From assembly GCA_015056315.1 (NCBI GenBank), contig SVGN01000002.1:106292-170291 (forward strand): 64,000 nucleotides of DNA, in the 5' to 3' direction. The stretch comes from Clostridiales bacterium (lineage in GTDB: Bacteria > Bacillota > Clostridia > Christensenellales > Aristaeellaceae). Below the pieces are notes generated by a model that was not told the origin of the DNA, searched no databases, and worked only from the letters and a program-made list of their open reading frames with translations. This document shows positions 1 through 64,000 of the stretch, in pieces (within the stretch, counting starts at the first letter, position 1; each line of letters starts with the position of its first letter). A program made the position numbers and the translations under genes.

Positions 1-285
1 TTTGTGCTGCACCTGCTCTTTGAGCGTAAGCGCAAGGAGGTAAGCACAGCAGTACTGGTGGTGGCGAATGTGATTTCTGCGCTGCTGTTCGCAGCGGGAC
101 ATCTGCCCGTAAACGAGATGATGTATGGTCTTACGCCGATGATCGTCTTCCGGTGCTTCCTGCTCAATGGTGTGTTCGCGCTGGCCTTTGGCTGGCTGTA
201 CCGCAAGTTTGGCTTGCGCTACGCCATGATCGCTCATGGTGGAGCCCATGTGGTATCGAAGCTGATCTGGATCCTGTTCCTTTGA
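1..285 (+). CDS. CPBP-family intramembrane metalloprotease, C-terminal part
   Basis: The reading frame is open from the window edge, so the start is missing. The visible 94 residues are hydrophobic with about three membrane segments and fit the C-terminal half of CPBP (CAAX/Abi) proteases: a segment with 'AAGHLP', then 'FGWLYRKFGL' followed by 'AMIAHGGAHV', which corresponds to the last conserved His motif. The EExxxR motif that would hold the catalytic glutamates lies outside the window. Members process prenylated proteins or bacteriocin-related substrates; the substrate here cannot be told. A terminator follows directly. Confidence 0.8.
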   Translation, partial: FVLHLLFERKRKEVSTAVLVVANVISALLFAAGHLPVNEMMYGLTPMIVFRCFLLNGVFALAFGWLYRKFGLRYAMIAHGGAHVVSKLIWILFL

Positions 286-291
286 TCTTTA

Positions 292-325
292 CAGGCAGAA
301 CCTTCGGGGGCTGCCTGCTTTTTTT
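292..325 (+). terminator. Rho-independent terminator
   Basis: Stem CAGGCAG / CTGCCTG followed by seven T residues, seven bases after the CPBP stop codon. Confidence 0.8.
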
Positions 326-472
326 ACGAACGGGCAACACGAAATATATAAGGATCATCAAAAGGATATTCATCCTTTACACGTTACTTACTGGAAAGCC
401 GCGCATTTTTCATTTGCCGCACCGCTTGCAGCCGCCGAATGGAAAAACTGCGAAAACAAACAAAAAATATGC

Positions 473-501
473 TTGCACCTTTTGCATTTACCCATTACAA
501 T
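473..501 (+). promoter_or_regulatory. Sigma-A type promoter of proS
   Basis: TTGCAC, 17-base spacer, TACAAT. It places the transcript start near 508, just ahead of the T-box leader. Confidence 0.65.
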
Positions 502-507
502 GGTATG

Positions 508-745
508 CGTACCATGAAGGAGAACGCTCCCGCCGCCGCCGACCCCAGAGAGCATGCCCAAGGCTGCAAGGCATGTGTCCGGCAAAGGATGCCCCCGCTC
601 CCGAGTACGCGGATGAAAGTTCGCCGGGCGCTCCCGTTACAGAGCAGACGAGGGCGCACTCTGCGCCGAAGCAAGGTGGTACCGCGAAGCAACGCTTCGC
701 CCCTGCAAGCCCGGGGGCGGAGCTTTTTGTTACCAAAAGCGCCTG
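508..745 (+). ncRNA. T-box riboswitch leader of proS
   Basis: The leader contains the diagnostic T-box sequence AAGGTGGTACCGCG at about 673-686, followed by a GC-rich hairpin and a short T-run (GAGCTTTTTG) that acts as the terminator. T-box leaders read uncharged tRNA through a specifier codon and an antiterminator; given the downstream gene this one should sense tRNA-Pro. I could not place the specifier loop with confidence. The long proS ORF in the track (from 153) starts inside this region and is not the real start. Confidence 0.85.
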
Positions 746-812
746 TCCCGCCCGGCGGGGAGGCCACGGCGGCCTGCCCCTGCCCAGCACCAAAAGAAGG
801 AGAAATGACGCA

Positions 813-2540
813 ATGAAACTGAAAAACCTGGTCTCCAAGCGCTACAAGGAAACCCCCGCCGATTGCCAGATCGCCTCTCAGGCGCTGATGATGCGCGGCG
901 GCTACATCAAGCCCGTGGGCAACGGCATCTTCACGCTGTTCCCCATCACCAAGCGCATCACCGCCAAGATCGAGAAGATCATCCGTGAGGAAATGAACCG
1001 CATCGACGGCCAGGAGCTGCTCTTCCCCGTTGCCATGCCCGCCACCCTGTGGCAGGAATCCGGCCGCTTCGACTCCATCGGCTCCGAGCTGCTCCGCTTC
1101 AAGGATCGCTCCGGTGCCGACATGGTGCTGGGCATGACCCACGAGGAAGCCTCCGTGCACTTTGTGCGCGACATCGCCGACAGCTACACCCAGTATCCCT
1201 TCATGATCTACCAGATCCAGACCAAGTTCCGCGACGAGCCCCGCTGCCGCGGCGGCCTGATCCGTGTGCGCGAGTTCACCATGAAGGATGCCTACTCCTT
1301 CCACACCTCTCAGGAGGATCTGGAACAGTACTACCAGGTGTGCTACGATGCCTACAACCGCATCTTTGCCCGTGCCGGTGTGCCCGAGGTGGTGGCTGTG
1401 GCCTCCGACAGCGGCATGATGGGCGGCAAGGTCTCCCACGAATACATGCTGCTGACCGCCGTGGGCGAAGACACCATCGTGCTCTGCCACGATTGCGACT
1501 ACCGCGCCAACATGGAGGCCGCTCCCTGCATCGTGACCAACGAAGCCGGTGAGATGGCCGAGCTGCAGAAGGTCTCCACCCCCGATGTAAAGACCATCGA
1601 GGATCTGTGCGCCTTCCTGAACGTGCGCGCCGACCGGACCTGCAAGGCCGTGGTCTACCAGGAGAACCTGACCGACAAGTATGTGGTGGCCTTCCTGCGC
1701 GGCGATCTGGACATCAACGAGACCAAGCTGCGCAACCACATCAAGGCGGAGATCCACCCCGCCGAGCTGACCGAAGACAGCCCCCTTACCGCCGGTTTCA
1801 TCGGCCCCAAGGGCATCTCCGGCGAGGTGAAGGTGGTCTTCGACGCTTCCCTCAAGGGCATCAACGCGCTGGTCTGCGGCGCTAACGAGGCCGACGCTCA
1901 CCTGACCGGCCTGAACATTGCCCGCGACATCGGCGATGTGGAGTATGTGGATGTGGCCAAGGCCTACGACGGCGGCATCTGCCCCGTGTGCGGCAAGCCC
2001 TCTGTGTACACCTCCCGCGGCATCGAGGTGGGCAACATCTTCCAGCTGGGCACCAAGTACACCGAGAGCATGGGCATGACCTATGTGGATCAGGACGGCT
2101 CCATGAAGAACCCCATCATGGGCTGCTACGGTATCGGCGTGGGCCGTCTGGCTGCCTCTGTGTGCGAAGCCCATCGCGATGATTACGGCCCCATCTGGCC
2201 CATCTCCATCGCTCCCTGGCATGTGCATCTCTGCTCCATGCGCCCCGACAACGAAGAGGTAGCCGAGATGAGCCAGAAGATCTACGACGAACTGACCGCA
2301 AAGGGCATCGAAGTGATCTGGGACGACCGCCCCGTCAGCGCAGGCGTTATGTTTGCCGATGCCGACCTGCTGGGCGTGCCCGTGCGCATGATCGTAAGCC
2401 CCAAGGGTCTCAAGGGCGGCACCATCGAGGTCTCCACCCGCGACAAGAGCCTGCAGGAGCGCAAGCCTGTGGATGAGGCTGTGGACTTCGTCTACAACTA
2501 CGTTGTGGATGAGCTCAGCAAGCTGGAGTGCCGGCTGTAA
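813..2540 (+). CDS. proS: Prolyl-tRNA synthetase
   Basis: Charges tRNA-Pro in the cytoplasm. The 575-aa length fits the bacterial type, with an editing INS domain inserted between class II motifs 2 and 3. Visible are the early 'GMTHEE' signature, motif 2 'FRDEPRCRGGLIRVREF', the INS region around residues 220-390, and motif 3 'GCYGIGVGRL'; the C-terminal anticodon-binding domain closes the protein. I chose the ATG at 813 because it follows AAGGAG with good spacing and gives the conserved N-terminus 'MKLKNLVSKRY'; the earlier ATG at 805 is stopped at once. Expression is controlled by the T-box leader upstream. Confidence 0.97.
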   Translation: MKLKNLVSKRYKETPADCQIASQALMMRGGYIKPVGNGIFTLFPITKRITAKIEKIIREEMNRIDGQELLFPVAMPATLWQESGRFDSIGSELLRFKDRSGADMVLGMTHEEASVHFVRDIADSYTQYPFMIYQIQTKFRDEPRCRGGLIRVREFTMKDAYSFHTSQEDLEQYYQVCYDAYNRIFARAGVPEVVAVASDSGMMGGKVSHEYMLLTAVGEDTIVLCHDCDYRANMEAAPCIVTNEAGEMAELQKVSTPDVKTIEDLCAFLNVRADRTCKAVVYQENLTDKYVVAFLRGDLDINETKLRNHIKAEIHPAELTEDSPLTAGFIGPKGISGEVKVVFDASLKGINALVCGANEADAHLTGLNIARDIGDVEYVDVAKAYDGGICPVCGKPSVYTSRGIEVGNIFQLGTKYTESMGMTYVDQDGSMKNPIMGCYGIGVGRLAASVCEAHRDDYGPIWPISIAPWHVHLCSMRPDNEEVAEMSQKIYDELTAKGIEVIWDDRPVSAGVMFADADLLGVPVRMIVSPKGLKGGTIEVSTRDKSLQERKPVDEAVDFVYNYVVDELSKLECRL

Positions 2541-2555
2541 GCTGTATATACCCTA

Positions 2556-2601
2556 CGCCCCGCTGCCGGAGGTTTTCCCCCTCCGGCGGCGGGGCATTTT
2601 T
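2556..2601 (+). terminator. Rho-independent terminator after proS
   Basis: Long GC-rich stem (GCCCCGCTGCCGGAGG / CCTCCGGCGGCGGGGC) followed by ATTTTT. Confidence 0.85.
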
Positions 2602-2612
2602 GGTGCGCGCGA

Positions 2613-2652
2613 ACAAAAGGCTCCCCTTCGCCAGCCGGTGGCGAAGGGGAGC
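2613..2652 (-). terminator. Rho-independent terminator after rubredoxin
   Basis: Read on the minus strand: stem GCTCCCCTTCGCCA / TGGCGAAGGGGAGC followed by CTTTTGTT, about 30 bases after the rubredoxin stop. Confidence 0.75.
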
Positions 2653-2682
2653 TTCCGGTTTTCTTTACAGGTTATGGGGCGG

Positions 2683-2835
2683 TCAGGCCTCTACAAACGC
2701 ATCCTTGCCAAGGCCGCAGACGGGGCAGACCCAATCCTCGGGGATATCCTCCCAGGGGGTGCCGGGAGCGATGCCGCCATCGGGATCGCCCAGCTCGGGA
2801 TCATAGATGTAACCGCAGGGGCATTCGAACTTCAT
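2683..2835 (-). CDS. Rubredoxin
   Basis: A 50-aa protein too short for the ORF track. It is a one-electron carrier holding a mononuclear iron on four cysteines. The body is classic rubredoxin ('[21 protein letters not shown]'-like region), with the second pair CPVC. The first pair reads C-P-C-G, with one residue between the cysteines instead of the usual two. An SD-like run (GGAGGAAAC) precedes the ATG. It sits 50 bases downstream of a reverse rubrerythrin on the same strand, so the two probably form an oxygen/peroxide-detoxifying electron chain. Confidence 0.9.
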
Positions 2836-2885
2836 AACAGTTTCCTCCTTGATGTTTTCTGTCTTGATGGTGCCGTGGGGATAGA

Positions 2886-3425
2886 TCAGCCGAAGTAGCG
2901 CTTCAGCAGGCCTTCGAAGGCCTTGCCGTGGCGGGCTTCGTCGCGGGCCATTTCATGCACGGTGTCGTGGATGGCATCCAGGTTCAGCTCCTTGGCCTGC
3001 TTGGCCAGGTCGAACTTGCCCTGGGTAGCGCCGTTCTCGGCATCCACACGCATCTCCAGGTTCTTCTTGGTGCTCTCGGTGACCACCTCGCCCAGCAGCT
3101 CGGCAAACTTGGAAGCGTGCTCGGCTTCTTCGAAGGCAGCCTTTTCCCAGTAGAGGCCGATCTCCGGGTAGCCCTCGCGATGCGCCACACGGGCCATGGC
3201 CAGGTACATGCCTACCTCGGTGCACTCGCCCATGAAGTTTTCCCGGAGCATCTGCTTGATATCCTCGGGAGCATCCTTGGCAACGCCGACCACATGCTCG
3301 GCAGCCCAGGTGCGGCCGCCGCCCATGGGGCTGAAACGGCTGGCAGGAGCCTTGCACTGGGGGCACTTCTCGGGAGCCTCGGGACCTTCGTGTACATAAC
3401 CGCAAACCTTGCAAACCCACTTCAT
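2886..3425 (-). CDS. Reverse rubrerythrin (NADH peroxidase type), copy 1
   Basis: 179 aa. The rubredoxin-like domain is at the N-terminus ('WVCKVCGYV' and '[11 protein letters not shown]'), followed by a ferritin-like di-iron domain with the ligand motifs 'EHASKFAE' and 'DEARHGKAF'; this order defines the reverse rubrerythrins of clostridia, which reduce H2O2 and O2 with electrons from NAD(P)H via rubredoxin. The ATG at 3425 follows CAGGAGG; the longer ORF start is not supported. A nearly identical copy lies at 31957-32499 and a truncated one at 25757. Confidence 0.95.
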
Positions 3426-3513
3426 AGATGATCGTCCTCCTGTTGATGATTTATGATGTTCTTGTTTCATTCGTTTTGTTGGTTTTCCGGAGGTTTTTCT
3501 CCCTCCTGTCTAA

Positions 3514-3541
3514 GTGATACCCACGCCCTGCACAGGTGAAA
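3514..3541 (-). promoter_or_regulatory. Conserved promoter-like block upstream of reverse rubrerythrin copy 1
   Basis: On the minus strand TTTCAC, 16 bases, TATCAC, then CTTAGACAGGAGG. The same arrangement (TTTCAC-N16-TATCCC, CTTAGACAGGAGG) precedes copy 3, and the block GCTGTTTCACCTGT is shared. Conservation between paralogues in otherwise divergent sequence supports a promoter or regulator site; the -10 match is weak. Confidence 0.45.
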
Positions 3542-3669
3542 CAGCTTTTTTCAGTTTTTTGAAAGAAATTTGGGGAACGATGCAGAAGCGTTGCTCCGCA
3601 AGGTTTTCAGACGATCATTGTCTACAAAGCGCTGTATTCTTTCTGCCCGTGGTAAGGCGGACAGCCGGG

Positions 3670-3698
3670 TTGAATGCTATGCCGTATCATGCTACAAT
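3670..3698 (+). promoter_or_regulatory. Promoter of the YcxB-like gene
   Basis: TTGAAT, 17-base spacer, TACAAT, about 50 bases before the start codon. Confidence 0.65.
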
Positions 3699-3747
3699 GG
3701 AACATAACAAACCACTATATACCAGTGACGCAACAGGAGGCATACCC

Positions 3748-4269
3748 ATGGAGACCCGATTTGAGTGCAGCTTTGAGACCACCAGAGAAAACGTGCAGGA
3801 ATTTTACCGGTATTTTCATTTCCGTACCCGGTACATCCTGCTGCCCCTACTGGCCATTCTCATTTTTCTTGGCGGAGCGATCTTCCAGATTATCCTCTTT
3901 GGATGGCGTGGGTTGTATATTTTCATGCTGGCATTCGCGTTGGTGGTCTACCCTGCTTTGCTCCTGTACCGCTACAAGCGGGATGTAAAGACCATTCTGG
4001 CGCGCTCCCGGGAGCTACACGGCGACAAGCCCGCCGTATCCCGCACGCTTTTCGCCGAAGACGAGATCACCCTGCTGGATGCCGACGGCAATGCCCACCC
4101 CTTTGCCTACGATAATCTGCAGCAGGTGATCGTTACCAAAAACCTGCTGATTCTGCGCAGCAAAGCCCACCAGTCCATCCTTTGCGAAAAGGATAAATTC
4201 ACCAAAGGCACATGGAACGATTGCGTTGCCTTTTTGCTTGAGAAGGGTTTGAAGCTGAAGAAAGGGTAA
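3748..4269 (+). CDS. YcxB-like membrane protein
   Basis: 173 aa. Two adjacent transmembrane segments around residues 28-70 are followed by a soluble domain with 'FAYDNLQQVIVTKNLLIL' and a terminal 'FTKGTWNDCVAFLLEKG', the pattern of YcxB-like C-terminal domains (a PH-like fold of unknown function). The ATG at 3748 follows CAGGAGG; the track's start at 3514 is not needed. It is a stand-alone gene with its own promoter and terminator. Confidence 0.8.
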   Translation: METRFECSFETTRENVQEFYRYFHFRTRYILLPLLAILIFLGGAIFQIILFGWRGLYIFMLAFALVVYPALLLYRYKRDVKTILARSRELHGDKPAVSRTLFAEDEITLLDADGNAHPFAYDNLQQVIVTKNLLILRSKAHQSILCEKDKFTKGTWNDCVAFLLEKGLKLKKG

Positions 4270-4277
4270 CCTGCCAA

Positions 4278-4319
4278 CGCCCCCGCATACCGCGCAAGCG
4301 GCAGTGGGGGCATTTTGTT
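4278..4319 (+). terminator. Rho-independent terminator
   Basis: GCCCCCGC / GTGGGGGC stem with a long loop, followed by ATTTTGTT. Confidence 0.65.
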
Positions 4320-4387
4320 ATGCTTTTTGCAGGAGTTCCCCTTTGCAGACGGCAGTAGCCAAAACCCAAAGAATACCGCCCAAGCCC

Positions 4388-4417
4388 TTGACAAACCTGC
4401 CGTTTTCGGGCTATGCT
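4388..4417 (+). promoter_or_regulatory. Promoter of hisS
   Basis: TTGACA, 18-base spacer, TATGCT; 35 bases ahead of the start codon. Confidence 0.7.
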
Positions 4418-4451
4418 ACCATTTGTTACTACCATTAAAGGAGCAATCGAT

Positions 4452-5696
4452 ATGAAGATCAATCCCCTGAAGGGTATGAAAGATTATCTGCCGGATGAGA
4501 TGCGCCTGCGCGACTATGTGCAGGGCAAGATCCTGGAGGTGTACCGTGCCAGCGGCTTTGAGCGCATCGCCACCCCCATGCTGGAGGATATGGAGAACCT
4601 GGACAAGAGCGAAGGCGGCGACAACCTGAACCTGATCTTTAAGGTGCTCAAGCGCGGCGAGAAGCTGAACGCCGCTCTGGCTTCCGGGGACGAAAAATCC
4701 CTGAGCGATATGGGTCTGCGCTACGACCTTACCCTGCCCCTCTCCCGCTACTATGCCGCCAACCGGGCCAGCCTGCCCACCCCCTTCAAGGTGATCCAAA
4801 CCGACCGGGTATTCCGCGCCGAACGCCCCCAGAAGGGCCGTATGCGCGAGTTTGTGCAGTGCGATATCGACATTCTGGGCGATGACAGCATCAACGCCGA
4901 GATCGAACTGATCGACGTGACCGCCCGGGCTCTTCTTGCCATCGGCTTTACCGATTTTACCGTAAACATCAACGACCGGCGCATGCTGCGCGCCATGCTG
5001 ACCGCCATGGGTTTTGCCCCCGAAACGCTGGACAGCGTATGCGTCACCTTCGATAAGCTGGACAAGATCGGTCCCGACGGCGTAAAGGCCGAGCTGGCCG
5101 AGAAGGAATACCCCGCTGCCGCCATCGAGGCGCTGGACAGCTTCCTGCGGGCGGGCGATTTCTCCATCGAGCGGGTGGCCTCCTTCCTGGAGGACAAGAC
5201 CCTGCCCGACAGCCTGCTGAGCATCATCAACACCGTGAAGGCCCTCTCCGACGGGCGCTACGGCATCGCTTATGCCCCCTCTCTGGTGCGAGGCCAGGGC
5301 TACTACACCGGCGTGGTGTTCGAGATCACCTGTGCTGCCTTCTCCGGCGCTGTGGCCGGTGGCGGCCGCTACGATGGCATGATCGGCAAATTCCTTGGGC
5401 AGCAGGTGCCCGCCGTTGGCTTCTCCATCGGCTTTGAGCGCATCTGCGGCATCCTGCTGGAGCAGGGCTACAAGGCCCCCGTTGCCGAGAAGCTGGCGCT
5501 GCTCTACCGCAGCGATGTGCCCTTCGCCGAGGTGCTTCAGAAGGCTGCCCGCCTGCGCGGCGAATACGCCGTTACCGTGCTGCCCCAGCAGAAGAAGCTG
5601 GGCAAGCAGCTGGGCGCGCTGGAGGGTGCGGGCTTCTCTGCCGTTGCCTTCTTCGATAACGAAGAGATCAAGGTGCTGGGGCAGAAGGCCGAATAA
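4452..5696 (+). CDS. hisS: Histidyl-tRNA synthetase
   Basis: 414 aa class II synthetase that charges tRNA-His. Visible are the N-terminal 'KGMKDYLP', motif 2 'RAERPQKGRMREFVQCDIDILG', the histidine-binding loop 'LVRGQGYYTGVVFE' (usual form LVRGLDYYT) and motif 3 'GFSIGFERI'. A short anticodon-binding domain ends the protein. HisZ, the catalytically inert paralogue, was considered, but the intact motif 2, the anticodon domain and the absence of his biosynthesis genes favour HisS. The start follows AAAGGAG. The D-to-G change in the YYT loop is unusual. Confidence 0.9.
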   Translation: MKINPLKGMKDYLPDEMRLRDYVQGKILEVYRASGFERIATPMLEDMENLDKSEGGDNLNLIFKVLKRGEKLNAALASGDEKSLSDMGLRYDLTLPLSRYYAANRASLPTPFKVIQTDRVFRAERPQKGRMREFVQCDIDILGDDSINAEIELIDVTARALLAIGFTDFTVNINDRRMLRAMLTAMGFAPETLDSVCVTFDKLDKIGPDGVKAELAEKEYPAAAIEALDSFLRAGDFSIERVASFLEDKTLPDSLLSIINTVKALSDGRYGIAYAPSLVRGQGYYTGVVFEITCAAFSGAVAGGGRYDGMIGKFLGQQVPAVGFSIGFERICGILLEQGYKAPVAEKLALLYRSDVPFAEVLQKAARLRGEYAVTVLPQQKKLGKQLGALEGAGFSAVAFFDNEEIKVLGQKAE

Positions 5697-5857
5697 CGCA
5701 AATGTATACAGCCCGTACCGGGAGCATGGCTGCCTGGCCGGGCTGTTTTCTTTGGGCGGCATATTTTCTTTGTGCAGCGCATAGAATACCATATAAAGGC
5801 AAAGCGCCGGGAACCCTTGCACGAAAAGTGTTTTTACCCCCTTGCCGCCCCGCCGAT

Positions 5858-5886
5858 TTGCACTTTTCCAAGAACTGTGGTAGGAT
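5858..5886 (+). promoter_or_regulatory. Promoter of the 76-aa gene
   Basis: TTGCAC, 17-base spacer, TAGGAT, about 95 bases upstream of the ATG. Confidence 0.5.
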
Positions 5887-5982
5887 ATAGGCCCGCCCGG
5901 CAATGGGCGGTGTTTTCCCAAGCGTTGGGAAGAAACTCTCCGCAGCGCATGAGCGCCTGCAGAGCAAAGGAGTAGATGTGTT

Positions 5983-6213
5983 ATGAAGAAGATCATTTGC
6001 AAAGTCGAGTACGATACCGATACCGCAGAGCTGGTAGAGAAGCGTACCTCCGGTGCCTTTGGCGACCCCGCCGGTTACGAGGAGAGCCTCTACAAGACCC
6101 CCACCGGTAAGTACTTCCTCTACACCGTAGGCGGTGCAGAATCCAAATATGCCAAGGAAGGCATCAAGCGCATGAGCGCAGCCACCGCAGAGGGTTGGCT
6201 GGCGCAGGCGTAA
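5983..6213 (+). CDS. Conserved small protein of unknown function
   Basis: 76 aa, no membrane segment. Motifs 'YDTDTAELV', 'DPAGYEESLYKTPTGKYFLY' and 'GGAESKYA' recall a family of small clostridial proteins often seen in genomes and mobile elements, whose function is unknown. The start follows AAAGGAG. It is the last normal-GC gene before the AT-rich island begins. Confidence 0.75.
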   Translation: MKKIICKVEYDTDTAELVEKRTSGAFGDPAGYEESLYKTPTGKYFLYTVGGAESKYAKEGIKRMSAATAEGWLAQA

Positions 6214-6223
6214 AGAAGTAACA

Positions 6224-6270
6224 AGCACGCCCCCGTCCGGAAAATGTCCGGATGGGGGCGTGCTGCTTAT
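6224..6270 (+). terminator. Strong terminator at the island edge
   Basis: An 18-base stem (AGCACGCCCCCGTCCGGA / TCCGGATGGGGGCGTGCT) lies between two convergent genes and ends three bases before the island gene at 6273. The T-rich tail follows on the plus strand only partly (GCTTATTA). Confidence 0.7.
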
Positions 6271-6272
6271 TA

Positions 6273-7244
6273 TCAACTGTTCAGAATCTCTTGTTTCTTC
6301 TTTTCAAATTCCTCTTGTGTCAGAATACCAGCATCCAGCAAACTTTTGATCTGTTGCAACAATTCCATTTGCTCTTTGACCGACATTTTTGTGGTCTCTG
6401 TACTTTGAGGTTTTGCTTCTTGATTTCTACCTCTTTGAGCATCGACCATCGCTTTATGTTGTGAAACTCTGTCTTGCATGGTGGCATTTTTCTGTCGCTG
6501 AATCTCCTGCCTTCTTTGCTTCTCTTCTAATTCTTCAAGTTCCTTTCTTTCAGCATGTGTCATCTTAGTTTTCAAACCAAATCCTTCTCTGAACTCATTT
6601 CCTATTTCAGTAAATTCGTCCTGAATGTCTCTGATACCAATGTCATCCAAAAACTCATCCATCACTCCAGAAAACAGCCCTTTTTTCTTGTGCTTCCCTG
6701 TCGCCTTTGTGACAGCTTTCGTAACACCTTTTACACTGAAATCGCTTGATTTGAGTAAGTTTTTTGCTGTTGCTCCAACAATTCCCAAACCAGAACCAGC
6801 AGAGACAGGTGTTTCATCTTGAGCCTTTGCTCTAAGTTCTAAGATTCTATCTGTATCTTTCGCTTCTGTCACAATCTCCTGATAATAATTGAAATCATAG
6901 TATTCGGCATCAGGCCCCATTTGGTCATTGATTGCCATAACCAAAACTTTCAATTCATTTGCATCACCAGATTGTAATGCAAAATCTTCTACTTCGCCAC
7001 CCATGTACAGTTCTAATTGCTTCTCACCGTTAGAGGCTTCTCCCTGAATAGCTTGGTCAATAGCAGAATAATCAAATCTCAAAATTCCTTTGAAATTGTT
7101 CAACATTCCATACTGCTCTAAAATCACACTTTGGTTCGTGATTGCCAGAGCATGTGTATATGCTCCCCAAAATCCGTGTCGAACACAAGATGTCTTGAAG
7201 ACAATCTTTTCACCAGGATTCAATGTGTATTTTTGCTTTGCCAT
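6273..7244 (-). CDS. PH-like / SHOCT domain protein
   Basis: 323 aa. The N-terminal ~130 residues look like a bacterial PH-like domain ('GFWGAYTHALAITNQSVIL'). The middle is Lys-rich, residues ~230-275 are a charged coiled coil, and the C-terminus 'QIKSLLDAGILTQEEFEKKKQEIL' is a SHOCT short domain (quoted in part). No signal peptide. Such proteins are common in phage and defence contexts but their role is not known. SD GGAGGG precedes the ATG. It has its own upstream region with 10-base repeats and is not clearly part of the BREX unit. Confidence 0.75.
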   Translation of the reverse strand: MAKQKYTLNPGEKIVFKTSCVRHGFWGAYTHALAITNQSVILEQYGMLNNFKGILRFDYSAIDQAIQGEASNGEKQLELYMGGEVEDFALQSGDANELKVLVMAINDQMGPDAEYYDFNYYQEIVTEAKDTDRILELRAKAQDETPVSAGSGLGIVGATAKNLLKSSDFSVKGVTKAVTKATGKHKKKGLFSGVMDEFLDDIGIRDIQDEFTEIGNEFREGFGLKTKMTHAERKELEELEEKQRRQEIQRQKNATMQDRVSQHKAMVDAQRGRNQEAKPQSTETTKMSVKEQMELLQQIKSLLDAGILTQEEFEKKKQEILNS

Positions 7245-7380
7245 AAATACCCTCCATTCTTTTGTCTTGCCTGATTATGAGGCACAATCTTTCAATATAA
7301 GTCCTTGCAATTTTCGCGAAAATATCAGGATGAAGTCTAATTGGATCGTATTCATAAATGCAGTTTGGCGAAGCAAACAC

Positions 7381-7420
7381 CACATTATAACACATTATAA
7401 TACATCATAACACATCATAA
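7381..7420. repeat. Four tandem 10-base AT-rich repeats
   Basis: CACATTATAA CACATTATAA TACATCATAA CACATCATAA. They lie about 140 bases upstream of the SHOCT gene start and at the 3' end of the nuclease pseudogene. On the minus strand a TTGGTATAAT sequence precedes them. The 10-base period is close to one helical turn, so they could be regulator binding sites. Confidence 0.7.
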
Positions 7421-7935
7421 ATTATACCAAATTGGATATGTTTTTTCAACTACAACCCACGACAAACACCTTCTGTTGATTGAATTCAACGTTTCGTCGG
7501 AAATATCAAAATCTCTTGTATAATTCTTTTTATTGGCTTCTTCTTTTAAGCCTTCCAACAGGCTTTTCTTAGCTTTCTCAGCAACATTTTCAATCCCAAA
7601 TATATCAATGTTTTTGTCACGTCTAAATGTATCAACTACACCGCCAACAAAGAGAATGTAGCTTTCAAAGTCAAAGGAACTTAGGTAATTCTTCAAGAGA
7701 GTAACAAGTTCACGTCCAAGTGCCTTTGCTGAATTGTTCTTTGCCCCTTTTGACTGTACATCCCACAGCTTTTTTGATATACGATCCATGCCTGTAAGAT
7801 CATTAAAAAGTCAACAACAAAGTAATGAATCTCATTCTGATCAGGATGAAAGTTCATCAAATAGAGCAGTGCTTTCGTTTCTGTGTCCGAAGCCGCTTTC
7901 CTGTGTTGTTCACTTGATTTTACAGTATAGGGCAT
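7415..7935 (-). pseudogene. PD-(D/E)XK-like nuclease, frameshifted (Cap4/DUF4297-like in style)
   Basis: Two overlapping frames make one protein of ~170 aa if a run of five T is read as six at about 7803-7807: 'YFVVDFFNDLTGMD' then joins 'KLWDVQSKG'. D...QxK with the preceding VVDFFND fits a PD-(D/E)XK nuclease core as in Cap4-type DUF4297 proteins; this assignment is inferred by eye. The start at 7935 has SD AAGGAG and lies 46 bases after the cysteine desulfurase stop, so it belongs to the same unit. The C-terminus also seems short for the family. Confidence 0.55.
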
Positions 7936-7980
7936 GTTTACTCTCGCTTTCTCCTTATTTCAGCAACTGTTTTCTTGCAT

Positions 7981-9108
7981 TCATTTAAGTATACTGATTA
8001 GGTTCTCTCCAATTGCAATAGCATCTTCCTCAGTGTTATCCTTTCCAAATGAGATTCTGATTGTCCCTTTAGCAAAGCTTTCATCAAGCCCAATAGCTTC
8101 AAGTACGTGAGAAGTCTTAGTTGATTTACTGTCGCAGGCAGCACCAGTTGAAATACAGATTCCCATCAGGTCCAATCTGTGAAGCAGTGCTTCACCGTCA
8201 GCATCCTTAAACGATAGGCTCAGATGACCAGGCAAGTGATTTGTGCTTCCATTCCTCAGGAAGGATATGGATTCAGTCTTTAGTTTCCCAATTAAAATGG
8301 CTTCCAGTGCCTCCATCTTTCTTTGGGTAACATCAATGCTGGAGCAGTTTTTCTGAAGCGCAGTAGCCATGCCAACGATAGCAGCAACGTTTTCAGTTCC
8401 TGCACGCATGCCCGCTTCCTGCGCTCCGCCGTTAAGGAACGGGTTTAGTGGTGTTCCATGCTTGACATACAGAAACCCAATTCCTTTAGGTCCGTTGAAT
8501 TTGTGCGCAGATGCAGACAGCATGTCGATGCCAAGTTCTTTAACATCAATGGCGCAATGTCCGATGGCTTGGACGGCATCAGTATGGAACAGTGCGCCTG
8601 TCTCATGAGCAACACTGCAAAGTGCCTGAATCGGTTGGATACTGCCAATTTCATTGTTAGCATACATCACAGAAACCAGTTTGGTATTATCCGTAATGTA
8701 TCGTCTCAATGTTTCTGGTGTAAGGACACCTTCGCTGTTGACTCGCATATAAACAACAGGGAAACCCAGCATCTCTACTGCTTCACAAGCCCGCAATACT
8801 GCATGGTGCTCCATCTGCGTTGTCAAAGTGGCGCGTAAATCGCCATAAACGAAAGCAGTGCCTTTGATAGCCCAATTGTCGCTTTCTGTTCCGCCTGAAG
8901 TAAAGACAATCTCTTCAGGTTCAGCATTGATGCATTTTGCAATGGTTTGCCGCGCTGCCTTAATCGCCGCTTTTGCAGACCTTGAAAAAGAGTATGGTTG
9001 CGAAGGATTGGCATAATCCTCCAGCAAAAAGGGCTTCATGGCTTCAAATGCTTCAGCATCCAGTTTGGTGGTGGCTGCATTATCAGCATAGATCATGCGC
9101 TTCTTCAT
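7981..9108 (-). CDS. Cysteine desulfurase (DndA/IscS/NifS type) of the BREX unit
   Basis: 375 aa PLP enzyme that takes sulfur from cysteine and carries it as a persulfide. Present are 'YADNAATT', the 'GGTESDN' turn, 'EHHAVL', the PLP lysine in 'SASAHKFNGPKG', 'RAGTEN' and the mobile-loop cysteine in 'GAACDSKSTKTSHVL'. I chose ATG 9108, which overlaps the previous stop as ATGA; the track's start at 9123 adds five residues. In Dnd and Ssp systems the same enzyme class supplies sulfur for DNA phosphorothioation. Its place in the brx unit suggests it feeds BrxP. Confidence 0.92.
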   Translation of the reverse strand: MKKRMIYADNAATTKLDAEAFEAMKPFLLEDYANPSQPYSFSRSAKAAIKAARQTIAKCINAEPEEIVFTSGGTESDNWAIKGTAFVYGDLRATLTTQMEHHAVLRACEAVEMLGFPVVYMRVNSEGVLTPETLRRYITDNTKLVSVMYANNEIGSIQPIQALCSVAHETGALFHTDAVQAIGHCAIDVKELGIDMLSASAHKFNGPKGIGFLYVKHGTPLNPFLNGGAQEAGMRAGTENVAAIVGMATALQKNCSSIDVTQRKMEALEAILIGKLKTESISFLRNGSTNHLPGHLSLSFKDADGEALLHRLDLMGICISTGAACDSKSTKTSHVLEAIGLDESFAKGTIRISFGKDNTEEDAIAIGENLISILK

Positions 9109-9305
9109 TTGAACAAAGTGCACCCCGCTTCTTTGAACTCTTCGATTTTGATTTCAAGATCAGATACTTCGCAGCATAGTGTATCCGCAAGGCATTCGAT
9201 GCATTGAAACTCTATTGCTTTTGCATCCAGCAGTTTTTTGTGGAGCGCGATCCAATCCTTCTCCAGTGGCTTGCCACAGATGACGCATTTACTTGCCGCC
9301 TTCAC
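9105..9305 (-). CDS. Small protein with two CxxC pairs (zinc-ribbon-like)
   Basis: 66 aa. 'CVICGK' near the N-terminus and 'CIECL' in the middle can form a four-cysteine metal site; the C-terminal third has further cysteines ('LCCEV', 'GCTLF'). The start overlaps the brxL stop by 17 bases and its stop overlaps the desulfurase start, so the three genes are translationally coupled. I do not recognise the family. A metal-binding or sulfur-relay partner for the desulfurase is possible but inferred only from position. Confidence 0.75.
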   Translation of the reverse strand: MKAASKCVICGKPLEKDWIALHKKLLDAKAIEFQCIECLADTLCCEVSDLEIKIEEFKEAGCTLFK

Positions 9306-10794
9306 GATACTGCTCCTTTATAGTGATATCAGGAATGGTCATCCCTCTGAATTCACCAGGGTCCATAATGCCAAGCTGTGTTTTAATCACTCGCCGCATT
9401 TCCTTGGCGGGTTCCAGACAATAGGTTTCAAATTCATCGATATTCACGTTGCTGACATCAGTGGCGTCAGGGAAGAGTAATTTCAGATACCCTGTGCAGA
9501 TACGTTTGATTGCCTCTGTATCTCTTGTTGCAGAATTCTTAGGAAGCTGTAAAAGTTGATCCACGACCGCCCTGTATGCAAGCTCTCCACGCAGCATGTG
9601 AATAATCTCGCCGAAGTATTCTGTGTTCAGCGCCCAGCCGTTTGCCTTCAAGCTTTCTTTCATCTTGGGAATATCCCATCCTTTTATGAACCCATGGAAG
9701 CGATCAAGCAATGCTGACTCATGGAAAATATCAGGCAAGTCCATAAACATGTCCTGCGTAACGTTCATCAGGTCAGAATCGATATTGCCAAGCAGCATCA
9801 GCCCTGCGTCACCTATACCACGATAATCTCCAACCCTGTATTCGCCGCTTTCTAGATAACCCTTTAGTGCGCCCTGCATTTCCATCGCATCAGTGAACTT
9901 GATGCTTTGGATTTCGTCAAGCGCAACATAATCATAGCGAGAAACAAGTCCCTGTGTTCTCTTGCTGATATCAAAGAACATTTTAGCTCTGGAGATACTG
10001 CCTCCACTAACAAGCCAGCCATATTTGCTGATTTGTGCGTATACATAGGATTTACCTGTTTCCTTTGGCGCAAGTTCGATTAGATTGACGCGCTTTTCAA
10101 CAAATGGAAGCAGGCGGCTGAGCATCGTCATTTTTTGTTTGGTGCTAACATAACCAGCGGGATTATAGTCAATAGCACTCAGCAGAACATTGATCCATTC
10201 ATCAATGGTGAAGTATTTCCTTGCGCTGATATAGTAGTCCAGATCAATAGTATAGGGACAGAACGGTGAGAAGTCGGTCAGCTTAAAGATATAGTCCTTT
10301 CCGTTGTCATCCAATTCGCAGACAAGTTCAACAATTCCCCAAACTTCTGTAGGAGAAAGCAGATAATCTTTATTGGCTTCGATAACATCCCAATCGACAA
10401 CAGCTTCGCCCTTCTTTTTCGGTACTTCAAAATCTGGTAAAGAGAATAAAGCCCTGCGTGTTTTCATATCAAAATCAATCTTAATCTTCGCCAGAAAACG
10501 CGCAGACTCATTATGCCTGAGAAGGTCAAACAGGTATTCGTTCCACTGCTCTTTGTTAGGTATGACTCTTTTCACGTAGTCTGAAACCTGCTGCTTGTCA
10601 ATCTGTCCTTTTTCGTCAGAAAAGCGCATGACAAGCCAGTCGCGCATGAACGCAGGGAGGCTGAGCGCAGAGAAAAATTTGGAGTTGGCTGAAGACTTAT
10701 AGACCAGCATGTCAGAATAGTATTTCTTCAGCTTCGCCTCATAACTTTGTTCGGTCCGATCCATTCCAAGAGTTGTATACTCATGCTTTTCCAT
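9289..10794 (-). CDS. brxL: BREX protein BrxL, short form without a visible Lon protease domain
   Basis: 501 aa. The AAA-like core has a Walker A 'APKETGKS' (residues ~242-249), 'YGWLVSGGSISRAKMF', Walker B 'YDYVALDEIQ' and 'MQGALKGYLESGEY' with 'LLGNI', as in the short BrxL group seen in several BREX types. The first Walker A glycine is alanine and the usual fourth residue glycine is glutamate. BrxL forms DNA-binding ring assemblies needed for phage defence. The start follows GGAG right after the pglZ stop, 12 bases away. Confidence 0.88.
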   Translation of the reverse strand: MEKHEYTTLGMDRTEQSYEAKLKKYYSDMLVYKSSANSKFFSALSLPAFMRDWLVMRFSDEKGQIDKQQVSDYVKRVIPNKEQWNEYLFDLLRHNESARFLAKIKIDFDMKTRRALFSLPDFEVPKKKGEAVVDWDVIEANKDYLLSPTEVWGIVELVCELDDNGKDYIFKLTDFSPFCPYTIDLDYYISARKYFTIDEWINVLLSAIDYNPAGYVSTKQKMTMLSRLLPFVEKRVNLIELAPKETGKSYVYAQISKYGWLVSGGSISRAKMFFDISKRTQGLVSRYDYVALDEIQSIKFTDAMEMQGALKGYLESGEYRVGDYRGIGDAGLMLLGNIDSDLMNVTQDMFMDLPDIFHESALLDRFHGFIKGWDIPKMKESLKANGWALNTEYFGEIIHMLRGELAYRAVVDQLLQLPKNSATRDTEAIKRICTGYLKLLFPDATDVSNVNIDEFETYCLEPAKEMRRVIKTQLGIMDPGEFRGMTIPDITIKEQYREGGK

Positions 10795-10806
10795 TTGCCA
10801 TTCTCC

Positions 10807-13128
10807 TTAAATATCGAAGTCCTTATTCTTCTTAATGCCCTGAACGATCTTTACCGTCAGCTTTCCAAGAATCACACTGTCAATCACTTGGGCAGTAATA
10901 GAATCTTCTTTTCCATCCACCTGATACTCAAAGGTGTATTCCTTGTCTTTCAGTACGCAGGGGATCTTCTTGCCCTTAATCTGGACAGAGGCATTGGGAC
11001 GCGGCTTACCGCTCACTTTGAAGCGGACTGTAATCAATCCAGTGCCTACCTGTGGTTTGACTTCTTCAGTCAGAAGGTCAATCGTGACCTTCTCTGTTTT
11101 TACAGTGTTTTGAGCGTTTTCAATGACGGCAACAGGTACAAGCCATTCCTCCAGCGAAGCGCCGCCATGGATTTCATCGATAGGTGCGCCAGTTTGTGCG
11201 AAGCGAGAATAATCTGCAAAGATCAGCTTGCCTTCATAATTGATAGCCGTTTCGTATTCAGCACCATCAGGCTTTTGATCGCAGAATCGCCCATATTTGT
11301 AAACAGTTGTGTCTTCAGGTTTAGGCAGCATGTTATCGTATTTTGTATTCCTGATTCGTACAGCCAAGCGGCTTGTTCCATGGTCTGCGGCAATGATGAT
11401 TCTGGAAATTGAACCACCGATGGCACTCAGCGCCCTATCCTTAACGGTTTTCAGGATTTCAAGCTCCTTGATGATGTTTTCGGGATAAACACAATTGGCA
11501 TGTTTATGTTCATCCAACTCTCTCATCGGGGGTTCGACCGTCTGCCTGTTATTCATATAATCTTTGTTGATTTCAGTGACAGATGGAAGGTTGCAGAAAC
11601 CTGCTTTGATGGTAAAACGATACTTTGCTTGATCGATATCAGAGAAAATATAGGCAAGATAATCTGCGTACTCAATGCCCATCCCATCGACAAACAAAAT
11701 CACGGTGTGGTCATCGTACATTTCTGTTACAAGCTGATTCCTTGGCGTAAGCATAAAGACGCTTTCGCCTTTCTGCTGTGCGATTTCTCGAACTTTATTT
11801 ACAAACGTACCTGTTATGCTGTCTGTAGCCTTAAGCCATTTATACTCTTCAAAATAGTCGAAGTGAAACTGTGTCAGATTGGCGCTATTGATAGATACGT
11901 CATTATCCAGATAGTAAGCCAGTTCAGGGTATACTGTCTTTAGAGCAACGATAAATGGTATTCTATCATCAAAAGGAACCCCTTTGATAATATCGAATAC
12001 CTTTTTGCGTTCAATATCTGTCAGGTTAGTCAAACAGGCAATAGCATTGATAGGCTCAATAGCCTGAATCATTTTCCAGAATGCCACAGGGGGTGTGAGC
12101 TTCATGCTTCTCAAAGCTGTTTTCCGTTCTTTATACTTCTGAACGTAATCTGTTGTTCCAACGTATTTGGCGATACCTGTATAGATTTCTGTGACAAAAT
12201 CATCTTCAGATTTGCAGGATGCTGCGCATTCATACAGATAGCCTTTTTTGTTTCGCGCCTTCGTCCACAACCAAAGAATCCATTTTTTGAATGGGGTCAG
12301 AATGCTCCACTGTTCAAACAACTCAAGAGAGTAGCGATTCGTTGTCATGCACAGGCTGCATGCTTCATCAAAGCTTCCTGCTTCAGAAGCTTTTTCAGCA
12401 AGTGAATACCAGTGTTCTTGAGTCCCCATGTCTTCTTGCAAGACTGCTGGAAAGTCATGGATCTGGTCTTTGCACAGATCAAAGGGCGTGACGATCACTT
12501 TGACGTTATCAAAGAAATGGTTCCGTTCAAAGTGAATGGCATTCTGCGTATGTAGCACCAATGGCTTATCAGGATTCTGCTCCCAGTATTGTAGGTAGCG
12601 TTTGAAGCCGATAATTTCATTTCCGCTCACATGCACATTCAAACTGTTCTGGATGATGGTAAGCTGATAATCCTGCTCTTCCCCTGTCTGCAAATAGATA
12701 AAGCTATTTTTCTTACGCGGGTCTGTATTGGGAATGGTTTGCAGCACGCTGCTGATTCTATACATGGGAAAATAGATGTGCATTCTGTGCGCATCATTAT
12801 TCTGGTATTCCATGGATAGTAGATTTGATATAACAGATACGGCGGTTTCAGGATGCACGCGAAGATATTCAGACAATGGAAATACACACAATGTCTGATT
12901 AGCTTTTTTCAGTGTGGAACTAAGCCTCTTGAGATTCGGTGTTGTATCGTCTGTCTCGCAGAACTCGGACAGCAAAAGGCTCTTGTCACTTAAGGATACA
13001 AGGAACTTTTTAACCTCCACCCACATTTGCAGAGAATCCACATTGATAAAGCGAATGGGGTTCAGGTCTGCGCGGTCTCGATCTTCCTTAAGGTTTTTCT
13101 TTAGCTGCTCTACATCCTTGAAAACCAT
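10807..13128 (-). CDS. pglZ: BREX alkaline-phosphatase-superfamily protein PglZ
   Basis: 773 aa. The N-terminal ~450 residues are an all-purpose PglZ platform; the phosphatase-like core starts with the metal/nucleophile strand 'TVILFVDGMGIEYADYL' (D481) and continues to 'IIAADHGTSRL' (~577-588) and 'HGGASLEEWLVPVAV' (~660). A beta-rich C-terminal tail with 'VRFKVSGKPRPNASV' follows. PglZ is the one protein common to all BREX types. ATG 13128 has SD AGGAGG that overlaps the brxC stop. Confidence 0.93.
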   Translation of the reverse strand: MVFKDVEQLKKNLKEDRDRADLNPIRFINVDSLQMWVEVKKFLVSLSDKSLLLSEFCETDDTTPNLKRLSSTLKKANQTLCVFPLSEYLRVHPETAVSVISNLLSMEYQNNDAHRMHIYFPMYRISSVLQTIPNTDPRKKNSFIYLQTGEEQDYQLTIIQNSLNVHVSGNEIIGFKRYLQYWEQNPDKPLVLHTQNAIHFERNHFFDNVKVIVTPFDLCKDQIHDFPAVLQEDMGTQEHWYSLAEKASEAGSFDEACSLCMTTNRYSLELFEQWSILTPFKKWILWLWTKARNKKGYLYECAASCKSEDDFVTEIYTGIAKYVGTTDYVQKYKERKTALRSMKLTPPVAFWKMIQAIEPINAIACLTNLTDIERKKVFDIIKGVPFDDRIPFIVALKTVYPELAYYLDNDVSINSANLTQFHFDYFEEYKWLKATDSITGTFVNKVREIAQQKGESVFMLTPRNQLVTEMYDDHTVILFVDGMGIEYADYLAYIFSDIDQAKYRFTIKAGFCNLPSVTEINKDYMNNRQTVEPPMRELDEHKHANCVYPENIIKELEILKTVKDRALSAIGGSISRIIIAADHGTSRLAVRIRNTKYDNMLPKPEDTTVYKYGRFCDQKPDGAEYETAINYEGKLIFADYSRFAQTGAPIDEIHGGASLEEWLVPVAVIENAQNTVKTEKVTIDLLTEEVKPQVGTGLITVRFKVSGKPRPNASVQIKGKKIPCVLKDKEYTFEYQVDGKEDSITAQVIDSVILGKLTVKIVQGIKKNKDFDI

Positions 13129-13142
13129 GAAGAATCCTCCTG

Positions 13143-16100
13143 TCAGCCCTTGAGAATTCGGATACCAAACAGCGGATCGTTTTCAATCAGTTCCTTCAGT
13201 TTGGCTTGTGCTTCTTCGGCGCTCATGCTGTTGATTTTCTTTTTCGCGTCAGCACGGTATTTCATAGCGTAACGTTCCTGCGCGAAAGTGATGATTGCCT
13301 GTCTGCACTGCTGCCTGCGTGCATACCAGTCATAAACCTTGATGCCAGCGACTGCGCGAACCCTGTCACGTAGGTCATCAACAGAGTCAATCACGTATGC
13401 GTAATCGCCGCAGAAGACATCAATGAAGGCTTTCTCACATGCCTTTGTATCGTTGAGGATTTTCAGTTTGTCGCTCTGAATGAATTCGATGGCGTCATCA
13501 ATGCTCTGCTCGTTGGGAAGGTATGAAGTACCATTCAGCGCATCGAAGACCCTTTGTGCGCGAATGCTGTCATCCGTAAACATGCAAAGGATCGGTATGC
13601 CATGCACAGTAGACCAGGCATTCGGAGTCTTGGAATCTGTCGCCTTTTCCCAAGCTTCGTGCATCTTGCGGGTTTTCTTGTTTTTGCGATACTTTTCAAG
13701 TTCGCGCTGCATGAGAATCAGGAATTCATCTGTGGTTTTAAACAACGTTTCGGAAGGCGTGTTGTTAAACAGATGCTCCATTTCATCATCCAGGATAGGT
13801 CCTGAGATGGCTTGCCGCAGCGCAGCAGAGAAGACTTCATACTGACTGTTGAAGAAAGCCAGGAATTCATCAGCCATATTCGCTATGAGCGAAGAAGCCT
13901 CCGCCTTGTTGATTGTGCTATTGTTCTTGATGCTCAAGAGCAGCGACATGATGCTCTTCAACTCAGGTCTTTGTTCCAGAATCCAGCTATTCGGAATCTT
14001 GATGCTGTTCAACTTTTCGACTAACGCCTTTCGCGCATCCTCGTATGTGCGCTGCTTGGTGGAAAGCAGACGATTGATATCAAAGATCAACTTCAAATCC
14101 GTGTACAGATTGTCGATCTGATGATTGGTATCTCCAAGCTGCCACAGGTAAGACGAGTCAGCCGAAAGCTTTTTATTCAGCATTTCCAGGTATTCTTTCG
14201 GCTCTATCTTGAGGTTGCTGGCGATCTGCGTCAGTTCGGGCTTGTACTGTGCAATGTAGTATTCCATGCCTGTACGCATGTTTTCAATCGTCAGGCATTC
14301 AGCAAAAGCGCCATCAATCCCTCTATACTGCATGTAAATGTCATAGATATCCTTGACAACGTTGACTCTTTCCCTGCCGATTTTGGATTCTGGTTTTACG
14401 AACTCACAGAGCAAATCTGCAAGCTGAATCATCGGCTCCCTGTATTCGTGCTCGTATAGTTCTTCTTCAATGTAGCTCTTGATAGACCACAATGGATAAT
14501 TATTGTTGGTCAGATAGATATTGATGTTCTTGGCAATGTCATCAATCGACAGCCTCTTATCCTTGGCGATTTTGAAGATTTCTCCCGTGATCTGGCAGAA
14601 TGCCGCCTGTTCAGGGGTCTGCTTCACAATAAACTGACCATTCGCCTTGGGAAGTCCCTTGATTACACCATAGATTAGTTCACTCAGATCAGTGTAATTC
14701 AAGCTGACTGTGTTGTTGTTGACGTCACGCTTGTAATAGGTGCTGTCAGCAAATTCCTGGAGCAGGAAGCCCATGAGGAATACAGAGCCAGTGTTTGCCA
14801 TCAAGCCAAACGGCGCTTTCTGAAGCACCTTCCAAACATCTGTGATGCTGACCGCAGTGGTATCATTAAATGCCTTGTCAATGACAGCGTTAATGGCAAG
14901 CTTCATCTGTGAAATTACGCAGTTAGGCTTGTTTTCATAATACTTGGGATCGCCCCAGGTTCCTTCCTGCTCAAAGCGGCTTGAGATATTGCGCAGATAG
15001 GCATAGTTGGCAGGAACCGTAATCTTGCCCATTGCCATTTGCGCAACGGTTTCCTTAAAGCCAGACTCGGCGAACAGCTTATCATTCTGGTTGATCGCCT
15101 CAAGTCCATAGGGATAGATACCAGCGTTGATTTCTTTCAGTTCTTTTCTGAGATTGCCTCCGCCTGTTCTCTGCGTTGATTTATCCTCGGCGGTATAAAT
15201 AGTCAGGGAAGTGGTGATCAGCTTACGCAGCCACTCGTTCAGGATGTCTGCAGAAATCTTCTTGGCAAGGTCGAACTGCGGCTTCTGGTTTGGCAGGCTG
15301 GAATAATACTTTTCCTTCGCTTTGCTGGAGATGAACTTATCAAAGAGCACATCTGTAAAAGGCGAAGCGGAGAAATCCACGATCACGCATTTATTGCCAA
15401 CAATGGAATAGATGGTTTTGACTGTGTCTTTGATCTTCTGCTGCTGCGTTTCATTCTGCGCATACAGGTAGAAGACGGGAATATGGTTGGGCGTCTGGTC
15501 CGCGTTTTGTGCTTCGTTCTTCGCGTTGACAGGAGAAACAGGATAAATCTTCATGCGCATTTTCAAGAAATCAGTAGGCAGGAACTGCTCTGTTACCTTG
15601 TATGCACCTTCAGAAATCATCTTTTCAAAGGTGATAGTCTTCTTGGTATCTTCCAGGCATTGCCGCATGCGCTCTTCATCAATAGCGGCAGAGGTCATGA
15701 CATACAGGGTTTCTCTGTTGGCTTCCACCTTGCCCATGATACCCTTGCTGTCAAAGTAATTCAGCGCATCCTCCACGCTGGATTCGATGGGCGTGCCAGC
15801 AAAGCAAGCCTTGATGTTTACCAGTGTAGGACGCATGAGGGAAGTAGCGCCGCTGCGGCTGTCGGCGCTGTTCTTTGCCTGTAGTGCCGCCAGCAGCAGG
15901 GTCACTTTCAACACCCTGCGCTGATTGTCGTTCTGACACATGCTGGCAAAATTGTTGTAATGGCTGATGGTGGTCGTGAAGGCGCTGTCCAGGTCAACGT
16001 TATTGGCATTGAAGAAATAGTCCCACAGGTAATCAGCCGTCAGGTAATTCCACTTGCCGTATTCAAAGGATACGTGCTGGATGAACCATTTAAAATTGGG

Positions 16101-17327
16101 GTGCTTATCATCAGAAACATCTTCACTCAGGAATTTGAAGATGGTTCTCTCGTTGCTGCTGATATCCTTGGCAATGATTCGCAGCAGATAAGCAGCGTAG
16201 GGATGCATAGGCAAGAGCTTGCGGAAATCGTCATCAGCGATGGTAATATCCTTGGCGCGAATGACGCTGACTGCACCCTTGCTTACACCATCCCAAAGTT
16301 CCTCACACCTGTGGTCCCATTCGCTCTTCAGGTCAGGATCATGGTGCAGGGCATAGCCAAGCAGCTTGAAGGCAGTACGCTCCTCCAAACCGATTTGGCT
16401 CATCTTAAAGCGTGCCTCCAGCACTCTTCTCGAATCAGGGTCTTTAATGACCTGCGTCAAACTGGAATGGGTGATCAGGAAGAAGTAGAAACTGATTCTG
16501 GAATCAGCCATAGCGATTTCCTGAAGACCAGTGATGTTGTTCTGATTGTTCTTGAAATACTCAGTGAATTCATCCCAGATGAAGAGCATGGCATAAAGCT
16601 GATTGCCTTTACGCACATCCTCCAGCCAGTTGATCACTTCTTCAGGAGACATGGACCAGTTATAGCCTTCTTTATCGGCAACGTCGATGATGGTATCCAG
16701 CAAGTCCAGCTTGTCATCCAAATCCAGTTCTTCCAAATCACGAATCACGCTCTGCGCAGTGGCGTATTCGGTAAACTTAGCACGATATTTCTGGAATGCG
16801 CCAGCAAAGTTGAAAGCGGAATTGGGGTCCTTCAACGTGGTCAGCACCTTATCCAGCATGCTCGCGCTGCCAGTGTAAGTAAGACCAGCAGCCTGCAAGC
16901 TATCCTTTACGGATTCCACGATGGCGCTGAACAGTTTATTCTGAGAATTCAAGCCAGCAGACGCACTGCGCTGAATCACAAGGATTTGACCCTTTGCGCG
17001 AATGCCTTTAACACGCGCAAACAAATCCATCATCTTGTTTTCAACAAAGTAAGGCTCAACATTGGCAAGGTCATCCTCAAGAATGTGTTTGATGACGAAT
17101 GATGCATACGTTTTACCAGTACCATAAGCGCCGTTCATCCACAGCGAATGGTCTTTGGACTCACTGCTCTTTTCCAGTGTGTCTACTGTTTCCTTCAAAA
17201 TCTGCTTGAAGCTTTCATGCGGATAGAAGGATTGCCACTTGTTGGGATAGATGCGGTCACTGTTTTTGCTGAAAACAGGGATGAAGTTCGGATCGACTTT
17301 GATATAGTCACAATACAGTCTGCTCAT
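13143..17327 (-). CDS. brxC: BREX P-loop ATPase BrxC
   Basis: 1394 aa, the largest gene of the island. Walker A 'GAYGTGKT' at residues ~66-73 and Walker B 'AMLFIWDEF' at ~246-254 are intact, followed by 'FFLITHSSL' as sensor-like strand. The rest is long helical sequence, as in BrxC/PglY proteins. BrxC is essential in BREX and is thought to be the motor or assembly ATPase. It starts 13 bases after brxP, with SD GGGAGGAG. Confidence 0.93.
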   Translation of the reverse strand: MSRLYCDYIKVDPNFIPVFSKNSDRIYPNKWQSFYPHESFKQILKETVDTLEKSSESKDHSLWMNGAYGTGKTYASFVIKHILEDDLANVEPYFVENKMMDLFARVKGIRAKGQILVIQRSASAGLNSQNKLFSAIVESVKDSLQAAGLTYTGSASMLDKVLTTLKDPNSAFNFAGAFQKYRAKFTEYATAQSVIRDLEELDLDDKLDLLDTIIDVADKEGYNWSMSPEEVINWLEDVRKGNQLYAMLFIWDEFTEYFKNNQNNITGLQEIAMADSRISFYFFLITHSSLTQVIKDPDSRRVLEARFKMSQIGLEERTAFKLLGYALHHDPDLKSEWDHRCEELWDGVSKGAVSVIRAKDITIADDDFRKLLPMHPYAAYLLRIIAKDISSNERTIFKFLSEDVSDDKHPNFKWFIQHVSFEYGKWNYLTADYLWDYFFNANNVDLDSAFTTTISHYNNFASMCQNDNQRRVLKVTLLLAALQAKNSADSRSGATSLMRPTLVNIKACFAGTPIESSVEDALNYFDSKGIMGKVEANRETLYVMTSAAIDEERMRQCLEDTKKTITFEKMISEGAYKVTEQFLPTDFLKMRMKIYPVSPVNAKNEAQNADQTPNHIPVFYLYAQNETQQQKIKDTVKTIYSIVGNKCVIVDFSASPFTDVLFDKFISSKAKEKYYSSLPNQKPQFDLAKKISADILNEWLRKLITTSLTIYTAEDKSTQRTGGGNLRKELKEINAGIYPYGLEAINQNDKLFAESGFKETVAQMAMGKITVPANYAYLRNISSRFEQEGTWGDPKYYENKPNCVISQMKLAINAVIDKAFNDTTAVSITDVWKVLQKAPFGLMANTGSVFLMGFLLQEFADSTYYKRDVNNNTVSLNYTDLSELIYGVIKGLPKANGQFIVKQTPEQAAFCQITGEIFKIAKDKRLSIDDIAKNINIYLTNNNYPLWSIKSYIEEELYEHEYREPMIQLADLLCEFVKPESKIGRERVNVVKDIYDIYMQYRGIDGAFAECLTIENMRTGMEYYIAQYKPELTQIASNLKIEPKEYLEMLNKKLSADSSYLWQLGDTNHQIDNLYTDLKLIFDINRLLSTKQRTYEDARKALVEKLNSIKIPNSWILEQRPELKSIMSLLLSIKNNSTINKAEASSLIANMADEFLAFFNSQYEVFSAALRQAISGPILDDEMEHLFNNTPSETLFKTTDEFLILMQRELEKYRKNKKTRKMHEAWEKATDSKTPNAWSTVHGIPILCMFTDDSIRAQRVFDALNGTSYLPNEQSIDDAIEFIQSDKLKILNDTKACEKAFIDVFCGDYAYVIDSVDDLRDRVRAVAGIKVYDWYARRQQCRQAIITFAQERYAMKYRADAKKKINSMSAEEAQAKLKELIENDPLFGIRILKG

Positions 17328-17340
17328 GGTTGCTCCTCCC

Positions 17341-19689
17341 TCAGATCAGCTTCAGTACGTCAATTGCCTTCATACCCTTTTTGCCAGCAGGCAAATCAAT
17401 GTTTTCCATGATACCCTTGTTAAAATCCACCTGGATGTATTCGCTGTAGTCGTTCGCAAGTCCTTGCAGAATCGGCTTTAATGTGTCAGCTTCAACGCCG
17501 AAGATCAGGCGCGGACTCATAGCTTCTCGCTCCTCGCTGTCGTCCAGCAGATCACTGAGCGTGAAGCTGTACAGACCCTCCATGTGTTCAGCGAAGAGGT
17601 AGAGCGTGTAGAGGATAACGAGGGGATCAGCTTCATACCATCTTCCACGTGATATACTGGTTATTGTTTTTCCTTTTGTTTCACAATCGCCCTGCAGTAA
17701 TAACCAGCCAATGGGAGACAATCTCAATGTCTCCTTTAGCGAACTGAGTGCATTTTTCTTGACAGTGGGAGAGTATTCATCTCCAAGCAGTATCGGCAAA
17801 TCCTCTGCTGAGTATGTGCTGTCAGGCTCAATCTTCTTAACATACCAAGTAACAATTGGAGATTCGTAGCAAAGGTTGGCAAATAACACACCCCAGGTAA
17901 CAGGAGAATCGCTCCCCAACTCAAGCAGTTTTTCTCCTAATGGTGTAATTGCATTGTTGTCAGTGATTCCTGCTTCTTTAAGCCAGGTTTTAAAACCGAT
18001 AATCATGTACTTGCCCATTCGGTCATTTGCCCAGAAATCGTCAAGCAATTCAAAGTATAGTTCAAGCCATTCTTGTCTGAACCCAAAATTCTGATATCTA
18101 CTAATGTTTTTTGCGCTCATGTTGCTTCCGCCTCCTGTTATTCCAAGTGATCTTGCAGCAATACAACCCTTTGGAGAATCTAAACACGCTTCACAGTGCC
18201 TGCAGTTCGTGAAGACGATATCGTCTTTCGTAATGGTTAAGGCATTGAAAGAACACTCTGCTGCACATTCTTTGCAATTGACACAGTACGCTGCTTTACT
18301 AAGAGCGTTTTTAAACAAATACATAAACCGCACTGATGATGGCGATCTTATCAGCGCAGGCATGGTCAATACTGTGGCTTTTCCTTCAGTGTGCACAGTA
18401 AACTCAACGTTGATGTCTTTATATCTTATCGAATACTTATCATCAGATACCTGAACGAGCGGTCCAATGGCATGCATCCATTTATCCCACTTATAATTAC
18501 TTTCAACGATGACAAGCTTTACAACCTCGCTCGTCTTGATTTCGGTAATCTTGTTATTACCGATGATAAGCTCTTTCCCACCTATGCGTGATTTCCAACC
18601 ACCAGTTTGTAGGTACTTCTTTTTTTCCTCCTCATTGGGAAAATGCTTTGTAATGCTATTGCTGACGATGCTCAATAGCGGCTCAACTTCTGATGGCACA
18701 ATGTGATTTAGCAAGCATTCATACCATTCGGATGCCATGGGGCATAACTTACAGCCAACGCGGTAAGAACCATATCTATACAGATCGTTTAGCAGCAAAT
18801 CATTTTGGAGGATATACAAGAACAGTTCACAAGTACCCCATTCCAGGATAGGGCTACAATTGTACTGAACAGCATGCTTGTTACCGTCAGAGACCATGGA
18901 ATAAGTTGCTCTTGCATCGCTTTCTTCTGCACGAACTCCATCAAACACCATAACCTTAAACGGTTTGTTGCTATTCGGATATTTTGCTTTGTAGATTTCC
19001 TTCAGTTTTGCAATAGAGGGAGCTGTCTTATGTACGCTGCAACACCAACGCAGTTTTCGCGCTGGAAATCCTATCTTGTTCCACGATTCCACAGCATCAA
19101 AATCTGCTTTGGCTGTATACCATTCAAGAGAAGACCAACGTTTCTTTGCTTTCTGAACAGCTTCATAGGTGGTGGATACTTCCATAGTTGTATCACCAAA
19201 TATAACCACAAAGCTATCATGTGGAAGCGCACGCTGAACGATATCTAACATTACGATTGAGTCTTTTCCACCGCTATAAGCGACATAGAACATGCTTACC
19301 TTTTTGCTGTACTCTAAATATGTATTATATACAGTTTTCAAAGTCCGTTGAATTAAACCATTCATGATGCTTTCATTCTTCTTTAGCATCAATGGTACAT
19401 CAACAGGTTCGAGAACCAAGTTGGGTTTAACATTGCGCAGTTCAGGTTTTTCAAATAAGCCGCCACCGACTGCTTCTCCTACAAGTTCTCCTTTATAGAA
19501 ATATCTGCGTGTTTCAGCCCATAACAGAGGCAATTGACTATCTGGGAATTGCCAGTTGTACTTCTTGTCAAAACCAAGAAAGCGAAGCTCTTCAAAGTAA
19601 ACTGGTCGAACTTCCTTGGCAACGCCCAAGATTTTTGATGGCAACAATAAATAGCCGCCAGTCTCAGAATCCCACTCGTAATTGTACAT
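17341..19689 (-). CDS. brxP: BREX type 4 PAPS-reductase-like protein BrxP (PAPS reductase, ferredoxin, DUF4007)
   Basis: 782 aa with three parts. Residues ~105-330: ATP-pyrophosphatase/PAPS reductase domain with the loop 'SGGKDS' (139-144) and 'VGCKLCP' (C313, C316). Residues ~465-512: a ferredoxin-like insert with CX2CX2CX3C and CX2CX2CX6C, able to hold two [4Fe-4S] clusters. Residues ~528-780: a domain opening 'RYQNFGFRQEW', which I read as DUF4007. brxP marks type 4 BREX, and the same domain class (DndC, SspD) activates DNA for sulfur insertion in phosphorothioation systems. Whether BrxP thiolates DNA here is inference. Confidence 0.92.
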   Translation of the reverse strand: MYNYEWDSETGGYLLLPSKILGVAKEVRPVYFEELRFLGFDKKYNWQFPDSQLPLLWAETRRYFYKGELVGEAVGGGLFEKPELRNVKPNLVLEPVDVPLMLKKNESIMNGLIQRTLKTVYNTYLEYSKKVSMFYVAYSGGKDSIVMLDIVQRALPHDSFVVIFGDTTMEVSTTYEAVQKAKKRWSSLEWYTAKADFDAVESWNKIGFPARKLRWCCSVHKTAPSIAKLKEIYKAKYPNSNKPFKVMVFDGVRAEESDARATYSMVSDGNKHAVQYNCSPILEWGTCELFLYILQNDLLLNDLYRYGSYRVGCKLCPMASEWYECLLNHIVPSEVEPLLSIVSNSITKHFPNEEEKKKYLQTGGWKSRIGGKELIIGNNKITEIKTSEVVKLVIVESNYKWDKWMHAIGPLVQVSDDKYSIRYKDINVEFTVHTEGKATVLTMPALIRSPSSVRFMYLFKNALSKAAYCVNCKECAAECSFNALTITKDDIVFTNCRHCEACLDSPKGCIAARSLGITGGGSNMSAKNISRYQNFGFRQEWLELYFELLDDFWANDRMGKYMIIGFKTWLKEAGITDNNAITPLGEKLLELGSDSPVTWGVLFANLCYESPIVTWYVKKIEPDSTYSAEDLPILLGDEYSPTVKKNALSSLKETLRLSPIGWLLLQGDCETKGKTITSISRGRWYEADPLVILYTLYLFAEHMEGLYSFTLSDLLDDSEEREAMSPRLIFGVEADTLKPILQGLANDYSEYIQVDFNKGIMENIDLPAGKKGMKAIDVLKLI

Positions 19690-19690
19690 T

Positions 19691-20401
19691 TCAATTGCCT
19701 ACCTTTATTGCTGTTTGCAGTTTGTCCGTTTCAAAGTATCGCGGATTTGTATGCGCGAACTTATGACAAGTTGGACATATTAGAATCAAGTCGGACGGTG
19801 ATAAATCGTCTTTTGGTGTGTTTTGCGACAAAGGCAAATTGATGTGCAATTCTATCAATTCACTCGCATGCAGTCCATAGACAGCTCTTAAATCCTTTCC
19901 GCAGATTCGACACCTCGTCTGTTGCTGTATCTTGGCTTCTTTCAGCACTGCATTTATCGTTTTATCGGTACTTTCAAGATGGCAGTGATAAGAAGGAAGC
20001 AGAGCTCCAGCAATAAAACCATTGAATTCTGTTCTTAGGGGAAAAACCGTTCTTGCAAGTCTTTTGATAGCAAGAGAGTATGCGTGCAATTCTGCTTTTT
20101 TTTCGCCATAGTATTCCAGCACTTTTCTCTGAGCAATAGAGCCATGCCCGAATTTGCTGCTTGTATTTGGATCAGCCCATGCCACATTTGCCAAACACAT
20201 TTTCATACCATCAATACTTCGGAATGAAGAGTCAGCTTTTAGCTCCTGATAGAAGGGCAAAGTACGCATTGCTTTGCTCAGGTCAGCAACCATTTCTTCT
20301 TTTGCCGCCTTGCTCTCAACATCCTGCAAGCAATAATACGTGTCCACCAAGAGCAGAACTTCATCCATGGTCAGGGGAGGCATGCGTTTCTTTGTTGTCA
20401 T
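19691..20401 (-). CDS. McrA-like HNH endonuclease of the BREX unit
   Basis: 236 aa. The N-terminal half ('TMDEVLLLVDTYY', 'FRSIDGMKMCLANVAWADP') matches the helper domain found ahead of many HNH restriction enzymes. The C-terminal HNH part has C164xxC167, 'IELHINLPLS', then C209xxCH and H217. Where related proteins have two adjacent histidines, this one has H-I, so a catalytic residue may be missing or displaced. It overlaps the upstream gene by ATGA and ends just before brxP. It could be the effector that cuts DNA according to modification state; that is inferred. Confidence 0.8.
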   Translation of the reverse strand: MTTKKRMPPLTMDEVLLLVDTYYCLQDVESKAAKEEMVADLSKAMRTLPFYQELKADSSFRSIDGMKMCLANVAWADPNTSSKFGHGSIAQRKVLEYYGEKKAELHAYSLAIKRLARTVFPLRTEFNGFIAGALLPSYHCHLESTDKTINAVLKEAKIQQQTRCRICGKDLRAVYGLHASELIELHINLPLSQNTPKDDLSPSDLILICPTCHKFAHTNPRYFETDKLQTAIKVGN

Positions 20402-23400
20402 TGTTCTGCCTCCTCTCGCCTGACCAGTCTGCCATCATCACCCATGTAGTAGTATTGTGCGCTTTCAAGGAAGTTGGGCAGCTTTACATCCACAAATCCA
20501 GCCTCGATCAGCCATTCGCGCATGTCAGCTTTTCTTGTAAAGGTGCCTTTTTCGTATTCCTCGCCGATGATCTTTAATAGCATTGTCTGGAAATCATAGT
20601 TTGCATATTTTTTGCTAACATACACAACCAGCGATCTATGTGAGCGGCTGAATGGATAAGGCACATAATCCAGCCGATTGCTGCTCAACACAATGCTTTC
20701 CAGCAGATAGGGCGTCCATGCTATATCAATGGATGGATACCAAATGAAGTCCTGTACCTTGCAGGAAGGCAGGTAGTCGTTGGCTTCTATTGCATCGCTC
20801 AGAATGTTCAGTGCTTCCTCCACCACGTCATCGTCAATGCCTGCGAGTGAACGCTTCATCAGCGTGTTTTCATCTGAACGAACATAATCAGGCGCAATCA
20901 GTCCCATAAGGTGAGGCAGCGAAACATAGTGAATACCGCGCTCATCCAGCAAATCCATCAATTCATCGATGGCGATCTCAGCATAAGGTTCCAGAACGCT
21001 CAGGATAACGCCGCGGTTGGTCATCTCAACATCGTCAGAATTGGCGATGTAGGGTCTGTTGAACCTGAAATTATACCTGAACATGTGGCTGAGAACTGCA
21101 AACAGCACATCGCGGTTGTGGATTTCGTTTCGATCCATGAATTCAGGAAACTGAACAGAGCAATCGTCAAATACTTTGCGTATATTGACGGGCAAATCGC
21201 GCGTCACCTCAGTCAGGTAAGCTATCAGCGGCGCATAATCTGTCTCCTGAATGTGGAACTGAGAGGCGTGAATATAATACCCTCCGTCAATATTGAAGAC
21301 GTTGGGGCAACGCGCAACAACCTGCCCCAGAGCAAATTCGTTCAGGGCAGGGAATTCAGCATAAATCTCAGTTTTATGGACCATACCACGATCACGTACG
21401 AATGCGTCTAATTCATCTGTGGGAGAAACGTTGGCATCTTTCGTGATATAGTCTCGGTACAGATAGTAATCAACACGTTTATTGACGTTGTTTCCAAACT
21501 GCTTCATCACGCCTTGCAGCAAGTAGTGGTTAGATATCTGTGTTCCTGCCAGCTTATCTTTGAAAGCCTCAAACAATTCAATATACGTAATCGCATTCTT
21601 GGGGCTATCCGCTATGTATTGGTCCACTTCATCCAGGATGCTTTCATCGATTGACACCATGGAAGGATGGATGTACTTGCCTCTGTCGCACAGTACGCCT
21701 ACTGCGTTGATTTTTGCGTCCAGAGCGCGCTGTGTCATGCGGCAGCTACCCTCGCCGAAGACTTCACGAGCATATTCCTGAAAACGCTTAGCGTCTGTTG
21801 CATCGCTGACCTTGAAACCGTTGACAAAGCGGTTCTTCAAAAGCCAATCGCAAATGAAGACTACAGTAGGCTTGTGCTCGCTGTATAGTGTTCCAAAGAC
21901 TCTGTAACGCTGCTTAATATCGGCGCGAATTTTCTCTTCCCAAACGCCTTCTTCCTCCACTGCATGCCGAATAACCTCCTCCAGCTCATCTTTGAAGATG
22001 TAAGAAGGAAGAGCATCAACGATTTTCGCTGCTACATCACCATCTTCATGCTTGAAAACAATGGCTTTATACTGCTTTTCATAGCTGTATGCTTTGCGGT
22101 CGAAAGCGCCGTCTTCAATACACGCCCACAGAAGATCAAGTTGGTCGCTGTTCTCTATGCATGTAGCAACTTCATTCTTGTGGATCATCAAATCACCATC
22201 GAGCATAGCATGGATATATCCAATAACATCTCTGCCAGCATGGCGCAGACTTGTAGAAAACCTTGAAATAGCTTTTGCTTCAATTTGGCGGACGCGTTCT
22301 CTGGTGATATCCAGCACATCTCCAACTTCTGCCAGTGTACGTCCTTCCTGCCTCAGTCTTAATACAACTGGAACGCGATCTGTTGTCATCGTATATTCAT
22401 ATGCTTTTTCTAATTGCTTTGAAATGCCGCAGCCAATATCATCAGTAAAGATGCGTAAGCTGTTAATTAAAGCTATCTGCTCATCTGGCTTGTCTTCAAG
22501 GTACTTTTCTATAGTCTGGGTAGCGTCAATGAAACAATCATTTTCAGTAAATACTGTGTTCAGATCAATCGGTGTTTTCTTCTTTGATGCGGCGACAAAA
22601 GGCAGCACATGAAGAGTCATACTAATCCCATGATCAGCTACACGACTGACAATTTGAACGATCTGTCTATGCAATTCTTGTTGCTTAACGTAATCATCAA
22701 ATACAGAACATAGACTACGCATTTTGTCAGGCTCTTCCAACGCCATCAGGCACAGTTCCTCGCCCAGCACCTGATACGCTTCCTCCAGCAGCGCTGCATA
22801 ATTCTTTTCAGCATCAGTCAGTTCTGAAGCATCGTATTCTATTCCAAGCGCAATAGATTCTGCAATCCTTATCAGCTTTTCATTGGCTTTGGCAGCAGGG
22901 ATAGTTGCCTTCGCCTTGTCGGCTTCTGTTACTGTGTTGATTGCTTGAGGGGCGGCTACAAATTTTTTGCACTTGTTTACAATTTCAAGCAGAGAAGTTT
23001 TCCCCATATTTGGGTATTCACTGATTTCTACTATTGTCGCTGAAAACAAATCGTGCAGCGTGTTTCGATGATTTCCGTTGAGTCGATTATAGGGTCTGGT
23101 AGACAATTTAAGCTCGCTAATGCTCCTATCAGCATAAGAAGCATTATGAGGAATGCCAAGAGCTTCATAAATTGGCGCCTCTACATTGATGCCTCTAAGC
23201 TCTTCCAGATAGTTAAACCACGCCTTTCCTGAAGAGAATATTTTTTGTGGAGCTACTATTGATGCGGATGTGGGTTGATCATCAGCCTCATTTATAGTTT
23301 CGTTGCTCTCGTTGGTCGATTCTTCTGTGAGGGAAGGCTCAGCCGCATCGAATTCTTGTTCTTCAGGAATGGCTTCAACAGGCTCTTCTTCAGGTTCGGC

Positions 23401-23721
23401 TTCTTCAGATGTATCTTCAGCATTCTGAACATCTGCAATGGGCTCAACAGCTTCGGTTTCTTCAATGGCGGCAGGTTCATCAACAGACAATTCAGACTGA
23501 GACTCTTGCTGCTGTATTTCTGTGTCAGGATCGTAGCTGTCAAGCGCATGCCGAATGTTTGCAACATAATCACGAGTAGCGCCATGCTGTGTTCTGAATG
23601 CAATAAAGTCGGATGTGGTGAGTTCAGATATAAACTGCTTGTCAAGAGACACGCAAAAAACAACAAAATCAGCGTATTCAGTTTTCAATGCATCTCTGAT
23701 TCTGGCATTTTTCCGCGTCAT
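20398..23721 (-). CDS. Large protein with alpha-CTD-like and sigma-region-4-like DNA-binding domains
   Basis: 1107 aa. Order: ~60 N-terminal residues; a very acidic linker (62-150); a helix-hairpin-helix domain at ~200-254 ('ISELKLSTRPYNRL', 'PNMGKTSLLEIV') that resembles the RNA polymerase alpha C-terminal domain; helical sequence; a sigma region 4-like HTH at ~454-490 ('RTLAEVGDVLDITRERVRQIEAKA'); then ~600 residues with repeated winged-helix-like segments I cannot name. It has no visible catalytic motif. As second intact gene of the unit it may regulate the operon or bind DNA as part of the defence machine. ATGA overlap with the HNH gene. Confidence 0.85.
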   Translation of the reverse strand: MTRKNARIRDALKTEYADFVVFCVSLDKQFISELTTSDFIAFRTQHGATRDYVANIRHALDSYDPDTEIQQQESQSELSVDEPAAIEETEAVEPIADVQNAEDTSEEAEPEEEPVEAIPEEQEFDAAEPSLTEESTNESNETINEADDQPTSASIVAPQKIFSSGKAWFNYLEELRGINVEAPIYEALGIPHNASYADRSISELKLSTRPYNRLNGNHRNTLHDLFSATIVEISEYPNMGKTSLLEIVNKCKKFVAAPQAINTVTEADKAKATIPAAKANEKLIRIAESIALGIEYDASELTDAEKNYAALLEEAYQVLGEELCLMALEEPDKMRSLCSVFDDYVKQQELHRQIVQIVSRVADHGISMTLHVLPFVAASKKKTPIDLNTVFTENDCFIDATQTIEKYLEDKPDEQIALINSLRIFTDDIGCGISKQLEKAYEYTMTTDRVPVVLRLRQEGRTLAEVGDVLDITRERVRQIEAKAISRFSTSLRHAGRDVIGYIHAMLDGDLMIHKNEVATCIENSDQLDLLWACIEDGAFDRKAYSYEKQYKAIVFKHEDGDVAAKIVDALPSYIFKDELEEVIRHAVEEEGVWEEKIRADIKQRYRVFGTLYSEHKPTVVFICDWLLKNRFVNGFKVSDATDAKRFQEYAREVFGEGSCRMTQRALDAKINAVGVLCDRGKYIHPSMVSIDESILDEVDQYIADSPKNAITYIELFEAFKDKLAGTQISNHYLLQGVMKQFGNNVNKRVDYYLYRDYITKDANVSPTDELDAFVRDRGMVHKTEIYAEFPALNEFALGQVVARCPNVFNIDGGYYIHASQFHIQETDYAPLIAYLTEVTRDLPVNIRKVFDDCSVQFPEFMDRNEIHNRDVLFAVLSHMFRYNFRFNRPYIANSDDVEMTNRGVILSVLEPYAEIAIDELMDLLDERGIHYVSLPHLMGLIAPDYVRSDENTLMKRSLAGIDDDVVEEALNILSDAIEANDYLPSCKVQDFIWYPSIDIAWTPYLLESIVLSSNRLDYVPYPFSRSHRSLVVYVSKKYANYDFQTMLLKIIGEEYEKGTFTRKADMREWLIEAGFVDVKLPNFLESAQYYYMGDDGRLVRREEAEQ

Positions 23722-23730
23722 GTTGGTCCC

Positions 23731-23960
23731 TCACAATTCAATGCTGTTAAGCAGGTTTTTGAGTGATTTCAATTCTTCTGCTGAAAGTGGACACCTTTCC
23801 CAGATTTCGTACGGTCAGCGTTCCATGCTCTGATGTCATACTTGGCAATGTTATCGTCCCACTGTACGATGTTGAGTTCCTTCTTCCAGGTTCCGCTTTC
23901 TGAAATCGTGCCGATAGTCTGTACGATTTCAAATGCGATCTTGGACTGGGTTTCGCTCAT
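23731..23960 (-). pseudogene. PC4/YdbC-like ssDNA-binding protein, frameshifted near the C-terminus
   Basis: The open frame gives 63 aa with 'WKKELNIVQWDDNIAKYDIRAW' typical of the YdbC/PC4 family, but ends 'KGVHFQQKN'. Shifting by -1 at 'GGTGTCCACTTT' restores the family's ending ('LSAEELKSLKNLLNSIEL' then stop), 9 bases before the next start codon. So one base appears to be missing near 23783. PC4-like proteins bind single-stranded DNA or RNA and assist transcription. The start overlaps the XRE gene stop as ATGA. Confidence 0.8.
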
Positions 23961-24199
23961 TTGCCGACAGTCCTTTCTATCTGCTTTTCGGGTTCAGGAT
24001 CATCAACATGCTCTATGATGTCGCCATAATCCACTTTCAATGTAGAGCAGATGCGGTCCAGGATTGGCAGAGCAACACATTCATCCTTGCTCAGCTTAGT
24101 CAGGGTATTGGATGAAATGTCTGCCGCACGCCGCAAATCTGCCTTGCTCATCTTCCTGTCAACGAGCAATTTCCAGAGTTTGTTGTATCGGACAGCCAT
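23957..24199 (-). CDS. XRE-family transcriptional regulator (first gene of the BREX unit)
   Basis: 80 aa with an HTH of the Cro/CI type: 'YNKLWKLLVDRKMSKADLRR', 'ISSNTLTKLSKDE', then 'RICSTLKVDYGDIIEHV'. I set the start at 24199, which follows GAGGAGGG; the ORF track extends too far upstream. The pairing of this small XRE with a YdbC-like gene is common in clostridia. Being promoter-proximal, it probably controls the operon. Confidence 0.88.
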   Translation of the reverse strand: MAVRYNKLWKLLVDRKMSKADLRRAADISSNTLTKLSKDECVALPILDRICSTLKVDYGDIIEHVDDPEPEKQIERTVGK

Positions 24200-24229
24200 T
24201 GGAACCCTCCTCAAAAAGATGTTGCCAGA

Positions 24230-24258
24230 AGTATACCATTTTGGCACTGCGATTACAA
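24230..24258 (-). promoter_or_regulatory. Promoter of the BREX operon
   Basis: On the minus strand TTGTAA, 17-base spacer, TATACT; predicted start ~25 bases before the XRE ATG. It lies after a terminator hairpin, so it is likely the main promoter for the ~16.5 kb unit. Confidence 0.7.
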
Positions 24259-24311
24259 GGATAATTCTTGCGAACGCGTGAAGTTTTTGCTCGGCGGCAA
24301 ACTGATTTGCG

Positions 24312-24359
24312 CAAAACAAAGCAAACAGCGGAAGAACATTGCGCTCTTCCGCTGTTTGC
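24312..24359 (-). terminator. Terminator between the small-gene unit and the BREX operon
   Basis: Perfect 15-base inverted repeat GCAAACAGCGGAAGA / TCTTCCGCTGTTTGC, with TTTGTTTTG following on the minus strand. Confidence 0.7.
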
Positions 24360-24479
24360 TTCGTGATTATGACAATTTTTGTTATGGTGCGCATGGAAAA
24401 CTGATAAACCATGCGAAAGAAGGTGATGTTTGTCAAAACGATTTCCTGCTCTGACTGTTGGGAAGGAAGGCACCACTTC

Positions 24480-24763
24480 ACTTTCCATGATTATTCTATC
24501 AAAATTTTTTCTTGTGCGCAAATTTTTCGCCATTGCTTTTGCCCTTGCTGTCATGACGTATTTTCTGTTGCAGTCATCACAGCACCGCAGGCGCACATCG
24601 TAGGTCAGGGGCGCTGGATTGTTGCCATACCCTGCGAAGGGCTTGCCGCAAAGGCAACAGCGATAGTCCCTCGGGCAGGTTTGTTTCCCTTGCCAGAAAT
24701 CAATTCTGCAAAGAAGTCCTGCTCATCAAAGCCATTATAAGAGGTTGGGAAATAGAATACCAT
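24480..24763 (-). pseudogene. Small four-cysteine protein, frameshifted
   Basis: Starting at ATG 24763, the frame 'MVFYFPTSYNGFDEQDFFAE' runs for about 30 residues and then loses coherence; a one-base change at about 24680 (near CCCGAGGGAC) joins it to 'YRCCLCGKPFAGYGNNPAPL' and 'LRCCDDCNRKYV'. That part looks like a small zinc-finger protein of the kind seen in phage and mobile regions. The 3' limit is uncertain because the frame reads on past the terminator. Confidence 0.5.
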
Positions 24764-24800
24764 TTTTTCACACTTTCCGCACTATCAAATGCGCTGTATC

Positions 24801-24950
24801 TTAATTTTCGAGTTCATACACAAAAAAATATGTGCAACCATGTTTTTGTGCAATCTCATTGCAATACAGAAAATCGGGTTCAGATTCAATCGTTGTTTCA
24901 TAATCCACCAAATCAGCATCAATACTACAAACTAACTGCCACTTCTTCAT
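24801..24950 (-). CDS. Small hypothetical protein
   Basis: 49 aa, too short for the ORF track: begins 'MKKWQLVCSIDADL' and ends 'CTYFFVYELEN'. A purine-rich sequence (GCAGGGTAAGG) precedes the ATG, which lies 17 bases after the previous gene's stop. Acidic, no membrane segment, no recognised family. Confidence 0.55.
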   Translation of the reverse strand: MKKWQLVCSIDADLVDYETTIESEPDFLYCNEIAQKHGCTYFFVYELEN

Positions 24951-24957
24951 TTACCTT

Positions 24958-24989
24958 ACCCTGCACCTTATCTCAGCGCAGGCTCCTTT
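24958..24989. repeat. 32-base repeat, copy A
   Basis: CCCTGCACCTTATCTCAGCGCAGGCTCCTTT, almost the same as copy B at 25310. Each copy lies just upstream (minus strand) of a small gene start. In both copies one frame ends KEPAL[R/T]-stop, so this looks like a duplicated gene end plus ribosome-binding leader. Confidence 0.75.
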
Positions 24990-25195
24990 CGATTATCTAT
25001 AATAGATGCTTTGTTCTCTTTCAGCGCAGTGGCAACATCTCTTGCAAATTGTTTATGCGAAATCCATCTGTCAATGATCTCTCCAAACCCTTCTTCAAAG
25101 GCTTCTTCAATTGTGATAGGAGCAACTTCTTTAATCACATTCAGGGGAATATCTGGATAGTGAGATGCCAAATCAGCAAGCAGCACGAGTTCCAT
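24968..25195 (-). CDS. Small hypothetical protein
   Basis: 75 aa: 'MELVLLADLASHYPDIPLNVIKEVAP' opens it and '..NRKEPALR' closes it. Likely alpha-helical and acidic. Its ATG follows the stop of the preceding frameshifted small gene without a gap (TGAATG), which suggests translational coupling. No family recognised. The end carries one copy of a repeat found again at 25310-25341. Confidence 0.55.
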   Translation of the reverse strand: MELVLLADLASHYPDIPLNVIKEVAPITIEEAFEEGFGEIIDRWISHKQFARDVATALKENKASIIDNRKEPALR

Positions 25196-25301
25196 TCAGT
25201 CTTCTCGTGAAATGTCCTCAAACTGCTCATCGTCAGGATTATCAATCCATTGCAGAATTGATTTCTTGTCCCATTTTTTTCAGTTTAACTTCAATAGTCA
25301 T
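25196..25301 (-). pseudogene. Short ORF disrupted in an A-run
   Basis: From ATG 25301 the frame 'MTIEVKLKK' stops after 20 residues. If the seven-A run were six A, it would read 'MTIEVKLKKWDKKSILQWID' and continue to a stop that abuts the next ATG, giving 34 aa. SD-like GCAGGGAG precedes the start. Confidence 0.45.
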
Positions 25302-25309
25302 GCTTTTGC

Positions 25310-25341
25310 TCCCTGCGCCTTATGTCAGCGCAGGCTCCTTT
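25310..25341. repeat. 32-base repeat, copy B
   Basis: CCCTGCGCCTTATGTCAGCGCAGGCTCCTTT; pairs with copy A at 24958. Only the last residues of the presumed duplicated ORF are left in front of it. Confidence 0.75.
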
Positions 25342-25386
25342 GACAGTTGATTTTGAAGATTTGTTCTTTTCTCATCTTCTATATAT

Positions 25387-25416
25387 ATTATAATATATTT
25401 TTTTAATGTTTACCAA
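25387..25416 (-). promoter_or_regulatory. Promoter of the small-gene unit
   Basis: Minus strand TTGGTA, 18-base spacer, TATAAT within very AT-rich sequence; all the small genes down to 24.3 kb lie behind it. Confidence 0.6.
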
Positions 25417-25695
25417 TTGAGCAATCGCATGATTGCAAAGCATCAAACAATCAATGGGCATCACTCCCTTCAACGATCTCGGTTACAAGCATGATGATGT
25501 TGATAAAAAGATGTATCATGGATGTTTGGAAGATGATCTGATCTCGATTGCAAGTTGTAATGGAGATGTTATTGAAATGTAGTCTACTTGACGCTATAAT
25601 GGCTCTGCCAAATGGTACAAGATGCAGAAAGTACAAGTTCTGGCATTTGGGAGGGTGCCAGAAGGAGATAAGTACAAGATTGGTACAAGCTGTAG
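25417..25695. other. AT-rich stretch without a convincing gene
   Basis: Only short ORFs are present, such as a 44-codon plus-strand frame from 25453 ('MGITPFNDLGYKHDD') without a ribosome site. A few TACAAG repeats and a CTGGCA/TGCCAG hairpin near 25642-25665 are visible. This may be degraded mobile DNA at the island edge. Confidence 0.4.
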
Positions 25696-25729
25696 AAAAG
25701 AAAAGGAGTGACCCCTTTCGGAATCACTC
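25696..25729 (-). terminator. Terminator after the rubrerythrin fragment
   Basis: Minus strand GAGTGA / TCACTC stem followed by CTTTTCTTTTC. Confidence 0.55.
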
Positions 25730-25756
25730 TTGAAAGTGTAGGAATTACGCGGTTTC

Positions 25757-26089
25757 TTACTTCCCGAAATACCTCTTGAGCAGCCCAGCAAAGGCCTTTC
25801 CGTGCCTCGCTTCGTCGCGGGCCATTTCATGCACGGTGTCGTGGATGGCGTCGAAGTTGAGCTGCTTGGCACGCTTGGCCAGCTCAAGTTTGCCGGAGGT
25901 AGCGCCGTTCTCGGCGTCCACACGCATTTCCAGATTCTTCTTGGTGCTCTCGGTGACCACCTCGCCCAGCAGCTCAGCAAACTTGGCAACTTGCTCCGCT
26001 TCTTCGAAGGCCGCCTTCTCCCAGTAGAGGCCGATCTCCGGGTAGCCCTCGCGGTGGGCCACACGGGCCATGGCCAAGTACATGCCTAC
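25757..26089 (-). pseudogene. Reverse rubrerythrin, N-terminally truncated copy 2
   Basis: 108 codons match the ferritin-like half of the two full copies, but homology stops abruptly at 26089 (…GTACATGCCTAC / TATGG…), removing the rubredoxin domain, the promoter and the usual SD. Residues differ from both full copies (for example '[17 protein letters not shown]' versus '[17 protein letters not shown]'), so this is a diverged paralogue and not a recent duplicate. It marks the right edge of the AT-rich island. Confidence 0.85.
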
Positions 26090-26167
26090 TATGGCTTGTC
26101 TCGGGCGCTTTGGCTCACACCGCGCTCCGGGCGCACATATGTGCCCGGACAGCTGTCACCGTTCCCC

Positions 26168-26641
26168 TCAGCCGGGGCTGCCGGCGGCGCAGTGCCGGTA
26201 AAACAGCCATACGCCCGCCTTCAAGGCTACCGCAAGACACAGCACCCCAAAGAAGGCATGGAACACCGGCATATGGATCATGGAGGCCGTCATGGTCAGG
26301 AACCACAAGCACACGAACAGGGCATCCCACACGATGCCGCCGCTTTTGTCGTGCAGGTAGCGGCTGCCCTCATCCCGCTCCCGTAATTGCTCCTGCCGGA
26401 GCAGCTGCCGATCCTCCAGGAGGCGCTTGTTGCGCAGCAGCCTCCACACCACCCAGCCGATGCCGCCGAAGAACAGCAGCCTGGAGGTGATCTGCGCCAA
26501 ACGATCCATGATGCGGGAATCGCCAAGGCCCAGTTCCCCGATCACCACCATATAGACCAGCATCAGCACCAGCAGGAGCCAAAGCCCACGGATGCGCCAA
26601 CGGATGCGGTCGCTGTAAGAGCGTTGTTTACAGGTTTTCAT
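26168..26641 (-). CDS. Membrane protein paired with an XRE regulator
   Basis: 157 aa with transmembrane segments at about residues 20-40, 55-75 and two near the C-terminus, separated by a charged 'LLRNKRLLEDRQLLRQEQLRE' linker (part shown). Start ATG 26641 is favoured over 26650 because GGGAGG lies nine bases ahead of it. It overlaps the XRE gene, a frequent pairing in Firmicutes in which the regulator controls a small membrane protein of unknown role. Confidence 0.75.
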   Translation of the reverse strand: MKTCKQRSYSDRIRWRIRGLWLLLVLMLVYMVVIGELGLGDSRIMDRLAQITSRLLFFGGIGWVVWRLLRNKRLLEDRQLLRQEQLRERDEGSRYLHDKSGGIVWDALFVCLWFLTMTASMIHMPVFHAFFGVLCLAVALKAGVWLFYRHCAAGSPG

Positions 26642-26858
26642 AGGCTTCATCCTCCCTCTGCCGGTTTTCCCGCAGGCAGCACAGCTCCTCCACCGTTACG
26701 CCGAACACCTCCGCCATGCGGTAGGCCAGCATCAGCGATGGGCTGTACTGCTCCTTCTCGATAGAAATGACGGTCCGCGCCGATACATGCACCCGATCTG
26801 CCAGCTGCTGCTGGGTAAGCCCGGCCTTGAGACGCAGTTCTCTCAGGATGGTTTTCAT
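26628..26858 (-). CDS. XRE-family transcriptional regulator
   Basis: 76 aa. HTH 'LRLKAGLTQQQLADRVHVSARTVISIEKEQYSPSL' (part) followed by 'AYRMAEVFGVTVEELC', the classic short Cro/CI layout. ATG 26858 follows GGAGG; the longer ORF start crosses the operators. Twin operator-like palindromes and a strong promoter lie directly upstream, so autoregulation is likely. Confidence 0.92.
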   Translation of the reverse strand: MKTILRELRLKAGLTQQQLADRVHVSARTVISIEKEQYSPSLMLAYRMAEVFGVTVEELCCLRENRQREDEAYENL

Positions 26859-26874
26859 GCTTCCTCCGTGATAT

Positions 26875-26902
26875 GAAGTACGCTTCACATGAAGTCAGCT
26901 TC
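26875..26902. promoter_or_regulatory. Twin operator for the XRE regulator
   Basis: Two palindromes GAAGTACGCTTC and GAAGTCAGCTTC (GAAG-N4-CTTC) with centres 16 bases apart, placed directly after the -10 box, where a bound repressor would block transcription. Confidence 0.7.
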
Positions 26903-26931
26903 ATATTACCATGGCAAAGCGATACTGTCAA
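26903..26931 (-). promoter_or_regulatory. Promoter of the XRE/membrane-protein operon
   Basis: Minus strand TTGACA, 17-base spacer, TAATAT; near-consensus. Confidence 0.85.
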
Positions 26932-27003
26932 GGGGATGCATTGCATGCCCGCATCAACCCACAGACCCTGCCAAAAAGGGCGTATATACAACCGTTTTGC
27001 TGC

Positions 27004-27033
27004 TTGTTGTTCCCCTTTCCCCTATGGTACAAT
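27004..27033 (+). promoter_or_regulatory. Possible promoter of the LRR lipoprotein
   Basis: TTGTTG, 18-base spacer, TACAAT, 50 bases before the ATG. The -35 is weak. Confidence 0.45.
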
Positions 27034-27082
27034 AGCCGAAGCAAAATACCCCCATTTTGGCTTAGAAAGGACGATCCCCCAC

Positions 27083-28399
27083 ATGAAGAAACTCCTTCTG
27101 TTCCTGCTGTGCGCCGTGCTGTGCCTGGCGCTGTGCAGCTGCTCCGGCAACGGCAGCAGTGCACCTGCCGCCCCCAAGGCCGATGCTGCCACCCCCACTC
27201 CGGCCCCCACCGCCACCCCCGAACCCGCTTTTGAGCCTCTGGATTGGGCCGCCGTTACCGAGGCTCCCGCTGCAAACTTTACCTACGAGCTCTCCTGGGA
27301 CGAAGAAAGCTACAGGATCACCGCTTATAACGGCACAGATGCCATCGTAAAGGTGCCTGCCGCCATCGAAGGCAAGCCGGTGACCGATCTGGGCGAGGAT
27401 CTGTTCCGCAGCAACGAGACCATCACCCATGTATACCTGCCCGATACCGTACGCTACATGGGCGACAGCTGCTTCAACAACTGCCCCAACCTGGTGCAGC
27501 TGCACCTGCCTGCCAACCTGAGCGAGATCGCCCAGGCCACCTGCAAGGAGTGCCGCAAGCTGGTGCAGGTGGATCTCCCCACTGCGCTGACGAGCATCCG
27601 CCAGTCCGCCTTCTCCGAGTGCATCTCCCTCAAGGAGATCGAGCTGCCTGCCACCACCACCTACATGGAGAAAGATGTCTTTGACGGCTGCCGCAGCCTG
27701 ACCAGCTTCAAGGCCCCCGGCCTGAAGCAGATGGGTCAGTGCGCCCTGCGTGACTGCGTGAGCCTGACCGAGCTGGTGCTGTACGAGGGCATGGGCCTTT
27801 TCAACGGCAACGCCCTCAACGGCTGCACCAGCCTGACCGATCTGACCCTGATGCCTCTGACCGAAGAGAGCAGCTACAGGGTCGTGTTCGAAAACGGCAT
27901 CCTCTACGATGTATACGGCACTGAGGAGCCCGAATACACCGCCCTGCGCATGCTGCCCGGCTACCCCGCCGATGCGGTGCAGCTGCACCCCAACACCACC
28001 AAGCTGGAGCACAGCGTATTCTACGGCTGCCAGCTGCGCTCCATCGAGATCCCTGCGGCGGTGGACACCATCCCCGGCAACGCATTCGTTCAGTGCAAGA
28101 ATCTGGAAAGCATCACCTTTGCCCCCGGCAGCCAGCTGCGGCTGCTGGAGATGAACTGCTTCTCCGGCTGCACCGCGCTGACCGCCATCGACCTTTCCTT
28201 CGTTACCGAGCAGCTGACCATGTACAGCGGCGCTTTCGGCTCCAACGATGCCCTGACCAGCGTGAAGCTGCCCGCTAATGTAAATGCCACCGATCCGGCT
28301 GATTACATGTTCCGCAGTGCCAAGAACGTGGTCATCAGCTATCAGGGCAAGGATTACACCTACGACCAGCTCAGCGAGCTGAAGCTGGTGCAGGAATAA
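27083..28399 (+). CDS. Leucine-rich-repeat (BspA-type) lipoprotein
   Basis: 438 aa. A lipoprotein signal peptide 'LLLFLLCAVLCLALCSC' with a lipobox cysteine is followed by a Pro/Thr/Ala linker and then BspA/TpLRR repeats of ~23 residues ('LPDTVRYMGDSCFNNCPNL', 'LPTALTSIRQSAFSECISL'). Such proteins are exposed on the surface and may mediate adhesion. The ATG at 27083 follows AGAAAGGACGA; the track's earlier start is upstream of the promoter. Single gene with its own terminator. Confidence 0.92.
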   Translation: MKKLLLFLLCAVLCLALCSCSGNGSSAPAAPKADAATPTPAPTATPEPAFEPLDWAAVTEAPAANFTYELSWDEESYRITAYNGTDAIVKVPAAIEGKPVTDLGEDLFRSNETITHVYLPDTVRYMGDSCFNNCPNLVQLHLPANLSEIAQATCKECRKLVQVDLPTALTSIRQSAFSECISLKEIELPATTTYMEKDVFDGCRSLTSFKAPGLKQMGQCALRDCVSLTELVLYEGMGLFNGNALNGCTSLTDLTLMPLTEESSYRVVFENGILYDVYGTEEPEYTALRMLPGYPADAVQLHPNTTKLEHSVFYGCQLRSIEIPAAVDTIPGNAFVQCKNLESITFAPGSQLRLLEMNCFSGCTALTAIDLSFVTEQLTMYSGAFGSNDALTSVKLPANVNATDPADYMFRSAKNVVISYQGKDYTYDQLSELKLVQE

Positions 28400-28414
28400 A
28401 CTGACCATACAGCA

Positions 28415-28455
28415 CGCCCCCTGCCGCCGAAACAGCGGCAGGGGGCGGTTTTGTT
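28415..28455 (+). terminator. Rho-independent terminator
   Basis: Stem CGCCCCCTGCCGC / GCGGCAGGGGGCG followed by GTTTTGTT. Confidence 0.85.
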
Positions 28456-29260
28456 ATGCCTTTTTGAAGAAATCCCGCTTGTTGAAGGCGGCGGTCATGA
28501 AGCGCCATGCGGCCTTGCCGCCGGTGAGCCACTCAATATGGGCGTTGTTTTTGGTGTTCGCCAGCATCTCCTTTACCAGGAAGGCGGCTACCACATCCGG
28601 GTAGTCGCCCAGGATGTTGTAGACCTTCTTGGTCTTCTCCGGCAGGTCGATGGCTTCCTGATCGCCCAGCGCCTTTACCGTGAAATCGGTGATCATGATG
28701 CCCGGGCTCAGGCGGCCCACCAAGATGCCGGTCTGCTTTTCCTCGCTCTCCTTGGCAAGGGCCTGGGTAAAGTGGGTGACCGCCCGCTTGGTGGTGCCGT
28801 ACATATTGAGGCCCAGCATCATGGCATCGTTGCTGCCATAGCCCTCCAAATTGTAGATAGCGCCCTGCTTCATTGCCAGCATGGTCTCCATGGCCACCTT
28901 GCTGCCCAGCACAGCGCCCTTCAGGTCTACATCCACCAGGGTGGAGATCTCCTGCTCGCTGAGCATCCAGATGGGTTCCATGGGCTGGTTGACCCCGGCG
29001 TTGTTGATCCAGATATCGATCTGGCCGCAGCTTTCCACCGCATATTGGGCCAGCGCTTTCAGATCGGTATAGGATGCTGCATTCCCGGCAAAGGCATATA
29101 CCTTGTAAGCAGCGGAGACGGCCTCCAGCTCGCTTTTGGCCTCCTCCACCCGCTGGGCGTTGATATCGTTGAGCACCACTGCCCAACCATTCTGCAAAAA
29201 GAGCTTTGCCATTTCCAGCCCCAACCCCCGGCCACTGCCGGTAATAACGACCGTTTTCAT
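28454..29260 (-). CDS. Short-chain dehydrogenase/reductase
   Basis: 268 aa NAD(P)-dependent oxidoreductase. Cofactor motif 'TGSGRGLG' at the N-terminus, 'NNAG' at ~90, and the catalytic pair in 'MYGTTKRA' (Tyr-x3-Lys). The serine of the usual triad region reads 'NLEGYGSND'. Substrate unknown. ATG 29260 follows GGAGG; the track's longer start is not supported. Confidence 0.9.
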   Translation of the reverse strand: MKTVVITGSGRGLGLEMAKLFLQNGWAVVLNDINAQRVEEAKSELEAVSAAYKVYAFAGNAASYTDLKALAQYAVESCGQIDIWINNAGVNQPMEPIWMLSEQEISTLVDVDLKGAVLGSKVAMETMLAMKQGAIYNLEGYGSNDAMMLGLNMYGTTKRAVTHFTQALAKESEEKQTGILVGRLSPGIMITDFTVKALGDQEAIDLPEKTKKVYNILGDYPDVVAAFLVKEMLANTKNNAHIEWLTGGKAAWRFMTAAFNKRDFFKKA

Positions 29261-29359
29261 GCTGATAGCCTCCATTTCTGTAGAGTGAATATGCGAAAAA
29301 GGATGGATAACCGCCGCTATTATAGCACGATCGGCCGCCGAACGGCAAACAGGCGCACA

Positions 29360-29392
29360 GAAAAGCCGCCCACCCGGAAAGGGTGAGCGGCT
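29360..29392 (-). terminator. Rho-independent terminator
   Basis: Minus strand AGCCGCTCACCC / GGGTGGGCGGCT stem then TTTCTG, just after the stop of the TasA-like gene. Confidence 0.75.
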
Positions 29393-29407
29393 CGGTGCTA
29401 ACAAGAT

Positions 29408-31015
29408 TTACTTGATAACAGTAGCGCCGGAGGCGGTGTTCGTGATATCGGGGGTACCCACGATGTTGGTATCCACGATGGTGAGGGTAGAATTGTCGGC
29501 AGTGCCGCGCAGGATGATGGTGGCATCGCCGTCATCGTTGGCAGACTTCAGGGTGCAGTCCTCGATGCGATAGGTCTCGGCATAGCCAGCGCCGCCGGAG
29601 CTCTCGCCGAAGCGGACGGCGTAGCCCTGCACATCCACGTCGCAGTTCTTGATGACTACATTATCGCTGTTGTTGAGGTTGATGCCGTTCTTGGAGTTGA
29701 CGGTGCAGTTCTCGATCAGCACGCCGTCCACGCCCTTGAGCTGGCACAGGGAGTGAGCCTTATCGGTGGCGGTGCAGCCGGAGATGGTCAGGTTCTTGTC
29801 GCCGCCGGTGTAGGACTTAACGCCAACAGCGCCGGGCACGTCGAAGGTGCAGTTCTTAACGGTGGCATTGCACACATAGCGGGTGGCGGTGGTGCCGTCG
29901 CCCAAACGGATGCAGGCATCGGCGCTGATGGCATCAGCCTTGAAGTTCACGTTCTGGATGGTGATGTCGGAGCTCATGATGGTGCCGCTCTTGCCATCCA
30001 GGGTGATGACACCGGCGAAATCCTTGTTGAGGCCGTCGATGGTAACGCCCACATCTTTCTTCATGGTAACGGTCACATTGCCGGTGATGCTGTCGCCCAG
30101 GAGGATCACATCGCCGTCTTCGGCGTTCTCCAGAGCGGCCTGCAGCTCGTCGGCGCTGTTAACGGTGACCACTTCCATATCGGGAGCCTGGTCGCCTTCC
30201 TGGCCATCCATCCAGGGATGGGAAGCCTTGGAGACATCGCCGAAGGCCTCGTCCAGAGCGATCTGGGCATTCTCGAAGCCGGCAGCCTGCACGGCCTGGC
30301 TTACCACATAGATATCGTAGAGATCGTTGCCGTTGCCATCCAGCGCTTCCACATCCTCGTTGGTGCCTTCGGAGACCATGAAGACCTGAGCCAGGCTGTT
30401 GATGGTGTAATCGCCGGGAGGCACGATGCCATCCTCATGATGAGCGTCGGTGCCGTTGTAGAGGAACTCGACCACATAGAAGTTCTGGCCGTCGATCTGG
30501 ATGTACTCAGCCACGGGGGTAGCAGTCCAGGCGGAGCTGTTGTAGGTGTAGCCGATCAGCGCGTTCCACTCGTCGTAAGGGATCTCGCCTGCCTCAAAGG
30601 CAACCAGCGTGCGCACATAAGCATCGGTCTTGCCGGTGTTCTCCACGACAACGAACTTATCCTGCACGTTGGCGGCAGGGAGCACGGTCATCTCGCCGGT
30701 GCTGTTGTGGCCCAGCTGAGACAGAACAACGGTGGTATCTTCGGGAGTGGTCACATCGCCCACAGCGGGGAGCAGGGGCTTGCCCTGGGTGAAATCCTGG
30801 AGCATGTAGCTCTCTTCATCGTCCACATCGTCGGTGGTGAAGCCATCTTCGGTCTCGATGCGTTCGAACTCATGCTGTTCGATATCCACATTGCCGAGGG
30901 TCATCACGTTAACGTCCATATCGCTGTCGGACAGATAAGCGATGGTGCTGCCGATGGTCAGCGCCAGGCTCAGTACGAGCGAAACGACCAGAACCAGTTT
31001 GCGGTTCAGTTTCAT
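29408..31015 (-). CDS. TasA/camelysin-like surface protein with a C-terminal beta-helix
   Basis: 535 aa. The N-terminus 'LNRKLVLVVSLVLSLALTIGSTIAYLSD' (part) is a SipW-type signal of TasA-family fibre proteins; 'AYLSDSDMDVNVMTLGNVDI' continues the family pattern. From about residue 300 the protein changes to repeats such as 'DITIQNVNFKADAISADACI' and 'VVIKNCDVDVQGYAVRF', typical of right-handed parallel beta-helices (pectate-lyase-like). Probably secreted and surface or matrix bound. The expected SipW peptidase gene is not adjacent. Start 31015 follows AAGGAAGG. Confidence 0.82.
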   Translation of the reverse strand: MKLNRKLVLVVSLVLSLALTIGSTIAYLSDSDMDVNVMTLGNVDIEQHEFERIETEDGFTTDDVDDEESYMLQDFTQGKPLLPAVGDVTTPEDTTVVLSQLGHNSTGEMTVLPAANVQDKFVVVENTGKTDAYVRTLVAFEAGEIPYDEWNALIGYTYNSSAWTATPVAEYIQIDGQNFYVVEFLYNGTDAHHEDGIVPPGDYTINSLAQVFMVSEGTNEDVEALDGNGNDLYDIYVVSQAVQAAGFENAQIALDEAFGDVSKASHPWMDGQEGDQAPDMEVVTVNSADELQAALENAEDGDVILLGDSITGNVTVTMKKDVGVTIDGLNKDFAGVITLDGKSGTIMSSDITIQNVNFKADAISADACIRLGDGTTATRYVCNATVKNCTFDVPGAVGVKSYTGGDKNLTISGCTATDKAHSLCQLKGVDGVLIENCTVNSKNGINLNNSDNVVIKNCDVDVQGYAVRFGESSGGAGYAETYRIEDCTLKSANDDGDATIILRGTADNSTLTIVDTNIVGTPDITNTASGATVIK

Positions 31016-31067
31016 GGTGTTTTTCCTTCCTTTCTTGTTCGCAGTTACAAACTGCTGTACTGTACCA

Positions 31068-31096
31068 ATTTTACCATCCACTTGTAAAAAATTCAA
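31068..31096 (-). promoter_or_regulatory. Promoter of the TasA-like gene
   Basis: Minus strand TTGAAT, 17-base spacer, TAAAAT. Confidence 0.65.
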
Positions 31097-31200
31097 TAGG
31101 ATTTGTAAATATTACCTGCTATTTGATCGCCAAGCAAGCAATATTTGGAAATCGAATAATGGCTGAACAAATTCCTGTACCAAGAAGCTGCGCAGAGCAC

Positions 31201-31232
31201 AACCCCCTGCAGAGCAAGGCTCTGCAGGGGGT
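31201..31232 (-). terminator. Hairpin downstream of the 117-aa gene
   Basis: Perfect 15-base stem AACCCCCTGCAGAGC / GCTCTGCAGGGGGTT with a two-base loop, 28 bases after the stop. There is no clear T-run, so termination is probable but not certain. Confidence 0.5.
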
Positions 31233-31260
31233 TGTGCAAAGTGGAAGGGGAGGCTTCTCA

Positions 31261-31614
31261 TCAGGCCCCGGGCTGCTCCGCAGCGGCGGGCCGGAGAAGG
31301 AATGCGGCCCCACGCGTCCAGTGAAACTTTGTGATCAGCTCCAGCTCCACATCGGCTGTGCCCTCGTCAATCAAAAAGGCGGCCTCTCTCTTAAAGCCGA
31401 AGGTCTTGGGCACTTCCACGAAGATACCACACTTGCCATCCTGAATGGGCAAGGTGATCGTCTGGCCGTTGGTGATGGAGGTCATGCCTGCATCCTCATA
31501 AGACCAGACATCCTCCGTAGCCGGTGCGTCGGCCTTGGGATAGGCCACCACGATCGTGTAGGAAAGCGCGATACCCACGAAGCTTTTCTTTCTTGTGATC
31601 TGTACGTTTCTCAT
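31261..31614 (-). CDS. Conserved hypothetical protein
   Basis: 117 aa beginning 'MRNVQITRKKSFVGIALSYTIVV'. The mix of 'KKSFVG', a 'NGQTITLPI' turn and 'GIFVEVPK' suggests a small beta-sandwich protein, as in clostridial proteins of unknown function. ATG 31614 is chosen because the upstream ATG (31629) lies inside the GGAGG ribosome site. The 5' region has a notable hairpin. Confidence 0.65.
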   Translation of the reverse strand: MRNVQITRKKSFVGIALSYTIVVAYPKADAPATEDVWSYEDAGMTSITNGQTITLPIQDGKCGIFVEVPKTFGFKREAAFLIDEGTADVELELITKFHWTRGAAFLLRPAAAEQPGA

Positions 31615-31638
31615 TGTGTTTGCCTCCATAATTGTTTG

Positions 31639-31677
31639 CCATCTTAGCAGGGGCGCAATGCCTCCCTGCTAAGATGG
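31639..31677. other. Perfect 14-base inverted repeat in the 5' region
   Basis: CCATCTTAGCAGGG / CCCTGCTAAGATGG, ending about 25 bases upstream of the 117-aa gene start. It is a 5' UTR hairpin or an operator. The rest of 31678-31890 holds no convincing gene. Confidence 0.6.
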
Positions 31678-31891
31678 TTTTGATCCCTTAAGGTACCGAT
31701 TTGGCAGATGCTTGAACGCTTTACTGTGGCAGGCTCAGTGCCTTGGCCTTTTGTCTCCGTTCTCAGCATCTCTTTATCGTGGGGAGATCGAGCCTGCATA
31801 TGAACAAGCGCTTTGATGCAATTTTTCCGGTCACTGCGCTGTTTTGCTTCTTGATCGGCGAAAAAGGCACCGGCAAATTGCCCGGCACGCA

Positions 31892-31919
31892 AAGAGGCCA
31901 GCCCCCTGCGGGGCTGACC
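31892..31919 (-). terminator. Terminator after reverse rubrerythrin copy 3
   Basis: Minus strand GGTCAGCCCC / GGGGGCTGGCC stem followed by TCTTTG. Confidence 0.6.
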
Positions 31920-31956
31920 TGCTATACGGGGCTGTTCTCAGCCCTTATTTGTTGAA

Positions 31957-32499
31957 TTACTTGCCGAAGTAGCGTGCCAGCAGGCCTTCGAAAGCCTTGC
32001 CGTGACGGGCTTCGTCGCGGGCCATCTCATGCACGGTGTCGTGGATGGCATCCAGGTTCAGCTCCTTGGCCTGCTTGGCCAGGTCGAACTTGCCCTGGGT
32101 AGCGCCGTTCTCGGCATCCACACGCATTTCCAGGTTCTTCTTGGTGCTCTCGGTGACCACCTCGCCCAGCAGCTCGGCAAACTTGGCAGCGTGCTCTGCT
32201 TCTTCGAAGGCAGCCTTCTCCCAGTAGAGGCCGATCTCCGGGTAGCCCTCGCGATGGGCCACTCGGGCCATGGCCAGGTACATGCCTACCTCGGTGCACT
32301 CGCCGTTGAAGTTCTCACGGAGCATCTGCTTGATATCCTCGGGAGCATCCTTGGCAACGCCGACCACATGCTCGGCAGCCCAGGTGCGGCCGCCGCCCAT
32401 GGGGCTGAAACGGCTGGCAGGAGCCTTGCACTGGGGGCACTTCTCGGGAGCCTCGGGACCTTCGTGTACATAACCGCAAACCTTGCATACCCACTTCAT
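31957..32499 (-). CDS. Reverse rubrerythrin, copy 3
   Basis: 180 aa, nearly identical to copy 1 at 2886-3425: N-terminal rubredoxin domain and C-terminal ferritin-like di-iron domain, likely an NADH-linked H2O2/O2 reductase. It differs mainly at 'EHAAKFAE' and by one extra C-terminal residue. ATG 32499 follows AGGAGG. The high identity to copy 1 over the coding part, with a shared upstream block, points to recent duplication or gene conversion. Confidence 0.95.
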
Positions 32500-32585
32500 A
32501 ATGATCGTCCTCCTGTTATTGCATCTATTTTTCCGCGATGTTGGTTTTTCCTTGGCGGGAGGCTTTCTTTCTGCCTCCTGTCTAA

Positions 32586-32613
32586 GGGATACCCGCCACC
32601 GCAACAGGTGAAA
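32586..32613 (-). promoter_or_regulatory. Conserved promoter-like block upstream of reverse rubrerythrin copy 3
   Basis: Minus strand TTTCAC, 16 bases, TATCCC, then CTTAGACAGGAGG; matches the block before copy 1. Confidence 0.45.
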
Positions 32614-32735
32614 CAGCTTTTTTTCGAAAAAACAAATCTTTTGTGTTTTTCTGTTTTTCAGCCGTTTATCCGTAGGTATAGAATAATGCAAAAACCGTGT
32701 TCTGTCAAGCTTTGCAGGCATCAAACCCAATAACA

Positions 32736-32774
32736 TAAAATCACCGGCAGGAGGGTCATCCTCCTGCCGGTGAT
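32736..32774 (-). terminator. Rho-independent terminator after thrC
   Basis: Minus strand ATCACCGGCAGGAG / CTCCTGCCGGTGAT stem followed by TTTATG. Confidence 0.85.
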
Positions 32775-32786
32775 GGGTAAACCTGT

Positions 32787-34280
32787 TTACTTCAGTTCGC
32801 CCAGCAGCGCTTCCTCCATGCCCTCCACTTCGCATACGGTCTTGTGGCGGATGGGCAGCTGGCCCAGCTGAGATACCTGCTTGGGGATCGGCACACCGGA
32901 GATCTCCTGCAGCTTTTCGGCGCAGGCGAAGGCATCCATGCCAGCAACGGCTTCCTTGCCCAGCAGGCTGGCCAGAACATCCTCGCTGAACTTGTAGGGG
33001 CTGGCGGTGGCCAGGATGACAGCGGGGGCGCGGTCGCCGGTCTTGAGGCGGTAGTTCTGCAGGGCACGGCTGGCAACGGCAGTGTGGGGATCCATCACGT
33101 AGCTGTAGCGCTCATGCACCCGGCGGATCTCCTCGGCGGTCATGGTGTCGTCGGCATAGTCGGCCCAGAAGGTCTTGCGGATCTCCTCCAGCCGCTGTGC
33201 GCCGATGGAGAAGCTGCCGCACTCCTTGAGCTGCTGCATCCAGCCCTTGACCACGGCGGGATCCCGGTCGGCATACTCGTACAGGAGGCGCTCCAGGTTG
33301 GAGGAGACCAGGATATCCATGCTGGGAGACATGGTCTTGAAGAAGGTGCGGTGGGTGTAGTAGGTTCCGGTCTCGAAGAAATCGGTGAGCACGTTGTTGC
33401 GGTTGGAGGCGCAGATCAGCCTGCGGATGGGCAGACCCATGCGCTTGGCGTAGTAACCGGCAAGGATGTCGCCAAAGTTGCCGGTGGGCACCACAAAGTT
33501 GATCTCCTGACCCATGCGGATCAGGTTGCGGGAGACCAGATCGGTGTAGGTGGTAAAGTAGTACACGATCTGGGGCGCAAGGCGGCCAAAGTTGATGGAG
33601 TTGGCAGAGGAGGGCAGCTTGCCCTGAGCATTCATCTTCTGGTGGAACGCCTCGCTGCCGAAGAGCTTCTTAACGCCGGTCTGGGCATCGTCGAAGTTGC
33701 CCTTAACGCCGATCACATGGGTGTTATCGCCGCCGGTGGTGACCATCTGCAGCTCCTGCACACGGCTCACGCCGCCATAGGGGTAGAACACGGAGCAGCT
33801 GGTGCCGGGCACATCCTTGAAGCCCTCCAGCGCAGCCTTGCCGGTATCGCCGCTGGTGGCAACGAGGATACTCACCTCGCGCTGCTCATCGTTCTTCTGT
33901 GCTGCCTGACGGATGGTATGGGGCAGCAGCTTGAGGGCGATATCCTTAAAAGCAAGGGTGGGGCCGTGGAACAGCTCCAGAACGAAGGAATCCTCGGTGA
34001 GCCGGCGCACGGGAGCGATGGCGGGGTCATCCCACGCATCGGCAGAATAGGCGGCGTTTACGGCCTCCTCGATCTCGGCGATGGAGTAATCCTCCATATA
34101 ATCGCGCAGAACGCGGGCAGCCTGCTCCTGATAGCTCTTGCCCTCCAGCAGAGCAAGCCGATCCAGCGGGATCTTGGGGAACATGCTGGGCACAAACAGG
34201 CCGCCATCCTTGGCAAGGCCCCAGAGGATCGCCTGAGAGGTAGTGGCGCAGGCACCGCCGCGGGTAGAAAAGAAGGACAT
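32787..34280 (-). CDS. thrC: Threonine synthase
   Basis: 497 aa PLP enzyme that converts O-phosphohomoserine to threonine. N-terminal 'STRGG' motif, the PLP lysine in 'HGPTLAFKD', 'ATSGDTG' phosphate-binding loop and '[16 protein letters not shown]' identify it. The length fits the long class I bacterial/yeast-like group. SD AAGGAGGGG before ATG. Homoserine dehydrogenase, the step supplying homoserine, lies at 42321. Confidence 0.96.
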
Positions 34281-34317
34281 GGATCCGTCCCCTCCTTATG
34301 ACATCTTTTACCCCACA

Positions 34318-34346
34318 ATGATACACGTTTTCCCCTTATGTGTAAA
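34318..34346 (-). promoter_or_regulatory. Promoter of thrC
   Basis: Minus strand TTTACA, 17-base spacer, TATCAT, about 40 bases before the start. Confidence 0.7.
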
Positions 34347-34498
34347 GCACCGCTTCTGTTTTTTCTTCTCATCGAATTCTCATGTTTCTATCAGCAGAGT
34401 TTCACCGTTTTTTGCCCTTTCCCTTCTTTCTTTTCCGGCCGCCCGGTGGTAAGATAGCACCGTAAACAAGAAACCCACCATTCAAGGAGGATATCAAC

Positions 34499-34855
34499 AT
34501 GACGGATTTCGATCAGAACGACGGTCTGGGCCCGGAGGGCAGCTATTTCGAAGCCAAGGCAAAGGCCGAGGAGAAGGCCAGGCGCAAGCAGTCGGATGCC
34601 ATGTTCCCCATCTGGATCTCTGTGCTTTATGTGGTGCTGGGCGCGCTGTTCAATCTCTGGCACCCGGGCTGGCTGCTGTTCTTCGCCATCCCGCTGCACT
34701 ATATGCACCCCAAGAACCCCATGGATCTGCTCACCAACCCGGTCATGATCACGCTGATCTATCTGGTGCTGGGCTTCTTCTTTAACCTGTGGCACCCCGG
34801 CTGGCTCATTTTCCTGATCATTCCCCTGTGGCCCATGCTGCGCAGGCACGGCTGA
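34499..34855 (+). CDS. Small membrane protein with an internal duplication
   Basis: 118 aa. After a charged N-terminal stretch ('AKAKAEEKARRKQ') come two copies of one unit: 'YVVLGALFNLWHPGWLLFFAIPL' and 'YLVLGFFFNLWHPGWLIFLIIPL' (parts), each a pair of membrane helices. The NLWHPGW core is known from clostridial membrane proteins but has no assigned function. SD AAGGAGG. Confidence 0.75.
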   Translation: MTDFDQNDGLGPEGSYFEAKAKAEEKARRKQSDAMFPIWISVLYVVLGALFNLWHPGWLLFFAIPLHYMHPKNPMDLLTNPVMITLIYLVLGFFFNLWHPGWLIFLIIPLWPMLRRHG

Positions 34856-34894
34856 GGGCAGCCCGCCGCGCGCAGCCGCAGCAGATAAACACAG

Positions 34895-34928
34895 GCCGCA
34901 GCGTTCTATGGCGCTGCGGCTGCTTTTG
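34895..34928 (+). terminator. Rho-independent terminator
   Basis: Stem GCCGCAGCG / CGCTGCGGC followed by TGCTTTTG. Confidence 0.65.
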
Positions 34929-34941
34929 TGAGGTTTTTTTC

Positions 34942-35433
34942 ATGCTTAGATGGTTCAGGCTTTTCGGGCAGCAGTATGTGGGCTTCTGGGCGCTGGGGCT
35001 GCTGCTGTTCCTTATTCAGGAGCTCCCCTATATGGTCATGCCGCTTTTCCGGCTGGAGGTAAACCCCATTATGACGATGCCGGAATCGTCTCCGGTGCTG
35101 GAGCGGTGCGAGAAGCTGCTGGGCTCCTTATGCATTGCACTGATGCTTTTTGTGGTACACGGGGAGAAGGGCTTCTTTTCCGCCGCAGCGGGACAGGAAA
35201 GGCTGTTTTTCCTGCTGGCGCTCCTTACGCTGCTGCACAACTTTGTCGGCTGGGGGCTGTACTTTACCGGGCATCAGAGCCTGTTTGTGATGATGGCCTT
35301 CCTGGTTGCCATGCCGCCGCTTTTCTATGTGTTCATTGGGCTGTGGCGCAGCAATTGGCTGCTGGTGGGCACCGGCTGCCTGTTCCTGCCGGTACACTTC
35401 ATCCATGTGCTGGGCAACCTGAAAATGGCCTGA
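34942..35433 (+). CDS. Hypothetical membrane protein
   Basis: 163 aa with about five hydrophobic segments; no recognised family. The ATG at 34942 gives 'MLRWFRLFGQQYVGFW'. There is only a weak SD (TGAGG), and the upstream terminator is close, so expression may depend on read-through or an unseen promoter. Confidence 0.65.
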   Translation: MLRWFRLFGQQYVGFWALGLLLFLIQELPYMVMPLFRLEVNPIMTMPESSPVLERCEKLLGSLCIALMLFVVHGEKGFFSAAAGQERLFFLLALLTLLHNFVGWGLYFTGHQSLFVMMAFLVAMPPLFYVFIGLWRSNWLLVGTGCLFLPVHFIHVLGNLKMA

Positions 35434-35480
35434 AGAAAGGACGTTGCCATTGCCCCCATAGGCTGCGCATACGAAAATCG

Positions 35481-35516
35481 GACCCCACCGCAATGCGGTG
35501 GGGTCTGATTTTTGTT
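35481..35516 (+). terminator. Bidirectional terminator between convergent genes
   Basis: Stem GACCCCACCGCA / TGCGGTGGGGTC followed by TGATTTTTGTTTG. Confidence 0.85.
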
Positions 35517-35518
35517 TG

Positions 35519-37522
35519 TTATTCTTTTTCCGCCTTGCCCACCAGCTTCATACAGATGCCGGTACGGGCAGGCAGGTACATCTGGAAGCCGATGCGGCCA
35601 TCCCCGGCGCGGCGGGCGGTGTAGGAAACATCCTTGGCGACGCGCTCCCAGCCGCCGTAGGCTTCATCGTCGGTGGAGAAGAAGGCCTTGTACCGGCTGT
35701 ACTCCTCGGGGGCGCAGACGAAGTAGCCGTCGTGGGAGCGGGCCGGGCTGAAGTTGAAGGCGAACAGCACGCCGCCCCGCTCGTAGACCAGCACCTGGGC
35801 CTCCTCATCGATCCACAGGCTGAGGGGCTCGTGCGACAGGATGCTGTTCTCCTTGGCCATGGCCAGCATGGCCTTATCGAAATCCTGCAAATAATGGTAT
35901 TTGAGCAGATGGTCGTCGGCCAGGTGCCACTGGCGGCGGCAGTAGTAGCTTGACCAGTTGTTGCCCTCCCGGGGGAAATCGATCCATTCGGGGTGGCCGA
36001 ACTCGTTGCCCATGAAGGTAAGGTAGCCTTCGCCGCCCAGCGACATGGTGAGCAGCCGGATCATCTTATGCAGGGCAAGGCCCCGATCGATGACGGTGCT
36101 GGGGTCGCTCAGCTTGGACATATGGGTGTACATGGCGCTGTCGCACAGCCAGAACATGATGGTCTTATCGCCCACCAGCGCCTGGTCGTGGCTTTCGGCA
36201 TAGCCGATGTATTTCTCCTTGGGGCGGCGGCCGCTGAGCTCGTACCACAGGTAGCGCATGTTCCACTGCTCATCGCTCTGGGTCTTGAGCAGCTTGATCC
36301 ACATATCCGGCACACCCATGGAGAGCCGGTAGTCGAAGCCCACGCCGCCATCCTCAATGGGCAGGCACATACCGGGCATGGCGGACATATCCTCCGCGAT
36401 GGTGATGGCATGGGGGTTCACCTGCCGGATCAGCTCGTTGGCCAGCTGCAGGTAGGTAACGGCCTCGGTCTCGGTGTTCATGGAGAAATACTTGCTGTAA
36501 TCGGTAAAGGCGGTGCCCAGGCCATGGTCGTGGTAGAGCATGGAGGTAACGCCATCGAAGCGGAAGCCGTCGAAATGGTACTCGGTCTGCCAGAACTTCA
36601 GGTTGGAGAGCAGGAAGTGGATCACTTCGTTCTTGCCGTAGTTGAACAGCTTGGTATCCCACGCCGGGTGGTGGCCCCGGGGGCCCTCGTGGAAGAACTG
36701 ATACACAGTGCCATCAAACTCGTTGATGCCCTCGGCGGTGTTCTTGACCGCATGGGAATGCACCACATCCAGCAGCACGGCGATGCCCATACCGTGGGCG
36801 GTATCGATCAGACTCTTCAGATCGGCGGGCATGCCGAAGCGGGAGGAGGCGGCAAAGAAATTGGATACCTGGTAGCCGAAGGAGCCGTAGTAGGGGTGCT
36901 CCATAATGGCCATGATCTGCAGGGTGTTGTACCCAAGCTGCTTGATGCGGGGCAGCACCTTATCGCGGAACTCCGCATAGGTGCCCACCTTTTCTTCCTC
37001 CTGCGCCATGCCGATGTGGCACTCGTAGATGAAGAGCTCCTTCTCGGGCACAAAGCCTGCATCCTGCCAGTGGTATTCCGGCTCATCCACGATCTCGGCG
37101 CACCAGTTATAGGTGACCGGATCCTGCACCACACGGCGGGCATAGAGCGGGATACGCTCCAAAAGGCGGTTCTGGCTGAGCACCACCGTCTTTACCTTGC
37201 AGCCGCCCCACAGGGCGTTTTCGCCGGGCAGGAACACCTCAAAATTGCCGTTGCCCACCGGGGTGAGCGGCAGGGAGGTCTTGTTCCAGTCATTCATATC
37301 GCCCATCAGGTACACAGCTTCGGCAGCGGGGGCCCACTCCCGGTACACCCAGCCGCCTTCGGTACGGTGAAAGCCGTAATACAGGTGACCGTTGGCAAAA
37401 TCGATCAGCTTGCCATCGCCCACCAATTCTTTTTTCTTGTTGGCGTAATTGTTCATACGCAGCTCGATATCTGCTGCAAAGGGCTTCAAGTACGGGTCAT
37501 ACTCAAAGATCCTGTACTCCAT
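35519..37522 (-). CDS. glgB: 1,4-alpha-glucan branching enzyme (GH13)
   Basis: 667 aa. Adds alpha-1,6 branches to glycogen. An N-terminal CBM48-like domain ('YREWAPAAEAVYLMGDMNDW') precedes the catalytic barrel with 'FDGFRFDGVTSM' (Asp nucleophile), 'ITIAEDMSAMPGM' (Glu acid/base) and 'AESHDQALVG' (Asp). The sequence is closer to the eukaryotic-like GH13_8 branch than to E. coli GlgB. ATG 37522 follows AGAGGTGG; the track's TTG start is not needed. No other glycogen genes are adjacent. Confidence 0.93.
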   Translation of the reverse strand: MEYRIFEYDPYLKPFAADIELRMNNYANKKKELVGDGKLIDFANGHLYYGFHRTEGGWVYREWAPAAEAVYLMGDMNDWNKTSLPLTPVGNGNFEVFLPGENALWGGCKVKTVVLSQNRLLERIPLYARRVVQDPVTYNWCAEIVDEPEYHWQDAGFVPEKELFIYECHIGMAQEEEKVGTYAEFRDKVLPRIKQLGYNTLQIMAIMEHPYYGSFGYQVSNFFAASSRFGMPADLKSLIDTAHGMGIAVLLDVVHSHAVKNTAEGINEFDGTVYQFFHEGPRGHHPAWDTKLFNYGKNEVIHFLLSNLKFWQTEYHFDGFRFDGVTSMLYHDHGLGTAFTDYSKYFSMNTETEAVTYLQLANELIRQVNPHAITIAEDMSAMPGMCLPIEDGGVGFDYRLSMGVPDMWIKLLKTQSDEQWNMRYLWYELSGRRPKEKYIGYAESHDQALVGDKTIMFWLCDSAMYTHMSKLSDPSTVIDRGLALHKMIRLLTMSLGGEGYLTFMGNEFGHPEWIDFPREGNNWSSYYCRRQWHLADDHLLKYHYLQDFDKAMLAMAKENSILSHEPLSLWIDEEAQVLVYERGGVLFAFNFSPARSHDGYFVCAPEEYSRYKAFFSTDDEAYGGWERVAKDVSYTARRAGDGRIGFQMYLPARTGICMKLVGKAEKE

Positions 37523-37634
37523 ACAGGCCACCTCTTTCAATTTTTATCGCCCTTCGTACTGCTCCCAAACAAGAAGGGAGCTTCTTACCCTATTGTAACC
37601 CTTTTTACCCGTGAAGTCAAATGCGGGGCAGGGG

Positions 37635-39053
37635 CTACGCGTACACGCCCACAAAGCGCAGCGTTGGCGCGATGCGGGCATCGGTGATGCGGATGCGCAG
37701 CCTGTCTGTGCAGATGCCCTCCAGCGGGATGATGCGCTGTCGGCCCACCACCGTACCGGAGGCCACCTCCGCCCATGCGCCCTCCTGCCAGGCATCCAGG
37801 GCATAGCTTTCCACCCGCTGGCTCATGCGCAGCTGCTCCCGCAGCACCACCCGCCGGATGCATTGCGCCCCCGCCCAGCGCAGGGTGACCTCTGCGGTAC
37901 CGTCTTCCGCAAGGGGCAGATAGAAGGCTTCATCATCGCTGCGGATGCATTCGATGCTATGCCCCTGCGCAGCGGGGGATGCCTCCAGCACCGCTTTTGC
38001 CAGCAGGTTTTCGCCATAGCTTCTGCGCAGGTACTCCCCCATCTGCCTGAGGCGCTCCACATCGTTTTCATGGAACAGGCCCTCGTCGGTGGGTGGTATG
38101 TTCAACAAAAACATGGCATTGCCGCCCACGGATTTTTCGTAGATATCGATCAGCTGAGCAAGAGGCTTTACCTGTTCATCCTCCGATGGGTGCCAGAACC
38201 AGCCGGGACGGATGGAGGTGTTCACCTCGGCAGGGTACCAGATCAGGTCGTTTTCATCCCGGAGCGCTTCCCGGCTGCCCAGATCCAGATCCCATGCCCG
38301 GATGGTACGCTGCCGGAAGGAGGGATCGTCGCTCTGCTGGCTCAGGGAGGCCACCTTCTCCGTATCGGCGGTGCGGGCGGGCACCACGCTCCACTCGCTG
38401 GGGCGGGTCTGCCCCGCCTCGTTGCCGCACCAGCGCACGTCCGGCCCGCAGATGTGTATGCAGGCATCCGGCTGCAGGGTGCGCACGGTACGATAATAGC
38501 GCTCCCAATCGTAGTACTGCTTTTTACCGTTGGGGCCCTCGCCGCAGGCACCATCCAGCCAGACGGTGAAGATATCGCCGTAGCCGGTGAGCAGTTCGGT
38601 GAGTTGAGCAACAAAATAATCATCGTAGGGCTTGCCGGTGCCGTAAAGGGGGTGGTGCCTGTCCCAGGGTGAAAGGTAGATGCCGAAGCCGATGCCGCCC
38701 TTTCGGCAGGCCTGGGCCACCTCCCGCACCACATCGCCCCGGCCAGCCTTGTAGGGGCTATGCGCCACGGTGTGGTCGGTGTAGCGGCTGGGCCAGAGGC
38801 AGAAGCCGTCATGGTGCTTGCAGGTGAGGATCAGCCCGGTCATGCCTGCCGCCTTGATGCTCTCGACCCACTGCTCCGCATCCAGCTTCCGGGGGTCGAA
38901 GATGGCGGGGCTTTCGGTGCCGTCGCCCCACTCCTTATCGGTAAAGGTATTGACGGTGAAATGCACAAAGGCATAGAAGGCCATATTCTGTATACGCAGT
39001 TGCCGCGGGCTGGGCACGATCCTGACCAGCCGCTCGTCGATGGTTCGCTGCAT
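37635..39053 (-). CDS. Alpha-L-fucosidase (GH29)
   Basis: 472 aa. GH29 fold with 'FTVNTFTDKEWGDGTE', 'LILTCKHHDGFCLWPS' and the catalytic aspartate in 'VWLDGACGEG'. A C-terminal beta-sandwich (~370-472) follows. No signal peptide, so likely cytoplasmic, acting on imported fucosylated glycans from host mucin or milk. SD AAGAGGTG precedes ATG 39053; the longer ORF start is spurious. Confidence 0.9.
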   Translation of the reverse strand: MQRTIDERLVRIVPSPRQLRIQNMAFYAFVHFTVNTFTDKEWGDGTESPAIFDPRKLDAEQWVESIKAAGMTGLILTCKHHDGFCLWPSRYTDHTVAHSPYKAGRGDVVREVAQACRKGGIGFGIYLSPWDRHHPLYGTGKPYDDYFVAQLTELLTGYGDIFTVWLDGACGEGPNGKKQYYDWERYYRTVRTLQPDACIHICGPDVRWCGNEAGQTRPSEWSVVPARTADTEKVASLSQQSDDPSFRQRTIRAWDLDLGSREALRDENDLIWYPAEVNTSIRPGWFWHPSEDEQVKPLAQLIDIYEKSVGGNAMFLLNIPPTDEGLFHENDVERLRQMGEYLRRSYGENLLAKAVLEASPAAQGHSIECIRSDDEAFYLPLAEDGTAEVTLRWAGAQCIRRVVLREQLRMSQRVESYALDAWQEGAWAEVASGTVVGRQRIIPLEGICTDRLRIRITDARIAPTLRFVGVYA

Positions 39054-39168
39054 GGCTGCACCTCTTTGCTTGTATTGCTGTTTTGCCCGGTGGGCATCTC
39101 TGCATCCATTGTACCAAAGGTGGCGGGGAAGCGTCAAACGGGAAAGGAGCCTTCCCCTGTCGCATGGC

Positions 39169-39430
39169 AAAAAAGGGGAAGGTGCAGGAAACTCAGTTTC
39201 CTGCCGGGTGTGGAGGCGGAGGGAAGTGTGTGCCCAGTGGGCACTTGCGCGAAGCGCAAAACGACCCGCAGTCGTCAACCGAAACGAGTACAGACCACGG
39301 CAGTGGGCTGTACGACGATTGAGGTTGCGGAACAGAGCCCACAAACCTTGCGCCGCAGCGCTTTCTTGTGAGCACAGCGAGCACCGAAGGTGCAAGATGT
39401 GCGGCTCGTGTTGGTATGTATGGGTTTTTC
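39169..39430. repeat. Dispersed non-coding repeat, copy 1 (long form)
   Basis: Starts AAAAAGGGGAAGGTGCAGG and ends GGTATGTATGGGTTTT; the same sequence is found inverted at 53612-53753. This copy has an extra ~120 bases in the middle. The ORFs listed here are only reading frames of the repeat. Region 39054-39557 holds no convincing gene. Confidence 0.85.
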
Positions 39431-39440
39431 GACAGTCTGG

Positions 39441-39487
39441 GCAAAGCCGCATCCCCAAAACAGAGGATGCGGCTTTGCTTTTTTTGC
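39441..39487 (+). terminator. Terminator-like hairpin behind the repeat
   Basis: GCAAAGCCGCATCC / GGATGCGGCTTTGC stem followed by seven T residues. Confidence 0.7.
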
Positions 39488-39557
39488 TTGCTTTGTCTCT
39501 TGCGCAAGCATATTGTTTCAGTGTTCGTTATGCCGAAGGCCCCGGCTGCAACCGTGT

Positions 39558-39743
39558 TTAGAATTGCCGAACACGAATCACATCACCATCGATGATGTCT
39601 GTATCCGCAAACATGGTCACGCAAGGCTTCTCGCCCTCAAGCATCATCTGATGCTCAATGATCGGTTCAACGAGTTCATCGCCGTTTTCATAAGTCCGCC
39701 AGCCATACTGCCGTCGAGGGAAGCCCCTGCCCTGTGCGATCAT
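39558..39743 (-). CDS. Possible small protein downstream of the MATE transporter
   Basis: 61 aa: 'MIAQGRGFPRRQYGWRTYENG' then an acidic C-terminus ending 'DGDVIRVRQF'. It follows the transporter by 5 bases, but the ribosome site is weak and I do not recognise it. It may be a genuine small gene or a chance ORF. Confidence 0.35.
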   Translation of the reverse strand: MIAQGRGFPRRQYGWRTYENGDELVEPIIEHQMMLEGEKPCVTMFADTDIIDGDVIRVRQF

Positions 39744-39748
39744 CCGTC

Positions 39749-41134
39749 TTATTCCGCTTTGACCGCTTTCCCGCCCCCGGCGGTAAAGCCGTGCATCCAG
39801 GTCTTGCGCTTTAAGCGGATGGTACACCATACCGTTTTGATGATGTAATCGATCTTCAGGAACACATAGATCCAGAAGGGCGAAAGGAACCACACATAGC
39901 CTGCCAGCCAGCCCAGCGGGATGGAGACCAGCCACATGAAGGCAATATCCGCCACCATGAGGAAGCGGGTATCGCCGCCGTTGCGCAGAACGCCCTTGGT
40001 AAGCATGGACTGGGTGGCCTGAAACACCACCATGATGGCGATGGCGTACATCAGCTGGAAGGCGATATCCTTGGTCTCCTGGGTGATGTTGTAGGCATTG
40101 ATCACCGGCGGGCACACCGCAAGGATGATCACCGCCGCCAGCAGGCCCATCAGCACGCTGAGCATCAGGAAGGTAACGCCCTGCCGGTAGGCGGTATCCC
40201 GGTCGCCCCGGCCAAGGGTGTTGCCGGTCATTACGCCGCCTGCGTTGGAGATGCCCTGATTCATCACCGTGGAAAGGCGCACCGTCTGGGAGATGATGGC
40301 GTTGGCAGAAACAAAGGAGGAGCCCAGATGCCCAATGACGATGGATACCGCCGTGTTGCCCAGCCCCAGCAGGAAGTCGGAGATGATCACCGGCACGCTG
40401 TAGTGCAGGTAGGGGCGCAGCATATCGCCGCAGCGGGCGAAGAGATGCCTGAAGCGCATGCCGATGCGCTTATCCAGCCCCAGCAGGTACACCAGAATGA
40501 TGCCCGCCTCAATGATGCGGGCCAGCACCGTGGCCAATGCGGCACCGGCGATCTGCATCTCCGGCAGGCCCAGCTTGCCGAAAATGAGAATGTAGTTGAG
40601 CACCAGATTGGAGGAAAACGAAATGATGGAGGCGATCAGCGGCAGCCGCACCTGACGCACCGAGCGCAGCACCACCGTGACCGGGGTGATGATGCCCGTA
40701 AGCAGGAAGGTGGGCGCACTGATGCGGAAATACAGCGCACCGGCCTCGATCACCGGCTGCTCATCGGCATAGATGCGCATGATGGTCTCGGGAATGAACA
40801 GCGTTGCCACCATAAAAAGCAGCGCAATGCCCAGGCTGACCCGCAGCATCAGCGCCACCACACGGCGTACGGCGGGCACATCCTTTGCGCCCCAGTACTG
40901 GGAGGTGAGCACCGCTGCGCCGCCGCCGATGCCCAGACACAATATCTGGTACAGGGAGATGAACTCATTGGCCAGCGACGAGCCGGAGAGCTGGATCTCG
41001 CCATAGGCACCCAGCATGATGGTATCCAGCATATTCACAGCGATGGTGATCAGGTTTTGCAGCACCACCGGCAGCGCCATCACCGCCACGGTCCTGTAGA
41101 AGCCCTTATCCTTTACGAACAGCCTGCCCAGCAT
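39749..41134 (-). CDS. MATE-family efflux transporter
   Basis: 461 aa with about 12 membrane segments. Start 'FYRTVAVMALPVVLQNLITIAVNMLDTIMLG' (part) is the classic MatE entry; a second MatE half begins 'LHYSVPVIISDFLLGLGNTA'. Likely a Na+ or H+-driven exporter; substrate unknown. It begins 25 bases after the DMT-family gene, in one operon. Confidence 0.92.
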   Translation of the reverse strand: MLGRLFVKDKGFYRTVAVMALPVVLQNLITIAVNMLDTIMLGAYGEIQLSGSSLANEFISLYQILCLGIGGGAAVLTSQYWGAKDVPAVRRVVALMLRVSLGIALLFMVATLFIPETIMRIYADEQPVIEAGALYFRISAPTFLLTGIITPVTVVLRSVRQVRLPLIASIISFSSNLVLNYILIFGKLGLPEMQIAGAALATVLARIIEAGIILVYLLGLDKRIGMRFRHLFARCGDMLRPYLHYSVPVIISDFLLGLGNTAVSIVIGHLGSSFVSANAIISQTVRLSTVMNQGISNAGGVMTGNTLGRGDRDTAYRQGVTFLMLSVLMGLLAAVIILAVCPPVINAYNITQETKDIAFQLMYAIAIMVVFQATQSMLTKGVLRNGGDTRFLMVADIAFMWLVSIPLGWLAGYVWFLSPFWIYVFLKIDYIIKTVWCTIRLKRKTWMHGFTAGGGKAVKAE

Positions 41135-41159
41135 GGCATACGCCTCCGTCTTTCGTATT

Positions 41160-41996
41160 TTACAGATTCAGCAGCACCAGCGCCGCCAGAATGATGCCCA
41201 GGGCAAGCAGCTTGCGCCCCGGCAGCTTTTCCCCGAAGAGGATGAGCCCCGCCAGCGTGACCAGCACGATGGTGCCCACACTGAAGGTGGGAAACACCAC
41301 CACCGCAGGCAATTGACCCAGCGCCAGCAGCAGAAAGCGGGTGGAGAGGTAGTTGGGTATGCCCAGCCCCAGGCCGAAGAGCACATCCCTGAGGCAGAGC
41401 TTCTCCCGGCGCACAAGGCACAGCACCGTGCACAGCACCAGCGCCACCAGAAAGGTGTACAGCAGGAAGTGATCCTTCCATGCCGGGTGGCCCCATTCCT
41501 CATACAGCTTGGACATGGCATCCGCCATGCCGCCGGAGAGCAGCAGGAGCACCAGCCCGCCAAGGCTGCCCCTTTCCTCCCTGTGCCCGCCGCCCTGCAT
41601 GAGCAGGATGGCCGCCACCGCTGCCCCGATGCCCAGGGCCCGGAGGAACGTCAGTTTTTCGCCAAAGAGCAGCACGGAGAGCAGCGTGGGCACCAGCACG
41701 CCCAGCTTCATAAAGGTGGCAGGCAGAGCGACCCCGTTGCGGCTCACGTTCCATTGCAGCAGAAGAAAACTGCCAAGAAACAGCACACCGCCTGTGCCGC
41801 CCAGCCAAAGCGCCGTGGCCAGCCCCTCACCGGCGGGGAACAGCTCCGTTTGGCCGCTGAACAGCAGGGAAAGGAGGCTGCACATCAGGTAATTCATACT
41901 GAGCATGCTGCCGGGGTTTTGGCGGTAACGCTCGCTCAGGCGCATCAGCACCGTGATGCAGGCGCTGCTCAACAGCGCAAGAAGCAGGTAAAGCAT
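41160..41996 (-). CDS. DMT-superfamily (EamA-like) transporter
   Basis: 278 aa, about ten membrane segments in two repeated halves; 'LSVLLFGEKLTFLRALGIGAAV' and 'LILFGEKLPGRKLLALGII' are the conserved ends of each EamA half. Substrate unknown, often amino acids or metabolites. I chose ATG 41996; the track start at 42032 lies next to the repeat and lacks a clear ribosome site. Confidence 0.85.
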   Translation of the reverse strand: MLYLLLALLSSACITVLMRLSERYRQNPGSMLSMNYLMCSLLSLLFSGQTELFPAGEGLATALWLGGTGGVLFLGSFLLLQWNVSRNGVALPATFMKLGVLVPTLLSVLLFGEKLTFLRALGIGAAVAAILLMQGGGHREERGSLGGLVLLLLSGGMADAMSKLYEEWGHPAWKDHFLLYTFLVALVLCTVLCLVRREKLCLRDVLFGLGLGIPNYLSTRFLLLALGQLPAVVVFPTFSVGTIVLVTLAGLILFGEKLPGRKLLALGIILAALVLLNL

Positions 41997-42035
41997 GATC
42001 TTTCTCGCTTTCGCAACGGTGGTCATTTGCAAAAC

Positions 42036-42290
42036 AGGCGAGGTCTTTCAACCTCGCCCCAGACTGTCGAAAAAGCCCCAGAGGTATCGGAGGGCCGCAG
42101 CCCTCCGATTGCCAATCCGAAACCAGCGGCGTGTACGGTGGTTTCGGAACCCTTGCGTAGCAAGGGGTTCCTATCGCCGTTTGCCGCCCGGGGAGCCGTA
42201 GGCTCCTAGGCAAACGGTGCAAAAGTCGTCAAAAAAGCCGCCGCAGGCGTGTTTTTTGACGAGCTGAGGCGAGGTCTTTCAACCTCGCCC
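42036..42290. repeat. Cluster of hairpins bounded by 24-base direct repeats
   Basis: AGGCGAGGTCTTTCAACCTCGCCC occurs at 42036-42059 and 42267-42290, and is itself a hairpin. Between them lie a row of further stems, including ATCGGAGGGC / GCCCTCCGAT, GAACCCCTTG / CAAGGGGTTC, GGAGCC / GGCTCC and CGTCAAAAAA / TTTTTTGACG. The piece CCAGACTGTCGAAAAA also occurs inverted at 39429-39440. No ORF of note. Confidence 0.75.
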
Positions 42291-42320
42291 GTAGTATGAG
42301 CCTTGGTAAAAACGTTTCGT

Positions 42321-43604
42321 TTAGCCCTCTTCCACGCGCAGCAGGCTCTCCACAGAGGCCACATCGGGCGTGATCTCCCGAACGGCGGCCTGCATCTCCT
42401 TTTCGTAAGCCGCATGGGTGATGAACACCAGCGTTACCCGGCCATCCTTCACCTCACCCTTCTGCTGCATGGCAGCAATGCTCACGCCGTGGTCGGCAAA
42501 GGTCTTGGCTACGCTGCTGAGCACACCGGGCCGATCCTGGGCGCGCATGCGCACATAGAAGGAGCAGCGCCAGTCGGTGTTGTTCTCCAGCGAAACAGTG
42601 GGGTACAGCTCGTTTTCGAAGGTGGGGTAGCAATGCTTGGGAGCGGAGGCAGCGCGGATCAGGTCGCTGACGATGGCGCTGGCGGTGGGCAGATCGCCCG
42701 CGCCGCGACCCATGAACATCATCTCGCCGCAGGCGTGGCCGTTCAGGTACACAGCGTTGAAAGCGCCGTTGATGTTGGCCATGGGGTGATCCTCGCGGAT
42801 GAAGGTGGGGTGCACACGGGTCTCCACCTTGAGGCCCTCCCGCTTGGCGATGGCCAGCAGCTTGAGGGTATAGCCCAGCTCCTGACCGCAGCGGATATCC
42901 TCCGCCTGTACGCCGGTGATGCCCTCCACATATACGCTCTCGAAGGGCACACGGCCATGGAAGGCCAGGCTGGCCAGAATGCTCAGCTTGTAGGCCGCAT
43001 CCAGACCCTCCACGTCGGAGGCGGGGTCGGGCTCGGCAAGGCCCAGGCGCTGGGCATCCTTGAGCACGGCGGCATACTCCTCGCCCTCTTTGCTCATGCG
43101 GGTGAGGATGTAGTTGGTGGTACCGTTGACGATGCCGTACAGCCGGTCGATCCGGTTGGCCTGCAAGCTGTCTTCAATGGTGTGGATGATGGGGATGGCG
43201 CCGCACACAGCAGCCTCGTAGTAGAGGCCAGCGCCGCTTTCCTTGGCGGCCTTCTGCAGCTCGTGCCAGTGCAGGGCAAAGGCCACCTTGTTGGCGGTGA
43301 CCACGGTCTTGCCATGCCGGAGGGCAGCCAGCAGGTAGCCGAAGGCGGGCTGTTCGCCGCCCAGGAACTCCAGCACGATGGAGATCTCTTCATCCTCCAG
43401 GATATCGTTCACGTTGCTGGTGAGCAGCTCCCGGGGGATCTCCACATCCCGCTGTTTGTTTACATCGCGTACCAGCATGCGCTTTACCTCAAAGCGCAGC
43501 CCGGTACGGTGGGCGATCTCCTTGGAGAAGCCGTTGAGCAGGCGGTATACGCCGCTGCCCACATTACCGCAGCCAAAAAAACCTACTTTGATCACATCAC
43601 TCAT
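42321..43604 (-). CDS. hom: Homoserine dehydrogenase
   Basis: 427 aa. NAD(P)-binding 'VGFFGCGNVGSGVYRLL', the catalytic domain with 'NGTTNYILTRM' and 'DPASDVEGLDAAYKL', and a C-terminal ACT domain ('RPGVLSSVAKTFADHGVSI') which normally senses threonine. Makes homoserine for threonine and methionine. It starts 12 bases after coaX. SD GGAGGC. Confidence 0.97.
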   Translation of the reverse strand: MSDVIKVGFFGCGNVGSGVYRLLNGFSKEIAHRTGLRFEVKRMLVRDVNKQRDVEIPRELLTSNVNDILEDEEISIVLEFLGGEQPAFGYLLAALRHGKTVVTANKVAFALHWHELQKAAKESGAGLYYEAAVCGAIPIIHTIEDSLQANRIDRLYGIVNGTTNYILTRMSKEGEEYAAVLKDAQRLGLAEPDPASDVEGLDAAYKLSILASLAFHGRVPFESVYVEGITGVQAEDIRCGQELGYTLKLLAIAKREGLKVETRVHPTFIREDHPMANINGAFNAVYLNGHACGEMMFMGRGAGDLPTASAIVSDLIRAASAPKHCYPTFENELYPTVSLENNTDWRCSFYVRMRAQDRPGVLSSVAKTFADHGVSIAAMQQKGEVKDGRVTLVFITHAAYEKEMQAAVREITPDVASVESLLRVEEG

Positions 43605-43616
43605 GCCTGTGCCTCC

Positions 43617-44384
43617 TTACCGGTTGCGCTCATACAGGAGCCGCAAGCCTTTCAAAGTGAGAATACCATCCAGTTTATCGATGATGCCGGTCTCCTCGGC
43701 CACCATGAGCGCCATGCCGCCGGTGGCCACCACCAGCGCGTTGGGAGCGTTCAGCTCCTTGCGGAAGCGCTTGACCAGGTAGCTTACCTGACCGATGTAG
43801 CCATAGATGACGCCGGCCTGCAGGTTGCTGAGGGTGGTGCGCCCGATAACGCTCTCCGGCTTGACCAGTTCGAAACGGGGCAGCTTGGCGGTGCCGCTGA
43901 CCAGTGCCTCGCTGGTCAGCTTGAGGCCGGGGCAGATGCAGCCGCCCAGGAAGGAGCCGTTCTCATCGATGGCACCGAAGGTGGTGGCGGTACCGAAGTC
44001 GATAAAGATGCAGGGGCCGCCGTACTCGGCCTGTGCGGCCACCGCATTGGCGATACGGTCGCTGCCCAGCTCCCTGGGGTTTTCGTACTTCAGGTTGATG
44101 CCGGTCTTGATGCCGGGGGCCACCATCATGGGGGTCTTGCCGAAGTAGTTCTTGCACATATGCTCCAGCGTGTAGTTGATGGTGGGCACAACGCTGGACA
44201 TAACGATGCCTTCTACATCGTCGGGGCTGTAGCCCTCATGGGCAAACAGGCCGGTGAGCAGGAAGCCGATCTCGTCGGAGGTATAGCTCTTGCTGGTGGA
44301 CATACGCCAGTACTTCTTCATCTCGGGGCCGTCGAAGAGAGCCACCTTGATGTTGGTGTTGCCCACATCCATGGTCAGGATCAT
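43617..44384 (-). CDS. coaX: Type III pantothenate kinase
   Basis: 255 aa. First step of coenzyme A synthesis from pantothenate. ASKHA-family motifs 'TMDVGNTNIKVALF', 'GSDRIANAVAA', 'IDFGTATTFGAI' and 'VVATGGMALMV' are all present. The gene upstream encodes a likely pantothenate transporter, which fits salvage. Confidence 0.96.
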   Translation of the reverse strand: MILTMDVGNTNIKVALFDGPEMKKYWRMSTSKSYTSDEIGFLLTGLFAHEGYSPDDVEGIVMSSVVPTINYTLEHMCKNYFGKTPMMVAPGIKTGINLKYENPRELGSDRIANAVAAQAEYGGPCIFIDFGTATTFGAIDENGSFLGGCICPGLKLTSEALVSGTAKLPRFELVKPESVIGRTTLSNLQAGVIYGYIGQVSYLVKRFRKELNAPNALVVATGGMALMVAEETGIIDKLDGILTLKGLRLLYERNR

Positions 44385-44402
44385 CGGGGATCATTCCTCC
44401 CG

Positions 44403-44975
44403 TTACTGTTTTCTTACACGGCGCAGTGCAGCCAGGATGGGCGTGCACAGGATGGCGGCCGCAATGGCCTCACAGCTGCCAGCGATGAGGGCGGTGCCGC
44501 CGATGAGGCCCAGCACCGGGGCGGCATCGATGCCGTTGAGCACATAGAACAGCAGCATCAGGCCCAGATAGAGCACGGTATTGGTCAGGCTGCCCGCCAC
44601 CGCCGCCACGCTGACGGCGATGTTTTCGTTATCCTTGCGGAGCATGTTGTACATGGCCCAGGCGCTCAGCGGCACGCACAGCCGGGGCAGGATGCTCATT
44701 ACCGCCACGCACAGGGGGGAGGCGGCCATCAGGGTAGCCACCAGCGCAGAGGGCTTGATGAGGGCAGAGATAAAGCTGGTGAGGCCGAAGGACAGACCCA
44801 GGATGAGGCCGTTCTTCCAGCCCATGAACAGCGTGCCCACAATGACCGGCACGCACAGGATGGTCACATTGATGAAGCCCAGCGGAATAAGCCCCAGGGG
44901 GGTAAAGCCCAGCAGCACGATAAGGGCTACGAACAGGGCCAGCAGTACGAAGTTCTTCAGATTGGTGTTTCTCAT
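44403..44975 (-). CDS. ECF transporter S component, probable pantothenate transporter (PanT-like)
   Basis: 190 aa, about six membrane helices: 'LVALIVLLGFTPLGLIPLGFINVTI'-like start (part) and 'GWKNGLILGLSFGLTSFI' are typical of ECF S components. Substrate assignment as pantothenate rests on adjacency to coaX (18 bases) and on similarity to PanT proteins as I recall them. The energising ATPase module is not in the window. SD AGGAGG before ATG 44975. Confidence 0.85.
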   Translation of the reverse strand: MRNTNLKNFVLLALFVALIVLLGFTPLGLIPLGFINVTILCVPVIVGTLFMGWKNGLILGLSFGLTSFISALIKPSALVATLMAASPLCVAVMSILPRLCVPLSAWAMYNMLRKDNENIAVSVAAVAGSLTNTVLYLGLMLLFYVLNGIDAAPVLGLIGGTALIAGSCEAIAAAILCTPILAALRRVRKQ

Positions 44976-45091
44976 GGTGTTTCCTCCTTCATTCGGGCTC
45001 GGCAGGCGATGCCCGATGCTTCTTCCGGGGGTAAAGGGAGCCGTTGGCCGCCGTCCGCCTCCCCGAAGGGATAGCGGCAAAGCCAATTTTT

Positions 45092-45120
45092 ATTATAATA
45101 TGAATCGCGCCAAATGTAAA
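45092..45120 (-). promoter_or_regulatory. Promoter of the panT-like, coaX, hom operon
   Basis: Minus strand TTTACA, 17-base spacer, TATAAT. The leader to the first start codon is about 110 bases. Confidence 0.8.
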
Positions 45121-45210
45121 GAAAGCCATTGTATTCAAACGGCATTCCCCGGCAGATGGGAAAACGCCCCGCCGGGAGCGGGCAGGCTCCGGCGGGGCGG
45201 GGATATGATG

Positions 45211-45254
45211 AAAAGAACTGCGGCTGCCGGAAAACAGGTTTCCGACAGCCGCAG
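45211..45254 (-). terminator. Rho-independent terminator
   Basis: Minus strand GCTGCGGCTGTCGGAAA / TTTCCGGCAGCCGCAGT stem, then TCTTTT. Confidence 0.85.
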
Positions 45255-45278
45255 CTGTTTGGTGACAACAGCGGGGAA

Positions 45279-45725
45279 TTACTCCTCGTCCTCATCCTCT
45301 TCCTCTACGTCTACGAAGAAGGGCTGGCCGCATGCGCTGCACACGGGGCTCTCGTCGAAGTCGATATCGGAAGCCTTGATCATAACGGTCTTGCCGCAGT
45401 TGGGGCAATCGAAGCTGAGCTCCTGGTCGCAATCGCAATCACAGTCGCAGTCGTCGCAATCACAATCGCAATCATCGCAGTCGCAATCGCAGTCCTCTTC
45501 TTCTTCGAAGAGCAGCTCTTCCACTTCGGCCAGGTCGGCGTCCATGTCCTCAACGTACTCGCTGAGCTCATCCAGGTCTTCGTTGGTCTCGGCAAACTGC
45601 TGAGCCATCTCGTCCATCACATTCAGCATTTCCAGAAGCAGCTTGTTCTCGGCCTTTTCCTTATCCAGATTCAGGCCTTCTGCCAGGCCGCGCAGGTAGG
45701 CAGTGCGCTCGGTGATCGTAGCCAT
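45279..45725 (-). CDS. CD1247-like protein with a Cys-Asp repeat and zinc ribbon
   Basis: 148 aa. The N-terminal ~75 residues ('TERTAYLRGLAEGLNLDKEK') match the CD1247 N-terminal family of clostridia. Residues ~78-100 are an alternating Cys/Asp tract with about ten cysteines (DCDCDCDDCDCDCDD...). A zinc ribbon ('CPNCGKTV' ... 'CSACGQPF') and an acidic tail close it. The tract suggests metal binding. Located 27 bases after efp on the same strand. Confidence 0.8.
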   Translation of the reverse strand: MATITERTAYLRGLAEGLNLDKEKAENKLLLEMLNVMDEMAQQFAETNEDLDELSEYVEDMDADLAEVEELLFEEEEDCDCDCDDCDCDCDDCDCDCDCDQELSFDCPNCGKTVMIKASDIDFDESPVCSACGQPFFVDVEEEDEDEE

Positions 45726-45752
45726 TGTTTTCTCCTTATCTGTGTAAAGAAG

Positions 45753-46310
45753 TTAGCAGCGCTCCATGTACTCGCCGGTGCGGGTATCCACGCGGATACG
45801 GTCGCCGGTGTTGATGAACAGGGGCACCTGCAGGGTGAAGCCGGTCTCCAGAGTGGCGGGCTTGTAGGTGTTGCTGGCGGTATCGCCCTTGAAGCCGGGC
45901 TCGGTGTCGGTGATCTCCAGCTCTACGAAGTTGGGAGCGGAAACGCTGAAGGCAGCGCCCTTGAAGAAGCGCATGGTAACGTTGGTGCCTTCCTTAACGA
46001 AGGGGATGGCATCCTCTACCTGGTCGGCGTTCAGGGGCAGCTGCTCGTAGGTCTCCAGATCCATGAAGTAGTAGAACTCGCCATCGGTGTAGACGTACTG
46101 CATATCCTTGGTCTCAACGATAGCACGGGGCATCTTGTCGGTGGGGTTGAAGGAGCGCTCGATGACGGCGCCGGTCATGATGTTCTTCAGCTTGGTGCGT
46201 ACAAAGGCAGCGCCCTTGCCCGGCTTTACGTGCTGGAAGTCGACGATGTTCCACACGCCGCCGTCCCATTCGATGGTGATGCCTTTACGAAAATCGCCCG
46301 CAGTAATCAT
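45753..46310 (-). CDS. efp: Elongation factor P
   Basis: 185 aa, standard length. '[14 protein letters not shown]' start, loop '[12 protein letters not shown]' (the modifiable lysine site), and '[10 protein letters not shown]' ending. Helps ribosomes past polyproline. SD GAGGAAAC before ATG 46310; the longer ORF start is not needed. Confidence 0.97.
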
Positions 46311-46371
46311 GTTTGTTTCCTCCGTTTCAATTTGTTTGCTTTTGGGTTTTGTCAAAGAGGATGCAGGATCC

Positions 46372-47442
46372 TCAGAGGATGATCAGATCCGTGGTGGGCA
46401 GGGTGAGGGCCTCGCAGCCGCCTTCCTTGACCACTACAGTATTCTCTATCCGTACGCCGCCGATGCCGGGCAGGTAGATGCCGGGCTCAACGGTGACAAG
46501 CTGGTTCACCTGCAGCAGATCGCTGCAGTTCTGGCTGAGGCGGGGGCTCTCATGGATGTCGATGCCCAGGCTGTGGCCAAGACCGTGGCCGAAGCGCCCC
46601 TCGTAGCCGTTTTGGTAGATGTAATCCCGTGCGATGGAATCGATCTTCTCGCAGCACTTGCCTGCCATAACAGCGGCCTGTGCGCGCTTCTGCGCCTCGA
46701 GAACGATCTCATACACATGGCGCATCTCGGCGCTGGGCTGGCCCAGGGCAACGGTACGGGTCATATCGGCGCAGTAGCCGCCGCATTTGGCACCGAAGTC
46801 CATGGTGATCATATCGCCCTTTTGGAGCTTGTAATCGCCGGGAATAGCGTGGGGCAGGGAGCCGTTGGCACCCGCAGCCACGATGGTGGAGAAGGCGATG
46901 CCGTCTGCGCCGTGGGAGAGCATATCCCACTCCAGCTGTAGGGCGATCTCTTTCTCGGTCATGCCCTCGCGGATGTTGCCCAGCATGCGCTCGAACGCAT
47001 CGCCGGTGATCTTGCAGGCCTGACGGATGAGAGCGAGCTCGGCTTCGTCCTTCAGCTGGCGCAGCCGCTGGGGCGCGCCTGCCAGGCTCTTCCATTCGGC
47101 ACCGGGCACGCTCTTTTTGAGGATCTCGAACCCGCGCACGGTAAGGTAGTTATCCTCGTAGTAGATGGTATCCAGACCGTGAGTGCGGCACAGCTCCGCC
47201 ACCACAGCGGACTCCCGGCGATCCTTGTCGGTCGCCTCCACGGTAAAAGCAGGAGCCTGCTTTTCTGCCTGCTCGGTGTAGCGGAAGTCGGTAACGATGG
47301 CGCAGACCTGCTTTGCCACCAGCACCAACCCTTCGCCCGTATAGCCGGACAGGTAGAACATATTGCTGGGATCGTGCACCAATACGGCCTCGTGCTCGTT
47401 GAGGTTCATAGCCTCGATGAGCCTTGCAGCCCTTTCTGCCAT
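46372..47442 (-). CDS. M24B Xaa-Pro peptidase
   Basis: 356 aa. Creatinase-like N-terminal domain and a pita-bread M24 domain with metal ligands in '[19 protein letters not shown]' (two Asp), '[14 protein letters not shown]' (His), 'TVEPGIYLP' (Glu) and 'GVRIENT' (Glu). Cleaves N-terminal X-Pro bonds. The efp neighbour is a frequent pairing in Firmicutes. Confidence 0.94.
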
Positions 47443-47515
47443 GATGGTTCACCCACCTGTGTTACAGTCTGATCCATGCCCATAGCATAGACCACTATAC
47501 ATTTTATCATAAACC

Positions 47516-47557
47516 AAAAAACCGCGCTACTGTTTTTTTGTACATAGCGCGGTTTTT
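47516..47557. terminator. Bidirectional terminator
   Basis: AAAAAACCGCGCTA / TAGCGCGGTTTTTT; poly-A and poly-T on both sides, and a T-run in the loop. Confidence 0.8.
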
Positions 47558-47583
47558 TGAAAATTTTCTTTTTTCAGGGGGCA

Positions 47584-48195
47584 TCAGTAGCCCAGCGGCT
47601 GCTCCACCCAGAGCACCGTAAGGCTGCGGCCGCGGGGCGTGCGGTCTACGGCCACGGTCAGGCGGCACATGCTTTCGGGGCAATCGGCGCTGCACAGGCC
47701 GGTGCGGGCGCAGGAGGTGCCCAGCCCCAGCCGGGCGGCATTCTTGGGGCAGGCCACCTTCTTGATGCGGCTGACGGCGGTGTTGATGCCGCCATCCACC
47801 AGCTTCTGCCTGCCAATGACGAAATACAGGCGGGCGGGGCCGTCGCACACAGCGCCCACACGGTTGCCGGTGCCATCCACCAGCACCAGCTTACCGGTTT
47901 TGGTAACGGCGTTGGCAGAGGTCAGGTATACATCGGCGGTGCGGGCATTACGCATGGTCTGGGGGCGCTCCTCCGGCGGCACATTGGAGTGGCAGTACAC
48001 CTTGCAGCCCTTCTGGGCCAGGGCGGTGAGCACGCCGGTCTCCTGCACGCTCATGGAGCCGCCGCAGCCCACGGAGCACTCCTGCCCGATCTGCTCCAGC
48101 AGGTATTCCTTCACGGCCTGTGCATCCTTCAGGCAGACTACCTCAAAACCGTTTTTCCGCATGGCCTCCAGGGCATTTTGTTCCAGCTGTTCCAT
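47584..48195 (-). CDS. LUD-domain protein
   Basis: 203 aa of the LutC/YkgG-like LUD fold: 'VGCGGSMSVQETGVL', 'YLTSANAVTKTGKLVLVDGTGNRVG' (part) and 'DRTPRGRSLTVLWVEQPLGY' near the end. The family is linked to lactate utilisation, but the stand-alone clostridial form has no proven role. Last gene of the chain starting at radC. Confidence 0.85.
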   Translation of the reverse strand: MEQLEQNALEAMRKNGFEVVCLKDAQAVKEYLLEQIGQECSVGCGGSMSVQETGVLTALAQKGCKVYCHSNVPPEERPQTMRNARTADVYLTSANAVTKTGKLVLVDGTGNRVGAVCDGPARLYFVIGRQKLVDGGINTAVSRIKKVACPKNAARLGLGTSCARTGLCSADCPESMCRLTVAVDRTPRGRSLTVLWVEQPLGY

Positions 48196-48210
48196 GTTGT
48201 TCGCTTCCTT

Positions 48211-49314
48211 TCAAGGGGTGGGCAGCACGGGCCGCCATGCCCCTGTTTCTTCTGTGTATTCTCCCAGGGCAAGGCCGGTGCTTTTGGCCAGCTTCTCTGC
48301 CAGCGCGCGGCCTGCCTCGCCCGTTGTGAGGGTGGGGCGGTAATCGTTCCCCACCTCGCCCCCGGTGGTGCGGATGGGGTACAGCGTCCACTCCACACCT
48401 GCATAGCTGCCCTGCGAAAAACGGAAGGCAGCCGTCAGCACCAGTCCCTCCCGCACGGAGGGGTTCAGGTTGCCGCCGAAGCAGCAGTTGCCAAGGCTGT
48501 AGAACACTGGCGTATCGCCGATGAGGGCGGCATCCTGGGCAATGTGGGGGTGGTGCCCCACCACCAGATCAGCCCCCAGGGCTGCCACCGCCTCTGCGGC
48601 GCTCTGCTGGTGGGCGCTGTGGCGGGGCGCATACTCGGTGCCCATGTGCATCACATGCACGATGGCCAGGCAGCCCTGCTCCCGCAGCGCCTGCATCTGC
48701 GCCGCCAGCCGGGCTTCCTCCTTTTCGTCAAAGCCGAAGCCGGAGGCGGTGATGCCGATGCGGCAGCCATCCTTCTCCACCACCAGCACCTCCCCGGTGC
48801 TTACGTGGTCGATCCCGGCGGCGGCAAGGGCGGTACGGGTATCGTTGTAGCCGCGGGTACCGAAATCCCTGCTGTGGTTGTTGGCAAGGGTAACGCATTC
48901 CACGCTGCCAAGGGTCAGGATCTCCGTATAAGCCGGGTCGCCGATGAAGGTGAACTCTTTCTCGGCCCGGTTGGAAGCATCCAGAGAAAGAACGCCCTCC
49001 AGATTGACCAGCGTGGCGTCATCGGCGGCAAAAAGCGCCTGCAGACCGGAAAACGGGTAGGCATAGCCCTCCCGCGCCACAGTCTTTGCAAAGCTGCCGC
49101 TGCGGCCCTTTACCTCCGGCTCGCACCCAAGGGTGCAATCGCCCGCAAAGGTAAGGGTGATGACACATTCCTCGGCAGGCACCGCAAAGCCCCGCTCCAC
49201 CAGCTTCTGCGGCGGCTCATCGGGCGGGAAGGAATACAGCCGCAGCCCGGCGAGGGCAGCGGCGGGCAGGAGCAGCAGGGCGAGCGAAAGCAGCAGGACC
49301 GGCAGCTTCTTCAC
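48211..49314 (-). CDS. CapA-family (PGA_cap) protein
   Basis: 367 aa. An N-terminal hydrophobic segment ('LPVLLLSLALLLLPAAALA') anchors or exports it. The metallophosphatase-like CapA fold shows 'TFAGDCTLGCEP', 'TLVNLEGVLS', 'CVTLANNHSRDFG' and 'VGHHPHIAQ'. CapA takes part in poly-gamma-glutamate export; single homologues often lack capB/C, as here. GTG start at 49314 follows AGGGGGGAG. Confidence 0.88.
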   Translation of the reverse strand: MKKLPVLLLSLALLLLPAAALAGLRLYSFPPDEPPQKLVERGFAVPAEECVITLTFAGDCTLGCEPEVKGRSGSFAKTVAREGYAYPFSGLQALFAADDATLVNLEGVLSLDASNRAEKEFTFIGDPAYTEILTLGSVECVTLANNHSRDFGTRGYNDTRTALAAAGIDHVSTGEVLVVEKDGCRIGITASGFGFDEKEEARLAAQMQALREQGCLAIVHVMHMGTEYAPRHSAHQQSAAEAVAALGADLVVGHHPHIAQDAALIGDTPVFYSLGNCCFGGNLNPSVREGLVLTAAFRFSQGSYAGVEWTLYPIRTTGGEVGNDYRPTLTTGEAGRALAEKLAKSTGLALGEYTEETGAWRPVLPTP

Positions 49315-49381
49315 GGCGCTCTCCCCCCCTTTTTTGCTTGGTCGTGACCAGTATAGCACAACCGCCGGGCGGTGGAAAGGG

Positions 49382-50131
49382 TTATCTGTGCCCGGTGAAC
49401 AGCGGCATGGTGATGCGAACATCCGCCACCCTGCGCCCTACGGTGATCTGCAAGCCGGTATCCACGCCCGCATCCTGCATCTGCTCCACAATGCTGCGGA
49501 TAGCGTTCAGGTACAGGCGGTAATCCCGCATCATGGGCTGGAGCCTGCGCCCACCCTGCACCGGCACGGGCATACGGCGCAAGAGGCTTTCCACCAGCGC
49601 TTCGGTGGCCTTGTGATCCAGCCCGTCGGCCATCACCTTTTCCAGTATGCGCAGCCGCCCCTGCTGGCCGGGGATGCGCAGCAGCACATCGGCCGTGCGC
49701 TCGCTGATGCCGCTTTCCCGCACCAGAGGGAGTACCCGCTCCCCCAGCTGCAGCAAGCGCACCTTGCGCCGGATGGTGCCTGCGGAGCGCCCGGTGCGGC
49801 GGGCCAGCTCCTCGGCAGTGAGGCCGTCGCCGCCGATCAATGCCTGATAGGCCTCCGCCTCCTCCAGAAAATGCAGCCTGCCCCGGGCCTGCCTGTCCAA
49901 CAGGCGGGAGATGCGCTCCTCCAGCCGGTCGCTGGGGCAGAGCACCGCATCCACACAGCTGAGGCCCGCCGCCCGGTAACGGGCCAGCTTGTCCGCCCCG
50001 GAGAGGAGCCGGTAGCGGCCATCGCTACGCAGGGAGAGCAGCACTGCGCCATCGGCGCTTTCCTCTGCCCCATCCTCTTCGATGATCTCTTCGATGGGTA
50101 CCCAGCGCACCTGATCGGTCTGCGCCTGCAT
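49382..50131 (-). CDS. ParB/Noc-like DNA-binding protein
   Basis: 249 aa. Contains 'DRQARGRLHFLEEAEAYQALI' and the HTH 'GLTAEELARRTGRSAGTIRRKVRLLQL', as in ParB/Noc, but the usual GERR CTP-binding motif of the N-terminal box is not visible. Its position next to rsmG fits noc in Firmicutes. Start ATG 50131 is chosen because AAGGAGG lies eight bases ahead of it; ATG 50137 is too close. Confidence 0.8.
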   Translation of the reverse strand: MQAQTDQVRWVPIEEIIEEDGAEESADGAVLLSLRSDGRYRLLSGADKLARYRAAGLSCVDAVLCPSDRLEERISRLLDRQARGRLHFLEEAEAYQALIGGDGLTAEELARRTGRSAGTIRRKVRLLQLGERVLPLVRESGISERTADVLLRIPGQQGRLRILEKVMADGLDHKATEALVESLLRRMPVPVQGGRRLQPMMRDYRLYLNAIRSIVEQMQDAGVDTGLQITVGRRVADVRITMPLFTGHR

Positions 50132-50283
50132 CGCCATCGCCTCCTTGCATGATATGGAACGCGTCCCCGGGCTGCCGCGGCCCTCCCCCGTGACCGTTGC
50201 AGCCCGGAGGGCGCGTTCTTGATATTGTTTTTTCCTTGCGGGAGGCGGTTTTTCCTGCACAGGGGCAGCGGCATTCGTGCGCC

Positions 50284-50321
50284 GGAAAACGACAGGCGCA
50301 CCCCGCGAAAGGGTGCGCCTG
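50284..50321 (-). terminator. Terminator between rsmG and the parB-like gene
   Basis: Minus strand CAGGCGCACCC / GGGGTGCGCCTG then TCGTTTTCC. The parB-like gene may therefore have its own promoter. Confidence 0.65.
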
Positions 50322-50408
50322 ATGTCGTATTCTCCATATGGGTGGCGAAAGGGCGCGCAGCCCCTGCTGCCGCTGTGGCGATGCCTGTCGGCTCATGCCG
50401 GACGATTC

Positions 50409-51125
50409 TTATGCCTTGGGCTTCACATAGCCGCCCAAAGGCTCCCGGGCGGGGGTGCCCGCCTTGCGGGGATAGGTCTTGGGGGTCTTTTGCTGCTTTT
50501 GGCAGCGTACCACGCAATGCTGCCATTCCGGTTGGGTGGGCAGCACCACCGGCTGACGGGTCAGCTCGCTGCCGCCCACCAGTTTGGCGGCCTTCTGCCC
50601 TGCCTGCCATTCCTCCTCGGCAGCGGGGCCCTTGTAGCAGAGCATCTCGCCGCCGGGCCTGACCATGGGCAGCAGCAGCTCGCACAGCACCGGCAGGGGG
50701 GCCACCGCACGGGCCACAGCCCGGTCGTACTGCTCCCGGTGCGCCGGAGCCCGCCCGGCATCCTCGGCACGGGCATGGCAGAGGCGCACATTGGTCAGCT
50801 CCAGCTCCTCCACCACTGCGGAGAGAAACTTGAGGCGCTTGCCCAGCGAATCCAGCAGCATCACGGAAAGATCCGGGCGGGCAATGGCCAGCGGCAGGCC
50901 GGGAAAGCCGGCGCCGGTGCCCACATCGATCAGGGATGCGCCCTCGGGGAAAGCCTCCGCCATGCTCAGCGGGGCCAGAGAATCCAGATACAGCCGGTCG
51001 ATGGCGCTGTCGAAATCCGTATCGCCGGTCAGGTTCATATGCTGGTTCCACTCCGCCAGCAGGCTGTGGTACCGGGCCAGCCGGGCAGGGGCTGCCGGGT
51101 CGAAGCCGATGGGCAGCTTTTCCAT
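50409..51125 (-). CDS. rsmG: 16S rRNA m7G527 methyltransferase
   Basis: Rossmann-fold methyltransferase with the SAM loop 'LIDVGTGAGFPGLPLAI', 'LLDSLGKRLKFL' and 'RAVARAVAPL'. It methylates G527 of 16S rRNA. With ATG 51125 the protein is 238 aa, the size of B. subtilis RsmG, but homologues usually start a few residues earlier; GTG 51191 and ATG 51206 would overlap the end of the ydcF-like gene. Confidence 0.92.
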   Translation of the reverse strand: MEKLPIGFDPAAPARLARYHSLLAEWNQHMNLTGDTDFDSAIDRLYLDSLAPLSMAEAFPEGASLIDVGTGAGFPGLPLAIARPDLSVMLLDSLGKRLKFLSAVVEELELTNVRLCHARAEDAGRAPAHREQYDRAVARAVAPLPVLCELLLPMVRPGGEMLCYKGPAAEEEWQAGQKAAKLVGGSELTRQPVVLPTQPEWQHCVVRCQKQQKTPKTYPRKAGTPAREPLGGYVKPKA

Positions 51126-51160
51126 TTCGTTTTTGAGCCGCTCCGCCCACAGGAATTCGT

Positions 51161-51778
51161 TTACAGCGGCAATCCCAGATACTTCACGCACCAGTACTTC
51201 CCCCATGCCAACGCTTCTCGCAAGTGATTTTTGAGCCAGAAAAAGATGCCCGGCCTGCACAGGCTGCCAGCGCCCTGCGGCTCCAGCCCCATATCGCGCA
51301 CCATCGCCATAGCCCGGGGCAGGTGATAATCGCTGGTGACCACCACAGGCCTTTTGCAGCCCAGCTCCGAAAGGATCGCCCAGGCGTTATCCAGATTCTG
51401 CCGGGTGTTCACGCTGACGGGGTCGCTGAAGACATGCTCCTGGGGCACGCCCTCGGCGATCAGCAGGCTGCGCATCACATCGCCTTCGGGAGCGGGTTCG
51501 TTCTTGCCCTGCCCGCCGGTGACCACGATGTAGCAGGGCGACGCATCGTAGACCTCACGGGCCCTGTCCAGCCGCCAGCGCAGCTGCACGGAGGGCTCCC
51601 CATCCGGCTTGACCTGCGCCCCCAGCACGATGATGCTGTCGTACCCGGCAGGTGCCGGTACGCTGATCTCCTGTATATACACCCAGGCCACCAGCGCCGC
51701 ATAGGCCGCCAGAGCGATGCCAACCAGCCACAGCATGAGCTTCAGACCCTTTCTTTTGCTTTGTTTGGTATGTTTCAT
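51161..51778 (-). CDS. YdcF/SanA-like (DUF218) protein
   Basis: 205 aa with one N-terminal membrane helix and a DUF218 domain: 'SIIVLGAQVKPDGEPS', 'VVTGGQGKNEP', 'VFSDPVSVNTRQNL' and 'VVTSDYHLPRA'. The family is linked to cell-envelope integrity and SAM-binding, but function is not settled. 13 bases after radC. Confidence 0.9.
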   Translation of the reverse strand: MKHTKQSKRKGLKLMLWLVGIALAAYAALVAWVYIQEISVPAPAGYDSIIVLGAQVKPDGEPSVQLRWRLDRAREVYDASPCYIVVTGGQGKNEPAPEGDVMRSLLIAEGVPQEHVFSDPVSVNTRQNLDNAWAILSELGCKRPVVVTSDYHLPRAMAMVRDMGLEPQGAGSLCRPGIFFWLKNHLREALAWGKYWCVKYLGLPL

Positions 51779-51791
51779 TGCATTTCTCCCG

Positions 51792-52574
51792 TTAACGTTC
51801 TTCTCTGTTCAGCATATGGGCCAGCGTTACCTGCCCCGCCGAGTTGGCCGCCCGGTTCTGGGCGATGATACCCTGGTTGAGCTGCGGGAACAGCCCATCC
51901 GCCATCACGCTGACTGCCTGTCCGTCCGCCACAAGGATGTGGTCGATCAGGCGCACCTCCAGCTCCTCCAGAACCGCCTGCATGCGGATGGTGGAGCCCA
52001 CATCCGCCGTGGAGGGCACCAGCGAGCCGCCCGGATGGTTATGACAGATGACCACCGCATGGGCGTTATGCCGCAGGGCATGATCCGCCACCACGCGGGG
52101 ATAGGAATGCACCTCGCTGATGGAGCCTCTGGCAATGAGCACCGTTGCCAGCACCTCCCATTGCCCGCTGAGGTAGATTGCGTAAAAATGCTCTACCTTA
52201 CACCCCTTCAGCAGCTGCAGACAATAGCTTTCCACCGCCTCCCGGTTGGAGAGCACCTGTCTGGGGGCCATGCGGCTGGCGGCGTTCTTGCGCTCCACCT
52301 GAGAAAACAGGGCCAGGAGCACTGCAGAGTATTCCCCCAGGCCCTCCACCCGCATCAGCTCCTCCACGCTGGCATCCAGCGTGTTGTGCAGGGAGCCGAA
52401 GTGCTCGATGAGCCGGTGTGCCAGCGGGTTTACATCCTGCCGGGGAATGGCGTAGCCCAGCACCAGCTCCAGCACCTCGTGGGGCGCAAAGCCCTCCAGA
52501 CCGTTGGCGCGGAAACGCTCCCTGAGCCGCTGCCGATGCCCGCCGTGATGATGCGTTGCCTTTTCGCTGCCCAT
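51792..52574 (-). CDS. radC: RadC-family JAB-domain protein
   Basis: 260 aa. HhH region 'HEVLELVLGYAIPRQDVNPLAHRL' (part) and the JAB metal motif 'HNHPGGSLVPSTADVGST'. Despite the name, no repair role is proven. ATG 52574 follows GGAGAGGGG; longer track start is spurious. Confidence 0.92.
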   Translation of the reverse strand: MGSEKATHHHGGHRQRLRERFRANGLEGFAPHEVLELVLGYAIPRQDVNPLAHRLIEHFGSLHNTLDASVEELMRVEGLGEYSAVLLALFSQVERKNAASRMAPRQVLSNREAVESYCLQLLKGCKVEHFYAIYLSGQWEVLATVLIARGSISEVHSYPRVVADHALRHNAHAVVICHNHPGGSLVPSTADVGSTIRMQAVLEELEVRLIDHILVADGQAVSVMADGLFPQLNQGIIAQNRAANSAGQVTLAHMLNREER

Positions 52575-52713
52575 GTGCTGCCGCCCCTCTCCTGCAAAGA
52601 TAACAACAGTATAGCACAAAGCCCCCGGTTCGACAAATACCGCACGCTTGCAAATTCCTCCAAATGGTGTATGATGGGGAGCGTACACCAGAACACTGAG
52701 GGAGGTGGACGGC

Positions 52714-53562
52714 ATGCAGAAGAGAGCCATCGCCGTACACGATATTTCCTGTGTGGGCCGCTGCTCCATCACGGTGGCGCTGCCCATCCTTTCGGCGGCG
52801 GGGGTGGAGACCTCCATTATCCCCACGGCGCTGCTGAGCACCCACACCGGCGAGTTTACCGGCTACACCCATCTGGATCTGAGCGACCAGCTTTCCCCCA
52901 TCGCAGAGCATCTTTCCACCCTGGGCCGCAGCTACGATGCATTTTACAGCGGCTACCTGGCCTCCGGCAGGCAGGTGGATCAGGTGCTGGATATGCTGGA
53001 CCGACTCTGCGACGACAGCACCCATATTTTTGTGGATCCGGCCTTTGGCGACCACGGGCGCATGTATTCCCTGATGGATGAGACCATGCCTGCCCAGATG
53101 CGCAAGCTGTGCAGCCGCGCTCGCACCATCGTGCCCAACCTGACGGAGAGCTGCTTCCTGCTGGGCAAGCCCTACCCCAAGGAGGGCTGCACGCCGGAGT
53201 TTGCTGCCGAACTGTGCCGCGAGCTGCTTATGCTGGGGCCGGAGAACGTGGTCATTACCGATATCGCCTTCAGCCGGGAGCATACGGGGCTGGCCATACA
53301 GAGCAGCCATATGTCCCAGCCGGTGTTCCAGTTCCGCTCCCGTTTCGAGGGCATCTTCCACGGCACGGGCGATGTGTTCGCCTCCTTCCTGCTGGCAGGG
53401 CTGATGCGGGGGCGCACCGTGCAGGATGCGGCAGCGTTGGCTTTGGAACTGACCCACGAATGCATTGCCGCAACGCTGGAAAGCGGCCAGCCGCTGCGCT
53501 TCGGCGTGCAGTTCGAGAGCGTGCTGCCCAAGCTGTGGCAGAGGCTGGAGGAAGCCGGATAA
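52714..53562 (+). CDS. Pyridoxal/pyridoxamine kinase-like (PfkB superfamily)
   Basis: 282 aa. 'AVHDISCVGRCSITVALPILSAAGVE' (part) and 'HTGEFTGY' at the N-terminus, 'VPNLTESCFLLG' in the middle, and the anion-hole 'FHGTGDVFASFLL' fit PdxY/PdxK kinases of the B6 salvage pathway. ATG 52714 follows GGAGG at eight bases. The flanking repeat lies behind it. Confidence 0.9.
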   Translation: MQKRAIAVHDISCVGRCSITVALPILSAAGVETSIIPTALLSTHTGEFTGYTHLDLSDQLSPIAEHLSTLGRSYDAFYSGYLASGRQVDQVLDMLDRLCDDSTHIFVDPAFGDHGRMYSLMDETMPAQMRKLCSRARTIVPNLTESCFLLGKPYPKEGCTPEFAAELCRELLMLGPENVVITDIAFSREHTGLAIQSSHMSQPVFQFRSRFEGIFHGTGDVFASFLLAGLMRGRTVQDAAALALELTHECIAATLESGQPLRFGVQFESVLPKLWQRLEEAG

Positions 53563-53571
53563 CACCATCGC

Positions 53572-53791
53572 ACGCTTTGTTGCTTTTTGCAGCAAAGCGT
53601 ACGACTGGCGCAAAAACCCATACATACCAACACGAGCCGCACATCTTGCACCTTCGGTGCTCGCCGTGCTCACAAGAAAGCGCTGCGGCGCAAGGTTTGT
53701 GGGCTCTGCCCACACCCGGCAGGTAACTGAGTTTCCTGCACCTTCCCCTTTTTGACAACCCGACGCTTTGTTGCTTTTTGCAGCAAAGCGT
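53572..53791. repeat. Dispersed repeat copy 2, flanked by a duplicated 29-base hairpin
   Basis: The inner part (53612-53753) is the inverted short form of the repeat at 39169-39430. It is bounded by two identical 29-base sequences, ACGCTTTGTTGCTTTTTGCA..., at 53572-53600 and 53763-53791. Each is a hairpin; the second is followed by TTTTTT and would terminate the upstream kinase gene. The pattern resembles insertion of a small element into a terminator with target duplication. Confidence 0.8.
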
Positions 53792-53887
53792 TTTTTCGTG
53801 CCAGCTTTAGAAAAAAAGTCGGGACATGCCCCTCCCCGGCGTGTTATGATGCCCATGTACCTTGCAAGGCTACAGGAGGCATACGCC

Positions 53888-55264
53888 ATGAATTATTACG
53901 AACGGATCCAGCGCTCCATCGACTACATCGAAAGCCACCTCACAGAGGAGATCACCCCGGAAAGCTGCGCCCGGGAAGCCTTTATGAGCCTTTCCGGCTA
54001 CTACCGCATCTTTCTTTCAGTGGTGGGCTACAACGTAAAGGAGTATATCCGGCTGCGGCGGCTCACCCTGGCGCTGGATGACCTGCGTGCGGGGCAGACG
54101 GTGCTTTCGGTGGCGGTCAAATACGGCTACCGGTCTGTGGACAGCTTTGCCCGGGCCTTCCGCAGCCGGTATGGGCTGCTGCCCTCCAGGGCAAAGGGCA
54201 GCCACATGCAATGGATCCGTTTCGAAAGGATGGATCTGATGGAAAAGTTTATCGACCAGAATGCGGAGCTTCAGCAGAAATACCCGGATATCAAGGTGAT
54301 CCGGGAGTTGGAGCCCATGAAGGCAGCCTGCTTTACCTACTTTGGCGATGCGCCGGAGGATCACGCCTTTGCTGAAATGAAGCGCTGGATCCACGAAAAC
54401 GGGCTGACCTTCCACCAGGAGGGCTATCGGGTGTTCGGCTACAACAACCCCGACCCCTCCGACCCCATGAGCGATGAGACCTACGGCTATGAGGTCTGCA
54501 TCACCGTGCCCGATGCCCTTTATGACAGCCTGCCCGATGTGCCCGAAGGCTTTACCCGGGGCACCTACGACGGGGTGAAGCGCCGCACCCTTCCCGGGGG
54601 CCGGTATGCGGTGCTTTCGGTCAAGCGGGATGAGCACGGCGAGATCGGCAGCGAGATTGCCAGAGCATGGCAGCGCTTCAGCGCATGGCTCCACGAGAGC
54701 AGATATGTCTGGGGCGGCAGCCAGTACCTGGAGGAGCATCTGGGCTTTACCGAAGAGGATGACCACATCGGCGGTGTGGATCTGTACATCTCCATACAGG
54801 AGGCTCCCCGGGAGGCATTGGTGCCCCGGCTTTCCCGGGAGGAGATCCCTGCGGCGAAAGCGGCTGTTTTCCGTACCGAAGGGCCGGATGGCGAGAAAAA
54901 CGCGCAGGAAAGCTGGCGGCGCATGTTGGCCTTTGCGAAAGCCCACGAACTGCCCGCAGAGGGCTGCCGCATCTTCCAGTACAACAAGGGCTTTGACCGG
55001 AAGCCGCCCTTCTTTCATACCGTTATCCTTACGCTGCCGGAGGGCTGCCCGGCTGAGGGGCCGGAGATCGGCACCTTCCCCGGCGGCAGCTACATGACTG
55101 CATTTTTCCCCGCTGACCGGCTCATGGAAGGCTGGATGCTGATGGAGAAATGGCGCAAGGAGAGCCAGACCGTGGCCGGGGACCACCAATGGGTGGAGGA
55201 GTGGACGCTTACCGGCTGGCAGGAGCCCCAGGAGCAGGTAAAGCTCTGCTACCCCATTCAATAA
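53888..55264 (+). CDS. AraC-family regulator with GyrI-like ligand domains
   Basis: 458 aa. N-terminal AraC HTH ('ESHLTEEITPESCAREAFMS', 'VAVKYGYRSVDSFARAFRSRYG'), then two GyrI/AraE-binding-like domains (~115-285 and ~290-455), each ending in a 'TLPGGRYAVLSV' / 'TFPGGSYMTAFF' pattern. Such proteins sense small, often hydrophobic ligands; target unknown. ATG 53888 follows GGAGG. Confidence 0.9.
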   Translation: MNYYERIQRSIDYIESHLTEEITPESCAREAFMSLSGYYRIFLSVVGYNVKEYIRLRRLTLALDDLRAGQTVLSVAVKYGYRSVDSFARAFRSRYGLLPSRAKGSHMQWIRFERMDLMEKFIDQNAELQQKYPDIKVIRELEPMKAACFTYFGDAPEDHAFAEMKRWIHENGLTFHQEGYRVFGYNNPDPSDPMSDETYGYEVCITVPDALYDSLPDVPEGFTRGTYDGVKRRTLPGGRYAVLSVKRDEHGEIGSEIARAWQRFSAWLHESRYVWGGSQYLEEHLGFTEEDDHIGGVDLYISIQEAPREALVPRLSREEIPAAKAAVFRTEGPDGEKNAQESWRRMLAFAKAHELPAEGCRIFQYNKGFDRKPPFFHTVILTLPEGCPAEGPEIGTFPGGSYMTAFFPADRLMEGWMLMEKWRKESQTVAGDHQWVEEWTLTGWQEPQEQVKLCYPIQ

Positions 55265-55271
55265 CACAAAA

Positions 55272-55320
55272 AGCCCCCGCCCCTACCGGCGTATGCGCTG
55301 CCGGTGAGGGCGGGGGTCTT
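55272..55320. terminator. Bidirectional terminator
   Basis: AAGCCCCCGCCCCTACCGGC / GCCGGTGAGGGCGGGGGTCTT stem between convergent genes. Confidence 0.8.
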
Positions 55321-55321
55321 C

Positions 55322-55858
55322 TTATCTTTTCTTGAAGGTATCCTGGAACCAGGCCTTTACTTTGAAATCCAGCTTATGGCAGTTTTTCATGGCAAGGGCT
55401 GCCTCCAACGCCTGGGCCCGGTATTCCCGGTTATCCGGCTCATCCTTGATGGCCTCGCGGAAGCTGGCGTGGGCTTCCTCGTACCTGCGCAGCCCCATCA
55501 TGATGCTGCCGTGCAGGTAGAACCATTCATGATCCCGCTCCACGGTGCGGTCCAGCTGGCACAGGGCGCTTTGCAGATTGCCCTGCTCCATGAGGCGCTT
55601 GGCAAAATGCTTGGCCTCTCCCAGCGGGATCTGGTTGAAGCCCACCCGCCGCTGGGAGGCCTGCTTCAGGGCTTCTTCGTAGGCCAGGTTCAGCTCCACC
55701 AGCTGCTCCTGGGCTTTCTTCTGCTGCTCCGGATCGGCAAACCGGTCGGGGTGACAGGCCTTTACCCGCTGGCGGTAGGCGTTGCGTACCGTCTGCGCAT
55801 CTGCCCCGGTGGACAGCCCAAGGATCCGGAAGGGGTTTGTACGATACAGGACTGCCAC
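55322..55858 (-). CDS. DnaJ-domain protein with TPR-like repeats
   Basis: 178 aa. J-domain at residues 8-75 with the HPD motif in 'KACHPDRFADPEQQKKAQE', then helices resembling TPRs ('EWFYLHGSIMMGLRRYEEA'). Likely a co-chaperone that recruits DnaK. The start is GTG 55858, and the SD-like GGGGAG nearly abuts it, so a start a little downstream cannot be excluded. It is divergent in role from the main DnaJ. Confidence 0.85.
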   Translation of the reverse strand: MAVLYRTNPFRILGLSTGADAQTVRNAYRQRVKACHPDRFADPEQQKKAQEQLVELNLAYEEALKQASQRRVGFNQIPLGEAKHFAKRLMEQGNLQSALCQLDRTVERDHEWFYLHGSIMMGLRRYEEAHASFREAIKDEPDNREYRAQALEAALAMKNCHKLDFKVKAWFQDTFKKR

Positions 55859-55891
55859 CTCCCCTCATCATTGGCACCTGCGCGGCAGAGG

Positions 55892-57160
55892 TCAGATCGG
55901 CTCCCGGCGGATCTCGGCGCCCAGCTTGCGCAGCTTTTCTTCGATCCGCACATAACCGCGGTCGATATAAGAGGTCTCGTAGATCTCGGTAACACCCTTG
56001 GCCATCAGACCGGCTACGATCAGCGCAGCACCGGCGCGCAGGTCGGTAACGGTGACAGGTGCGCCGTACAGCTCGTTAACGCCCTCGATGAGCACGGTGC
56101 GATCCATCAGCTTGATCTTGGCACCCATGCGGCGAAGCTCGTCCAGGTGCTTGAAGCGCTGCTCAAAGACGGTCTCGCAGACGGTGGAAACACCCTGCGC
56201 CATGCACAGCAGCGCCGTCATGGGCTGCTGCAGGTCGGTGGGGAAGCCGGGATACACACGGGTCTTTACATTGACAGCCCGCTGCACGCCCTGGGGGCGC
56301 ACCCGGATGGAATCGTCGTTCTCGGTAACGCGCACGCCCATCTCCAGCAGCTTGGCGGTAAGCGCCTCCATGTGGGTGGGGATGCAGCCGCGGATGGTCA
56401 CATCGCCGCGGGTGGCGGCGGCAGCGATCATCAGCGTGCCGGTCTCGATCTGGTCGGGGATGACGGCATAGTTGCAGCCGTGCAGCTCCTCAACGCCACG
56501 GATGCGGATCACATCGGTGCCGGCGCCCTTCACGTTGGCGCCCATGCTGTTGAGGAAGTTGGCCAGGTCTACGATATGGGGCTCCTTGGCCGCATTGTAG
56601 ATGACCGTGTTGCCCTTGGCACGAACGGCAGCCAGCATCACGTTGATGGTGCCGCCAACGGTGACCACATCGAAGAAAACATCGTTGCCCTTGAGGCGGC
56701 CATCGGTCTTGGCGTGCACCACGCCGCGCCGGTCGTCGATCTCGGCACCCAGCGCGGCAAAGCCCTTCAGGTGCTGGTCGATGGGACGGCTGCAGAAATC
56801 GCAGCCGCCGGGGTACGCCACCTCTGCCTTGCCTGCACGGCCCAGCAGAGCGCCCAGCAGGTAGTAGCTGGCACGGAGACGGCGGGTGAGGGAGTAGGGC
56901 ACCTGGTAGCCGGTAACGCCGGATGCATCGATGCGCATATAGCGTTCGGGCACATATTCCACCTTAGCGCCCAGAAGGCGCAGAATATCGATCAGGGCGT
57001 AAACATCCTCGATATCGGGCAAGTTTTCGATGGTACAGGGGGCGTTGCACAGCAGCGCCGCAGGGATGACCGCAACGGCAGTATTCTTGCCGCCGCTGAC
57101 CGTGATTTCGCCCACCAGCGGATGGCCGCCGGTGATCAGCATTTTATCCTTGCTACTCAT
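55892..57160 (-). CDS. murA: UDP-N-acetylglucosamine 1-carboxyvinyltransferase
   Basis: 422 aa. First committed step of peptidoglycan synthesis, adding enolpyruvate to UDP-GlcNAc. 'GGKNTAVAVIPAALL' at the N-terminus, the catalytic cysteine in 'YPGGCDFCSRPID' (fosfomycin target), and 'DLRAGAALIVAGL' near the end. A second cysteine three residues on is unusual. Clostridia often hold two murA genes; this could be either. Confidence 0.95.
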   Translation of the reverse strand: MSSKDKMLITGGHPLVGEITVSGGKNTAVAVIPAALLCNAPCTIENLPDIEDVYALIDILRLLGAKVEYVPERYMRIDASGVTGYQVPYSLTRRLRASYYLLGALLGRAGKAEVAYPGGCDFCSRPIDQHLKGFAALGAEIDDRRGVVHAKTDGRLKGNDVFFDVVTVGGTINVMLAAVRAKGNTVIYNAAKEPHIVDLANFLNSMGANVKGAGTDVIRIRGVEELHGCNYAVIPDQIETGTLMIAAAATRGDVTIRGCIPTHMEALTAKLLEMGVRVTENDDSIRVRPQGVQRAVNVKTRVYPGFPTDLQQPMTALLCMAQGVSTVCETVFEQRFKHLDELRRMGAKIKLMDRTVLIEGVNELYGAPVTVTDLRAGAALIVAGLMAKGVTEIYETSYIDRGYVRIEEKLRKLGAEIRREPI

Positions 57161-57295
57161 GGATCCGACCTTGCGGTCGCCACCACCTCATTTCGGAGGA
57201 TTTGCTTTTGGAGACAATGAGTCTATACCAAATTGTATTATACACGCTGAAGGCGTATTTGGCAAGCGCACGGGCCTGCGCCCTGTCTGCCGGAG

Positions 57296-57335
57296 GGAAA
57301 AAAGCTGCCAAAACCGCCGAAAAACCGGCAGCTTT
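57296..57335 (-). terminator. Rho-independent terminator
   Basis: Minus strand AAAGCTGCCGGTTTTTC...GGCAGCTTTTTT; a second smaller hairpin precedes it near 57355-57374. Confidence 0.8.
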
Positions 57336-57377
57336 CTGCGTCTTTGCACAAAAGCTGCCGGTTTACCGGCGGGGGGA

Positions 57378-58502
57378 TCAAAAGTACAGATCGCCGGGGC
57401 GATAGCCCTCGGGCAGCTCTTCCTCCTCCAGGAAGGCAAATTCCTCATCCTCCAGTACTGGCAGGAAGGCTTCGAAGGGCACCTGGGAGAACTCGCTGCC
57501 GTAGCTGCTGGCACCGAACCAGCCGCCCTCCTTGGCGCGCAGGTTCAGATCCCGGGCGAATTTGGTGTGGTTGGAGCAATCGTGCACGGCAAGGGGCCAC
57601 GCTTCCTCTGCCGCGATGCGCATGAAGCGGAGGGTCAGATCCCGGCTGGAGATGGGCGACAGGTACCCCAGGCGGCACATATACATATTCTCGCCCAGAT
57701 AGTTGCCCAGGTTGTTCTCGTTCAGGTGCAGCTCGGCGCAGTTGATGAAATCGATGCCGGTGGCCAGGATCTGCTCCTTCTTCTGGAAGAAGGTCTCGAA
57801 AAACTCGGGGGTCATGGGTGTTTCGATGCCTACATCCGGTATGTACCGCTTGGCCAGCGCCATGTTGCGGATCACCTTATCGGCGCAGTTGGTGCCGCCC
57901 AGATTGAAGCGCAGCTCATCCAGCCCGGCCTCCGCCAGCTTTTTCAGACTCTCCTCGGTAACGCAGAGGCCGTTGGTGTACATATGCTGATGGATGCCCG
58001 CCCGATGGAACTTGGCGATAACACCGTAGTATTTCTCGATCTCCATAAAGGGCTCCAGGTACACATAGGAGATACCCGTGGGCTTTTTGGAAATGGAGAG
58101 CAGCAGGTCGATATCCTGCTCGTAGAACTTGGTGCCGCCGATCTCCCACAGCCCTTCGCCGATGGGCGGGATCTGGTCCAGCTCGCCGTAGTTATAGCAG
58201 AACTTGCACTGGATGTTGCACTTGTTGGTCTTGCGCACGGCGCTGAGGCCTGTGCCCAGCAGGCAGGAGCGGCAGCCCTTGGGGAAGCGGGCATCCTCGC
58301 CCACATAGAGGGTGCGCCCCTCCAGGCTCTTCAGCCCGGGGATCTGCGCCTTCAGCACCTCTCGGCGGGCATCCACCGCAGCCTCGATCTGCGCCATGGC
58401 GGCGTAGACGATCTCCTGCTGGTTGGGGGTCAGCTGCTCATCTTCCGGCAGCTCTGCAAAAAACCGAAACCACATCAGTGCATCTTTTTTGGAAATCTTC
58501 AT
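57378..58502 (-). CDS. Radical SAM protein
   Basis: 374 aa. The cluster motif 'CNIQCKFCYNYG' (CX3CX2C) is preceded by 'GCRSCLLGTGLSAVRKTNKC', so more cysteines lie near it. An acidic C-terminus follows. The family is one of the many uncharacterised radical SAM groups in clostridia; the reaction is unknown. ATG 58502 follows GGGAGG. Confidence 0.88.
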   Translation of the reverse strand: MKISKKDALMWFRFFAELPEDEQLTPNQQEIVYAAMAQIEAAVDARREVLKAQIPGLKSLEGRTLYVGEDARFPKGCRSCLLGTGLSAVRKTNKCNIQCKFCYNYGELDQIPPIGEGLWEIGGTKFYEQDIDLLLSISKKPTGISYVYLEPFMEIEKYYGVIAKFHRAGIHQHMYTNGLCVTEESLKKLAEAGLDELRFNLGGTNCADKVIRNMALAKRYIPDVGIETPMTPEFFETFFQKKEQILATGIDFINCAELHLNENNLGNYLGENMYMCRLGYLSPISSRDLTLRFMRIAAEEAWPLAVHDCSNHTKFARDLNLRAKEGGWFGASSYGSEFSQVPFEAFLPVLEDEEFAFLEEEELPEGYRPGDLYF

Positions 58503-58599
58503 GGGTATATGCCTCCCGGTAGGGTACGGCAGCCCGGAGCCGCCGCTTTTCTCATCTGCACAGACAGTATACCATCTTCGGCCCCGGGCGGGCAAGGGC

Positions 58600-59373
58600 T
58601 CAGGAGCCTGCGGATTGGTACCTGCTCAGCCCCAGCCGGAAGAAACCGTAGCAAGGCAGCAGGAACAGAAAGCCCACCAGCGGCAGCACCATCATCCAGC
58701 GGTTCTGGGTGTGCCCGATCAGGTACAGGAAAGGGTAGTACTGGAACAGCGCAATGGGGATCACATAAGTGAGCAGCTTGAGCACGCCCTCGCCGTAGAT
58801 GGAGAGCGGGTACTTGCCGAACTCACGGCTGCCGTCGGTAAAAATGTTCATGAACTCCAGCCCGTCGATGGTGAAGAAGCTGAACCCGGCATAAAGGATG
58901 AACAGCCCCGCAAACACCGCCGTGCCGCCCAGAAACATATTGACGAGGGTGATGAGCTTATCCCACGTCCAGAGGATGCCGCTGTTGGGGATGGCATACG
59001 CCAGCACCAGCACCGCCTGCAGGAAGCGCCCGAAGCGGGTGAACTCCATCGTGGAGGTGAGCACCTGAAACACCACGCCCCGGGGGCGCACCAGGATGCG
59101 ATCCAGCTCGCCGGTGCGGATCAGCCGGGGGAACACATCAAAGCCCCGGGCGAAGCACTCGGTAAAGGAGAAGGCCATCAGCACCACAGAGAAGCACAGC
59201 AGCACCTGAGAAAAGCTGTACCCATCCACCTGATGGAAGCGTGTAAACATGAAATACATGCTCAGAAACGTGGTAAAGGAGACCAGAAACTGGCCCACGG
59301 CAGTCATTGCAAAGGAGGCCTTGTATTGCAGCTGCGATTTCAGCAGCATGCTCAGGTAGCGTTTGTACAGCAT
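58600..59373 (-). CDS. ABC-2 type permease, second subunit
   Basis: 257 aa, six membrane segments; 'FARGFDVFPRLIRTGELDRILVRP' is the hallmark loop of the ABC-2/DUF990-like permease family. Last gene of a three-gene export operon, 4 bases after its partner. SD GGGAGG. Confidence 0.88.
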   Translation of the reverse strand: MLYKRYLSMLLKSQLQYKASFAMTAVGQFLVSFTTFLSMYFMFTRFHQVDGYSFSQVLLCFSVVLMAFSFTECFARGFDVFPRLIRTGELDRILVRPRGVVFQVLTSTMEFTRFGRFLQAVLVLAYAIPNSGILWTWDKLITLVNMFLGGTAVFAGLFILYAGFSFFTIDGLEFMNIFTDGSREFGKYPLSIYGEGVLKLLTYVIPIALFQYYPFLYLIGHTQNRWMMVLPLVGFLFLLPCYGFFRLGLSRYQSAGS

Positions 59374-59377
59374 TTCA

Positions 59378-60181
59378 TCAACCTCCCTGCACCACAACTT
59401 TGCGAAGGGCATTGCGCATGATGGCTTTGCCCACCAGCACCAGCGCCAGCAGCCATGCCAGCTGCAGCCCGATGGCCCCAAGCCCCTCCGCAGGCGACAG
59501 GTGGCCCACATAGATGAGGAAGGGCGTATTCTGCATGGAACCGAAGGGCAGCGCATACATCACCGGCTGCAGCCACTCCGGGAAGAACGGGATGGGAATG
59601 ACCGCGCCGCAGAGAAACTCCAGCACCGAGGTGACCAGGATGCGTATGCCCATGGGCGAGATGGTGTAGAAAGCGCTGATGTATACCAGCATATTGAACG
59701 CCACCAGCACCAGAAAGCCCAGCAGCATAGACAGAAGGAACATCAGGAAGGCCTCCGGGCTTGCAGGCAGCGAGATGCCGTAGGGCGCAGGCAGCAGCGC
59801 CACCACCGCAAGGATGGGGAAGCACCGCAGCACCACCCGGGAGAGCCGGGTGGCCATGTTCTTCACATACCACATGGTATACAGATCGCAGGGGCGGCAA
59901 AGCTCATAGGCGATGGAGCCGCCGGTGATGTGCCCGAAGATCTCGTTATCGTAGAACCAGGTCATGAACATGGCGAGGAAGGCCTGCTGCAGCCAGATGT
60001 AGCTGGTAAGCTGCTCAAAGCGCATGGGGAACGCATTCTGCCCGCTGCGGTAGAATGCCTGATACATCAGTATGTTCATGATGCCCCAGAAAAACTGGGT
60101 GGAGATGCCCGCCCAGGCCGCCGTGCGGTACTGCAGCCCGGCAGCGAAGCGGATGCGGAAAAAAGAAAGATACTGCTTCAT
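59378..60181 (-). CDS. ABC-2 type permease, first subunit
   Basis: 267 aa, six membrane segments; 'ITGGSIAYELCRPCDLYTMW' is the equivalent of the partner's loop. It overlaps the ATPase gene by 4 bases (ATGA). The pair forms the membrane part of a heteromeric exporter; substrate unknown. Confidence 0.88.
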   Translation of the reverse strand: MKQYLSFFRIRFAAGLQYRTAAWAGISTQFFWGIMNILMYQAFYRSGQNAFPMRFEQLTSYIWLQQAFLAMFMTWFYDNEIFGHITGGSIAYELCRPCDLYTMWYVKNMATRLSRVVLRCFPILAVVALLPAPYGISLPASPEAFLMFLLSMLLGFLVLVAFNMLVYISAFYTISPMGIRILVTSVLEFLCGAVIPIPFFPEWLQPVMYALPFGSMQNTPFLIYVGHLSPAEGLGAIGLQLAWLLALVLVGKAIMRNALRKVVVQGG

Positions 60182-61152
60182 ATTTCAAATTCCTTATACA
60201 GCGATACCACCAGATCGTCGATGCTTTCGTTTTCCACGGAGATATCCTTCACTTCCACCTGAGCGGAGATCAGGCTGATGGCCTGGGCAACCGCCAACCG
60301 CCCGGTATCGATACGGAGCTGGGCATGGCCGTTCAGATCCTTGAGGATATCAGCACCGGGGAGGGCGGGCAGGCTTTCGCCGGAGTAATCCACGGTAAGG
60401 GTGCGGTGGCCGGAGCGGCGCTTCTTCAGCTCCTCCAGGGAACCGTCCAGCAGGATCTGCCCCTTGCCGATAAGCAGGATGCGCTCGGTAAGGGCTTCGA
60501 TATCCTGCATATCGTGGGTGGTAAGGATGACCGTTGTACCGTTTTCCCGGTTCAGTGCCTTGACGAACTCCCGCACAGCGATCTTGGAGACCGCATCCAG
60601 GCCGATGGTGGGCTCATCCAGAAACAGCACCTTGGGCTGATGCAGCAGAGATGCGGCGATCTCGCAGCGCATGCGCTGACCCAGTGAGAGCTGGCGGGCG
60701 GGGGTCTTGACGATCTCGCCGATATCCAGCATATCGATCAGGGTCCGGCTGGTCTTGCGGTAGGCATCGGGCTGCACCCGGTAGATATCCCGGATGAGCT
60801 CGAAGCTGTCAATGACGGGTACATCCCACCAGAGCTGGGAGCGCTGGCCGAACACAACGCCGATCTGCTGAACATGGGCGGTGCGCTCCTTCCAGGGCAC
60901 ACGGCCGTTGATGATGCACTCGCCGCTGTCCGGGGCCATGACACCGCTCATGATCTTGATGGTGCTGCTCTTACCGGCTCCGTTGGGGCCTATGTAGCCC
61001 ACCATCTCTCCCTCGCTGATGGTAAAGGAAACATCCTTCAGCGCCTTCACCTCGGTATAGTCCCGGCGGAAAAAGCTCTTAACGGCGTTTTTCAGCCCTG
61101 CCTCCCGCTTGGCAACGCGGAAGGTCTTGGAAATGTGTCTGAGTTGGATCAT
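60178..61152 (-). CDS. ABC transporter ATP-binding protein
   Basis: 324 aa. Walker A 'GPNGAGKSS', signature 'LSLGQRMRCEIAASLL', Walker B 'VLFLDEPTIGLD' and H-loop 'TTHDMQD'. A ~90-aa C-terminal extension follows, as in ATPases paired with DUF990-like permeases. Confidence 0.95.
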   Translation of the reverse strand: MIQLRHISKTFRVAKREAGLKNAVKSFFRRDYTEVKALKDVSFTISEGEMVGYIGPNGAGKSSTIKIMSGVMAPDSGECIINGRVPWKERTAHVQQIGVVFGQRSQLWWDVPVIDSFELIRDIYRVQPDAYRKTSRTLIDMLDIGEIVKTPARQLSLGQRMRCEIAASLLHQPKVLFLDEPTIGLDAVSKIAVREFVKALNRENGTTVILTTHDMQDIEALTERILLIGKGQILLDGSLEELKKRRSGHRTLTVDYSGESLPALPGADILKDLNGHAQLRIDTGRLAVAQAISLISAQVEVKDISVENESIDDLVVSLYKEFEI

Positions 61153-61377
61153 ACGCTTTCACCTCTCATGTACAGAATAAAAAAGCAGCACAGACATAAG
61201 CCTGCGCCGCCGGAACAGCTGCAATGGAGCGATCAATGCAGAAGCATAGGGGCGGATACAGGCAACATGGCTGCATTCAGATTCAACATACCGGAACCGC
61301 TCCCTTCTGCAAAGTGTGTGTTACTATAGCACCGTTTTTTCGGGCTGTCAAGAAAAAAGTGGCATTCGCAGGCCGAT

Positions 61378-61965
61378 TCACCTGAGGCCGTTGGCGAAGA
61401 CCCAGGAATAAAACTGCTCCTTGCGCGGCTTCTCGTAGGAATATTCCGTTAGTGGCTCGTTTTCCCCGAGGATGCAGAGCGCCCTTTCCAGCACCTGCAC
61501 CGGCGTGAGGCCTGCCACATCGATGGTGTGCTCGTTGATCAGCGCCGGACGTGCCAGATTTTTGGCATTGCACTTTTCCTGCAATTCGTAGTCGATGAGC
61601 CCATTGTTGGGGCGATCCCGCATCTGTACGCGGATCTGCTCCGGATCGGTACAGACCAGCTTCAGCGTAAGGTAGCGGTAGCCTTTGAAATCGATGGGGA
61701 TATCGGCGGTGCGCAGGTCATCGATATCGGAAAGGATCACATTCCGGTACCCAAGCCGGTGAAAGCAGAAGGCCATGGCCTTTGCGCACTCCCAGCAGGT
61801 GAGCTCCTCCAGGGTGCCGGTCATTTCCTCGGTGCCATCCCGGGAGATGAACTCGGGCACCATATGCTCCTCCACCACCACCGTGCGGAGCTTCTCCAGC
61901 AAGTTTTGGCACAGGGTGGATTTACCCACCCCGCTGGTGCCTGTGATAAAGATAAAATCCAGCAT
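61378..61965 (-). CDS. P-loop kinase-like protein
   Basis: 195 aa. Walker A 'GTSGVGKST' at residues 9-17 and a kinase-like layout ('VILSDIDDLR', 'DRPNNGLIDYE') suggest a small-molecule nucleotide kinase or AAA relative; the substrate cannot be told. Confidence 0.8.
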   Translation of the reverse strand: MLDFIFITGTSGVGKSTLCQNLLEKLRTVVVEEHMVPEFISRDGTEEMTGTLEELTCWECAKAMAFCFHRLGYRNVILSDIDDLRTADIPIDFKGYRYLTLKLVCTDPEQIRVQMRDRPNNGLIDYELQEKCNAKNLARPALINEHTIDVAGLTPVQVLERALCILGENEPLTEYSYEKPRKEQFYSWVFANGLR

Positions 61966-62023
61966 AATGCCCTCCTGCTTGCAGGGTCTGTTTATGGATG
62001 GTCTATTATACCACAGCGTTGAG

Positions 62024-62058
62024 CAAAAGGCAGCAACAGCCCTTGCGCCATTGCTGCC
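62024..62058 (-). terminator. Terminator after the NADAR gene
   Basis: Minus strand GGCAGCAA / TTGCTGCC then TTTTGC. Confidence 0.6.
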
Positions 62059-62079
62059 TTTACGGTTGTGGTTGCGGTA

Positions 62080-62868
62080 TCACTTTCTTTTGTTTCCCGA
62101 CAGGGCTGCGATCCGGCCGCTCAGCTCTGCCCGCTTTTGCAGAACCGAAGCGATCTCCGGATCATCCGGGATCAGGAAGCCCTGCAGGAGGCAGCCCGGC
62201 AAAGCGAAGGTCTTCTCCCCCATGGGCGTATCAAAGGTCAGGTAATCACCTGTATGTTCCTTGATGGTCACCCTGCCGAAGGCTTTGGTACCCATTTCCT
62301 TGCCGGTAAAGTTGTATTCAGGGAGTGCATCAAGTTGAGCTTTGAGGTCTTCCAGCCGGGCAGCGGTTGCCGCCTTTTCTGCCCGAAGGGCCTCCTCTCT
62401 TTCTGCCCTGAGCTGCTCAGCCTTCTCCAGGTATTCTGCACCGCCCAGCTCCCTGCGCACCTTCATCAGGATCCGGCCCAGATGATTCTCTCCCTCGCCC
62501 GTATTCCGATCCACGCCCCAGAAGGTATCGTGCCAGCCGTTACCCTCTTCCAGCTCTGCATCGCCGGTATCCAGCAGCTTTTTCAGCAGCTCGGGATTCT
62601 GCGAAAACTTAGCCCGCACCACTTCCTCCATGATGCCTACCTTCACAGCCTCCCAATCGCTGCGCAGATACACCTTCTTACCGGCGCGCTTGGCCACCAC
62701 ACCGGTCATGGTGCTGAAGGTATCCCGCTCCGCTGCATCCAGGGTCTTGGCAGACTGAAAAGCCGCCTCACTGTTGCGGTACATACGCCCATCCCACTCA
62801 AAGACGGCGGTAGTCATATTGCTCAGAAAACCATACTCCCCACGGAAAGAACAGATCTTTTCAACCAT
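62080..62868 (-). CDS. NADAR (YbiA-like) family protein
   Basis: 262 aa. N-terminal NADAR domain with 'FRGEYGFLSNM', 'NSEAAFQSAKTLDA' and 'WHDTFWGVDRNTGEGENHLGRILM' (part), followed by a coiled stretch and a C-terminal domain. NADAR proteins act on ADP-ribosylated or riboflavin-related glycosides, some counteracting ADP-ribosyl toxins. ATG 62868 follows GGGGGAATTGG. Confidence 0.88.
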   Translation of the reverse strand: MVEKICSFRGEYGFLSNMTTAVFEWDGRMYRNSEAAFQSAKTLDAAERDTFSTMTGVVAKRAGKKVYLRSDWEAVKVGIMEEVVRAKFSQNPELLKKLLDTGDAELEEGNGWHDTFWGVDRNTGEGENHLGRILMKVRRELGGAEYLEKAEQLRAEREEALRAEKAATAARLEDLKAQLDALPEYNFTGKEMGTKAFGRVTIKEHTGDYLTFDTPMGEKTFALPGCLLQGFLIPDDPEIASVLQKRAELSGRIAALSGNKRK

Positions 62869-62990
62869 TTCCAATTCCCCCTTTTATTGATGTGATGATC
62901 GAATGATAACACACCCTTCCGCATCTTTCCATGAACTGTTGGTTCATTGCGCATTAAAGCCCATGTATTCTCCCATCGGCAAATTTTTTC

Positions 62991-63018
62991 TTGCATTTCC
63001 CTCATACTGTGCTATACT
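62991..63018 (+). promoter_or_regulatory. Promoter of the XRE gene
   Basis: TTGCAT, 16-base spacer, TATACT, 32 bases before the ATG. Confidence 0.65.
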
Positions 63019-63050
63019 GGCAAAACCGTTCCAAAAAGGAGGCGATCGAA

Positions 63051-63512
63051 ATGAAGCTGATTTTTCCTGTGATCGATGCTGCCGGTACCGGTGCCAACAT
63101 TCTTGCCCTGCGTAGGCAAAGAGGTCTTTCTGTGCGGGAAGTACAGGAATGGTTCGGGTTTGATTCGCCCCGGGCGATCTACAAATGGCAAAAAGGCCAG
63201 ACCCTGCCTTCGGTGGATAATCTGTATGCACTGAGTGTGCTGCTGGGAGTAAGTATGGAGCAGATCCTGGTGCCGCAGAAGCGGCAGATGGGTACAACAG
63301 AAGAAAAAACGCAGCTGCAGGTGAGGATCGCAGCTGCGTTTTTCTGTTGGTGCTGCCGGTTCTGTGAAATTCTTTCTGTAAATCCCGGTCTTTACGATAA
63401 AATCATGATTGGGGTGGCCGAACGGCAGATTCTGCTGTTCGGCCTCTTGGTTACAGTACTACCAGAAAACAGATGTTACCGCTGCAATGGTAACACCCCT
63501 TTCAAGGCATAG
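63051..63512 (+). CDS. XRE-family regulator with an abnormal C-terminal extension
   Basis: The first ~80 residues are a good HTH ('ALRRQRGLSVREVQEWFGFDS', 'YKWQKGQTLPSVDNLYALSVLLGVSMEQIL', quoted in part). The frame then runs through a terminator hairpin at 63305-63346 and ends after Cys-rich sequence ('FFCWCCRFCEIL'), which looks non-coding. The genuine stop may have been lost. SD AAGGAGG. Confidence 0.7.
   Translation: MKLIFPVIDAAGTGANILALRRQRGLSVREVQEWFGFDSPRAIYKWQKGQTLPSVDNLYALSVLLGVSMEQILVPQKRQMGTTEEKTQLQVRIAAAFFCWCCRFCEILSVNPGLYDKIMIGVAERQILLFGLLVTVLPENRCYRCNGNTPFKA
63305..63346 (+). terminator. Terminator-like hairpin inside the XRE ORF
   Basis: ACGCAGCTGC / GCAGCTGCGT stem followed by TTTTTCTG. 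A second hairpin GGCCGAACGGCAGA / TGCTGTTCGGCC lies at about 63416-63444. Confidence 0.7.
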
Positions 63513-63540
63513 AAAAAGCACCGTGCGGGTGCAGGGTGCT

Positions 63541-63714
63541 TTACAGCCAGCCTTTTTCGGACAGCTCAATCTCACGCTTTGTAATTTTCGGAATTATAGC
63601 GAAAAACTGTTTTCTGATTTCTTCCGTTTCTTCCTTGGATTTACCATCTACGGCTTTGAAGAATGCAAACTGCGCTTCTTCAAATGTCATTTGTTCGGTG
63701 AAAAGCTCATTCAT
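63541..63714 (-). CDS. Small hypothetical protein
   Basis: 57 aa 'MNELFTEQMTFEEAQFAFFK...' ending 'LSEKGWL'; acidic and helical. ATG 63714 has AAGGAGG eight bases ahead. A 25-codon ORF (63707-63784, 'MAIKEQAYRIARNYGW') overlaps its start and may be coupled to it. Confidence 0.55.
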   Translation of the reverse strand: MNELFTEQMTFEEAQFAFFKAVDGKSKEETEEIRKQFFAIIPKITKREIELSEKGWL

Positions 63715-63840
63715 CCATTCTTCCTCCTTCAATAGTCCATCCATAGTTACGAGCTATTCTGTACGCCTGTTCCTTTATCGCCATGTAATTTCGTTCTTCC
63801 AAACTCCACTTCGCTCCGCTCAACTGCCTTAAGGCACTAA

Positions 63841-63870
63841 CAAAAAACACGATGAGGTCATCATCGTGTT
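63841..63870 (-). terminator. Terminator of the rRNA/tRNA operon
   Basis: Minus strand AACACGATGA / TCATCGTGTT stem followed by TTTTGTT, directly after the tRNA. Confidence 0.85.
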
Positions 63871-63873
63871 GAT

Positions 63874-63948
<75 letters not shown>

Positions 63949-63958
63949 ATATGGAAAT

Positions 63959-64000
63959 GCGGCAGCGACCTACTCTCCCGGGCCGTCTCCAGCCAAGTAC
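63959..64000 (-). rRNA. 5S rRNA, 3' end (partial)
   Basis: Minus strand reads ...GGCCCGGGAGAGTAGGTCGCTGCC, the conserved 3' end of 5S rRNA. The rest lies beyond the window. Confidence 0.92.

Follow-up and report, generated by a model that had tools for sequence, protein, structure and literature searches.

The window, by which we mean the whole 64,000-nucleotide stretch of DNA analysed here, carries on its minus strand an open reading frame (42321-43604) that matches the NCBIfam homoserine dehydrogenase and is taken as hom, and 30 nt past its stop lies an array of hairpins, after which comes the gene for an EamA-type transporter. The first-pass annotation had pointed here to strong stems within 255 bases, bracketed by identical 24-base palindromes downstream of hom, and these observations held: the same 24-mer occurs on the minus strand at 42036-42059 and at 42267-42290, with starts 231 bp apart, and 207 bases of stacked hairpins stand between. 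Folding of a 266-nt stretch gave -142.7 kcal/mol on the plus strand and -145.8 kcal/mol on the minus strand (z of about -10), far below shuffles on both, with 0 of 200 shuffles as stable on either strand. The copy at 42036-42059 is the hom terminator hairpin with its T-run (GGGCGAGGTTGAAAGACCTCGCCT and then GTTTTG, minus strand), and the copy at 42267-42290 is the hom-proximal hairpin, which adjoins the element and not the T-run. Palindromes and array are thus both real but do not form one unit, as the flanking palindromes are a duplicated host target, the intrinsic terminator of hom, and are separate from the element inserted between them.

This element, MITE-A, occupies 42060-42266 on the plus strand (207 bp; CM R1, 213.6 bits) and runs from CAGACTGTCGAAAAA to TTTTTTGACGAGCTG, with imperfect terminal inverted repeats (TIRs) of about 15 bp, the left one (CAGACTGTCGAAAAA) at 42060-42074 on the plus strand and the right one (CAGCTCGTCAAAAAA on the minus strand) at 42252-42266. 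Its interior comprises a covarying junction with order-wide conservation (42079-42174, plus strand), in which closing helix 1 surrounds three hairpins (helices 2-4), followed by a fourth hairpin with an inner stem (42176-42221, plus strand; helix 5, CCGTTTGCC/GGCAAACGG) and a right-end hairpin (42225-42263). A longer form of 303 bp holds about 96 extra bp at the junction between 42135 and 42136. The suggestion of a transcription barrier survives in part, in that the palindrome on either side is the terminator of hom, and the right-end hairpin, with its A-run, GC stem and T-run, looks from its letters like an intrinsic terminator in both directions. Elsewhere in the window, positions 4000-24000 have a low GC content (0.44-0.50 versus about 0.6) and resemble a defence island, either BREX-type (perhaps of type 4) or Dnd-like. 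The run of minus-strand genes there includes those for BrxL (N-terminal and ATPase domains), a protein with a PAPS-reductase domain, an aminotransferase of class V and a product of 1394 aa that has no Pfam match.

Sequence searches revealed 65 matching pieces of MITE-A in the window's own assembly. Copies read with their flanks start with CAGACTGTC(G/A)AAA and end with GACGAGCTG, again as imperfect TIRs, and beyond these ends stands a palindrome that differs from copy to copy and yet is the same on both sides of any one copy. Among 37 two-ended copies drawn from all loci collected, 27 had flanking direct repeats that scored, in an ungapped comparison, above all of 2000 random position pairs. 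The duplicated targets are mostly 22-44 bp long (one is 15 bp), normally form a complete stem-loop (e.g., AACGGGCATCCGGC.TTTGCCGGATGCCCGTT) and usually adjoin an A- or T-run. The remaining 10 copies lack a clean duplication by this ungapped test; at least one of them is an indel case (L113), and several keep a hairpin on one side. Neither orientation of the element relative to the terminator is favoured (8 versus 9), and this gives no sign of retention as a host 3' UTR. At one further locus (L046, genome G016), the two target hairpins are no longer identical, and the changes between them are compensatory (GGCTGAGG..TCAGCC versus GGCTGGAA..CCAGCC), which suggests that selection maintains each copy as a hairpin.

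Related genomes provided both empty and independently occupied versions of the hom site. In two congeners (G005, L165; G006, L167), the spacer between hom and the EamA gene holds one terminator hairpin with a T-run and no element, so that the second hairpin in our window arose with the insertion. A third congener (G008, L166) carries a degraded piece of MITE-A in the opposite orientation beside a hom terminator, and this is an independent insertion. With lengths of 207 or 303 bp, no coding capacity and many dispersed copies, MITE-A has the hallmarks of a miniature inverted-repeat transposable element (MITE), and of the options that the first-pass annotation had listed, it is the repeat element that is now demonstrated, by dozens of genome matches, TIRs, duplicated targets and empty sites.

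The same insertion habit is shared by a second element, MITE-B, which is 162 bp long, has the same kind of ends and has a body unrelated to that of MITE-A, and of which the window holds two copies. One (53601-53762, plus strand) sits in the terminator of a pyridoxamine kinase gene (52705-53562), between 29-bp hairpin repeats at 53572-53600 and 53763-53791, with six T after the far copy; the other (39165-39439, minus strand) is a long form with about 112-118 extra bp and one damaged end. Left and right TIRs covary between element types. Terminator hairpins are targeted, the whole hairpin is duplicated, and the ends are common to several elements.

A larger parent element is visible in halves. 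Its left halves, on contigs C46, C18, C79, C26 and C48, pass from MITE-A position 195 into GCAGTGAAAACC and then stop, and its right ends, on contigs C28, C45, C42, C64, C51 and C2, carry CAGCTCGTCAAAAAATAAGC and then stop, so that parent and MITE-A, compared through these halves at contig ends, have in common the left 195 bp and about 15 bp at the right. Halves could be matched through their flanking hairpins, which are identical for C42 and C46, differ at one position for C64 and C26 and show a few differences for C2 and C48. The missing part falls between AAGGCAAAGAGTTCGAGAGTTTT and AATTCAGTACTACTTGAATAAAATC; the coding part of the parent is absent from this metagenome-assembled genome (MAG), in which the parent is broken at contig ends, as expected of a collapsed repeat. 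Early-ending copies in genomes G009 and G005, examined for a transposase, likewise all stop at contig ends. Many contigs of these MAGs stop inside MITE-A itself (L013/L151, G000:C25:1-126; L011; L018; L067; and others), and MITE-A ranks among the main causes of broken assemblies in this genus, which explains the fragmented MAG assemblies. At five loci (L005, L006, L007, L019 and L028), short-form, long-form and internally deleted MITE-A bodies join near-identical parent sequence at position 195, with one common join base, which is suggestive of exchange between copies and parents by recombination or conversion. Because five copies have the same junction, we also considered a secondary IS insertion at position 195, and set this aside since the extra sequence lacks inverted ends of its own and provides, at its right end, the right TIR of the element.

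Beyond the genus, DNA matches to the MITE-A body were found in 49 of 300 genomes of the family (15 of 50 genera), and a covariance model trained on 26 diverged copies extended the range to 23 of 142 genera (38 of 396 genomes) in this order of gut bacteria, across several families. Insertion at duplicated hairpins recurs in these other genera and families (L211, L217, L218, L220, L222, L223, L225, L242, L249 and L256). The named contigs with matches are MAGs of uncultured Clostridia or Clostridiales, at least one of them from sheep rectum (RGIG6256); phage and plasmid collections held no match to the element, and IMG/VR held one contig. In Rfam 15, nothing came near a gathering score, whether around the site (E-values up to 10) or at related loci, diverged copies included (E-values up to 1).

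Homologues and compensatory changes had been proposed as a check on the hairpins, and the comparison revealed pairing that is conserved: a closing helix round three hairpins, a fourth hairpin and the right-end hairpin. A lack of conserved pairing, named in the first-pass annotation among the things that would refute its reading, was looked for and did not materialise. In a MAFFT alignment, which is not fitted to structure, double changes occur in 25 of 57 pairs, compared with 12.7 +- 1.8 in shuffled and 8-12 in slid controls, and 91.0% of cells pair versus 83.7 in shuffles. The order-wide alignment, which was fitted to the model and is thereby biased towards the structure, and which a few weak hits on the opposite strand have entered, shows double changes in 55 of 57 pairs and a covariation score of 0.465 versus 0.138. 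Among 46 close copies, deviation from the consensus is 1.6% at paired and 8.5% at unpaired positions.

The fold is also asymmetric between strands. On the plus strand of the MAFFT alignment, G-U cells outnumber A-C cells 48:13 in helices 1-4 and 17:12 in helix 5, and in the fitted alignment, which favours G-U, the ratio for helices 1-5 is 86:22; such cell counts lack independence, and close copies taken by themselves supply too few cells to tell. For the right-end hairpin, the counts are even (16:19 and 14:15), which is suggestive of a DNA-level role for that end. The excess in the core suggests a functional fold of the single plus strand, as RNA or as ssDNA, between which such an excess does not distinguish. 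Compensatory pairing and the strand-asymmetric core speak for the structured RNA that had been put forward as one option, and they fit RNA and folded ssDNA alike.

We are accordingly confident, if short of certain, that 42060-42266 is a non-autonomous transposable element, a MITE, inserted in the rho-independent terminator of hom with duplication of the complete 24-bp stem-loop. It is improbable that we are instead looking at a static family of extragenic palindromes (REP/BIME-like) that multiplied through recombination, or through a single-strand transposase of the RAYT type, with no DDE-type insertion: the ends are precise and carry inverted repeats, every copy has a different target duplication (22-44 bp), and to our knowledge single-strand transposition does not duplicate targets, even though the element is palindromic, intergenic and repeated and its strand-asymmetric fold would suit ssDNA transposition. 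Group IIC introns use terminator hairpins, and the body covaries as an RNA might, so a retroposed RNA or a group IIC-intron-like element homing to terminators also deserves mention; we give it similarly little credence, as Rfam offers no intron match, the hairpins are duplicated, and the TIRs recur on the unrelated body of MITE-B. Least credible is a host-encoded structured RNA or riboregulator of hom, which the strong fold and covariation would fit but which is contradicted by empty sites and multi-copy dispersal, with the body absent at hom in two relatives, present beside many unrelated genes and indifferent in its orientation to the terminator.

Under the preferred reading of a MITE in the hom terminator, a transposase encoded by the parent would act in trans on the MITEs. 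It may recognise the target palindrome at its base, probably as a cruciform, and cut the two strands on opposite sides of the hairpin base; the whole hairpin would then become the duplication, and duplication length would track hairpin length. Because the far hairpin copy would keep the T-run, termination of the host gene would survive. The folded body may do its work as one strand, either RNA or ssDNA, with a role that could lie in mobilisation or in the insulation or tolerance of transcription. A bolder proposal, which we hold only tentatively and think unlikely, is that this is an order-wide family of terminator-invading elements whose strand-specific RNA or ssDNA body is needed for transposition or target choice; if true, a transposon that targets palindromes would depend on a structured nucleic acid as its partner. 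Terminators are safe for a transposon only where termination survives, and duplication of the whole hairpin would achieve this survival. The copies, moreover, represent many natural cases in which target choice is directed by structure and not by sequence, with the hairpin setting the duplication length, and the conserved fold makes it testable whether some DNA transposons depend on folded RNA or ssDNA.

As for the parent transposase, we lean modestly towards the IS30 type. The parent has a noncoding motif of 24 bp that is found again, at 23 of 24 positions, 3' of the transposase gene of L192, an IS30-family element from the same taxonomic family (transpos_IS30 above cut-off), and, at 19 of 24 positions, in L191. 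Our search of the genus for an IS30 transposase, as marked by HTH_38 and transpos_IS30, found no intact gene, and the TIRs of MITE-A are on no IS30 locus examined in the genus and family, where the ends differ (e.g., TTCCCACTTCAAGTTCCACAGTG). The motif GGCTTGTTTGCTATAC-CTTTTT is common to the 3' regions of IS30-family elements (L192, L191) and to the parent.

Both the insertion habit, from IS1630, and the kind of element, from MITEs, are already known. A search of the open-licence literature for a terminator-targeting MITE in Clostridia found none, although it did find IS1630, and a prior description is possible; a MITE that joins terminator invasion to an order-wide covarying body was likewise absent from the portion of the literature covered, and no family of this sort exists in Rfam 15. 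Closest among known elements is IS1630 of Mycoplasma fermentans, a member of the IS30 family whose targets are inverted repeats, which it duplicates (Calcutt et al. 1999, as cited in PMC3317919). It is autonomous, 1.18-1.38 kb long and bounded by 27-bp TIRs, and duplications of 16-26 bp are reported for strain M64 (PMC3317919). Like MITE-A, for which we found palindromes of variable sequence and length to be targeted and duplicated, it inserts into inverted repeats of any sequence and duplicates the whole repeat, whereas MITE-A is 207 bp long and gene-less, with other TIRs, duplications mostly of 22-44 bp and a covarying body. Bacterial MITEs, as far as the sections consulted of PMC10969869 describe them, are similarly short, gene-less, bounded by TIRs, associated with target duplication, present in many intergenic copies and presumably mobilised in trans; terminator-only targeting, whole-hairpin duplication and an order-wide compensatory fold set MITE-A apart from those reviewed there. 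REP palindromes serve as insertion sites for other IS elements (PMC1525189, in part), again a palindromic extragenic target, but there it is a specific REP sequence family that is chosen, whereas MITE-A takes any terminator stem-loop, of unrelated sequence. Finally, SPRITE, BOX and RUP of Streptococcus pneumoniae, in the same sections of PMC10969869, are small interspersed structured repeats, one of them terminator-like; there, however, it is SPRITE itself that resembles a terminator, whereas MITE-A invades existing terminators and comes to lie between two terminator copies.
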